Notes: generated by a model not told the origin, from the letters alone. A stretch of DNA of 35,106 nt from Clostridia bacterium (GCA_016935835.1 JAFGQE010000085.1:1-35106), one strand, 5' to 3'. Shown: positions 1 to 35,106, counted from the stretch's first letter. A program made the numbers and translations.

Positions 1-605
1 AGCGCCTTTTCGATTCTTTTCATATCCGGATGAACGGAACAGTCGCCGCCGGAGTAAAGCGAATAGGCATAGCCGGTGCCGACAACCTCGCCGGGCATGA
101 TGACAACAATGCTTACGTCGTCGAATTCAGGAAGGATCCTCAGTTTTTCGCCTCTTCCAAAAGCGCGCTGCGTTCCGCCCATGACGCAGAAAGGAACATC
201 CGACCCGACCCGCAATGCCAATTCTTGCAGTTTCTCAGTGCCATAATTAGTACAGTATAGTTTGTCCAGTCCGCGCAGGACGGCCGCGGCATCGCTGCTT
301 CCCCCTCCAAGCCCCGAAAACGAGGGTATGTTCTTTTCAATTGTGATGTGCACCCCTGATTTTTGCGGATTTATTCCCGCTGAATCCAGGAAGACCTCTG
401 CGGCAGCATAAGCGGTATTGGTTCTTCCGGTCGGGATGGACGGGTCATCGCAGCAAATGTTTATGCCGCGGTCAATCTTAAGAACTATTATGTCGCACAG
501 CGATATGCTTTGCATGATGGTGTCTATGTCATGGTATCCATCGGATCTCTTCCTAAGAATATTAAGTCCGAGGTTAATCTTTGCAAAGGCTTTTTCACGT
601 ATCAT
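1..605 (-). CDS. ispE: IspE, 4-diphosphocytidyl-2-C-methyl-D-erythritol kinase (partial, 3' end outside window)
   Basis: GHMP kinase that phosphorylates CDP-methylerythritol in the cytosolic MEP isoprenoid pathway. The ORF track does not list it because the frame runs off the left edge. Reading the minus strand from the ATG at 605 gives an N-terminus with AKINLGLNIL and DGYHDIDTIMQ. The ATP-binding loop PSFSGLGGGSSDAAA follows, then GSDVPFCVMGGTQRAFGRGE, all characteristic of IspE. About 201 of the usual 280-300 residues are present. A GGAG ribosome binding site lies about 8 bases before the ATG. The gene starts 18 bases after the stop of the threonine dehydrogenase gene on the same strand, so the two are probably co-transcribed. 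The listed minus ORF at 140-340 is a frame shadow of this gene. Confidence 0.93.
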   Translation of the reverse strand, partial: MIREKAFAKINLGLNILRKRSDGYHDIDTIMQSISLCDIIVLKIDRGINICCDDPSIPTGRTNTAYAAAEVFLDSAGINPQKSGVHITIEKNIPSFSGLGGGSSDAAAVLRGLDKLYCTNYGTEKLQELALRVGSDVPFCVMGGTQRAFGRGEKLRILPEFDDVSIVVIMPGEVVGTGYAYSLYSGGDCSVHPDMKRIEKA

Positions 606-623
606 ATCAAACTCCGGTCCGGC

Positions 624-1655
624 CTAGACATTCAGCAAGACCTTGATTGCCTCGTTTCTTTCCATCATCAAAAAACCGCGGTTGATGTCCTCCATGGATA
701 TTTCATGGGTGATTACGGGGTCAATGGAAGAGGAATGGGTAAGAAGAAACCTGTCGCACTGTTCCCATGTCTCATACATTCTTCTGCCGCTGACGCCTTT
801 TACAGTCAGTCCCTTGAATATTATGCGGTTGCTGATGTCAAGGGTGATGTCGGCGGGAGGAAGACCAAGCAAAGCCATGTCCCCGCCTTTTGCTATTATA
901 TTGAAAGAAAGAAGGATGGCCGACGGCGCTCCGCTCATTTCAAGAACCACATCGGGGCCATGCCCGTTGAAATATTCAATTACCCTTGATCCCGTTCCCG
1001 CCTCAAAAGGATTGATGGCAATGTCGGCGCCTATCTTCATGGCGATTTTACGCTTGAACTCGTTGGGCTCGCTGACCATGATTTTATCAGCCCCCATATA
1101 CCTGGCAATGGCTATGGCAAAAAGTCCGATGGATCCCGCACCCGAAATGAACACGTTCCGTCCGCTGACAGGCGAAACGCTGACCGTGTGCATGGCGTTT
1201 CCCAAGGGATCCATTATTGATCCGTATTTGTCGGCGATTTCATCCTTAAGCGGCCAGACATTTGAGGCGGGCATCATAAGATATTCGGCAAAACACCCGT
1301 CCCTGTCGACGCCTATGATCCGCACATTGTCGCATATGTGGAAATTTCCATCCAGGCAGCTCTTGCATTTGTTGCAAACTATATGTCCTTCCGCCGATAC
1401 CCGCTGGCCAGCCTTAAGGTGACTGACGTTCCTGCCGGCTGTTTCAATTACACCGGCAAACTCATGGCCGATTATCAGCGGCGGTTTTATTCTTTCCTCC
1501 GACCACCGGTCCCAGGAATATATATGGAAATCAGTTCCGCATATGCCTGCCTTTTTGATTTTTATAAGGACATCATCATCCGATATCACCGGAATTTCCG
1601 TATTTCCAATCTCTATGTTGCCTTTGCCGGGCCTTGCTTTAAGTATTGCCTTCAT
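624..1655 (-). CDS. tdh: L-threonine 3-dehydrogenase (zinc-dependent medium-chain dehydrogenase)
   Basis: Predicted NAD+-dependent oxidation of L-threonine to 2-amino-3-ketobutyrate, which is then split to glycine and acetyl-CoA. The length of 343 residues is typical of Tdh (E. coli 341). The catalytic zinc ligands are visible as C39 in GICGTD and H64-E65 in IIGHEF. The structural zinc site is C94, C97, C100 and C108. The Rossmann loop SGAGSIG lies near residues 171-177. The stretch DPLGNAMHT and the C-terminal FKGLTVKG...GRRMYETW are the features that separate Tdh from sorbitol or generic alcohol dehydrogenases. It sits 45 bases downstream of the CDF transporter and just upstream of ispE, with an AAGGG ribosome binding site. 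Activity on a related polyol or 2,3-butanediol cannot be excluded by motifs alone. Confidence 0.88.
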   Translation of the reverse strand: MKAILKARPGKGNIEIGNTEIPVISDDDVLIKIKKAGICGTDFHIYSWDRWSEERIKPPLIIGHEFAGVIETAGRNVSHLKAGQRVSAEGHIVCNKCKSCLDGNFHICDNVRIIGVDRDGCFAEYLMMPASNVWPLKDEIADKYGSIMDPLGNAMHTVSVSPVSGRNVFISGAGSIGLFAIAIARYMGADKIMVSEPNEFKRKIAMKIGADIAINPFEAGTGSRVIEYFNGHGPDVVLEMSGAPSAILLSFNIIAKGGDMALLGLPPADITLDISNRIIFKGLTVKGVSGRRMYETWEQCDRFLLTHSSSIDPVITHEISMEDINRGFLMMERNEAIKVLLNV

Positions 1656-1700
1656 CAGGATACCCTTTCTATAATTAAAATCAATGCGTTCAATGCTGTC

Positions 1701-2621
1701 TCAGGTTCCTCCGCAGTCTTTTGAAAATACAGATTTGTTAGAGCAGTTGTCCGGATTTTCAATTTCAATGGTTACATCCTGTATGCCCATTTCACCCAGG
1801 GTGGCCTTGATGCTTCTCTTGATTTCAACGGTTTCCGTTATATCAGGATTATCGCGCACGCAAAGATGAAAAGTCATTATATTGTTTTCCCCGTCCAGGG
1901 TCCATAGCTTGGTGCCGTGTATGTTGAGTACCCCGGGATGCCTTTTGGCTATTTCCCTTTCGATTTCCTCGACATTATATCCCTCGGGGACGGCCTGAAG
2001 AAATATCTTGATGATCTGACTGAAATTCTGGAAAATATTTTTCAGAACAAAAGCCGTTATGAGAAGCGAAAGCACAGGGTCCAGAACAGGGATTTCCACA
2101 AATACAAGCACAATGCTTATTATAAGGACGGCAACCCAGCCAAGCACATCCTCAAGCAAGTGAAGCGAAACAACCCTCTCTGCGATTTTCTTTCCCCTTC
2201 TCAGCTGAAGCACGGCTGCGCCGTTTATGATAATCCCAAGGACGGCAAGGACGATCATGCCGCGGGCATCGGGAAGTTCGGGACTGAAAAGCCTCGGGAC
2301 CGCCCGGACTATTACGAATCCAGATCCAACCAGAAGAACCATTGCATTTACAAGGGCTCCGATCAATGAAAGCCTCTTATACCCGTAGGTGTAGACGAAA
2401 TTGCCCTTTTTACCGGAACGTTTTTCCAAAAACCACGACAAACCAAGGGAAAGGCTGTCGCCCAGGTCATGTATGGCGTCGGAAAGAATGGCAACGCTGT
2501 TAGTAAGTATCCCTCCGACCAGCTCAATGATTACGAATGCGGCATTAAGAAAAAAGGCAATGCCGATGTTCCTGCGGCTGTTGGTATCGGATGAGTGGAC
2601 ATGTGCGTGATTGTGCGGCAT
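1701..2621 (-). CDS. Cation diffusion facilitator (CDF) Zn/Cd/Co exporter, CzcD/ZitB-like
   Basis: Membrane antiporter that exports divalent metal, most likely zinc, in exchange for protons. It has 306 residues, a histidine-rich cytosolic N-terminus (HNHAHVH) and about six membrane segments. The intramembrane zinc site is visible as HxxxD in helix 2 (H51, D55) and HxxxD in helix 5 (H154, D158). The double HxxxD is the pattern of zinc/cadmium rather than iron/manganese CDF members. A C-terminal cytosolic domain of about 90 residues is present, ending in a Cys-containing tail. The start is fixed by a GGAGGA site 6-7 bases before the ATG. It is first in a minus-strand run that continues to tdh and ispE. 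No metal-regulator gene lies beside it. Confidence 0.9.
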   Translation of the reverse strand: MPHNHAHVHSSDTNSRRNIGIAFFLNAAFVIIELVGGILTNSVAILSDAIHDLGDSLSLGLSWFLEKRSGKKGNFVYTYGYKRLSLIGALVNAMVLLVGSGFVIVRAVPRLFSPELPDARGMIVLAVLGIIINGAAVLQLRRGKKIAERVVSLHLLEDVLGWVAVLIISIVLVFVEIPVLDPVLSLLITAFVLKNIFQNFSQIIKIFLQAVPEGYNVEEIEREIAKRHPGVLNIHGTKLWTLDGENNIMTFHLCVRDNPDITETVEIKRSIKATLGEMGIQDVTIEIENPDNCSNKSVFSKDCGGT

Positions 2622-2638
2622 AGGCTTCCTCCACCCAT

Positions 2639-2644
2639 ATTATA
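2639..2644 (-). promoter_or_regulatory. Possible -10 box for the CDF-tdh-ispE run
   Basis: A perfect TATAAT on the minus strand lies about 18 bases before the CDF start codon and would give a very short leader. No convincing -35 box sits at the right distance, so the call is tentative. Confidence 0.35.
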
Positions 2645-2767
2645 TATCAAAATACCCGATTGTATTTAGCGAAGAACGGAAAACCAAATTTATATCCATA
2701 TGCGGCTAAAGGGCGCGGCAACAGGCTGAAGGCTTTCGGATTATCGCGGCGGTGTTTTTCTGAAGAC

Positions 2768-2794
2768 AAAAAAAGAGGGCTGGCGCCCTCTTTT
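2768..2794 (-). terminator. Rho-independent terminator after the purine permease gene
   Basis: On the minus strand the RNA forms GAGGGC/GCCCTC with flanking A/U pairs and then runs into seven U residues. It lies 13 bases past the permease stop codon. The bases between it and the CDF start (2622-2767) hold only the CDF promoter region; I see no gene there. Confidence 0.85.
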
Positions 2795-2806
2795 CAATAT
2801 TGATTT

Positions 2807-4120
2807 TTACAACAGCGGGATTATGAGCTTCAGTAGGAAAAGCACAACGATTACATACATCATCGGATGAATGTCCTTGCCCTTTTTATTGATTAGCTGA
2901 AGGATTGTAAACGTAATGAAACCGAACATCATGCCGTCCGCTATGCTGCTTACTATGGGCATAATGACAATGGTAAGGAACGCCGGTATTGCGTTGGTGT
3001 AATCCGTGAAGTCAATGTCCTTGATGGCCTTCATCATCATAAGTCCTACGATTATCAAGGCCGGTGCGGTTGCAAATGCCGGAACCGCAAGGAATATGGG
3101 CGAGAAAAACAGGGCCAGAATGAACATGCCCGCCGCGGAAACAGCCGTCAGACCGGTTCTTCCACCGACCTCAACGCCTGCCGCACTCTCGATGTAGCTT
3201 GTTACCGTCGATGTTCCAAGAACAGCACCTGCGGTCGTGCCTACGGCATCGGCCATGAGGGCGCCCTTCGCATTGGCCAGCTGGCCTTTTTCATCAAGAA
3301 GATTTGCCTGGCTTGCAACTCCAACAAGGGTTCCGATAGTGTCAAACATGTCAACCATAAGGAAGGCGAATACGATGACCAGGAAATCGATTCCGAGTTT
3401 CAATGCTCCGCTGAAATCGAACTTGAAGAAGATCGGAGCTATCGAAGGAGGCATTGATATGATCGCTGAAGGATACAGGCTGAACAAACCTGCACCAGGG
3501 TCGGGAACATACCATCCGATGGCCTGTGCGCCGACGCCAAGAAGGTAAGTAAGAAGAATTCCCCAGAGGATCGAACCCTTGACCTTGAAATAAAGCATTA
3601 CGCCCATTGCGAGAAGACCGACGAAAGCGAGGATTACCTGCGGAGACGTGAAGCTTACGCCAACGGAAAAACCAAGCCCGGTCTGAAATCCGATGAAGGC
3701 GATGAAAAGGCCTATTCCTGCGGTTATGGCAAGCTTCAGGTTCTTCGGTATCGCATTTACAATGGCTTCCCTGAATTTAAAGAGAGTGAGGAGTATGAAG
3801 ATAAGGCCTTCGATCAATATTGCCGTAAGGACTATCTGCCATGACACCCCGCCCGCTACGATACTGGCAAAGAACGCGTTGAGTCCCATTCCCGATGCGA
3901 GGGCTACAGGGTAATTTGCGAAAAATGCCATGCACAATGTTCCTATGATTGCGGCTATTGCCGTTGCGGTGAACAACGCACCCGAATCCATTCCCGTGCT
4001 GGAAAGAATCAATGGGTTTACGGCAAGAATGTAAGCCATTGCCAGAAACGTCGTAATGCCTGCGATCATTTCTGTTTTTACATCGGTGCCGTGCTCCTTG
4101 AGCTTGAACAACTTCTGCAT
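2807..4120 (-). CDS. AzgA-type NCS2 purine permease (adenine/guanine/hypoxanthine:H+ symporter), PbuG/PbuO-like
   Basis: Inner-membrane purine base uptake protein. It has 437 residues with roughly 12-14 hydrophobic segments. The N-terminal TEMIAGITTFLAMAYI and MGLNAFFA are signature stretches of the AzgA branch of NCS2 transporters. The conserved segment DMFDTIGTLVGVASQANLLD and the later GTSTVTSYIESAAGVEVGGRTGLT also belong to this branch. These distinguish it from the xanthine/uracil branch. The ATG has a GGAGG site 7 bases upstream. It is a single-gene transcript: a consensus promoter and a 120-base leader stand upstream, and a strong terminator stands downstream. Which purine it prefers cannot be told from sequence. 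Confidence 0.9.
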   Translation of the reverse strand: MQKLFKLKEHGTDVKTEMIAGITTFLAMAYILAVNPLILSSTGMDSGALFTATAIAAIIGTLCMAFFANYPVALASGMGLNAFFASIVAGGVSWQIVLTAILIEGLIFILLTLFKFREAIVNAIPKNLKLAITAGIGLFIAFIGFQTGLGFSVGVSFTSPQVILAFVGLLAMGVMLYFKVKGSILWGILLTYLLGVGAQAIGWYVPDPGAGLFSLYPSAIISMPPSIAPIFFKFDFSGALKLGIDFLVIVFAFLMVDMFDTIGTLVGVASQANLLDEKGQLANAKGALMADAVGTTAGAVLGTSTVTSYIESAAGVEVGGRTGLTAVSAAGMFILALFFSPIFLAVPAFATAPALIIVGLMMMKAIKDIDFTDYTNAIPAFLTIVIMPIVSSIADGMMFGFITFTILQLINKKGKDIHPMMYVIVVLFLLKLIIPLL

Positions 4121-4240
4121 AAGACAACCTCCAAAAAAGATTTGATATATGGATTAAGCAAAGCATTCCCCGGCTTTGCCTGTTCCCGTATGATTTGGTT
4201 TGCGCAAGTTTCGTCCCCCCGGATGAAAAGCTTCAAACAT
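4121..4240 (-). promoter_or_regulatory. Structured 5' leader of the purine permease, unassigned class
   Basis: The predicted 120-base untranslated leader contains a 9-bp stem AGGCAAAGC/GCTTTGCTT with an 8-base loop, an upstream G-run and the palindrome TTGCGCAA. It lacks the conserved core of the purine riboswitch and I cannot match it to a known class. A regulatory role is inferred from its length, its structure and the permease context. Confidence 0.4.
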
Positions 4241-4246
4241 AGAAAG

Positions 4247-4275
4247 ATTATATAATTCAAAAAGACAATAGTCAA
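4247..4275 (-). promoter_or_regulatory. Sigma-A promoter of the purine permease
   Basis: TTGACT and a perfect TATAAT are separated by exactly 17 bases on the minus strand. Transcription should begin near 4240, giving a leader of about 120 bases. Confidence 0.85.
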
Positions 4276-4334
4276 TAAAATTTATTACCAGCTGCTAATA
4301 GCGCGAATAGATTTGAAAACAAGGCTGTCCAAAT

Positions 4335-4364
4335 AAAAAAGAGTCTGATGAAAAGACTCTTTTT
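4335..4364 (-). terminator. Terminator after the DUF4870-like gene (near-symmetric)
   Basis: Stem AAAAAGAGTC/GACTCTTTTT with a 9-base loop. Read on the minus strand, it follows the DUF4870-like stop codon by about 20 bases and ends in a U-run. It is symmetric enough to work in both directions, and it insulates the permease promoter from the upstream gene. Confidence 0.85.
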
Positions 4365-4385
4365 CAACAAATTATTCCAACCAAA

Positions 4386-4694
4386 TCATTTGTATACAGT
4401 GAACAATGTTCCTATTACCGGCAAGGGTTTCTGCTGCATGTTGACGGCGTTGATTATTCCAATTATCGCAAGGACAAACAATGCGATTCCGCCGACCCAG
4501 CTGACTACTCCGCCGATTACGGGAATGTATCCGATAATACCGACGATAACACTGAAAATCGTCAGGATTATCCCCTGGTTTATATGGAATTTTACGAATG
4601 GATCATTTTTATGCTCGGTAAGAAGGGGAACAATCCATAAAATCCATAAATAACACAAAACCGCCATAACCTTATTATTGCTGCTATCTGCCAT
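4386..4694 (-). CDS. Small DUF4870-like (Tic20-like) membrane protein
   Basis: Function unknown. The listed ORF is 186 residues, but the real start is the internal ATG at 4694, which has a GGAGC site 6-7 bases upstream. It yields 102 residues beginning MADSSNN. The protein has three to four hydrophobic segments. The features usual for DUF4870 proteins are visible: an N-terminal helix with LWILWIVPLL, a short polar loop carrying HKNDPFVKFHINQG, then glycine-rich membrane helices and a short cytosolic tail. The conserved His/Asn-rich loop is the family hallmark. It is monocistronic, with an extended -10 promoter upstream and a terminator downstream. No enzymatic role can be assigned. Confidence 0.8.
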   Translation of the reverse strand: MADSSNNKVMAVLCYLWILWIVPLLTEHKNDPFVKFHINQGIILTIFSVIVGIIGYIPVIGGVVSWVGGIALFVLAIIGIINAVNMQQKPLPVIGTLFTVYK

Positions 4695-4727
4695 TTTGAA
4701 GCTCCTTTCACATGTTTGAATAAAGAT

Positions 4728-4736
4728 ATTATACCA
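4728..4736 (-). promoter_or_regulatory. Extended -10 promoter for the DUF4870-like gene
   Basis: On the minus strand the sequence reads TGGTATAAT, an extended -10 element, about 34 bases before the start codon. No good -35 is visible, which is acceptable for extended -10 promoters. Confidence 0.6.
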
Positions 4737-4820
4737 CTTAAAAAGCGTTGGCACACCATTAAATATAACCCTGTACGGGCCAGGGAGGAATTTCAGTGGG
4801 ATAACAGCAGCATGAGGATG

Positions 4821-4826
4821 TATAAT
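4821..4826 (+). promoter_or_regulatory. Possible -10 box for the URO-D-like/methyltransferase pair
   Basis: A perfect TATAAT on the plus strand lies 37 bases before the URO-D-like start codon. The -35 region is poor, so this is tentative. Confidence 0.4.
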
Positions 4827-4862
4827 GACATTGGATGAAATTGAATTAAACGGAGGCATGCA

Positions 4863-5885
4863 ATGAATGGAAAAGAAATTTTTGCAATTATGGGGAAAGG
4901 TGAAAAACCGCCGGTAATTCCTTTTGTTCCGACAATATTCGAGCATAGCGCCAGGGTCATAGGCAGGAGGCCGTCCGAGATAGCGCTCGATGAAGACCTT
5001 TTGGTTGAAAGTCAGCTTGCCGCCTATGAATTATACCGGCACGACCTGGTCGCGGTCGGGGTTGATATTTATAACATTGAATTCGAGGCACTCGGCGCAA
5101 AAGTAAATTTCCCGGATAACGAGGAGCTCCCTTCGATTAGTGAAACAATGGTTGAAACGGCTGAAGACATCAGCAGGCTCAGGGTTCCGGATCCCGAAAA
5201 AGACGGAAGAATGCCTATGTTTCTTAATGCGGTCGATAGAATAAACAAAAAAATCGGTCACGAGGTCATCGTAAACGGGTCTGTTGCAGGTCCATTCACG
5301 CTTGCCGCCATAATGAGGGGATTTGAAAATTTTGTAATGGATCTTGTCATGGATCCGGATTTTGCATTTGAGCTGATGGAATTTGCAAACAAGGTAAGCC
5401 TCGCTTTTGCAAAGGGTTTCATCGAAAGGGGAGCCGGGATATCAATCAACGAATCATGGATTGCACCTCCTTTGCTGTCGCCGGCATTCTACGGCGATTA
5501 TGTGGTCGGATTTGAAAAGACTTTGATAGATGGGATTAAAAAGGCGGGACAAAGGAATGTTGCCCTGATAAGCGGGGGAAATACAACGGAAATACTTGAC
5601 GACATGGTCAGGACCGGAACATCTCTTCTTCTTGCCGACAGCGAATGCGACAGGAAATACTATAAAAAAATATGTGCGGAAAACGGAATATTGATGAGGG
5701 CGAGCATATCACCCGCAATTGTGGAAAAAGGGGATGCCGGTGAAATGAAAAAAGCCGCTTTGCAGGTCATCGGGGAATGCAATGATTATCAGAAATTTAT
5801 ATTCGGATGCGGGATAGTCAGTTATGATACCAAACCGGAGAGCGTGCTGGGGCTTAAGAAAATTGTGAGGGAATATGGCAACTGA
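4863..5885 (+). CDS. Uroporphyrinogen decarboxylase-fold protein (MtaA/CmuA-like, eroded zinc site)
   Basis: A member of the URO-D superfamily of TIM barrels, most like the cobamide-dependent methyltransferase branch rather than HemE. It has 340 residues, a normal family length. The recognisable stretches are GSVAGPFTLAAIMRG (about 139-153), SINESWIAPPLLSPAFY (about 194-210) and the C-terminal FGCGIVSYDTKPESV. Methyltransferases of this branch bind zinc with a H-x-C motif in a segment like HICGNT plus a later Cys. Here that segment is ISGGNTT (236-242), so both the His and the Cys are gone while the later Cys (C316) remains. HemE-type function is unlikely without other tetrapyrrole genes nearby. 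A GGAGG site lies 7 bases before the ATG. It overlaps the next gene by 11 bases. The substrate is unknown. Confidence 0.75.
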   Translation: MNGKEIFAIMGKGEKPPVIPFVPTIFEHSARVIGRRPSEIALDEDLLVESQLAAYELYRHDLVAVGVDIYNIEFEALGAKVNFPDNEELPSISETMVETAEDISRLRVPDPEKDGRMPMFLNAVDRINKKIGHEVIVNGSVAGPFTLAAIMRGFENFVMDLVMDPDFAFELMEFANKVSLAFAKGFIERGAGISINESWIAPPLLSPAFYGDYVVGFEKTLIDGIKKAGQRNVALISGGNTTEILDDMVRTGTSLLLADSECDRKYYKKICAENGILMRASISPAIVEKGDAGEMKKAALQVIGECNDYQKFIFGCGIVSYDTKPESVLGLKKIVREYGN

Positions 5886-6630
5886 ATTTGTTAAATCGAT
5901 GAAATATGATAAGGATTGGATAAGGCTCAACATGATGGGGCCCAATCCGATCCAGCTTCTGGAATTGCTTTCAAATAAAATGGACTTAAGGCAAGGGATG
6001 CGTGTTCTTGACCTTGGATGCGGGATGGCGCTGACCTCCATTTTTTTAGCCATGGAATTCAATGTTGAGACATGGGCGACAGATCTCTGGATACCTGCAT
6101 CCGCCAATTACAAGCGGATAATCGAAGCGGGACTTGATGGAAAGGTTCACCCAATACATGCCGAAGCCCATGACCTGCCATATGCGGATGAATTCTTCGA
6201 TGCAGTGGTAAGCATCGATGCATACCATTATTTTGGCACCGACCCCGGGTATATGGACGGATATTGCGCCAGACTGCTGAAGCCAGGCGGTCAAATAGGA
6301 GTTGTCGTGCCCGGTGTATCGTATGAAATCGGAGCAGGATTGTCCCCGGAAGGCCTGGAGGAATTCTGGGACAAGGATTTTGACACATTCCACACGGCGG
6401 ATTGGTGGGAGTCACTATGGAAAAAGAGCAATATGATAGAAACAGAAGTTTGCGAGAAAATGCCGCTTGGTAAAAAGATATGGCAGGAGTCCGAATGGAG
6501 ACAGGGCGAGCATGGGTCGGACAACGACAAAAGGATGCTCATGGCTGATAAAAACGACGCTCTTGCCATGATAATGCTGACCGGAAGAAGGAAATGTAAA
6601 ACAGGCGGTTTGATTGAAACATCAGAATGA
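5875..6630 (+). CDS. Class I SAM-dependent methyltransferase
   Basis: Predicted cytosolic methyltransferase with the seven-strand Rossmann fold. The SAM-binding motif I is VLDLGCG (residues 44-50). It is followed by LTSIFLAMEF and by ATDLWI, where the acidic residue would contact the SAM ribose. The stretch HAEAHDLPYADEFFDAVVSIDAYHYFG is motif II/III and includes the DLPF-like segment common in small-molecule methyltransferases. The 251-residue length is complete. The start codon lies inside the 3' end of the URO-D-like gene (ATGGCAACTGA), so translation is probably coupled. The substrate is unknown. The pairing suggests the two proteins act on one metabolite or one methyl-transfer route, which is inference. 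Confidence 0.82.
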   Translation: MATEFVKSMKYDKDWIRLNMMGPNPIQLLELLSNKMDLRQGMRVLDLGCGMALTSIFLAMEFNVETWATDLWIPASANYKRIIEAGLDGKVHPIHAEAHDLPYADEFFDAVVSIDAYHYFGTDPGYMDGYCARLLKPGGQIGVVVPGVSYEIGAGLSPEGLEEFWDKDFDTFHTADWWESLWKKSNMIETEVCEKMPLGKKIWQESEWRQGEHGSDNDKRMLMADKNDALAMIMLTGRRKCKTGGLIETSE

Positions 6631-6635
6631 GGCAA

Positions 6636-6668
6636 TAAAAAGCCACCCCGGATAAGGAGTGGCCTTTT
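6636..6668. terminator. Bidirectional terminator between the methyltransferase and tRNA-Arg
   Basis: Stem GCCAC(C)CC/GG(A)GTGGC with A-rich and T-rich flanks on either side. It can end the plus-strand methyltransferase transcript, and it ends the minus-strand tRNA transcript with a five-U run just past the CCA end. Confidence 0.75.
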
Positions 6669-6744
6669 GGCGCGCCCAACAGGATTTGAACCCGAAACCT
6701 TTCGGTCCGTAGCCGAACGCTCTATCCAATTGAGCTATGGGCGC
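6668..6744 (-). tRNA. tRNA-Arg, anticodon ACG, with encoded CCA
   Basis: The minus strand folds into a full cloverleaf. The acceptor stem is GCGCCCA/TGGGCGC, the D stem is GCTC/GAGC, and the anticodon stem TTCGG/CCGAA holds the loop CTACGGA, so the anticodon is ACG. The T loop is TTCAAAT. It is 77 bases long including a genomically encoded CCA. A34 is normally deaminated to inosine to read CGU, CGC and CGA. A likely AT-rich promoter sits immediately upstream on the minus strand near 6750-6785. Confidence 0.95.
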
Positions 6745-6901
6745 AAGCGTAATATATAATAATATAATAATAGTGAAAAAGCAATACGATGGACATGCGC
6801 GGCATCCGATGTACAATGTACAGCGAAGCAAAGAGTGGTTTGACAAGATACAGGGAACAAAATCGCATATTGAGCGTCAAATAAATATACGGGCGGGATT
6901 G

Positions 6902-7420
6902 ATGGAAAACACGAACATTGAAAACAAGACATACACAATGAAGGCTTATAAATACGACGGAAGGCTGCATTACGAGCAACCACTGCAACTGGAGGGGAGG
7001 TTTCGCGACCATTTGGTTCTTTCGGGAGCCGGCGGAAGGAAGCTGACACATTATACGAGGGATGCCGTCTATACATTTCGCGAGACATCAAGGGAATTCT
7101 TTTTTTTGGACCGCTGGTATACCGCGGCGCTTGTCTACGGCGGGCATGGGGAAGTTCAGTATGTGTACTGCAATATAGCGGTCCCTTGCCGTATAACGGA
7201 TGAAACCGTGGAATTCGTTGACCTTGATGTCGATGTGATTGTAAGAGCGGGCAGGATAGAGGTTCTTGACATGGACGAGTTTGAGGAGAACAGATCAAAA
7301 TACGGCTATGAGGAAAGTCTTGTTGCCAGGGTATTGCAGGCGGTCGATGAAGTAAAAAGTGACATTCTGGAAAGAGCATACCCGTTTGAAGATGTTGTTT
7401 TAAATAACAGCAAGCCATAG
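6902..7420 (+). CDS. DUF402 domain protein (NtdP/FAU-1 family)
   Basis: Predicted small cytosolic protein of the DUF402 family, some of whose members are nucleoside tri/diphosphate phosphatases. The recognisable features are KYDGRLHYEQP near the N-terminus, FFFLDRWYTAALVYG, YVYCNIAVPCRI, and the acidic segment EFVDLDVDVIVRAG followed by DMDEF. The aromatic/Cys and acidic runs are the family core, with metal-binding acidic residues in the last part. The listed ORF begins inside the tRNA gene and cannot be right. I place the start at the ATG at 6902, which gives 172 residues; the ATG at 6938 is also plausible because family homology begins there. Neither has a strong ribosome binding site. The next promoter starts right after the stop codon. 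Confidence 0.78.
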   Translation: MENTNIENKTYTMKAYKYDGRLHYEQPLQLEGRFRDHLVLSGAGGRKLTHYTRDAVYTFRETSREFFFLDRWYTAALVYGGHGEVQYVYCNIAVPCRITDETVEFVDLDVDVIVRAGRIEVLDMDEFEENRSKYGYEESLVARVLQAVDEVKSDILERAYPFEDVVLNNSKP

Positions 7421-7449
7421 TTTACAAAGAAACAGACAGAGTATATAAT
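7421..7449 (+). promoter_or_regulatory. Sigma-A promoter of the lipoprotein gene
   Basis: TTTACA and TATAAT are spaced by 17 bases, directly after the DUF402 stop codon. Transcription should start near 7456, giving a leader of about 35 bases that carries the AAGGAGGG ribosome binding site. Confidence 0.82.
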
Positions 7450-7490
7450 TTATAAGAGTCTTGAAAAAAGCATTTACAAGGAGGGAAATG

Positions 7491-8186
7491 ATGATAAATA
7501 AAAAATTGGCCTTAGTGCTGGTAGTAATTCTCGTAATGGCACTTGGATTTGCATCATGCAACCAGTCGGAAAGATATGACCAGGATCAGCTGACTAGTGC
7601 ACAGGCAAGGGTAAACGCCGTGGAAACAAGTTATACCGTGGTTGAGGCGAGCGAAGAGTATGCTGGTGTTAAATATGTCTTCCCGAAGATCGAAGGCATG
7701 GTGAACATGTCCAAGCAGGCGGATGCAAATGGAAACATGAAGAGACTGAACACCAAGACCGCCATGGGAAATGATGGTCAAAGGGGAGCCATATCAAATA
7801 CATATGAAGTAATGATTGCAAATGACAAGCTGCTTTCGGTCATATTCCCCACAACCCTCGATTATAATCTTGAAACAAGATCGCTGGTAATGCTTGTGGA
7901 GCAACATAAGTTCATCTATTCGATAGAGAATCTTTTTGGCAAGGCAGAGGATAATCCGGCTTTTTCAGATATGCGCGCAGTCTTTGAGGCAGCGGGTACG
8001 GACCCGTCGTTTACGGATGACGACTTCAGGAAAAAGCTCGTTTACTTCGAAGGGGAAGACATGAAGGACCTGACTCTCCATATAACTTATTTTACGGACA
8101 AGGCTTATGACATATCCATATCATTCAACGATGTAATTGATTATCTTACCGAAGAAAAGGCGGAAATGTTCGATTTTGCAAAATAA
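7491..8186 (+). CDS. Putative lipoprotein of unknown function
   Basis: I do not recognise a family. The start at 7491 is chosen because AGGAGG lies 6 bases upstream; the ATG three bases earlier is too close, and the longer listed ORF start falls before the ribosome binding site. The product is 231 residues. It starts with two lysines, then a hydrophobic stretch ending in GFASC, a fair lipobox with C23 as the lipidated residue, so it should be anchored on the outer face of the membrane. The mature part is mixed alpha/beta with no repeats and no obvious catalytic motif. It resembles small substrate- or partner-binding lipoproteins only in general character. It is a one-gene transcript with its own promoter and terminator. 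Confidence 0.75.
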   Translation: MINKKLALVLVVILVMALGFASCNQSERYDQDQLTSAQARVNAVETSYTVVEASEEYAGVKYVFPKIEGMVNMSKQADANGNMKRLNTKTAMGNDGQRGAISNTYEVMIANDKLLSVIFPTTLDYNLETRSLVMLVEQHKFIYSIENLFGKAEDNPAFSDMRAVFEAAGTDPSFTDDDFRKKLVYFEGEDMKDLTLHITYFTDKAYDISISFNDVIDYLTEEKAEMFDFAK

Positions 8187-8204
8187 TTAGAATTTATTCA
8201 GACA

Positions 8205-8235
8205 GAGGGGCCCATTGAAAATGGGCTCCTTTTTT
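8205..8235 (+). terminator. Rho-independent terminator of the lipoprotein gene
   Basis: Stem GGGGCCCATT/AATGGGCTCC with a short loop, followed by six T residues on the plus strand. The T-run touches the stop codon of the convergent acetyltransferase gene. Confidence 0.85.
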
Positions 8236-8668
8236 ATTTTGGAAGCTTTATGTACCTGGGGGAAGAACCCGAAACGAAGCCGGACTCAAAAAAACCCGTC
8301 GATTTTAGAAAATGGGAAAACCCATCCAACCCGGGAATAGCATCCACATACCACACCTTTGCCTCGGGGAATCGTTTGAATATAAAATCAAGTGACTTTC
8401 TGCCAATTCCCAGGCCTTGGTATGAGGGCAGAATAAAAATTCTTTCAAGCTGAAAAGTCGAGTTTCCTGTTTTAAAAACAACAAGGCCTCCGACAAGCAC
8501 CCCGTCAAATGTTATTTTAAAAAGATAACCGCCGGATGCGGCATCTGCATACCAGCCCGGGTCGTTGCTCCCAATCGGTTTCAGAGAGGCTCCGGATGAA
8601 AATGCTTCCGCGGAAATTGATGAAATATATGGGATATCCCCTGGGCTGGCCTTGTCAATATAAAGCAT
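8234..8668 (-). CDS. GNAT family N-acetyltransferase
   Basis: Predicted acetyl-CoA-dependent acyltransferase. The start at 8668 is set by an AAAGGAG site 6-7 bases upstream and gives 144 residues; the longer listed ORF adds an unrelated N-terminus. The GNAT core is visible: a beta strand FQLERIFILP, then YQGLGIGRKSLDFI, which fits the Q/R-x-x-G-x-G acetyl-CoA pyrophosphate loop, and a C-terminal part with HFLKSTGFFESGFV, the usual F-Y-x-x-G-F end. The acceptor cannot be predicted. It lies 52 bases downstream of the GH42 gene on the same strand and may be co-transcribed from the GH42 promoter, although no functional link is evident. Confidence 0.82.
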   Translation of the reverse strand: MLYIDKASPGDIPYISSISAEAFSSGASLKPIGSNDPGWYADAASGGYLFKITFDGVLVGGLVVFKTGNSTFQLERIFILPSYQGLGIGRKSLDFIFKRFPEAKVWYVDAIPGLDGFSHFLKSTGFFESGFVSGSSPRYIKLPK

Positions 8669-8720
8669 GTATTTCTCCTTTCTTGCCAGTTTGCAGCAAA
8701 TGAAAACAAAAACGCCGCAA

Positions 8721-10718
8721 TCAGTAAATGACCGCAACCCCGAAAGGTTCAAGACGCAGGCATTCGCCAAGACGATCCTTGCTTATTGCATCGGTATATG
8801 CCCTGTCCAGCGGAACAATCACAGGCGTTTCGTTGTGGTTCATCACGAATATGCAGTCGCTGCCACTGGCCGTTCTAAATACGGTTTCAACTCCTGGCAC
8901 GGGACGCAGGGGAGTTCTGCGCACACCCGCCTTTTCGGAAATATAGTCGAATATTTTTGAATAAGACGGCATGTCGGTGTTGAATCCGATGTAGTAGACC
9001 TTTCCCTTGCCAAAGTTGTTTACGGTAATGCAAGGAGTGCCTGAGTAAAAACCACCGGTGTATTCCGCAAGGACGGTTGAGTCCTTCCCATTGATAATGT
9101 CACACCAGGTGTTTGCATTCAAACTGCCGGTTATTCCTGAAACGGGACGGACCGAACTTCCGGCGGCATCGTAATTGATTACATCTATTCCGCAGAGTTC
9201 CCTGAAATAACCCGGGAGAACGAGTCCGTTGATTTTATTGTACAAGTCCCTGTTTCCGGAACGGAAAGTAATCGCAAGACATCCTCCTCCCGACACATAC
9301 GAAGCCAGCAATGAGGCTTCTTCCTCGGAGGAGATGTTGTATGCAGGCATTACAACCAGCCGATACGCCGCCAGGTCCGGGCACATGGCCCTGACATCGC
9401 AATTAATGTTCAGTGAGGTTATTGAATTATGAATCGTGTACAGAATCCGGTTGTAGTCAAAATTCTCAGAGTGTTTTTGATATGCGTGGGACCATGTGTT
9501 GTCAAATGAATTCAGTATGCAGACATCCGAGGTTATCCGTGAACCTGTGACAATCTCGCTGATTGCTTCAAGTTCTTTCCCTGTCTGTTTGATTTCATCG
9601 TATCTTTGGCGGGGAACGCCGTCATGGTCAAGTATTCCATGCCAGTACTGTTCGGTTCCAAAAAGAGCGGGCCTCCACCTGAAATATACCAGTCCGTCAG
9701 CGCCATGAGCAACGGATTGGTATGCCCAAAGCCGGATTTCGCCCGGCCGCGGGGTTTCGTGCATATAGTTCCAGCCATTCTGTCCGCTGCACTGCTCCAT
9801 GACCCAATACTTGTCATTCCTGTACCCGCGCACCTTGTCATGGTTGTAGGAAACTTCCGAAAGGGAGGAAAAAGGTCCGTGTGCAATATTTGGGTAACAA
9901 TCCCAAGAGATGAATTCAAACGGCTCGGCGAGCTTGTAATAATCAAGATCATAGAAACTGCCCATGAAATTGTGTGTTATGGGAACATTTACGCCATATT
10001 TACGAAGTTCATTTATCTGAAAAACGGCATAATCAAATACGGAGTCCGAGGCGAATCTGCAATAATCCAGGAACAATCCGGGATTGTGGGCATGCATTCC
10101 GGCGGCCTTGTTGTCGCATACTGTATCGGCCGGGAGAACCACGCTTTCAAACGAGGGATAATGCTGACCCCAAAAAGACATTCCGAGTTTTTCATTCAGT
10201 GCGGCTATGCTGCCGTATTTTGACTCCAGCCATTTTGAAAAAGCCGTGGAGCAATTATGGCAATAGCATCTGACCGTATCGTGGCAGCCGAATTCATTGT
10301 CAAGCTGCCAGGCGATCACGTTTTTATTTCCGGAATAACGGACAGCCATTTCCTTGATTATTTTCCGGGAATATTCCTTGAAAACAACGCTGTTGAAGCA
10401 ATAGTGCCGCCTGGAGCCAAAGCCCCTTGTCTTGCCGGAGCCGTCCGTTTGATAAATATCGGGATGCAAATCCATAAGCCATTTGGGAGGGGCTGCCGTT
10501 GGAGTGCAAAGAACGATATTCATTCCTGCTGAGGAAGCCATCCCGATGATTTTGTCAAGAAGGGTAAAATCAAAATGACCTTCGGATGGTTCAATGACTG
10601 ACCACATGAACTCGGCTATTCTGATTGTGTTGATGCTTGCTTCCCTCATTAGCCGCAGGTCCTCGGGCCACCTGTCCTCAGGCCAGTGCTCGGGATAGTA
10701 ATCTGTACCGTAAATCAT
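8721..10718 (-). CDS. GH42 beta-galactosidase
   Basis: Retaining glycoside hydrolase of family 42, releasing beta-linked galactose from oligosaccharides. It has 665 residues from the ATG at 10718, the usual GH42 length. The TIM-barrel N-terminus carries YGTDYYPEHWPE. The acid/base is E142 in WQLDNEFG and the nucleophile is E308 in YWVMEQ. A four-cysteine zinc cluster (C145, C151, C153, C156) follows the acid/base and is typical of trimeric GH42 enzymes. The middle and C-terminal parts match the glutaminase-like trimerisation domain and the small beta domain. No signal peptide is seen, so the enzyme is cytosolic and would need an oligosaccharide importer, which is not in this window. The track start is a TTG; the ATG one codon later has better spacing from AGGAG. 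Confidence 0.93.
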   Translation of the reverse strand: MIYGTDYYPEHWPEDRWPEDLRLMREASINTIRIAEFMWSVIEPSEGHFDFTLLDKIIGMASSAGMNIVLCTPTAAPPKWLMDLHPDIYQTDGSGKTRGFGSRRHYCFNSVVFKEYSRKIIKEMAVRYSGNKNVIAWQLDNEFGCHDTVRCYCHNCSTAFSKWLESKYGSIAALNEKLGMSFWGQHYPSFESVVLPADTVCDNKAAGMHAHNPGLFLDYCRFASDSVFDYAVFQINELRKYGVNVPITHNFMGSFYDLDYYKLAEPFEFISWDCYPNIAHGPFSSLSEVSYNHDKVRGYRNDKYWVMEQCSGQNGWNYMHETPRPGEIRLWAYQSVAHGADGLVYFRWRPALFGTEQYWHGILDHDGVPRQRYDEIKQTGKELEAISEIVTGSRITSDVCILNSFDNTWSHAYQKHSENFDYNRILYTIHNSITSLNINCDVRAMCPDLAAYRLVVMPAYNISSEEEASLLASYVSGGGCLAITFRSGNRDLYNKINGLVLPGYFRELCGIDVINYDAAGSSVRPVSGITGSLNANTWCDIINGKDSTVLAEYTGGFYSGTPCITVNNFGKGKVYYIGFNTDMPSYSKIFDYISEKAGVRRTPLRPVPGVETVFRTASGSDCIFVMNHNETPVIVPLDRAYTDAISKDRLGECLRLEPFGVAVIY

Positions 10719-10748
10719 CAAAATCTCCTCCGGCGGATAAACTCAAGG

Positions 10749-10766
10749 GCCGGCTGCCCTGCCGGC
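10749..10766 (-). promoter_or_regulatory. GC-rich inverted repeat in the GH42 leader
   Basis: Two GCCGGC blocks separated by six bases lie between the GH42 -10 box and start codon. In RNA they form a six-bp all-GC hairpin. An alternative stem AGGGC/GCCCT overlaps it. It could be a repressor site or a leader hairpin; its function is not shown. Confidence 0.35.
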
Positions 10767-10785
10767 GGGACATTCAACCCAGAAT

Positions 10786-10794
10786 ATTATACCA
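10786..10794 (-). promoter_or_regulatory. Extended -10 promoter of the GH42 gene
   Basis: The minus strand reads TGGTATAAT about 70 bases before the GH42 start codon. No -35 consensus is present, as is common for extended -10 promoters. It faces away from the rnf promoter in the same 183-base spacer. Confidence 0.65.
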
Positions 10795-10866
10795 CAGGCT
10801 GCCGCCGGGAATGTACCCGTGCGATATGAATAATCAGAACAAAGCAAGTGAAGGGACAAAATTGAA

Positions 10867-10895
10867 TTGATAATTGATTTTACATCATTTATAAT
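10867..10895 (+). promoter_or_regulatory. Sigma-A promoter of the rnf operon
   Basis: TTGATA and TATAAT are separated by exactly 17 bases. The -10 box ends six bases before the rnfC ATG, so the predicted transcription start nearly coincides with the start codon. Confidence 0.8.
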
Positions 10896-10901
10896 AACTC
10901 C

Positions 10902-12215
10902 ATGAGGCAAAAAAAGAGAATGATAGGCGGGGTCATAACCCCTCATTACAAAAACACTGCTAAGTCTGAAACAAAAATCATGCCCGTTCCCGATAAAGTA
11001 GAAATCCCAATGGTTCACCATATAGGCGCTCCTTGTTTGCCTCTTGTAAAAAAAGGCGACGAGGTGATGGTCGGGACCAAAATAGGCGACAGTGAAAAAT
11101 TTGTCAGCGCCCCGGTGCACTCAAGTGTTTCGGGAACTGTTTCAGATGTAAGAAAAATACTTTTCCCAAATGGCTCGTATGTGGATTCGGTAGTCATCAA
11201 GACAGACGGCAGGCAGACAGTGGACCCGGGAATAAAACCTCCTGAGGTCAATACAAGGGAAGATTTTCTAAAGGCGATCAGGGAATCCGGACTGGTCGGA
11301 CTGGGCGGGGCCGGATTTCCGGCCCATGTCAAGCTAAACCCCCCGAAGGATAAGAAGATCGATTATCTTTTGATAAATGCAGCCGAATGTGAACCATATA
11401 TAACCTCGGACTACAGGGAGACGATTGAGAATTCATGGAATGTTATAAGCGGTATAAACATTGTCATGGAATTCCTCGGAATAGAAAACGTAATAATCGG
11501 GGTGGAGGACAATAAGCCCACAACTATAAAAATACTGAATGACATTGCCGATACAGATAAAAAAATCACAGCGGTGCCATTGAAATCCAAATATCCGCAG
11601 GGTGCTGAGAAAATGCTGATATATGCCCTTACGGGCAGGATTGTTCCGGCCGGCGGACTCCCCATGGATGTCGGGGTCATAGTGATGAACGTCGCAAGCA
11701 TATCCTTCGTCGCCAAATACATGAAGACGGGGATGCCGTTGGTCAGCAAGAGGCTGACGGTTGACGGGGCGGTAATCAGGGAGCCTTCGAACGTGGAGGT
11801 ATGCGTTGGTACGTATATCAGGGACCTTATGGATTTCTGCGGTGGTTTCACGGAAGACCCCTATAAGATACTTATGGGCGGGCCGATGATGGGCGTCGCA
11901 CAATATACCCTTGACATGCCGGTGCTCAAGCAAAACAATGCGATACTGGCATTCAACAAGAAGCAAAGCACCCTGCCGGAGCAGACTGCCTGCATCAGAT
12001 GCGGAAGATGCGTAAGGGCCTGTCCCATGAAATTGATGCCGCAGCAACTGGATATATTCGCAAATTCGAACAACACTGTGCAGCTGGAGAAATTCAACGT
12101 CTCAAGCTGCATTGAATGCGGGACATGCTCATATGTATGTCCGGCGAAAAGGCACCTTGTCCAGGCGATAAGAAAAGGCAAGACACTGGTCAGCATGAGC
12201 AGGCAAAAAAAGTGA
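10902..12215 (+). CDS. rnfC: RnfC, NADH-binding and iron-sulfur subunit of the Rnf complex
   Basis: Peripheral subunit where electrons from reduced ferredoxin reach NAD+. It has 437 residues, the short clostridial form without the long C-terminal repeat tail. The N-terminal GG-containing segment and HIGAPCLPLVKKGDEVMVG form the biotinyl-lipoyl-like domain. VGLGGAGFPAHVKL is the glycine-rich FMN/NADH region of the Nqo1-like domain. Two [4Fe-4S] motifs follow, CIRCGRCVRACP near residue 364 and CIECGTCSYVCP near residue 402. It opens the operon. There is no ribosome binding site before the ATG at 10902 and the -10 box is only six bases away. Either the message is leaderless or translation begins at the ATG at 10920; the family's N-terminal alignment favours 10902. 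Confidence 0.93.
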   Translation: MRQKKRMIGGVITPHYKNTAKSETKIMPVPDKVEIPMVHHIGAPCLPLVKKGDEVMVGTKIGDSEKFVSAPVHSSVSGTVSDVRKILFPNGSYVDSVVIKTDGRQTVDPGIKPPEVNTREDFLKAIRESGLVGLGGAGFPAHVKLNPPKDKKIDYLLINAAECEPYITSDYRETIENSWNVISGINIVMEFLGIENVIIGVEDNKPTTIKILNDIADTDKKITAVPLKSKYPQGAEKMLIYALTGRIVPAGGLPMDVGVIVMNVASISFVAKYMKTGMPLVSKRLTVDGAVIREPSNVEVCVGTYIRDLMDFCGGFTEDPYKILMGGPMMGVAQYTLDMPVLKQNNAILAFNKKQSTLPEQTACIRCGRCVRACPMKLMPQQLDIFANSNNTVQLEKFNVSSCIECGTCSYVCPAKRHLVQAIRKGKTLVSMSRQKK

Positions 12216-12260
12216 AATTTACCCGATATATAAAGCAAATTGAAAAGGCGAGTTCTTGAA

Positions 12261-13190
12261 ATGGCAGAAAACAGACTTATCGTAAACTCTTCCCCGCATT
12301 TGAAAGGCATGAGAAGCACAAGCGGAATCATGCTTGATGTAATAATCGCGCTTATACCTGCAGTAATTCTCAGCGTTTACTTTTTTTCCTATATCGCGGC
12401 GCTGGTAATTTTGGTTTCCGTCGCATCCTCGCTGTTTTTTGAATTCCTATACAATCTGGCATCACATAAAAAACAGACCCTGGGAAACCTGAGCGCCGTT
12501 GTAACCGGCGTGATACTGGCGCTGAACCTTCCGCCGGCAAAATCATCCATATGGATAGCGGCGGTGGGATCTTTCGTGGCGATTATAATAGTAAAGATGC
12601 TGTTCGGCGGACTGGGAAAGAATATATTCAATCCCGCCATGGCGGCAAGGGTTTTCCTTACGGTGTCGTTTGCAGGGCAAATGACGTCATGGTATGCTCC
12701 CGGGGTCGACGGCATCACGTCGGCGACGCCTCTCGCAATGGCGCAGAACGGCATGACGACAGGATATATGGATCTTTTTCTGGGGAACATACCGGGAAGC
12801 CTTGGTGAAACGAGCGCTCTTGCGATTCTCATCGGATTCATATGGCTGATATCAAGGAGAGTCATAACGTGGCATATTCCAACCGCTTTCATTGCTTCCA
12901 CGGCTTTGTTCACTTTTATATTCGGACAGGATCCGCTTTTTCACATCCTGTCGGGCGGGTTGATGCTGGGAGCCGTCTTCATGGCCACTGATTATGTCAC
13001 ATCGCCGACTACATGGAAGGGGAAAATGATATTTGGATTTGGATGCGGACTCATAACAGCGGCAATAAGGGTGTTCGGAAGCCTGCCCGAGGGAGTTTCG
13101 TTCTCCATATTGTTCATGAATGCGGTTGTGCCCCTGATTGACAGGTACACGGTGCCAAAAAGCTTCGGAGAGGTGAAAAAGAATGCGTGA
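12261..13190 (+). CDS. rnfD: RnfD, membrane subunit with covalent FMN
   Basis: Integral membrane subunit of the NqrB/RnfD family with about nine to ten helices, part of the ion-pumping path. The start at 12261 (MAENRLIV) gives 309 residues; the listed ORF begins at an upstream TTG with no better ribosome site. The covalent FMN attachment is visible as T156 in GITSATPLA, the S-x-T pattern conserved in this family. NIFNPAMAARVFL and MATDYVTSP are further family stretches. It follows rnfC by 45 bases and overlaps rnfG by 8 bases, so the operon is translated as a coupled unit. Confidence 0.93.
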   Translation: MAENRLIVNSSPHLKGMRSTSGIMLDVIIALIPAVILSVYFFSYIAALVILVSVASSLFFEFLYNLASHKKQTLGNLSAVVTGVILALNLPPAKSSIWIAAVGSFVAIIIVKMLFGGLGKNIFNPAMAARVFLTVSFAGQMTSWYAPGVDGITSATPLAMAQNGMTTGYMDLFLGNIPGSLGETSALAILIGFIWLISRRVITWHIPTAFIASTALFTFIFGQDPLFHILSGGLMLGAVFMATDYVTSPTTWKGKMIFGFGCGLITAAIRVFGSLPEGVSFSILFMNAVVPLIDRYTVPKSFGEVKKNA

Positions 13191-13728
13191 CATACTGAAA
13201 CCTGCGGTCAGCTTGCTTATTATATGCATCTTCATAACTTTCTCGGTAGCCTTGGTATACAATGTCACCGCTGAAACCATTGCGGAAAGAGAATGGGAAG
13301 CCCTTAACATCGCAATGAATGAGGTTCTTCCGGGCGGAGCGCCGTTTGAAGATATAACGGAAGCTTTTCCCGGGATTTCCGATTCCGGGGGAACGATAAA
13401 GATAACAGGGGCATTCAGGTCTGAAAAGGGATATGTGTTCAACATGATCGCACCGGGATACGGCGGCGATGTAGCGGTGATAATAGGCATAGACGAAAAC
13501 GCAAGTATCAGCGGACTTAGGCTTGGCTCAAATAATGAAACCCCGTCGCTGGGCAAAAGGGCTGAAGAGGAATTCTTCACATCAAGGTTTTTCGGGATAA
13601 ATACAAGTGAAAACATCGGTGACTCGGTTGATTCCATAAGCGGTGTTACCATAACATCCACGGCTGTAAAGAAAGCGGCGCAAAAAGCCTGCGAATATTA
13701 TAATGAATACAAGGGGGGCGGCAGGTGA
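13183..13728 (+). CDS. rnfG: RnfG, covalent-FMN subunit of the Rnf complex
   Basis: Single-helix membrane protein with an extracytoplasmic FMN-binding domain. It has 181 residues. One N-terminal transmembrane segment (about residues 7-26) is followed by the FMN-binding domain. The flavinylation motif is DSISGVTITS, with T156 as the expected phosphoester attachment residue. The usual SGAT is SGVT here, a conservative Ala-to-Val change next to the modified Thr. It overlaps rnfD by 8 bases and rnfE by 4 bases. Covalent flavinylation would need an ApbE-type transferase encoded elsewhere. Confidence 0.93.
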   Translation: MRDILKPAVSLLIICIFITFSVALVYNVTAETIAEREWEALNIAMNEVLPGGAPFEDITEAFPGISDSGGTIKITGAFRSEKGYVFNMIAPGYGGDVAVIIGIDENASISGLRLGSNNETPSLGKRAEEEFFTSRFFGINTSENIGDSVDSISGVTITSTAVKKAAQKACEYYNEYKGGGR

Positions 13729-14384
13729 AGAAGCTTTTCAGGGAATTTACAAAAGGACTTGTAAAAGAAAACCCGATATTCGTGCTTGTTCTCGGCATGT
13801 GTCCTACGCTTGCGGTTACCACCACTGCGGGAAACGGCCTTGGCATGGGAGCTGCGGCGACCGTAGTATTGCTCGGTTCAAACATAGTCATATCCGCATT
13901 GCGAAAGCTAATACCGGACAAGGTAAGGATACCCGCATATATAACTGTGATAGCGGGGTTTGTAACCATTGTACAGCTGTTGCTTAAAGCTTATCTGCCC
14001 GACCTGGACAAAGCCCTTGGCATATTCATACCGCTGATAGTTGTCAATTGCATAATTCTTGCAAGGGCGGAAATGTACGCCAGCAAGAATGGCATTGCGG
14101 GATCCATGGCCGATGCCCTGGGGATGGGCCTTGGTTTTACCGCCGCGCTTTTTATAATCGGGTCGGCAAGGGAAATAATCGGATCCGGCTCGTTCCTGGG
14201 AATGGATGTTTTTGCAGGGGCTCTTCCACCGGCGACTGTTTTCATCCTCCCGCCGGGTGGCTTTCTTGTGCTTGGACTGCTGATGGCACTGTTCAATAAA
14301 ATTTCAAAAAAGAACCCTTCGGCAAAAATGGATTGCGCTTCATGTCCCCTTCACTGCGGCCTGAACAAGGAGGTTGTTGAATGA
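13725..14384 (+). CDS. rnfE: RnfE, integral membrane subunit of the Rnf complex
   Basis: One of the two related RnfA/RnfE membrane subunits that together hold the intramembrane iron-sulfur centre and form the ion path. It has 219 residues and about six helices. The family motif GMCPTLAVTTTAGNGLGMG lies near residues 26-44; its Cys is one of the cluster ligands. VVNCIILARAEMYA is the second Cys-bearing segment, matching RnfA's TNCAVLGVALL. The C-terminal extension of about 20 residues after the last helix carries three cysteines (CASCPLHC), which is more than RnfE usually needs. The start overlaps the rnfG stop as ATGA-type coupling, and its own stop overlaps rnfA in the same way. Confidence 0.93.
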   Translation: MKKLFREFTKGLVKENPIFVLVLGMCPTLAVTTTAGNGLGMGAAATVVLLGSNIVISALRKLIPDKVRIPAYITVIAGFVTIVQLLLKAYLPDLDKALGIFIPLIVVNCIILARAEMYASKNGIAGSMADALGMGLGFTAALFIIGSAREIIGSGSFLGMDVFAGALPPATVFILPPGGFLVLGLLMALFNKISKKNPSAKMDCASCPLHCGLNKEVVE

Positions 14385-14962
14385 GACAGATAATATTTGT
14401 AATCATGGGAACCATATTGGTGGAAAACTTTGTTCTCCAGAAGTTCCTGGGAATATGTCCTTTTTTAGGCGTGTCCAAAAAAATGGACTCGGCAATCGGC
14501 ATGAGCGGGGCGGTTGTGTTTGTCATGACCCTGGCATCGGCGGTTACCTGGGCTGTAAACGAGTACATATTGCTGCCGAATGAACTTGAATTCCTGCGAA
14601 CCATATCATTCATACTGGTGGTCGCCGCCCTTGTTCAGTTTGTTGAGATAATATTAAAGAAATTCATAAAGCCCCTGTATAAATCACTTGGCATTTATCT
14701 GCCGCTGATAACAACAAACTGCGCGGTGCTTGGCGTAGCCCTCCTGAACATCCAAAGGACCTATGGATTCGGGATGTCGGTGCTTTACGGGTTCTCCGCG
14801 GGACTTAGCTTCATGGTGGCATTGATACTATTTTCAGGCATAAGGGAACGGCTGGAGACAGCGGATGTGCCGGATGCATTCAAAGGACTTCCGATAGCAT
14901 TGGTTTCCGCTGCGTTTTTATCGCTGGCATTCATGGGATTCCAGGGATTGTTTTCTTTTTGA
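14381..14962 (+). CDS. rnfA: RnfA, integral membrane subunit of the Rnf complex
   Basis: Partner of RnfE in the membrane core. It has 193 residues with six predicted helices. The signature stretches are FVLQKFLGICPFLGVSKKM near the N-terminus, whose Cys is a predicted ligand of the intramembrane iron-sulfur centre, and LITTNCAVLGVALLN in helix four, which carries the second ligand. The opposite orientation of these repeats in RnfA and RnfE is a family property. Start and stop are both clear; the ATGA overlap with rnfE shows translational coupling. Twenty-two bases separate it from rnfB. Confidence 0.95.
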   Translation: MRQIIFVIMGTILVENFVLQKFLGICPFLGVSKKMDSAIGMSGAVVFVMTLASAVTWAVNEYILLPNELEFLRTISFILVVAALVQFVEIILKKFIKPLYKSLGIYLPLITTNCAVLGVALLNIQRTYGFGMSVLYGFSAGLSFMVALILFSGIRERLETADVPDAFKGLPIALVSAAFLSLAFMGFQGLFSF

Positions 14963-14984
14963 TATTATTTGATTAGGGAGTAGC

Positions 14985-15827
14985 ATGAATTCAAATTTAC
15001 TTACATCTGTAGCATATATCGGGGGACTGGGACTTTTATTCGGAATAATCCTTGCCGTTGCATCGAAGCTCTTCGCGGTTAGGAGGGACAGAAAAGTGGA
15101 AGAAGTGCGCGAAGCGCTCCCGGGCGCGAATTGCGGGGCATGCGGATATTCCGGATGCGATGCGTATGCGGAAGCGGTTGCAGCCGATGAATGTGATATA
15201 ACCCTGTGTACCGTCGGCGGTGAATCCGTATGCCGGGCGCTTGAAAAGATAACCGGGAAGGAAGCGGTCGGAGGAGAAAGAAAAGTTGCCAGGGTTTTAT
15301 GCGGCGGAACACTTGAAAACAGAAAAAAGAGCTTTGAATATTCAGGATTGCAAACCTGTCTGGATGTTCAGATGCTTTACAGCGGCAACAACATATGCGG
15401 ATACGGGTGCCTCGGAATGGGCGATTGCGTCAGGGCGTGCCCGTTCGATGCGATAAGGATGATCGAGGGTGTTGCATTTATTCTGGAGGATAAATGCAAA
15501 AGCTGTGAAATCTGCATCGGGGTTTGTCCAAAGCATATAATTGAAATGGTTCCCGAGAGCGCCGCGGTCACCATAGCCTGCTCGAACAAGGACAAGGGAG
15601 CGGTGGCAATGAAAAGTTGCAAAACTGCTTGCATAGGGTGCGGAAAATGTGTAAAGGCGTGTCCTGTGGATGCCATCGAGGTGAAAGACTTCCTTGCGAA
15701 GATAGATTATGAAAAATGCATCAATTGCGGCAAATGCATAGAAGTCTGTCCTACCAATGCAATTCTAAGATACAATAATAAAAGAAAGAAAATAGTCAGA
15801 AAACCCAAAATAAACGAAGAGGCCTGA
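14985..15827 (+). CDS. rnfB: RnfB, ferredoxin-accepting polyferredoxin subunit of the Rnf complex
   Basis: Entry point for electrons from reduced ferredoxin. It has 280 residues. One N-terminal transmembrane helix is followed by the 4Fe-4S domain NCGACGYSGCDAYAEAV (about 46-62). Four CxxCxxCxxxCP-type clusters come next: CGYGCLGMGDCVRACP, CKSCEICIGVCP, CIGCGKCVKACP and CINCGKCIEVCP. This polyferredoxin form is the clostridial/acetogen type; proteobacterial RnfB is shorter. A GGGAG site lies 5-6 bases before the ATG. It closes the operon, and its stop codon falls inside the terminator hairpin. Confidence 0.95.
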   Translation: MNSNLLTSVAYIGGLGLLFGIILAVASKLFAVRRDRKVEEVREALPGANCGACGYSGCDAYAEAVAADECDITLCTVGGESVCRALEKITGKEAVGGERKVARVLCGGTLENRKKSFEYSGLQTCLDVQMLYSGNNICGYGCLGMGDCVRACPFDAIRMIEGVAFILEDKCKSCEICIGVCPKHIIEMVPESAAVTIACSNKDKGAVAMKSCKTACIGCGKCVKACPVDAIEVKDFLAKIDYEKCINCGKCIEVCPTNAILRYNNKRKKIVRKPKINEEA

Positions 15828-15841
15828 GAGGCCTCTTTTTT
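15817..15841 (+). terminator. Terminator of the rnf operon, overlapping the rnfB stop codon
   Basis: Perfect 9-bp stem AAGAGGCCT/AGGCCTCTT with a three-base loop, then a T-run. The last codons and the TGA of rnfB form the 5' arm and loop, so ribosomes finishing rnfB cover the hairpin. Confidence 0.93.
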
Positions 15842-15873
15842 ACGCATCGAAAAATGCTTTATAGGAGGGGAAT

Positions 15874-15936
15874 TTGTCCTTGCCAAACGGAATTGTTCAA
15901 TTTCCGTCTATGAGTATGATTTGCGGACAGGCATAA
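15874..15936 (+). CDS. Candidate 20-residue small ORF
   Basis: Too short for the ORF track. A very strong AGGAGGGG site lies about 5 bases before a TTG, opening a frame of 20 codons ending in GQA-stop. The frame contains the inverted repeat CGGAATTG/CAATTTCCG. The ribosome site is better than those of many real genes here, but the start is TTG, there is no promoter of its own between the rnf terminator and it, and the peptide has no recognisable feature. It may be a chance site or a leader peptide. Confidence 0.2.
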   Translation: MSLPNGIVQFPSMSMICGQA

Positions 15937-15976
15937 AGCGTAAACTTTCAAATGGTAAAAGAAAACCCGGTTGGTG

Positions 15977-15982
15977 TATAAT
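15977..15982 (+). promoter_or_regulatory. Probable -10 box of the polysaccharide operon
   Basis: A TATAAT preceded by TTGGTG lies 27 bases before the first DUF4330 start. The -35 region is weak. It is the only promoter-like signal before a run of seven tightly packed genes. Confidence 0.5.
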
Positions 15983-16008
15983 AGTTCCTGACGGTTGAAG
16001 GAATCCGA

Positions 16009-16554
16009 TTGCAAAGAACGGCCGTCGGCGGAGGCATGAAATTGAAGATAATTGACAAGGAAATGAAGCTGTTCGGTAAAATAAGCCTGCTGGACATACT
16101 TATTGTCGCAGTTGCCATTGTGATTGTCGTCGCGGCGGTCCGGTATTTCGGCAGCCATGGAACGGGACTGGGGTCCGCCGACACAACCCCGATTGTTTAT
16201 GAAGTCATGATCAAGGAAGTTGACATGGAAACCGCCATGGAAATAAAGGCCGGTTATGAAGTCAGGGACCGGGTCAAGGGATATGAAAGGGGTGTGGTGA
16301 TAAGCGTTGAAATGGTGCTTCACTCCGAGAAAACCACGGACCTGACGACCGGCGCCCAAAGGCTTGAGGAGTATCCGGGCCTTTATGATGCAGTTGTAAG
16401 GATAAAGACGGACGCGGAGGTCACGGACAGATATATAATGCTGTCCGGCAACCGCATGGACATAGGAAAGGAAGCGTACCTTCAGATCGGACCAAACGTA
16501 TACAAAAGCTGGGTTTCGGCAATTGAAATCACGGGGCGGGAGGAAGGCAGATGA
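16009..16554 (+). CDS. DUF4330 family single-pass membrane protein, copy 1
   Basis: Function unknown. It is a DUF4330 protein: an N-terminal IIDKEMKLFGKISLLDI stretch, one transmembrane helix, then an extracytoplasmic beta-rich domain of about 130 residues. Short strands such as KAGYEVRDRVKG and RGVVISVEM follow the helix. The TTG at 16009 has AAGGA 6 bases upstream and gives 181 residues. The ATG at 16036 matches the family N-terminus better, but its GGAGG is only one base away, so the start is uncertain by nine codons. It is the first gene of the surface-polysaccharide operon and overlaps the second DUF4330 copy by four bases. A role in assembling or exporting the polysaccharide is inferred only from position. 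Confidence 0.72.
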   Translation: MQRTAVGGGMKLKIIDKEMKLFGKISLLDILIVAVAIVIVVAAVRYFGSHGTGLGSADTTPIVYEVMIKEVDMETAMEIKAGYEVRDRVKGYERGVVISVEMVLHSEKTTDLTTGAQRLEEYPGLYDAVVRIKTDAEVTDRYIMLSGNRMDIGKEAYLQIGPNVYKSWVSAIEITGREEGR

Positions 16555-17045
16555 AGGAGACAAAAACCAAGGGGAAACTTTTCAGCCGGTTCAATCTTTT
16601 TGATTTGTTCATATTGCTGATAATAATGACTGTTGCGGCGGGGGTCTATTTTGTTTTTATAAAGGACAACGACAATATGGACAAGGAAACCATAAAGGTT
16701 CGTTACGAGCTGTTGCTCGAGGAGCCAAGGAAGGGTCTGTATATCGATGCGTTTTCCCCCGGTGAAAAAGTGTATTTCAAGGAAAGTGACATTTTGATCG
16801 GGACGATCACTGGAATCAAGGTTGACGATGCATGGGAATACGAGGCGGACCTGAACGGCAACTGGGTCAGGGCGAAGACCGAGGGATTTTATAACATCAC
16901 GCTTATAATCGAGGCCGACGCTGTAAGGGCGGGCGACGGATATATAATCCACGGCAACTGGAACGCCTTCAAAGGAACATCAATCGAATTTTCAACCAGA
17001 AGGTATACGACGATCGGAATGGTTGTATCCCTGGAGGAAGAATGA
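16551..17045 (+). CDS. DUF4330 family single-pass membrane protein, copy 2
   Basis: Second, diverged copy of the same family, 164 residues. GKLFSRFNLFDLFILL opens it, then one membrane helix and an outer domain with FSPGEKVYFKESDILIGTI and TIGMVVSLEEE. The PGEKVY...IGTI pattern resembles the strand-turn-strand of substrate-binding beta barrels, which is only a resemblance. Identity to copy 1 is low apart from the N-terminal K-L-F...D-L core, so the pair is an old duplication and probably forms a heteromer rather than being redundant. The start is the ATGA overlap with copy 1, and the stop overlaps the glycosyltransferase-CsaB start by four bases. Confidence 0.75.
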   Translation: MKETKTKGKLFSRFNLFDLFILLIIMTVAAGVYFVFIKDNDNMDKETIKVRYELLLEEPRKGLYIDAFSPGEKVYFKESDILIGTITGIKVDDAWEYEADLNGNWVRAKTEGFYNITLIIEADAVRAGDGYIIHGNWNAFKGTSIEFSTRRYTTIGMVVSLEEE

Positions 17046-19306
17046 CGGGAAAGCGAATACTTATAACTGCCATGGCCCTTGACATAGGTGGAGCCGAGAC
17101 TCATGTAGTTGAGCTTGCAAAAAAGCTCGCAGCTTATGGAAACAAGGTTCTGGTAGCTTCAAACGGCGGTATATTTGTCAAGGAAATAGAAGCGGCCGGC
17201 GTTTTGCACATCAAGGTTCCCCTGCATACAAAAAGTCCAGGCAGTCTCATAATGTCATACAGGATGCTGAGGAAGATAATAATACAAGACAGCATTGACA
17301 TAGTCCACGCCCATGCGAGGATACCGGCTTTCCTGTGCAGCATTCTTTGCAAGAAACTGAATGTTCCTTTTGTGACGACGGTTCACGCCGAATTCAGGAC
17401 ATCGATTTTCTTCAGGGCATTCACCCGATGGGGAAGCCACACGCTGTCTGTAAGCAAGGATATTAACGAATATCTTATAAAGAATTATAATTATGATCCT
17501 GCAAGGGCCGGGCTTACGGTAAATGGGATTAATGAAGAAGTCTTTTATCCAAGGGAGCCTGAGTCCGCCATACTGGGGGAATATAACATCAAGAAAGACG
17601 ACTTCATATTGACTACGATATGCCGGCTTGACAAAGGAAGTTCGAGAACGGTGTTTCTTCTGATGGATATTGCCCAGGAGCTAAGCGAGAAAATAGAGAA
17701 CCTCAGGATTTTTATAGTCGGCGGGGGCAGCCTGTATGACAGATTTCATGAAAAGGCTTTGGCGATAAATAAAAGGAGCGGACGGGGCCTTATAACTATG
17801 ACGGGCCCCAGAAGCGATGTTGAAAAGATCCTGTCCGTCACGGACATATTCACTGGAATAAGCAGGGCGGCGCTGGAAGCAATGGCAATGAGGATTCCCG
17901 TGGTGCTTTGCGGCGATTTCGGATACCTTGGGATCATGAATGAAAAGAACAGGGAAAAGGCCATAGAAACCAACATGACGTGCCGGGGAACGGCTGAACC
18001 CGAGGCTGGCAAACTCAAAGCAGACATACTGCTGCTATATGCCTCGGCGCAGACAAGGGAAGGAAACGCCGACCTGAATTATGAAACGGTCAGGAAGTAT
18101 TACACGGTTTCCAGAATGACCGATGACGCGGTGATGCTGTACAAGAGGGCGCTTAATGGGATGACATCCCCGCCGGGCTACTATCATGCCGTCATATCAG
18201 GATATTATGGATTTGAAAACAGCGGCGACGAAGCTATGCTCTCGTCCATAATCAAAGATCTGAAAAAAGCAAAAAATGACATACGGCTCCTGGTTCTTTC
18301 AAAGCGGCCTTCAGAGACAACGGCGGGCCATGGCGTCGCTTCCATCGGAAGGGCCAACCCTTTTTCCATTTCCAGGGCATTTGGCAAAACGGGAATGCTG
18401 ATCAGCGGAGGCGGAAACCTGATTCAGGACCTTACAAGCTTCCAGTCCATGCTTTACTACACGGGCCTGATGAATTATGCAAAGTACAGAGGCCTTAAAG
18501 TAATGATGTACGCCAATGGAATAGGGCCGCTGAAAAGAAAGACATCGGTTGCAATAGCCGCGAAGGTTCTTGACAAGGCTGACATTATAACCGTGAGAGA
18601 AAAAAATTCATATGACATGCTGGGGGAAATCGGTGTTTCAAAACCGGTTATAAGCATTACGGCCGACCCTGTCATGAGCTTTGAAAATCCACAGAGCGAC
18701 CGTGTCAGGGAGGCCCTTGAAAAACATGGAATACCCGGGGATGAAAGGACAGTCGTTATTTCGGTCCGCCCCTGGAAAGGGCTGGAAAGCGCATTTGCAT
18801 CCGTGTTTGCCGAAATCGCGGATTATATGTCGATGAAATATGGCCTTCTGCCTGTTTTCATATCCATGAATATCAAGAAGGATACAAGGGTTTCGGAGGA
18901 TATTATACAAAGAATGAAGTCAAGAGCCCTTCTTGTAAAGGATGAAGCAAATGCCATGAACCTTATCAGCATTATTTCAAAAGCAGAGATACTTGTCGGC
19001 ATGAGGCTTCACTCCCTGATATATGCGTCGCTGACCGGAACGCCCGGAATAGGCATAGTATACGATCCAAAAGTCAGGTATTTTATCGAAATGATGGAGC
19101 AGGTCGACGGGGGGCTGGTTGAAAATCTGAAATTTGAAGATATCAGCGGTACAATAGACCACATAATGTCCAACAGGGACGAATATGAAAAAAGATGCCG
19201 GGAAAACATGGTCAGGCTAAGGGCTCGGTCAGCTGAAAACGCAAGAATAGCCATTGATCTTCTTGAAAGGGATTCGGTAGTGCGGAAATGGATAGGAAAG
19301 CCATAA
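17042..19306 (+). CDS. Fusion of GT4 glycosyltransferase and CsaB-like polysaccharide pyruvyl transferase
   Basis: Two complete enzymes in one 754-residue chain. Residues 1 to about 370 are a GT-B glycosyltransferase: DIGGAETHVVELAKKLAAYG at the N-terminus, VHAHARIPAFL, then the donor-site segment RAALEAMAMRIPVVL. Residues from about 380 on are a CsaB-type pyruvyl transferase: SGYYGFENSGDEAML, SGGGNLIQDLTS, and the conserved VGMRLHSLIYASL near the end. CsaB transfers pyruvate from phosphoenolpyruvate to the secondary wall polysaccharide that anchors S-layer-homology proteins. A single chain would couple sugar addition and ketal formation at the cytosolic membrane face. The gene is coupled to its neighbours at both ends. 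CsaB is normally a separate protein of about 370 residues. Confidence 0.85.
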   Translation: MTGKRILITAMALDIGGAETHVVELAKKLAAYGNKVLVASNGGIFVKEIEAAGVLHIKVPLHTKSPGSLIMSYRMLRKIIIQDSIDIVHAHARIPAFLCSILCKKLNVPFVTTVHAEFRTSIFFRAFTRWGSHTLSVSKDINEYLIKNYNYDPARAGLTVNGINEEVFYPREPESAILGEYNIKKDDFILTTICRLDKGSSRTVFLLMDIAQELSEKIENLRIFIVGGGSLYDRFHEKALAINKRSGRGLITMTGPRSDVEKILSVTDIFTGISRAALEAMAMRIPVVLCGDFGYLGIMNEKNREKAIETNMTCRGTAEPEAGKLKADILLLYASAQTREGNADLNYETVRKYYTVSRMTDDAVMLYKRALNGMTSPPGYYHAVISGYYGFENSGDEAMLSSIIKDLKKAKNDIRLLVLSKRPSETTAGHGVASIGRANPFSISRAFGKTGMLISGGGNLIQDLTSFQSMLYYTGLMNYAKYRGLKVMMYANGIGPLKRKTSVAIAAKVLDKADIITVREKNSYDMLGEIGVSKPVISITADPVMSFENPQSDRVREALEKHGIPGDERTVVISVRPWKGLESAFASVFAEIADYMSMKYGLLPVFISMNIKKDTRVSEDIIQRMKSRALLVKDEANAMNLISIISKAEILVGMRLHSLIYASLTGTPGIGIVYDPKVRYFIEMMEQVDGGLVENLKFEDISGTIDHIMSNRDEYEKRCRENMVRLRARSAENARIAIDLLERDSVVRKWIGKP

Positions 19307-20853
19307 AAACAATAGGCTTCATGATGGCCGTAACGCTTGTAAGCAAACTCCTTGGCCTTGTAAGGGAGGTTTTCCTTGCCAGCTATTACGGAGCCGGACT
19401 CGAGGCGGCCGCCTTCTCCACCGCAGCCGACATACCCTTGAAATTTTTCGACCTGGCTTTTGGGGCGGCCGTTACATCCACGTTCATACCTGTATTCAAC
19501 AAATATCTGAAAAATGACGATGATTCCGGCGGGTTTTTATTCGCATCCAGATTTATAAACCTTATTTTTATATTGACGACGGCACTGGCGGTGCTGGGAA
19601 TGGTTTTCTCGAATCAGCTTATATCGCTCTTTCTGCCCGGGGGCAGTTCCCAGGTAAGGGAACTTGCGGCGCGTCTTCTTGTAATTCTTTTCCCTACCGC
19701 AATCCTGGCCGGCCTGACCTTCTCGATGATAAGCATTTTGCAGTCCATGAAGCAATTTACTGTTCCCGCAATGATAAGCCTGTTCCCAAACCTGATAACG
19801 ATAGGATATTTGATTTTTTTGAACAAACGTTTTGGCATAACGGGACTGGCGGTTGCATTTCTTTTGTCATGGGGGCTGCAGGCATTGATACAATTGCCTT
19901 TCATCAGTAAAAAGGGATTTGTCTATACTCCTTCCGTCAGCCTGAGGGACGCCGGCATAAGGAGTGTTTCTAAAATGGCGCTGCCTATACTTGTAAGCTC
20001 GTGGGTGCAGCCGGTATCGCTCTTCATGCTGGGTGCCTTTGCATCTTTTGCCGGGGATGAGTCGGTCGCCGCGATTAAATACGCCAACAGGCTTTATTTG
20101 ATCCTGGCGGGAATATTTGTATTCGCCATGATGAATTACCTTTTCCCGCTTATGTCAAGGCAGGCGGATGACGCTATTGCGGAAGATTATAAAAACACTT
20201 ACAGAAGGGCATTTGAAAATCTTTGTTTCTTTATCATCCCGCTTGCGCTGGCTGCATTCCTGCTCAGCCCGGCCTTGATTTCCATCGTATATGAAAGAGG
20301 CGCGTTCAATGAAGCCGCCTCCGGGCTTACAGCAAATGCTTTTGCTGGGTTTTCGCTGGCGATATTCGGATTTTCCCTGTATGAAATCACATCCAAGGCC
20401 TATTATGCGACAAGGAATGTTATTGCCCCAACAATAGCTTCGCTGATCGCATTGGCCGTTACATTCTCGTTGTCAGCGGCGGCTGTGTTCTGGCTGGATC
20501 TTGGAATAGGTTATATTAGCCTGTCATTTTCAATCGGCATAACGGCCGCGGCGATAACCCTGGTATTTATGTTCAATAAAAAAATGAATGGCCTTTTAAA
20601 GGGCAGAAGCATCGCGGAATTGCTTAAAAGCCTTTTGTCGGCGCTTTTTATGGGAATTGCAATATACTTAATTAAAATCATGGCAATTGACGGGGCGGCC
20701 AGGGAATTCTGGCCAAAGCTTGCGTTAACAATGGTTGCAGCGGTTTCGGGGGCGGCTGTTTATTTGATTTCCATGGCATTGTTGAAATCGCCGACATTCG
20801 CATATTATTACAAATGGGCGGAGCTAAAATTAAAGGGGAGGACGGACGGATGA
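19288..20853 (+). CDS. murJ: MurJ-type lipid II / polyprenyl-linked glycan flippase (MOP superfamily)
   Basis: Integral membrane flippase with about 14 helices, 521 residues. TLVSKLLGLVREVFLASYYG at the N-terminus, DIPLKFFDLAFGAA and the Arg/Lys-bearing loops of helices 1-2 are typical of MurJ/MviN. The later SLYEITSKAYYATRNVIAPT is another conserved MurJ stretch, with the Arg in YYATRN. The start lies 19 bases inside the preceding gene. In this operon it may flip the polysaccharide's undecaprenyl-linked intermediate instead of, or as well as, lipid II; a housekeeping murJ elsewhere in the genome would support that reading. The sequence itself looks like MurJ rather than Wzx. Confidence 0.88.
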   Translation: MDRKAIKTIGFMMAVTLVSKLLGLVREVFLASYYGAGLEAAAFSTAADIPLKFFDLAFGAAVTSTFIPVFNKYLKNDDDSGGFLFASRFINLIFILTTALAVLGMVFSNQLISLFLPGGSSQVRELAARLLVILFPTAILAGLTFSMISILQSMKQFTVPAMISLFPNLITIGYLIFLNKRFGITGLAVAFLLSWGLQALIQLPFISKKGFVYTPSVSLRDAGIRSVSKMALPILVSSWVQPVSLFMLGAFASFAGDESVAAIKYANRLYLILAGIFVFAMMNYLFPLMSRQADDAIAEDYKNTYRRAFENLCFFIIPLALAAFLLSPALISIVYERGAFNEAASGLTANAFAGFSLAIFGFSLYEITSKAYYATRNVIAPTIASLIALAVTFSLSAAAVFWLDLGIGYISLSFSIGITAAAITLVFMFNKKMNGLLKGRSIAELLKSLLSALFMGIAIYLIKIMAIDGAAREFWPKLALTMVAAVSGAAVYLISMALLKSPTFAYYYKWAELKLKGRTDG

Positions 20854-22742
20854 GCAGCATGATAATAAACGGACTGTCCGGCCTTTGGCTGAGGACCGAT
20901 AAAATAATACGAAGCAGTTTAACCTTCCGGCTGTTTACGATTGCATCGGATTTCATTGCAAGAGTCGCAAAGGGAAGTTTTATATATCGATATTTTACAA
21001 AGCCGGTGAAGTATGAAAACCCGGCTGTAAAAAGAAGCCTGGCATATAGGGCGCTTGCTTATGCATCCGGGAAATCGTCCGGATTTTTAACCAGGGCGGC
21101 CAACCGGCTGGCGGCTGCATTAAGAAGCAGTGTTATCCTTGCAAGAACCCATGACTTTTTTTTCAGAATTCATCTCCAGCCAACAAGAACGATAGGGCTT
21201 GCAACAGCGGCTGCGGCTGCGGCAATTTTGGCTTTGTCCGCAATTTTTATAAAAACATCTGTTTTGACCATTGCGGCATCGGCTTTTCTTGGGGTTGTCT
21301 CACTATTATTGTTTGTGTCTGGAAATACGCTTTGGGGGATAATTTGTGAAAGCATGACTTTCAGAATGTTTTTCGGGTCAACTTGCCCTTCTTTCGAAAA
21401 TGGCGGGAAACATTTGGAAAAATCCCAAAGACACCATATAATACCCGTCATGCTGGGAATCCTTGCAGGTTCCTTTTTGGTGTTTTTGCCTCCTTTATAT
21501 GCCGTGGCGGCAATTGCGGCGATACTGGGAATTCCAATGGTAATTGTCCGGCCGGTGACCGGTCTTGCCGCGCTGGCTGTTTCACTGGCCTTTATTCCGA
21601 CAACGGCGGCTGCAGGACTGATAATCGTTATCTGGGCCGGGGTTTTGCTTAATGCCGTTACGGGACGGATATCGTTAAGAGATGCATTTTTAAAAGGAAG
21701 GGCGGCCCTGGTATTTATTCTCATTATTCTTTCAGGAGGACTCATCTCGTTTGCCATTGCCGAAAGCATGCCGATAGCACTCATCTATATGCTTTTCATA
21801 TCGGCGGTTTTCCTGTTCATCATTCTTGTCAAAACCAAGGTTTTGCTGAAATCGTTGGTTTTATCAATTGTTCTGTCAGCACTGGGAACGGGGGTTATCG
21901 GTGTTTACCAATATGTCTCGGGGAATATTGAGATTGGCTGGATTGATTCTGAAATGTTCGAGGGCATGGTCAGGATTTACTCGACTTTTGAAAATCCAAA
22001 TGTATATGGAGAATATCTGCTTCTTGTAATTCCATTGTGCCTTGCACTGTTCTTTGGATCCGTCCGGAAGACATATAAGGTTTTCTGGATGGGGACCGGC
22101 ATTGTTCTGGCCGTCGCACTGCTGATGACAATGTCGCGGGGTTGCTGGATCGGCCTTGCAGCCGGAATAATACTATATTTTATAATAGCCGACAGGAGGT
22201 TCCTGTGGGTTTTGCCAATTGCCCTTGTCGCAATGCCTTTCGTGCTTCCGCAATCCGTACTCTCAAGGATCATGAGCGTGGGAAACCTTGAGGATTCGTC
22301 ATCTCTTTACAGGCTTTACATATGGCTCGGAACCTTTTCGATGCTCAGGGATTACTGGTTTACCGGGGTCGGCCTCGGGCCAAAGGCTTTCAGCGGGATT
22401 TACTCGGCATATGCATATAACGGGGTTCCCGCGCCGCATGCGCATAATCTTTTTCTTCATGTATTGAGTGAAACCGGAATCGCCGGATTGCTGGGGTTGA
22501 TCTGGGTATCGCTGACGGGATATAAAAACAGCATATCGACTTCTTTGAAAAAAAGAGGGTTTGATTTGCACCTGGGGGCCGCCTTGGCGGCTTCAATGAC
22601 AGGGTTCATTGTACAGGGCATGTTTGACAATGTATTTTATAATTACCGCGTATATCTTATGTTCTGGATAATAATCGCCTTTGCATATTCATATGCCCTG
22701 GCAGGTAAAAAAGGAAGTGTGGCTGATAATGAGCAGGATTAA
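20850..22742 (+). CDS. O-antigen ligase/polymerase-like membrane protein (Wzy/WaaL family)
   Basis: Polytopic membrane protein likely to polymerise or ligate the polysaccharide outside the membrane. I start it at 20850, the ATGA overlap with murJ, with GGGGAGG 8 bases upstream, giving 630 residues; the listed start 36 bases earlier has no ribosome site. The first 120 residues are basic and amphipathic and probably cytosolic. About a dozen helices follow. The ligase-family signatures are FENPNVYGEYLLLVIPLCL, MTMSRGCWIGLAAGI, and the large outer loop ending VPAPHAHNLFLHVLSETGI, whose His residues correspond to the catalytic region. It overlaps the next glycosyltransferase start by 14 bases. Confidence 0.83.
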   Translation: MSSMIINGLSGLWLRTDKIIRSSLTFRLFTIASDFIARVAKGSFIYRYFTKPVKYENPAVKRSLAYRALAYASGKSSGFLTRAANRLAAALRSSVILARTHDFFFRIHLQPTRTIGLATAAAAAAILALSAIFIKTSVLTIAASAFLGVVSLLLFVSGNTLWGIICESMTFRMFFGSTCPSFENGGKHLEKSQRHHIIPVMLGILAGSFLVFLPPLYAVAAIAAILGIPMVIVRPVTGLAALAVSLAFIPTTAAAGLIIVIWAGVLLNAVTGRISLRDAFLKGRAALVFILIILSGGLISFAIAESMPIALIYMLFISAVFLFIILVKTKVLLKSLVLSIVLSALGTGVIGVYQYVSGNIEIGWIDSEMFEGMVRIYSTFENPNVYGEYLLLVIPLCLALFFGSVRKTYKVFWMGTGIVLAVALLMTMSRGCWIGLAAGIILYFIIADRRFLWVLPIALVAMPFVLPQSVLSRIMSVGNLEDSSSLYRLYIWLGTFSMLRDYWFTGVGLGPKAFSGIYSAYAYNGVPAPHAHNLFLHVLSETGIAGLLGLIWVSLTGYKNSISTSLKKRGFDLHLGAALAASMTGFIVQGMFDNVFYNYRVYLMFWIIIAFAYSYALAGKKGSVADNEQD

Positions 22743-23865
22743 AATAGTACATGTCATAACGGATACCAATATCGGGGGGGCGGGAAAGGTCCTGGAGAAT
22801 TATCTGTCTTGCTTTGACAGGGAAAAATTCGACATTTGCGTCGTTCTCCCGAGAAAAAGCACCCTTGCCGGAATACTTAAGAAAACACAAGCAACGGTGG
22901 TTGCCTTCGATGGGCTTAAGGGAAAGTCCATTGATATATTCTCCATAGTCCCGATGATCAGACTTTTCAAGAAACTGAAGCCGGATATAGTCCATACCCA
23001 TGCAAGTTTTACTTCAAGAATAGCCGCCCGCCTGTATGGAAAGTGCAGGATAGTATATACAAGGCATTGTGTATACCCGCCGTCGGGATTGATGAAAAGC
23101 CTTCCCGGGAAAATTGCCGGCAGGATGGTGTCTGCCCTTTTCTCGGATGCGGTCATTGCCATATCGCCGGCAGCCGCACAAAATTTGAGGGACACAGGAA
23201 TTTCGAAAAGGCGAATTCATGTAATGATGAACGGGACTGCGCCGCTCAAGCAGCTAACACCGGATGAAAAGGAAAATATAAGGGAAAAATACAAGATAGC
23301 GAAGGAAGACCGCGTGGCGGGCACGGTAAGCAGACTTGAACCGGACAAGGGTTTGCAATATTTCATCGAGGCTGCAAGAATCTGCCTGAATGAAAACAAG
23401 TGTATAAAATTCATTATATCCGGCAGCGGAAGCATGGAAAAGGAATTGAAGGATATGAGCGCCGATATGGAGGGCTCCATGATTTTCACGGGTTTTCTTG
23501 ATGATGTCTCGGAGACCGTAAATATCATCGATGTTTTTGTAAATGCCTCATATGGCACCGAAGCCTCCAGCATCTCGATACTTGAGGCGATGAGCCTTGG
23601 AAAACCGGTTGTGGCTACAAATTACGGGGGGAATCCATACCAGGTTGCCGACGGAGAAACGGGGCTGATCGTCCCGGTTAAAGATTCAGGGGCGATTGCA
23701 AAAGCCATACTTAAACTGCTGTCCGACAGGAATGCATACGACAGGCTTTCTGAAAATGCGGCAAGGGAATATAATATGAAATATACGGCGGATGCGATGA
23801 GCAGGAACATAGAGAAAATTTATATTGAGCTTGCTGGCACACGAAGGAAAAGAAGAGCTCTCTGA
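22729..23865 (+). CDS. GT4 family glycosyltransferase
   Basis: Cytosolic, membrane-associated GT-B retaining glycosyltransferase. The start at 22729 (MSRIKIVHVITD) gives 378 residues; the longer listed ORF begins inside the polymerase gene with a TTG. The N-terminal domain has TNIGGAGKVLENYL and DIVHTHASFTSRIAA. The C-terminal donor domain has GTVSRLEPDKGLQYFIEAA and the E-x7-E motif in TEASSISILEAMSLGKPVV. This is typical of enzymes adding a sugar to undecaprenyl-linked or capsular intermediates. The sugar donor cannot be predicted. It lies downstream of the polymerase and 21 bases upstream of the hydrolase. Confidence 0.87.
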   Translation: MSRIKIVHVITDTNIGGAGKVLENYLSCFDREKFDICVVLPRKSTLAGILKKTQATVVAFDGLKGKSIDIFSIVPMIRLFKKLKPDIVHTHASFTSRIAARLYGKCRIVYTRHCVYPPSGLMKSLPGKIAGRMVSALFSDAVIAISPAAAQNLRDTGISKRRIHVMMNGTAPLKQLTPDEKENIREKYKIAKEDRVAGTVSRLEPDKGLQYFIEAARICLNENKCIKFIISGSGSMEKELKDMSADMEGSMIFTGFLDDVSETVNIIDVFVNASYGTEASSISILEAMSLGKPVVATNYGGNPYQVADGETGLIVPVKDSGAIAKAILKLLSDRNAYDRLSENAAREYNMKYTADAMSRNIEKIYIELAGTRRKRRAL

Positions 23866-23886
23866 AAAGGGGGCCGGGAGGCGGTT

Positions 23887-25755
23887 ATGTTCGAAAGATT
23901 TTTAGACGGGTACAGAAACCCTGAATATGAGCTGAACGATTTCATTGTCAGAAAGGCAATGGAAAAGCTCGAAGAAGAAGAAAAGGCAAAGGATAAGATC
24001 AAGACTGTAATTGAATGGGAGGAAAAAAGCAAGGAAATAAAGGACGGTTTCCTTGAATCAATAGGCGGGCTTGATTTTGAAAAATGCGAACTGAATCCAA
24101 TATATACCGGCGATATAAAAAAGCCGGGGTACATGATAAGAAAATTAATATTCCAAAGCATACCCGGATTTTATGTAACGGCCAACCTGTACATTCCCGG
24201 AAGCATTGAAAAACCTGTTCCCGCAATCCTGTTTTCCTGCGGGCACAGCAAGCCGGCCAAAGCCGAGCCAACGTACCAGCTGGCGGCGATTGAGCTGGTG
24301 CAAAACGGCATGGCGGTCCTGTGCGTCGACCCGCCCGGACAGGGAGAGATGATCCAGCTTCCGGACAGGGAGGACATAGACTGGGGGGTGCATGAGCATT
24401 CATACATGGGATTAAGCTGCACGCTGGCAGGAATGAATATAGCAAGGTACTTCATATGGGATCTTGTCAGGGCCCTTGATTTTCTTGAATCCCTTGACTT
24501 CGTCGACAAGGACAAAATCGGGGCGACCGGCAACTCGGGAGGGGGAACGCAGACGTCCTATATTTCACTGGTGGATGACAGGATAAAGGCCGCGGCGCCC
24601 GGATGCTACCTTAACGGCAGGAAGCAATATATTGTAAAGGGACATGCGCATGACAGCGAGCAAAATATTTTCGACTGCATGGGATTCGGACTTGATTACG
24701 GGGATTTCATAAGCTGCTTTGCTCCAAAGCCATTCACTGTACTTAGCCAGCAATATGACTTTTTCCCGATAGAAGGAGCCCTCTATTCGGTTAAAAGGGC
24801 AAAAAGAATATACGCACTTTATGGAAAGGAAGAAAATGCCGGGATTGTGATCGACAAGGAAATGCACGGGTTGTCTGATGTGCTAAGACGTGCCACGGCG
24901 GAATTTTTCACACGGCACTTCTTGAACAGGCCGTGCGACAAGGATATCAATCCTTACGAGCATGTTCTGGGAGAGGATGAACTAAAATGCACAGGCAGCG
25001 GTCAGGTTGTTTCGGAGTTTTCCGACGCCTTGTCGCTGGACAAGCTGATTTATGCGGATTACATTAAAAGAATCACAAGGAACGAGGCCCTGGAAGACAG
25101 GGTGCGTCATGCATTCAATATCAGGGATCATAAGAGGCGCCCGTTGGAAAGACGAATCAATCCATTTGATTTCGAAGGACGCATGGCGGAAAAAGTATTT
25201 TGGCTGTCGGAAGATGAAGTGTCAAATTCCGGAATTTATATAAACGGCAAGCCCACGGGGTATGTGACATATATGTTTTTCGAAGATGGAACGCATGATA
25301 TGGCAGCCAATAAAAAAGATATCGCCTCCATGTTAAACCGCGGGGATGTATTCGTCGTTGATGTAAGGGGAACAGGCGCGGTCAAGGGAGCCCGGATAAA
25401 CAATGCCCCCTATAACGGCATGTATGGCACGATTCATAAAATGAACAGCGACGCGATCATGTGCGGTACATCGCTCATGGAGATGAGAATTAATGATATT
25501 ATGCAAAGCCTGCTTCTTGCGGAGAAAAAAATTAATGCCGTATCATATGGAAATGCAGGGATTCCCGTACTTATTGCGGCATTTTTAAATCCACGCATAG
25601 AAAGCCTCAGGATTGAATCGGCCCCTGTTTCATTCGGGGAGATCATGGGATGCAGGGCTCCGTTTGACCCGGGAATTGAATCATTCGCAATGGCAAGGGC
25701 ATTTGATTGCGACGAACTGCGCGCAGCCATGGAGAAGGACGGACGATTGAAATAA
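23887..25755 (+). CDS. Two-domain alpha/beta hydrolase (acetylxylan-esterase-like), second domain inactive
   Basis: The N-terminal half (about 1-350) is a complete alpha/beta hydrolase of the acetyl xylan esterase / dienelactone hydrolase type. AILFSCGHSKP is the oxyanion strand and CVDPPGQGE follows it. The nucleophile elbow is TGNSGGG with S217; likely D291 and H327 complete the triad. The C-terminal half (about 400-622) repeats the fold: VFVVDVRGTGAVKG matches the D-P-P-G-Q-G strand, and the elbow reads YGNAG, with Ala557 where Ser should be. There is no signal peptide, so it is cytosolic. A GGGAGG site precedes the ATG. Last in the polysaccharide operon, it might remove acyl groups from wall precursors or from imported glycans; both are inference. 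Confidence 0.78.
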   Translation: MFERFLDGYRNPEYELNDFIVRKAMEKLEEEEKAKDKIKTVIEWEEKSKEIKDGFLESIGGLDFEKCELNPIYTGDIKKPGYMIRKLIFQSIPGFYVTANLYIPGSIEKPVPAILFSCGHSKPAKAEPTYQLAAIELVQNGMAVLCVDPPGQGEMIQLPDREDIDWGVHEHSYMGLSCTLAGMNIARYFIWDLVRALDFLESLDFVDKDKIGATGNSGGGTQTSYISLVDDRIKAAAPGCYLNGRKQYIVKGHAHDSEQNIFDCMGFGLDYGDFISCFAPKPFTVLSQQYDFFPIEGALYSVKRAKRIYALYGKEENAGIVIDKEMHGLSDVLRRATAEFFTRHFLNRPCDKDINPYEHVLGEDELKCTGSGQVVSEFSDALSLDKLIYADYIKRITRNEALEDRVRHAFNIRDHKRRPLERRINPFDFEGRMAEKVFWLSEDEVSNSGIYINGKPTGYVTYMFFEDGTHDMAANKKDIASMLNRGDVFVVDVRGTGAVKGARINNAPYNGMYGTIHKMNSDAIMCGTSLMEMRINDIMQSLLLAEKKINAVSYGNAGIPVLIAAFLNPRIESLRIESAPVSFGEIMGCRAPFDPGIESFAMARAFDCDELRAAMEKDGRLK

Positions 25756-25784
25756 AAACATGCCGCGGACCGCTTTTTAAAACA

Positions 25785-25813
25785 TGGAAAAACATCAGTC
25801 GCGTTGTTATAAT
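25785..25813 (+). promoter_or_regulatory. Promoter of the tdk operon
   Basis: A perfect TATAAT with the weak -35 TGGAAA seventeen bases upstream. It lies 30 bases after the hydrolase stop codon. I see no convincing terminator between the two genes, so read-through from the polysaccharide operon is possible. Confidence 0.5.
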
Positions 25814-25819
25814 TAGGGA

Positions 25820-25947
25820 GTGCTGTTAACAAAGGGATTTTAGATATTCAGCACCGGCGGCAGCCGGATGGACGAAAAACATACAGCATATGCGGGGTTT
25901 TAGTACATGACCATGATGCTCCGCTGAAAAATATCCCGGAGGTAAGG
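25820..25947 (+). promoter_or_regulatory. Structured leader before thymidine kinase
   Basis: About 128 bases with no gene. It holds the stem GTGCTG/CAGCAC, then the hairpin CCGGC/GCCGG, then a third pairing AGCAT/ATGCT, followed by the ribosome site GGAGG. No T-box, purine or other riboswitch core is recognised. Confidence 0.4.
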
Positions 25948-26580
25948 ATGCCCAAATTATATTACAGATATGCAGTGATGAATGCCGGAAAATCCACCCA
26001 GCTTTTGCAGATAGCACATGATTACGAAAGCAACAACGGGGAAAAGATACTTGCCCTCAAGCCCGAAAGCGATACAAAGGCGGACAATCACATAATTGCC
26101 AGGATCGGAAGCGACATGCTTAAAAGAAAATGTGATTTTCTGATTAAAAGGGACAGTAACTGGCTTTATGATGAAGTAGTGAAACATTCCGGGACCAAGG
26201 TTGTCCTTATAGACGAAGCCCAGTTTCTCAGCAAGGCCAATGTATGGGACTGCGCAAGGATTGTAACGCAGCTTGAGATTCCGGTGATATGCTTTGGACT
26301 CAAATGCGATTTCCGCGGCGAGCCTTTCGAGGGGAGTTCATATCTTTTTGCCCTGGCACAGGACATCGAGGAGGTGACCACAAGGGCGATTTGCAGAAGA
26401 AGTGAAAATCCTGTGAAAGCAACGGTAAACATGAGGCTTGTAAATGGAGTCCCTGCTTTCCGGGGCGGACAGCTTAGCATAGAGGGGGAGAACGATGTTG
26501 TGTATGAACCGGTATGCCTGAAGAAGTTCATGGAAATGTTCATTGCCGGAAACAACACTTATGGCGAAAAATATGAATGA
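25948..26580 (+). CDS. tdk: Thymidine kinase, type II, with reduced zinc site
   Basis: Cytosolic salvage enzyme that phosphorylates thymidine to dTMP. It has 210 residues, close to E. coli Tdk (205). The P-loop is MNAGKST (11-17), the same variant as E. coli. VVLIDEAQF (85-93) is the Walker B with catalytic E90. CFGLKCDFRGEPFEGS is the lasso-leading stretch. The family's structural zinc uses two CxxC/CxxH pairs. Here the first pair reads C149-R-R-S152 and the second C190-L-K-K193, so one ligand of each pair is missing. The start has GGAGG 6 bases upstream. It overlaps the aldolase gene. Confidence 0.9.
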   Translation: MPKLYYRYAVMNAGKSTQLLQIAHDYESNNGEKILALKPESDTKADNHIIARIGSDMLKRKCDFLIKRDSNWLYDEVVKHSGTKVVLIDEAQFLSKANVWDCARIVTQLEIPVICFGLKCDFRGEPFEGSSYLFALAQDIEEVTTRAICRRSENPVKATVNMRLVNGVPAFRGGQLSIEGENDVVYEPVCLKKFMEMFIAGNNTYGEKYE

Positions 26581-27340
26581 TTCTTTCAGAAGCAGAATTA
26601 AGGACAAAGGACTGCTGGTCGGGACTTGGATCCAGATTCCGCATCCGGATATAGCCGGAATACTTGCGGACAAGGGATTTGACTGGATATGCGCCGACAT
26701 GGAGCATACGGAGTTTGAAGTCCGTGACTTTTCAAGGATGGCCGAAGCGGTATCGGGCAGGGGGTGCTCGCCGGTCGCGAGGGTCGCCGCCAACGAGAAA
26801 ATGGCAATAAGAAGGGTTCTTGACGCAGGGGCCGAATGTGTCATTGTTCCGCTTGTAAATAATAAGGGCGAGGCAAAAAGCGCGGTGGCGTATGCAAAAT
26901 ATCCTCCGGAAGGCATAAGGGGGCACTCGTTTTGCAGGGCGAACGGGTTTGGCGAAAGGTTTGACGAATATGCCGAAAATGCAAATGACCGCATTGCGGT
27001 AATCGTGATGATTGAATCCGCGGAGGCGGTCAGGAACATCGATGAAATCCTTGGCGTTGAAGGTGTGGATGGCATATTCATAGGTCCGTATGATTTGAGC
27101 GGGTCCTATGGGATAACAGGCCAGACCAGCCATCCTGTGATATCCGGGGCCATCGATGAAGTGGCAAAGGCATGCAAGAGGCACGGAAAGGCTGCCGGCA
27201 TACATATCGTGGAAGTAAATGAGGCGGCTGTAAGGAATGCAATTGACAAGGGGTTTGCGTTCATAGCGCTTGCAACGGATACGGTGTTTCTGAGAATGGG
27301 GGCGGAAAAAACCCTCGGACAGGCCGGACGCGCAAAATGA
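26561..27340 (+). CDS. HpcH/HpaI family class II aldolase
   Basis: Metal-dependent aldolase that splits or forms 2-keto-3-deoxy or 4-hydroxy-2-oxo acids with pyruvate as the usual product. VGTWIQIPHPDIAGILADKG opens the barrel. The family's His is in ADMEHTEF, a conserved Arg follows in ARVAANE, and the metal ligands are Glu in VMIESAEAV and Asp in GPYDLSGSYG. The listed start at 26543 is a TTG. I use the ATG at 26561; the ATG at 26573, which overlaps the tdk stop, is equally possible, giving 259 or 255 residues. It overlaps the dehydrogenase gene as ATGA. The exact substrate is not predictable. A partnership with the 2-hydroxyacid dehydrogenase suggests handling of sugar-acid breakdown products. 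Confidence 0.85.
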   Translation: MAKNMNDSFRSRIKDKGLLVGTWIQIPHPDIAGILADKGFDWICADMEHTEFEVRDFSRMAEAVSGRGCSPVARVAANEKMAIRRVLDAGAECVIVPLVNNKGEAKSAVAYAKYPPEGIRGHSFCRANGFGERFDEYAENANDRIAVIVMIESAEAVRNIDEILGVEGVDGIFIGPYDLSGSYGITGQTSHPVISGAIDEVAKACKRHGKAAGIHIVEVNEAAVRNAIDKGFAFIALATDTVFLRMGAEKTLGQAGRAK

Positions 27341-28239
27341 GAATATTGACGACAACATCATATTTCGGAGAACATGATATTCCGGAAAAAATTGAATTGA
27401 TCAGGAATCCCTATGGCAGGAGGCTAAGTGAAAACGAGCTTTCAAAGATCCTTGAGGAGATAAGGCCGGATGCGATAATTGCCGGGGTGGAGCCATTGAC
27501 CCGGAAAGTACTTGAAGGAAAACCATATCTGAAAGCAATATCAAGATGCGGGGCCGGACTTGACAATGTGGACCTTGAAGCGGCCAAGAGTCTGGGGATA
27601 AGGGTACTCAATACGCCCGATGCCCCTACGGCTGCGGTTGCGGAGATGACTGTCGCCCTTATATTATCCTTGATAAAAAAGCTGAACATAGCCGATGCGG
27701 CGGTCAGAAGGGGCGAATGGAAGAGCCCGGGGGGAAATATGCTTTTTGGCAAAACCATCGGTATTATCGGGTGCGGAAGGATAGGCGAATATGTTTCCCG
27801 TCTCCTGACAGCATTCGGCTGCGATATAATAGGTCATGATATCGCAAGGATTCCAACTGGCAGCATAAAGCCGGTGGAGTTTGACTTTCTCATCGGGAAT
27901 GCGGATATAATCAGTCTGCATGTCCCTTATAGTGAAAAGACCAGGCATATCATAGGAGCCGCCGAAATCAAAGGAATGAAAAAAAGCGCATTGCTGATAA
28001 ATACGGCCAGGGGAGGACTGATTGACGAAACGGCTCTTTATGACGCATTGTCCCGCGGGGATATTTCCGGGGCCGCCATCGACTGTTTTGAAAAAGAGCC
28101 GTATGACGGGCCCCTTCGAGAGCTTTCGAATGTAATATTGTCCCCGCATATGGCGTCAGGCGCCGAGGAGTCAAGGCATGGGATGGAGAAGGAAGCCCTT
28201 GAAAATGTTCTTTTTGCACTTGAGGCCGTAAAATCCTGA
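27337..28239 (+). CDS. D-isomer-specific 2-hydroxyacid dehydrogenase (SerA-like, catalytic and NAD domains only)
   Basis: NAD-dependent oxidoreductase acting on a D-2-hydroxyacid. It has 300 residues, with no C-terminal ACT domain, so it lacks serine feedback control. The NAD loop is GCGRIG (145-150). The catalytic Arg, Glu and His are R225 in NTARGGLID, E254 in FEKEPYDGP and H271 in SPHMAS. RCGAGLDNVDLEAAKSLGI is typical of the phosphoglycerate dehydrogenase branch. Its start overlaps the aldolase stop. Being tied to the aldolase rather than to serine genes argues for a catabolic hydroxyacid (glyoxylate/hydroxypyruvate or sugar-acid) role over serine synthesis, though SerA function is not excluded. 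Confidence 0.85.
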   Translation: MRILTTTSYFGEHDIPEKIELIRNPYGRRLSENELSKILEEIRPDAIIAGVEPLTRKVLEGKPYLKAISRCGAGLDNVDLEAAKSLGIRVLNTPDAPTAAVAEMTVALILSLIKKLNIADAAVRRGEWKSPGGNMLFGKTIGIIGCGRIGEYVSRLLTAFGCDIIGHDIARIPTGSIKPVEFDFLIGNADIISLHVPYSEKTRHIIGAAEIKGMKKSALLINTARGGLIDETALYDALSRGDISGAAIDCFEKEPYDGPLRELSNVILSPHMASGAEESRHGMEKEALENVLFALEAVKS

Positions 28240-28250
28240 AAAACGGAGCG

Positions 28251-28321
28251 AAGCCGCCGGAGTGTTCAATATGGATGTCATGGGATATGATTCCATTTGA
28301 TATAATGAAAAAGCCGCCGGA
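28251..28321. repeat. Direct repeat AAGCCGCCGGA, two copies 60 bases apart
   Basis: Identical 11-base copies at 28251-28261 and 28311-28321, starting exactly 60 bases apart. They bracket the extended -10 box of the GH172 operon. The second copy also forms the hairpin CGCCG/CGGCG with the following bases. They could be operator half-sites for a regulator of the GH172-DUF819 operon. Confidence 0.5.
28298..28306 (+). promoter_or_regulatory. Extended -10 promoter of the GH172-DUF819 operon
   Basis: TGATATAAT lies 47 bases before the GH172 start codon, with no clear -35 box. The start of transcription would fall at about the second copy of the direct repeat. Confidence 0.6.
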
Positions 28322-28353
28322 AAACGGCGCATCAATACGCGGGAGGATGAAAT

Positions 28354-29418
28354 ATGTTCGATAATAATCTTGGATCGCTGTACAGGCTTTCTAATGCCAG
28401 GACGCGTTCCATATGTGCGGAAAACCCGACCGGGGAACCCGGCAAGGGAGCAATGGAATCACCGGATGAAAACAATGCGGGATCAAAGCTTGGCAAAGGA
28501 TGGAAGATCAAACCGTGCATAAAGGTGCAAGCCGGCGATACCGCCGTGCTTGCCGATTATCAAGGAAGCGGAATAATCAGGCATATATGGATGACAGCCG
28601 ACAGCCGCATGCTAAGGGCGGGCATACTTAGATTCTACTGGGACGGTGAGGACAAGCCTTCCGTAGAGGTTCCCATGGGAGACTTTTTTGCAATGGGACA
28701 CGGACGCAGATACGATGTCAATTCAATTCCGGTTGTGGTCAATCCCGACGGCGCGTTGAATTGCTATTGGCCTATGCCATTTAGAAAAGGCTTCAGGATT
28801 ACTTTTACCAATGATTATTTTGAGGATGTCCGCGGATTTTTCTTCCAGATAACGTTTGATGAAACGGAAGTCGATGACAACGCGGCATATTTCCATGCAA
28901 AATGGAACAGGTCGATGACAACCAGGGAGCACCCGGAGCATGTGATTGCAGACGGAATCAAAGGCAAGGGCCACTATGTGGGGACTTATCTGGCCTGGAT
29001 GCAGTATTCTGATTGCTGGTGGGGCGAGGGTGAGATTAAATTCTTTATGGATGACGACAAGGAATACCCGACCATATGCGGAACCGGAACGGAAGATTAC
29101 TTTGGCGGCGCCTGGAATTTCGGGGGTGACTACAAGGAAACATTCGGCCGGCACTATTCGACCCCGTTCATGGGATTTCCGTTTAGTGAAAGGGAAGAAG
29201 GAAAGGTGCCCAAGCACAGCATGTACAGATGGCATGTGATGGATCCGATCAGGTTTGAAAAAGGACTGAAGGTTACGATACAAGCCCTTGGCTGGTGGCC
29301 GAACCATAAATACCAGCCGCTGACGGAGGACATCGCATCGGTGGCGTACTGGTATCAGACGGAACCGCATAATGAGTTTTTGGAAATTGCAAAGCTGGAC
29401 GGCCGTTGGCCGAGATAG
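28354..29418 (+). CDS. GH172 family (DUF2961) glycoside hydrolase
   Basis: DUF2961 was reclassified as glycoside hydrolase family 172, which includes alpha-D-fructofuranosidases and arabinofuranosidases. It has 354 residues without a signal peptide. Recognisable stretches are GSGIIRHIWMTAD, VEVPMGDFFAMGHG, FRITFTND and the active-site segment GTGTEDYFGGAWNF, where E247 is one catalytic acid. The Trp/Tyr-rich C-terminal part (SMYRWHVMDPIRFEKG) is the second family block. The jelly-roll fold is expected to assemble as trimers or hexamers. The start follows a GGAGG site 7 bases upstream. Eight bases separate it from the DUF819 membrane gene, so the two should be co-translated. Confidence 0.88.
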   Translation: MFDNNLGSLYRLSNARTRSICAENPTGEPGKGAMESPDENNAGSKLGKGWKIKPCIKVQAGDTAVLADYQGSGIIRHIWMTADSRMLRAGILRFYWDGEDKPSVEVPMGDFFAMGHGRRYDVNSIPVVVNPDGALNCYWPMPFRKGFRITFTNDYFEDVRGFFFQITFDETEVDDNAAYFHAKWNRSMTTREHPEHVIADGIKGKGHYVGTYLAWMQYSDCWWGEGEIKFFMDDDKEYPTICGTGTEDYFGGAWNFGGDYKETFGRHYSTPFMGFPFSEREEGKVPKHSMYRWHVMDPIRFEKGLKVTIQALGWWPNHKYQPLTEDIASVAYWYQTEPHNEFLEIAKLDGRWPR

Positions 29419-29426
29419 GGGGGATA

Positions 29427-30569
29427 ATGCTTCAGGCAGTTCAGATATTGATAATATTCGCAATACCGATGCTGATTTTGTTCGCACAGACAAAGTACAG
29501 GATAGTGAAAACAATGAGCCCGATCCTGGTGGCATACGCCATAGGCATCGTGTGGGGAAACATACCAGGAATACCCCTTGACAGAGGATTGTCCATGACG
29601 ATTTCCGAGATCAGCGTACCTATAGCAATACCTCTGATACTTTTTTCGGCCGATTTTATCAAATGGTTGAAATCCGCGAAAAAAACAATCGTGTCGTTTC
29701 TGCTGGTGGTCCTGTCCGCTTTTTTAAGCGCATTGCTGGCGGCGTGGATCTTCAGGGGAAGCATCCCGGAGTTTGCAAAAATTTCCGGAATGATGGTCGG
29801 TGTTTATACGGGGGGGACGCCGAATCTCGTCGCAATAGGAATGGGGCTGAAAGCCAGCCAGGACAACATAGTCCTGGTGAACGCATGCGACCAGATTCTC
29901 GGGGGCGCTTACTTTCTTCTGCTGATCAGTGTAATAAAGCCTGTTGTATCAAAGATTTTGAAACCATATAAAGGAATGAACATTGATGATGCACCGCAAG
30001 AGAACCCGGTGACATTCGGTTCGATGGCCTTTAAGGAAAAGCGTAGGGCGATAGGCAAGGTTATGCTGATGATACTCGTGTGCATCGGCGGGCTTGGCAT
30101 CAGCGCCGGAATAGCGCTCATTTTCACCGGGGAATTGAATGCGGCGATTGTAATGCTTGGAGTGACCAGCGTCGGAGTGGGACTTTCCTTTGTGAAGAAG
30201 ATCAAGGAAATACGCTTTACGTTTGATGCGGGGCAATACATAATACTCGCCTTTTCCCTTGCGCTGGGAACTACCGTAGACATCAAGGAAATGCTCAAGG
30301 CATCACCGGAAATACTTGGTTTCGTTGCCGTGTCGATGTTTGGCGCAATAATATTCCACTTGATATTTGCCAGGATATTCGACATCGATGCCGACACCGC
30401 GATAATCACATCCACGGCCGGAATATATGGACCGGCATTCATAATTCCGGTAGCAAATGCAATAAAGAACAAAGAGGTGATAGTGGCGGGCCTTACCTCG
30501 GGACTTGTAGGATACGCAATAGGCAATTACCTTGGGTTTTTGGTATACTCAATCGCAATGCTGTTATAG
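29427..30569 (+). CDS. DUF819 (YjcL-like) integral membrane protein
   Basis: Function not established. It has 380 residues from the ATG at 29427, which has AGGGGGG 5 bases upstream; the listed TTG start lies inside the GH172 gene. About ten hydrophobic helices form two similar halves, as in many secondary transporters. The conserved stretch GGTPNLVAIGMGLKAS is near residue 133, and STAGIYGPAFIIPVANAIKN is its counterpart in the second half. These glycine/proline breaks resemble the discontinuous helices of ion-coupled symporters. Being translated directly behind GH172 makes transport of the glycosidase's substrate or product the simplest hypothesis, which is inference. Confidence 0.82.
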   Translation: MLQAVQILIIFAIPMLILFAQTKYRIVKTMSPILVAYAIGIVWGNIPGIPLDRGLSMTISEISVPIAIPLILFSADFIKWLKSAKKTIVSFLLVVLSAFLSALLAAWIFRGSIPEFAKISGMMVGVYTGGTPNLVAIGMGLKASQDNIVLVNACDQILGGAYFLLLISVIKPVVSKILKPYKGMNIDDAPQENPVTFGSMAFKEKRRAIGKVMLMILVCIGGLGISAGIALIFTGELNAAIVMLGVTSVGVGLSFVKKIKEIRFTFDAGQYIILAFSLALGTTVDIKEMLKASPEILGFVAVSMFGAIIFHLIFARIFDIDADTAIITSTAGIYGPAFIIPVANAIKNKEVIVAGLTSGLVGYAIGNYLGFLVYSIAMLL

Positions 30570-30606
30570 GCGGCGCAGTCTTTAATGGCGTTTTACATAC
30601 AATAAT

Positions 30607-30641
30607 GAAAGAGGCCGCTGTAAGCGGCCTCTTGGTTTTTT
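30607..30641 (+). terminator. Terminator between DUF819 and nifJ (convergent)
   Basis: Stem AAGAGGCCGCT/AGCGGCCTCTT with a three-base loop, then GG and six T residues on the plus strand. It ends the GH172-DUF819 transcript. It may also serve nifJ in reverse, where the U-tract is poorer. Confidence 0.9.
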
Positions 30642-30654
30642 GATTTTCCGGGTA

Positions 30655-33600
30655 TTAGCTTTCTGACAACTTCTTGTATCCTTCGTACCTTTCCTTCGCA
30701 TCATTTTCCGTTTTCTCGAACAATACTTCCGCCCTGTCGGGGAAGGAACGTGTAAGCGAGGCATATCTGTTCTCGCTCATTATGAATTCACGGAAGCTTG
30801 CCGTGGGTTCCTTGGAATCAAGAACAAAAGGATTCTTTCCCTCTTCCCTAAGCATCGGATTGTACCTGTAAAGATGCCAGTAACCTGCTTCGACAGCATT
30901 CTTTTCCTGAAGCTGCGAGCATCCCATGCCGGCCCTTATGCCATGGTTGATACACGGGGCGTAGGCGATTATTATAGACGGACCATGATAACTTTCGGCT
31001 TCCTTTACAGCCTTGATGAACTGGGCCTGATTTGCACCCTGTGCAACCTGGGCCACATATACATATCCATAGGACATCAGCATCATGCCAAGGTCCTTCT
31101 TTTTAATGGGTTTCCCGGCGGCTGCGAATTTTGCCACCGATCCCGCCGGAGAGGCCTTTGAAGCCTGGCCGCCGGTGTTTGAATAAACTTCCGTATCGAA
31201 TACAAGAACATTGACATCTTCGCCTGAAGCAAGGACGTGGTCCAGGCCCCCGAACCCAATGTCATAAGCCCAGCCGTCGCCTCCGACGATCCATTGGGAA
31301 CGCTTGACCATGAACTCCTGTTTCTCTATCAGCTCGTCAACGATCTGTTTTGTCGCATCGTCAATCTTGCAGTCCTTCATGCATGAGGTGAGCGCATCAA
31401 TGTATTTCTCTTTGGCAGCCTTGCTGGCCTCCCCGTCGAATCTGGCATCTATCCAGCCGCGGGCGCCTTCCTTGATACAATCACAGACATTCGTTTCAAT
31501 GAGTTTTTCGGAAAGATCCTCAATCCTGCTTCTCATCTGCTCGACCGCAAGATGCATTCCCAGGCCATATTCGGCGTTATCCTCGAACAGCGAGTTGGCC
31601 CATGCGGGTCCGCATCCGTCGCTATCCACCGCAAACGGGGTGGAAGGAGCGCTGCCGCCCCATATGGATGAGCATCCCGTGGCGTTTGCAATCATCATCC
31701 TGTCCCCGTAGAGCTGGGTTATCAGCTTAAGATAAGGGGTTTCGCCGCATCCTGCGCAAGCTCCTGAAAATTCAAGATAAGGTTTCTCGAACTGGCTTCC
31801 CTTAACAGTGAATTTGCTCATTGGATTTGGTTTTTCAGACAGGGACTGAGAATAATTCCAATTTTCAATCTGATTGTGCTGGGATTCCTGGGGCTTCATT
31901 ATAAGGGCTTTGTCCTTTGAAGGACAGACCTGTGCGCAGTTTCCGCATCCCGTGCAGTCAAGCGGAGACACCTGGATCCTGAAGCCGATTCCCTCGAGGC
32001 CTTTTCCTATTGCGGGCTTGGTTTCAAATCCAGCAGGGGCTTTGGAAGACTCTTCTTTACTGACAAGCACAGGCCTTATTACGGCATGCGGGCAAACATA
32101 TGCGCACTGATTGCACTGTATGCAGTTTTCAATCTGCCATTCGGGAACATTTATTGCTATTCCGCGCTTCTCGTACTGGGTTGTTCCGGACGGGAAGGTT
32201 CCGTCAGCCCTGTCCATGAATGTACTTACCGGAAGAGTATCGCCCTTTTGAGCATTCATGACGTTTGCGACATTCTCGATGAAATCGGGAACGTTGTAAT
32301 CAACGGGCGTGGAATCGTCAACGGCGGAAGCCCATCCCGAGGGAACATTTACCTTGATAATCTTCTCTATGCCGAGGTCTACGGCGTCGTTGTTCATCTT
32401 TACAATTTTCTCGCCTTTTTTACCGTATGAGTCAACGATTGCCTTTTTCATATATTTGACGGCGTCATCGATGGGAATGACTTTTGCCAATTTGAAGAAG
32501 GCGGACATCATCACCATATTGATTCTTCCCCCCAGGCCGATGCTGTCGGCGATGCCAATGGCGTCGATTGTATAAAAATCGATGTTGTTTTTTGCTATAT
32601 ACTGCTTCATTGCGGCGGGAAGATGGGAGTCGAGCTCCTCAGGGGTCCAGCCTGTATTCAGAAGAAAGGTTCCCCCGGGCTTGACATCCTGCACCATTTC
32701 ATACTTGTCGACATATGAAGGCTGATGGCATGCCACGAAGTCAGCCCTGCTGATAAGGTAAGTTGATTTTATGGGCTTCTTGCCAAACCTTAGATGAGAA
32801 ACGGTTATTCCGCCGGATTTCTTGGAGTCATAGGAGAAATATGCCTGGGCATACATGTCGGTATGGTCTCCGATTATCTTGATTGTGTTTTTGTTTGCGC
32901 CGACGGTTCCGTCTGAACCAAGGCCCCAGAACTTGCAGCTTACGGTTCCTTTCGGAGACGCGTCAAAATGACTTCCTGTCTTAAGGGACAGATGCGTCAC
33001 ATCATCGTTGATTCCTATTGTGAAGCCATCCTTGGGCTCGTCAGCGGAAAGATTTTCAAAAACCGCAACAATCTGTTCGGGAGTTGTGTCCTTTGAACCA
33101 AGGCCATAGCGGCCGCCCACAATAAGAGGCGCATTCTTTTTATTATAGAATGCAGACCTCACATCCAGATAAAGGGGCTCGCCCTGTGCGCCGGGTTCCT
33201 TTGTCCTGTCAAGCACGGAAATCTTTTTGACGGAAGCCGGTATGGCTGCCATCATATGCTTTATTGAGAACGGCCTGTACAAACGGACCTTGAGCAACCC
33301 GACCTTTTCACCGTTCTCACACATTTTATCAACTGTTTCCTCTATGGTATCGCAAACCGAACCCATGGCTATAACAAGACGTTCGGCATCCTCGCATCCG
33401 ATATAATCAAACAGGTTGTAGGTTCTGCCGGTAATCCTGCTGATTTCCTTCATATAACCTTCGACAATTTCCGGAATCGTTTCATAATATCTATTGACGG
33501 CTTCCTTCGCCTGGAAAAAGATATCGGGGTTCTGCGCCGTGCCCCTAAGAACCGGATGTTCCGGGTTGAGCGATTTCGCGCGGAATTTCCTGATGGCCTC

Positions 33601-34191
33601 AAAATCAACCAGGCTTTTTAAATCATCATAATCCATTACTTCGATTTTCTGGAATTCATGGGAAGTCCTGAACCCGTCGAAGAAATGCAGGAAGGGAATG
33701 CTGGATTTAATTGCACTCAGATGAGCTATACCGCCGAGATCCATTACTTCCTGCACTCCTCCCGAGGCAAGGAGTGCGAATCCAGTCTGGCGCGTGGCCA
33801 TTACGTCGGAATGGTCCCCGAAGATGGAGAGCGCATGCCCGGCGACGGCGCGGGCGCTTACATGAAACACCCCGGGAAGAAGTTCGCCGGATATCTTGTA
33901 CATATTTGGAATCATCAAAAGAAGTCCCTGCGAGGCCGTGAATGTTGTCGTCAGCGCGCCTGCCTGCAAAGAACCATGCACCGTGCCGGCCGCACCGGCT
34001 TCCGATTGCATCTCGATTACCTTGACTTCCTGCCCGAATATGTTCTTCTTTCCGGCAGCCGCCCACTCATCCACAAACTCCGCCATGTCGGATGAAGGGG
34101 TTATTGGATAAATTCCCGCAACTTCCGTAAATGCATAGGCTATATGCGATGCGGCGTTGTTTCCGTTCATGGTTTTAAAAACCTTGCCCAT
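30655..34191 (-). CDS. nifJ: Pyruvate:ferredoxin (flavodoxin) oxidoreductase, single-chain
   Basis: Cytosolic homodimer that converts pyruvate and CoA to acetyl-CoA and CO2 while reducing ferredoxin. The start at 34191 has AAGGAG upstream and gives 1178 residues, normal for NifJ; the listed extra 14 residues are not coded. Domains run in standard order: the TPP pyrimidine-binding domain (MNGNNAASHIAYAFTEVAG, IYPITPSSDMAE), the gamma domain near 420-640, the two-cluster ferredoxin domain (CIQCNQCAYVCP near 691 and CTGCGNCAQVCP near 745), and the C-terminal TPP domain (CAGCGETPYL, GGDGWAYDIGFGG, FDTEVYSNTGGQ). All cluster cysteines are present. It is a one-gene transcript. Reduced ferredoxin from this enzyme is the expected fuel for the Rnf complex in the same window. 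Confidence 0.97.
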   Translation of the reverse strand: MGKVFKTMNGNNAASHIAYAFTEVAGIYPITPSSDMAEFVDEWAAAGKKNIFGQEVKVIEMQSEAGAAGTVHGSLQAGALTTTFTASQGLLLMIPNMYKISGELLPGVFHVSARAVAGHALSIFGDHSDVMATRQTGFALLASGGVQEVMDLGGIAHLSAIKSSIPFLHFFDGFRTSHEFQKIEVMDYDDLKSLVDFEAIRKFRAKSLNPEHPVLRGTAQNPDIFFQAKEAVNRYYETIPEIVEGYMKEISRITGRTYNLFDYIGCEDAERLVIAMGSVCDTIEETVDKMCENGEKVGLLKVRLYRPFSIKHMMAAIPASVKKISVLDRTKEPGAQGEPLYLDVRSAFYNKKNAPLIVGGRYGLGSKDTTPEQIVAVFENLSADEPKDGFTIGINDDVTHLSLKTGSHFDASPKGTVSCKFWGLGSDGTVGANKNTIKIIGDHTDMYAQAYFSYDSKKSGGITVSHLRFGKKPIKSTYLISRADFVACHQPSYVDKYEMVQDVKPGGTFLLNTGWTPEELDSHLPAAMKQYIAKNNIDFYTIDAIGIADSIGLGGRINMVMMSAFFKLAKVIPIDDAVKYMKKAIVDSYGKKGEKIVKMNNDAVDLGIEKIIKVNVPSGWASAVDDSTPVDYNVPDFIENVANVMNAQKGDTLPVSTFMDRADGTFPSGTTQYEKRGIAINVPEWQIENCIQCNQCAYVCPHAVIRPVLVSKEESSKAPAGFETKPAIGKGLEGIGFRIQVSPLDCTGCGNCAQVCPSKDKALIMKPQESQHNQIENWNYSQSLSEKPNPMSKFTVKGSQFEKPYLEFSGACAGCGETPYLKLITQLYGDRMMIANATGCSSIWGGSAPSTPFAVDSDGCGPAWANSLFEDNAEYGLGMHLAVEQMRSRIEDLSEKLIETNVCDCIKEGARGWIDARFDGEASKAAKEKYIDALTSCMKDCKIDDATKQIVDELIEKQEFMVKRSQWIVGGDGWAYDIGFGGLDHVLASGEDVNVLVFDTEVYSNTGGQASKASPAGSVAKFAAAGKPIKKKDLGMMLMSYGYVYVAQVAQGANQAQFIKAVKEAESYHGPSIIIAYAPCINHGIRAGMGCSQLQEKNAVEAGYWHLYRYNPMLREEGKNPFVLDSKEPTASFREFIMSENRYASLTRSFPDRAEVLFEKTENDAKERYEGYKKLSES

Positions 34192-34224
34192 ATTGTTTCT
34201 CCTTAATATATATTCATATTTCAC

Positions 34225-34248
34225 GGCGGGCACATAAATACACCCGCC
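34225..34248 (-). promoter_or_regulatory. GC hairpin in the nifJ leader
   Basis: On the minus strand GGCGGG and CCCGCC are separated by a 12-base AU-rich loop, about 35 bases before the start codon. It may stabilise the long nifJ message or regulate it. There is no U-tract, so it is not a terminator. Confidence 0.4.
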
Positions 34249-34266
34249 ATTTTAATGCCACAAAGT

Positions 34267-34283
34267 ATTGTATCACAATTATA
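34267..34283 (-). promoter_or_regulatory. nifJ -10 box overlapped by an inverted repeat
   Basis: TATAAT on the minus strand (34278-34283) overlaps the perfect inverted repeat ATTGT-ATC-ACAAT (34267-34279). The -35 region is weak. The arrangement would let a repressor cover the promoter. Confidence 0.4.
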
Positions 34284-34364
34284 CATCATAAACACACAAT
34301 TTATTGTTAAAAACCGGCGGGTCCGGCATGCGGATACAGGAGGCGAATATAGCCCGGAAGAAGG

Positions 34365-34401
34365 ACGGACTTCATAAAAAATGAATCCGTTTTCTTTTTT
34401 T
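34365..34401 (+). terminator. Orphan rho-independent terminator
   Basis: Ten base pairs (ACGGA-c-TTCAT/ATGAATCCGT with one bulged C), a five-A loop, then TTTCTTTTTTT on the plus strand. No plus-strand gene precedes it within this window's spacer. The start region of nifJ lies on the opposite strand. Confidence 0.75.
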
Positions 34402-34414
34402 AGCAAATGAATGC

Positions 34415-34423
34415 TGATATACT
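34415..34423 (+). promoter_or_regulatory. Extended -10 promoter of the terminal lipoprotein gene
   Basis: TGATATACT lies 26 bases before the start codon, directly after the orphan terminator. The -35 region is occupied by the terminator's T-run. Confidence 0.5.
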
Positions 34424-34449
34424 GAAAAAAAAGAACCACAGGTGATGAA

Positions 34450-35106
34450 ATGAAAAGAATAGCTCCGATCGTGTTGATTATGGCGGCGATTGTGCTGACA
34501 GTAACGTCATGCGGGAAAGGGGTGGTTGAGAACAGCGGCATCCCGGAAAAATCGCCGGGGGCAACCGATTCGTATTCGGGAACCCCCGTCCCGACGGAAC
34601 CAGGGTGGGATTTGTGGGATATGCCGATTGTTCGGACGGAAGACCCGGACGAGCTTGCCGCATGCCTGGAGGTGCTGCTTTCGCGTTTTTCGGGGCGCTA
34701 TGGATTTCATTTCATTAATTTTGAAACCGGAGACGCCATAGGCATAAGGGACAAGGATTCATATTTTGCAGCGGAATCGATGGCTCTTCCCGTGAATCTT
34801 TGCCTTTATGCAATGTCATCGCAAGGGCTCGCCAATCTTGAAGCCAAAATGGAATTCACCAAAGATGACAAGTCCGGAACAAAAGGAGATGTCAGCGGCG
34901 GTTCGGTCGGCGAGGAATATACTCTTTTGGAATTATCAGCGGTTTCCCTGACGCAGGGAGATATGAGCGCGGTCCGTATGATAATAAGGTATCTGGGCGA
35001 AAGTGTCATCGAGAAATACCTGATGGATCTGGGGGCTGTCTCAACCAATGTTCCGATATACACATCCCCGTATGACATGACGCTGTTCATGAATGAGATC
35101 GCATTG
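34450..35106 (+). CDS. Lipoprotein with beta-lactamase/transpeptidase-like fold, degenerate active site (partial, 3' end outside window)
   Basis: This frame is absent from the ORF track because it runs off the right edge. The ATG at 34450 has AGGTGATG just upstream. The first 20 residues are a signal peptide ending in the lipobox TVTSC (C21), followed by a Pro/Ser/Gly linker. From about residue 80 the sequence follows the serine beta-lactamase-like pattern: GFHFINFETGDAIGIRDKDS, then a helix FAAESMALPVNLCLYAMS, then GEEYTLLELSAVSLTQGDMS and IIRYLGE. In active enzymes the helix carries S-x-x-K and the loop carries S-D-N. Here these read S110-M-A-L113 and G170-D-M172, so the catalytic Lys and two of the three loop residues are missing. 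It is probably a binding protein or pseudoenzyme of the cell surface. At least 219 residues are coded. Confidence 0.72.
   Translation, partial: MKRIAPIVLIMAAIVLTVTSCGKGVVENSGIPEKSPGATDSYSGTPVPTEPGWDLWDMPIVRTEDPDELAACLEVLLSRFSGRYGFHFINFETGDAIGIRDKDSYFAAESMALPVNLCLYAMSSQGLANLEAKMEFTKDDKSGTKGDVSGGSVGEEYTLLELSAVSLTQGDMSAVRMIIRYLGESVIEKYLMDLGAVSTNVPIYTSPYDMTLFMNEIAL

Follow-up and report, generated by a model that had tools for sequence, protein, structure and literature searches.

DUF4330 proteins, which occur in at least 23 families of Bacillota, are almost confined to loci encoding a Wzy/WaaL-type membrane enzyme, and the link is strong. We propose, with a probability of roughly 0.55, that DUF4330 is a dedicated bitopic membrane partner of this Wzy/WaaL-fold enzyme, which would assemble a pyruvylated, SLH-anchoring secondary cell wall polysaccharide. 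The pathway itself is known; the new part is the partner protein DUF4330 together with an extra domain of the polymerase. The proposal draws on directly computed features (i.e., protein families, gene linkage, co-occurrence with CsaB, tandem pairing, natural fusions, fold predictions, domain fission, and the absence of Wzz), from which DUF4330 may be either a scaffold or an analogue of a co-polymerase. The polymerization and bringing together of SLH-anchoring wall polymers is an admitted gap (these steps "remain elusive" according to PMC6801904), and a constant polymerase partner plus a splittable, unannotated polymerase domain provide concrete proteins for the study of wall-polymer assembly.

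The seven-gene operon and its genomic context

In the window (i.e., the whole 35,106-nt stretch of Clostridia DNA that was analyzed), seven co-directional genes occupy positions 16009 to 25755 of the + strand, and the family of each is supported by Pfam and NCBIfam matches. The first two encode the DUF4330 proteins D1 (TTG start at 16009 or ATG start at 16036, end at 16554; Pfam E = 5.9e-21) and D2 (16551 to 17045; Pfam E = 6.5e-18). They are followed by a fusion of a GT4 glycosyltransferase with a CsaB ketal-pyruvyltransferase (17042 to 19306; TIGR03609, 265.7 bits against a cutoff of 213.1; Glyco_transf_4, E = 7e-25), a MurJ-family flippase (19288 to 20853; TIGR01695, 288.7 bits against a cutoff of 235.6), a polymerase or ligase of the Wzy/WaaL family (start at 20814 or 20850, end at 22742; Wzy_C, E = 1.6e-22), a second GT4 glycosyltransferase (about 22729 to 23865; Glycos_transf_1, E = 4e-39), and an AXE1-like alpha/beta hydrolase (23887 to 25755; Pfam E = 5e-9). 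All the parts of a Wzx/Wzy-type pathway (i.e., the MurJ flippase, the Wzy_C/WaaL-fold enzyme, and the GT4s) are therefore present. The D1/D2 and D2/GT4-CsaB junctions are 4-nt ATGA overlaps, and the GT4-CsaB and MurJ genes overlap by 19 nt. The MurJ/Wzy overlap is likewise 4 nt (ATGA) provided that Wzy begins at the ATG at 20850, the start that we favor because it places a conserved Ser at residue 3. An overlap of 14 nt joins Wzy to the second GT4 gene, and a gap of 21 nt separates the latter from the hydrolase gene.

The chain of seven genes and the names given to them in the first-pass annotation are thus borne out by the open reading frames (ORFs), the family matches, and the overlaps or short gaps. 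The weight that it had placed on DUF4330 as the first gene applies to this locus only, since DUF4330 elsewhere sits between GT4 and Wzy. Its inclusion of the terminal hydrolase among the wall-polysaccharide genes did not stand up. This protein resembles acetyl-xylan esterases and 6goc_A (E = 2e-13), its sequence contains no transmembrane (TM) or signal-like segment, and the only other DUF4330 locus at which it was found (L059) belongs to the same genus. The hydrolase is predicted to be cytoplasmic, genus-specific, and outside the conserved module. We dropped it as a wall esterase because it has neither export features nor conservation, and a passenger or metabolic gene is more likely than a wall enzyme.

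Upstream of the operon lie the rnfCDGEAB genes, closed by an intrinsic terminator after rnfB (15817 to 15841, + strand; a perfect stem AAGAGGCCT-gag-AGGCCTCTT and then a T-run), which is predicted to separate the rnf operon from the DUF4330 operon. A TATAAT sequence (gttggtgTATAATag; 15977 to 15982, + strand), located exactly where the first-pass annotation had begun the operon, is a candidate -10 box. At the other border, a promoter-like site (25785 to 25813) and a 192-nt gap precede tdk. The stem of the rnfB terminator was also found on the other strand.

SLH-domain proteins elsewhere in the genome, suggested at the outset as a check, are present (six matches on three contigs). The genome also carries one LCP protein gene and a further MurJ, seemingly divided between two contig ends (C4 and C162). 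The anionic polymer (PSII) locus of C. difficile contains mviN/murJ (PMC4973711); given this precedent and the further MurJ elsewhere, the MurJ of the operon may be dedicated to the wall polymer.

Linkage of DUF4330 to Wzy/WaaL, GT4, and CsaB genes

We examined three sets of DUF4330 loci, i.e., 32 loci from relatives in the same class, 80 loci from a pattern scan of named genomes, and 39 loci from a phylum-wide, even sample of 200 genomes, 43 of which (from 23 families) were DUF4330 positive. The pattern scan used a 10-row subset of the alignment, the 36-row alignment A1 being too diverse, and neighboring ORFs were called with profiles built in this analysis. The sets share some genomes and are thus only partly independent, and the pattern scan is biased toward the LFGKIN motif. 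A Wzy/WaaL ORF is present no more than 6 kb from DUF4330 at 29/32 class, 73/80 pattern-scan, and 37/39 phylum loci and no more than 2.5 kb away at 28/32, 72/80, and 35/39 loci, respectively. In the two phylum loci without Wzy (L176 and L181), the contig is short or the locus lies at its end. With roughly two Wzy_C genes across the 2.3 Mb of the window genome, chance adjacency is expected to be on the order of a percent.

GT4, DUF4330, and Wzy usually follow one another in this order, and their stop-to-stop frames overlap or almost do so; GT4 directly precedes DUF4330 in 93 cases, and DUF4330 directly precedes Wzy in 85. The downstream GT4 of the window (22729 to 23865) belongs to the family that is normally found directly before DUF4330. 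CsaB is located within 6 kb of DUF4330 at 12/32 class, 42/80 pattern-scan, and 25/39 phylum loci, and the corresponding counts for MurJ are 16/32, 26/80, and 9/39. Other recurrent neighbors are a UDP-sugar dehydrogenase, a TagO/WecA-type transferase, DUF5693, and LCP (near about 9 loci), a set that fits a wall-glycopolymer locus. A scan of viral contigs found no relatives. An apparent DUF4330-Wzy fusion at locus L142 was dismissed because the join spans a stretch of N.

Within the class, a strong CsaB match was found in all 31 DUF4330-positive genomes and in 8 of the 29 DUF4330-negative ones (60 genomes; Fisher P = 5e-10; P = 1e-8 with one genome per genus). In the phylum sample, all 43 DUF4330-positive genomes have CsaB (P = 1.5e-4), which by itself is a weak test because approximately 83% of the sample carries CsaB. 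Most CsaB-positive genomes of the phylum have no detectable DUF4330; since these and 8/29 DUF4330-negative relatives manage without it, DUF4330 is not universally needed. The association of DUF4330 with wall-polysaccharide genes that had been anticipated from the window alone was thus recovered by the survey, with Wzy nearly always adjacent and CsaB in every DUF4330-positive genome examined. DUF4330 had also been suggested to be a structural partner of the assembly or export machinery. The constant Wzy and GT4 neighbors strengthen the assembly part of this suggestion, while the much less constant MurJ weakens the export part.

DUF4330 proteins and the N-terminal domain of the Wzy-like enzyme

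D1 and D2, the sole DUF4330 genes of the window genome, match PF14221 over its full length (75.8 and 65.9 bits against a gathering threshold of 27.6; profile positions 2 to 163 and 6 to 166 of 167). An AlphaFold (AF2) model of D1, based on an alignment of 102 DUF4330 sequences, predicts a TM helix at residues 18 to 39 and an all-beta ectodomain at residues 51 to 165 (pLDDT, 89 overall and approximately 97 in the ectodomain). The model had no match at E ≤ 1e-3 among PDB and viral structures, and a DUF4330 profile/sequence search of the PDB also gave no match. Judged against these structures, the predicted ectodomain would represent either a new or a very divergent fold. An MCE/MlaD-like domain, an early idea from a look at the sequence, was abandoned, as no MCE entry is among the 50 best Foldseek matches in the PDB.

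The nearly invariant residues of DUF4330 are F13, G14, and D20, located in the juxtamembrane and early TM region, and four ectodomain glycines. The best-conserved stretch is the cytoplasmic juxtamembrane motif KGKLFGKINIID, and the Asp opens the TM helix. Among the conserved ectodomain positions of the alignment, no catalytic-looking residue was found, and only glycines are nearly invariant. This pattern points to a structural or binding function rather than to catalysis.

At tandem DUF4330 loci, the nearest neighbor of a sequence holds the same position in 60 of 66 cases (10,000 permutations gave a mean of 33 and a maximum of 53), so the D1 and D2 types are old, order-preserving lineages and not recent duplicates. 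The kept order is as would be expected for a hetero-oligomer, and the tree suggests that pairing arose more than once. A natural GT4-DUF4330 fusion is encoded on one MAG contig only (L109:8414-9991), and two proteins (at L086 and L069) have double ectodomains on a single TM helix each. These forms support probable contacts of DUF4330 with GT4 and of ectodomains with each other.

The only PDB fold match of the Wzy core in the Foldseek search was the O-antigen ligase WaaL (7tpg; E = 8e-6; TMt = 0.68), and the family keeps invariant Arg and His residues. Wzy and WaaL are members of a single superfamily, so this match fails to separate a polymerase from a ligase, and the window enzyme may act as a ligase instead of a polymerase. 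Residues 1 to approximately 175 match no Pfam family. This region has conserved Ser residues at positions 3, 23, 43, 63, and 94 (89 to 98% of the aligned sequences), each just preceding a predicted helix (beginning at 4, 24, 44, 64, and 95), and a further one at position 168 (66%). The domain is thus predicted to consist of Ser-capped helices of about 20 residues followed by a TM hairpin. A strict regular expression for the Ser repeat matched 0 to 4 times per protein, the alignment-column count being the better evidence. Loci with a short Wzy (approximately 450 amino acids; e.g., L124 and L133) have a separate ORF of approximately 180 amino acids between DUF4330 and Wzy, which is homologous to the N-terminal domain (172 aligned columns; hhalign E = 1.2e-17). 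This occurrence of the Ser-repeat domain in cis or in trans is further evidence, at the sequence level, for one complex.

Assembly model, alternatives, and related systems

The mechanism that we propose would begin in the cytoplasm, where GT4 and GT4-CsaB would assemble a repeat on undecaprenyl-PP and add pyruvate to it. The MurJ-family protein would flip this repeat, and the Wzy-like enzyme would link the repeats outside. Docking of DUF4330 to the GT4/Wzy complex would rely on the conserved juxtamembrane motif KGKLFGKINIID, with its Asp where the TM helix begins. The paired beta ectodomains would lie over the extracellular face of Wzy, where they would steer the chain as it grows or gauge its length. 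On the cytoplasmic side, their counterpart would be the Ser-repeat domain, whether part of Wzy or a separate protein. An LCP protein would act last and attach the chain to peptidoglycan. We infer the physical complex, the docking, the steering or measuring of the chain, and the order of the steps.

Wzz proteins and other polysaccharide co-polymerases have two TM helices that flank an extracytoplasmic domain. DUF4330 is not a Wzz: it has a single TM helix followed by an all-beta ectodomain, and its sequence does not match the Wzz family (D1 and D2 matched PF14221 only and gave no match to PF02706). No Wzz-family protein was found in the window genome, and none was found near DUF4330 in its 31 DUF4330-positive relatives; the sole Wzz match on a DUF4330 contig is megabases away in a single-contig genome (G035). 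These observations suggest a machine without the usual Wzz length regulator, in which DUF4330, unrelated to Wzz, could take the part that Wzz plays in Gram-negatives. The absence of Wzz beside DUF4330 is no proof of replacement; the wall-polymer pathway may need no Wzz. Wzy-Wzz complexes have been demonstrated experimentally (PMC10030265 and PMC12004945), and these pairs share with the proposed system a membrane polymerase and a dedicated partner that bears an extracytoplasmic domain. More tentatively, and at somewhat less than even odds, the DUF4330 pairs and the Ser-repeat domain of Wzy would constitute an undescribed class of co-polymerase, unrelated to Wzz and with a new ectodomain fold, for the pyruvylated wall polymers of Bacillota (and perhaps Cyanobacteria).

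DUF4330 is unlikely to be a glycan-binding protein that hands the chain from Wzy to the LCP ligase, or that serves another wall-attachment step, with no control over polymerization. An all-beta extracytoplasmic domain on a single TM helix, the LCP genes near some loci, and the LCP gene of the window genome would all suit such a role; however, LCP is an occasional neighbor while Wzy is nearly constant, and no known glycan-binding fold is among the PDB and viral structure matches. We also doubt that the Wzy-like enzyme works as a ligase of the WaaL type and moves completed chains as a whole onto an acceptor that DUF4330 chooses or positions. The sole PDB fold match is a ligase, and a profile match agrees with it, but the match does not discriminate within the superfamily, the published models of csaB clusters use Wzx/Wzy (B. 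anthracis, PMC6801904), and the operon contains no second obvious polymerase. It is quite improbable that DUF4330 mainly anchors or recruits the cytoplasmic GT4, with little part for the ectodomain in polymerization. Although GT4 is its commonest direct neighbor, one natural fusion joins the two, and the cytoplasmic motif is the best-conserved stretch, the ectodomain is long, conserved, and predicted with confidence to be folded, forms with two ectodomains on a single TM helix exist, and the Wzy linkage is no weaker than the GT4 linkage. A partnership with the MurJ-family flippase, which shares the operon here, is very improbable given how much less often MurJ than Wzy lies within 6 kb of DUF4330.

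A role for DUF4330 as partner of the Wzy/WaaL-fold enzyme can be set against known systems. The S-layer cluster of B. anthracis has a Wzy-like gene, and a Wzx/Wzy model is described for it (PMC6801904). The csaB pathway of B. anthracis and P. alvei, a type defined also by pyruvylated ManNAc in the wall, shares with the window CsaB, a Wzy-like protein, glycosyltransferases, and SLH proteins in the genome, while the window operon adds DUF4330, an in-operon MurJ-family flippase, and the Ser-repeat domain of Wzy, none of which is named for the csaB pathway in the passages of PMC6801904 that were consulted. A search of papers available without subscription found none that names DUF4330. The window enzyme shares the Wzy core fold with WaaL (7tpg), but it has extra N-terminal helical repeats and a wall-polysaccharide rather than a lipopolysaccharide context. 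The PSII locus of C. difficile resembles the operon in having a MurJ-family flippase within a wall-glycopolymer locus; however, PSII is a ligand of CWB2 and not SLH proteins, and PMC4973711 does not mention a polymerase. In Cyanobacteria (slr0688), a pyruvylated, peptidoglycan-linked polysaccharide binds SLH outer-membrane proteins (PMC9163127), i.e., a pyruvylated, SLH-binding wall polymer as proposed here. S. elongatus has DUF4330, CsaB-like, and SLH matches and is a possible, harmless test organism for DUF4330.

Architecture and distribution of DUF4330

Among the DUF4330 loci of other genomes, one MAG encodes a GT4 glycosyltransferase and DUF4330 in a single frame (L109:8414-9991), i.e., a natural fusion, while two other DUF4330 proteins (L086:9995-10858 and L069:9980-10876) carry two serial ectodomains after a single TM helix. 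The family is also carried by Brevibacillus, one Deltaproteobacteria MAG, and one Coriobacteriia MAG (L090, L138, and L141), and a control search gave a DUF4330 match in S. elongatus.

Recurrent neighbors and wall-polysaccharide genes

Approximately 20 loci encode, near DUF4330, a protein of ~224 aa (e.g., L140:5162-5833) with a TM-like N terminus and a possible coiled coil; its only Pfam match was weak and subthreshold. A DUF5693 protein found near DUF4330/CsaB at ~13 loci (e.g., L160:12755-14692) is another uncharacterized protein, probably tied to the DUF4330/CsaB wall-polysaccharide pathway.

Long Wzy polymerase/ligase proteins have an unannotated N-terminal domain of Ser-capped, ~20-residue helical repeats (window, 20850-21380), which is encoded elsewhere by its own gene beside a short Wzy (e.g., L124:10494-11036, L133:8869-9411, and L098:10499-11047). 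Two partial MurJ matches in the genome of the window, both at contig ends (the starts of C4 and C162), appear to be pieces of one additional murJ gene that the assembly divided between the two contigs.

Terminal hydrolase and energy metabolism

The cytoplasmic AXE1-like hydrolase that ends the operon (23887-25755; closest solved relative, 6goc) is probably a genus-specific passenger. Pyruvate:ferredoxin oxidoreductase (30658-34233, minus strand) and the rnf operon (10902-15827) together indicate an anaerobic, ferredoxin-based energy metabolism.
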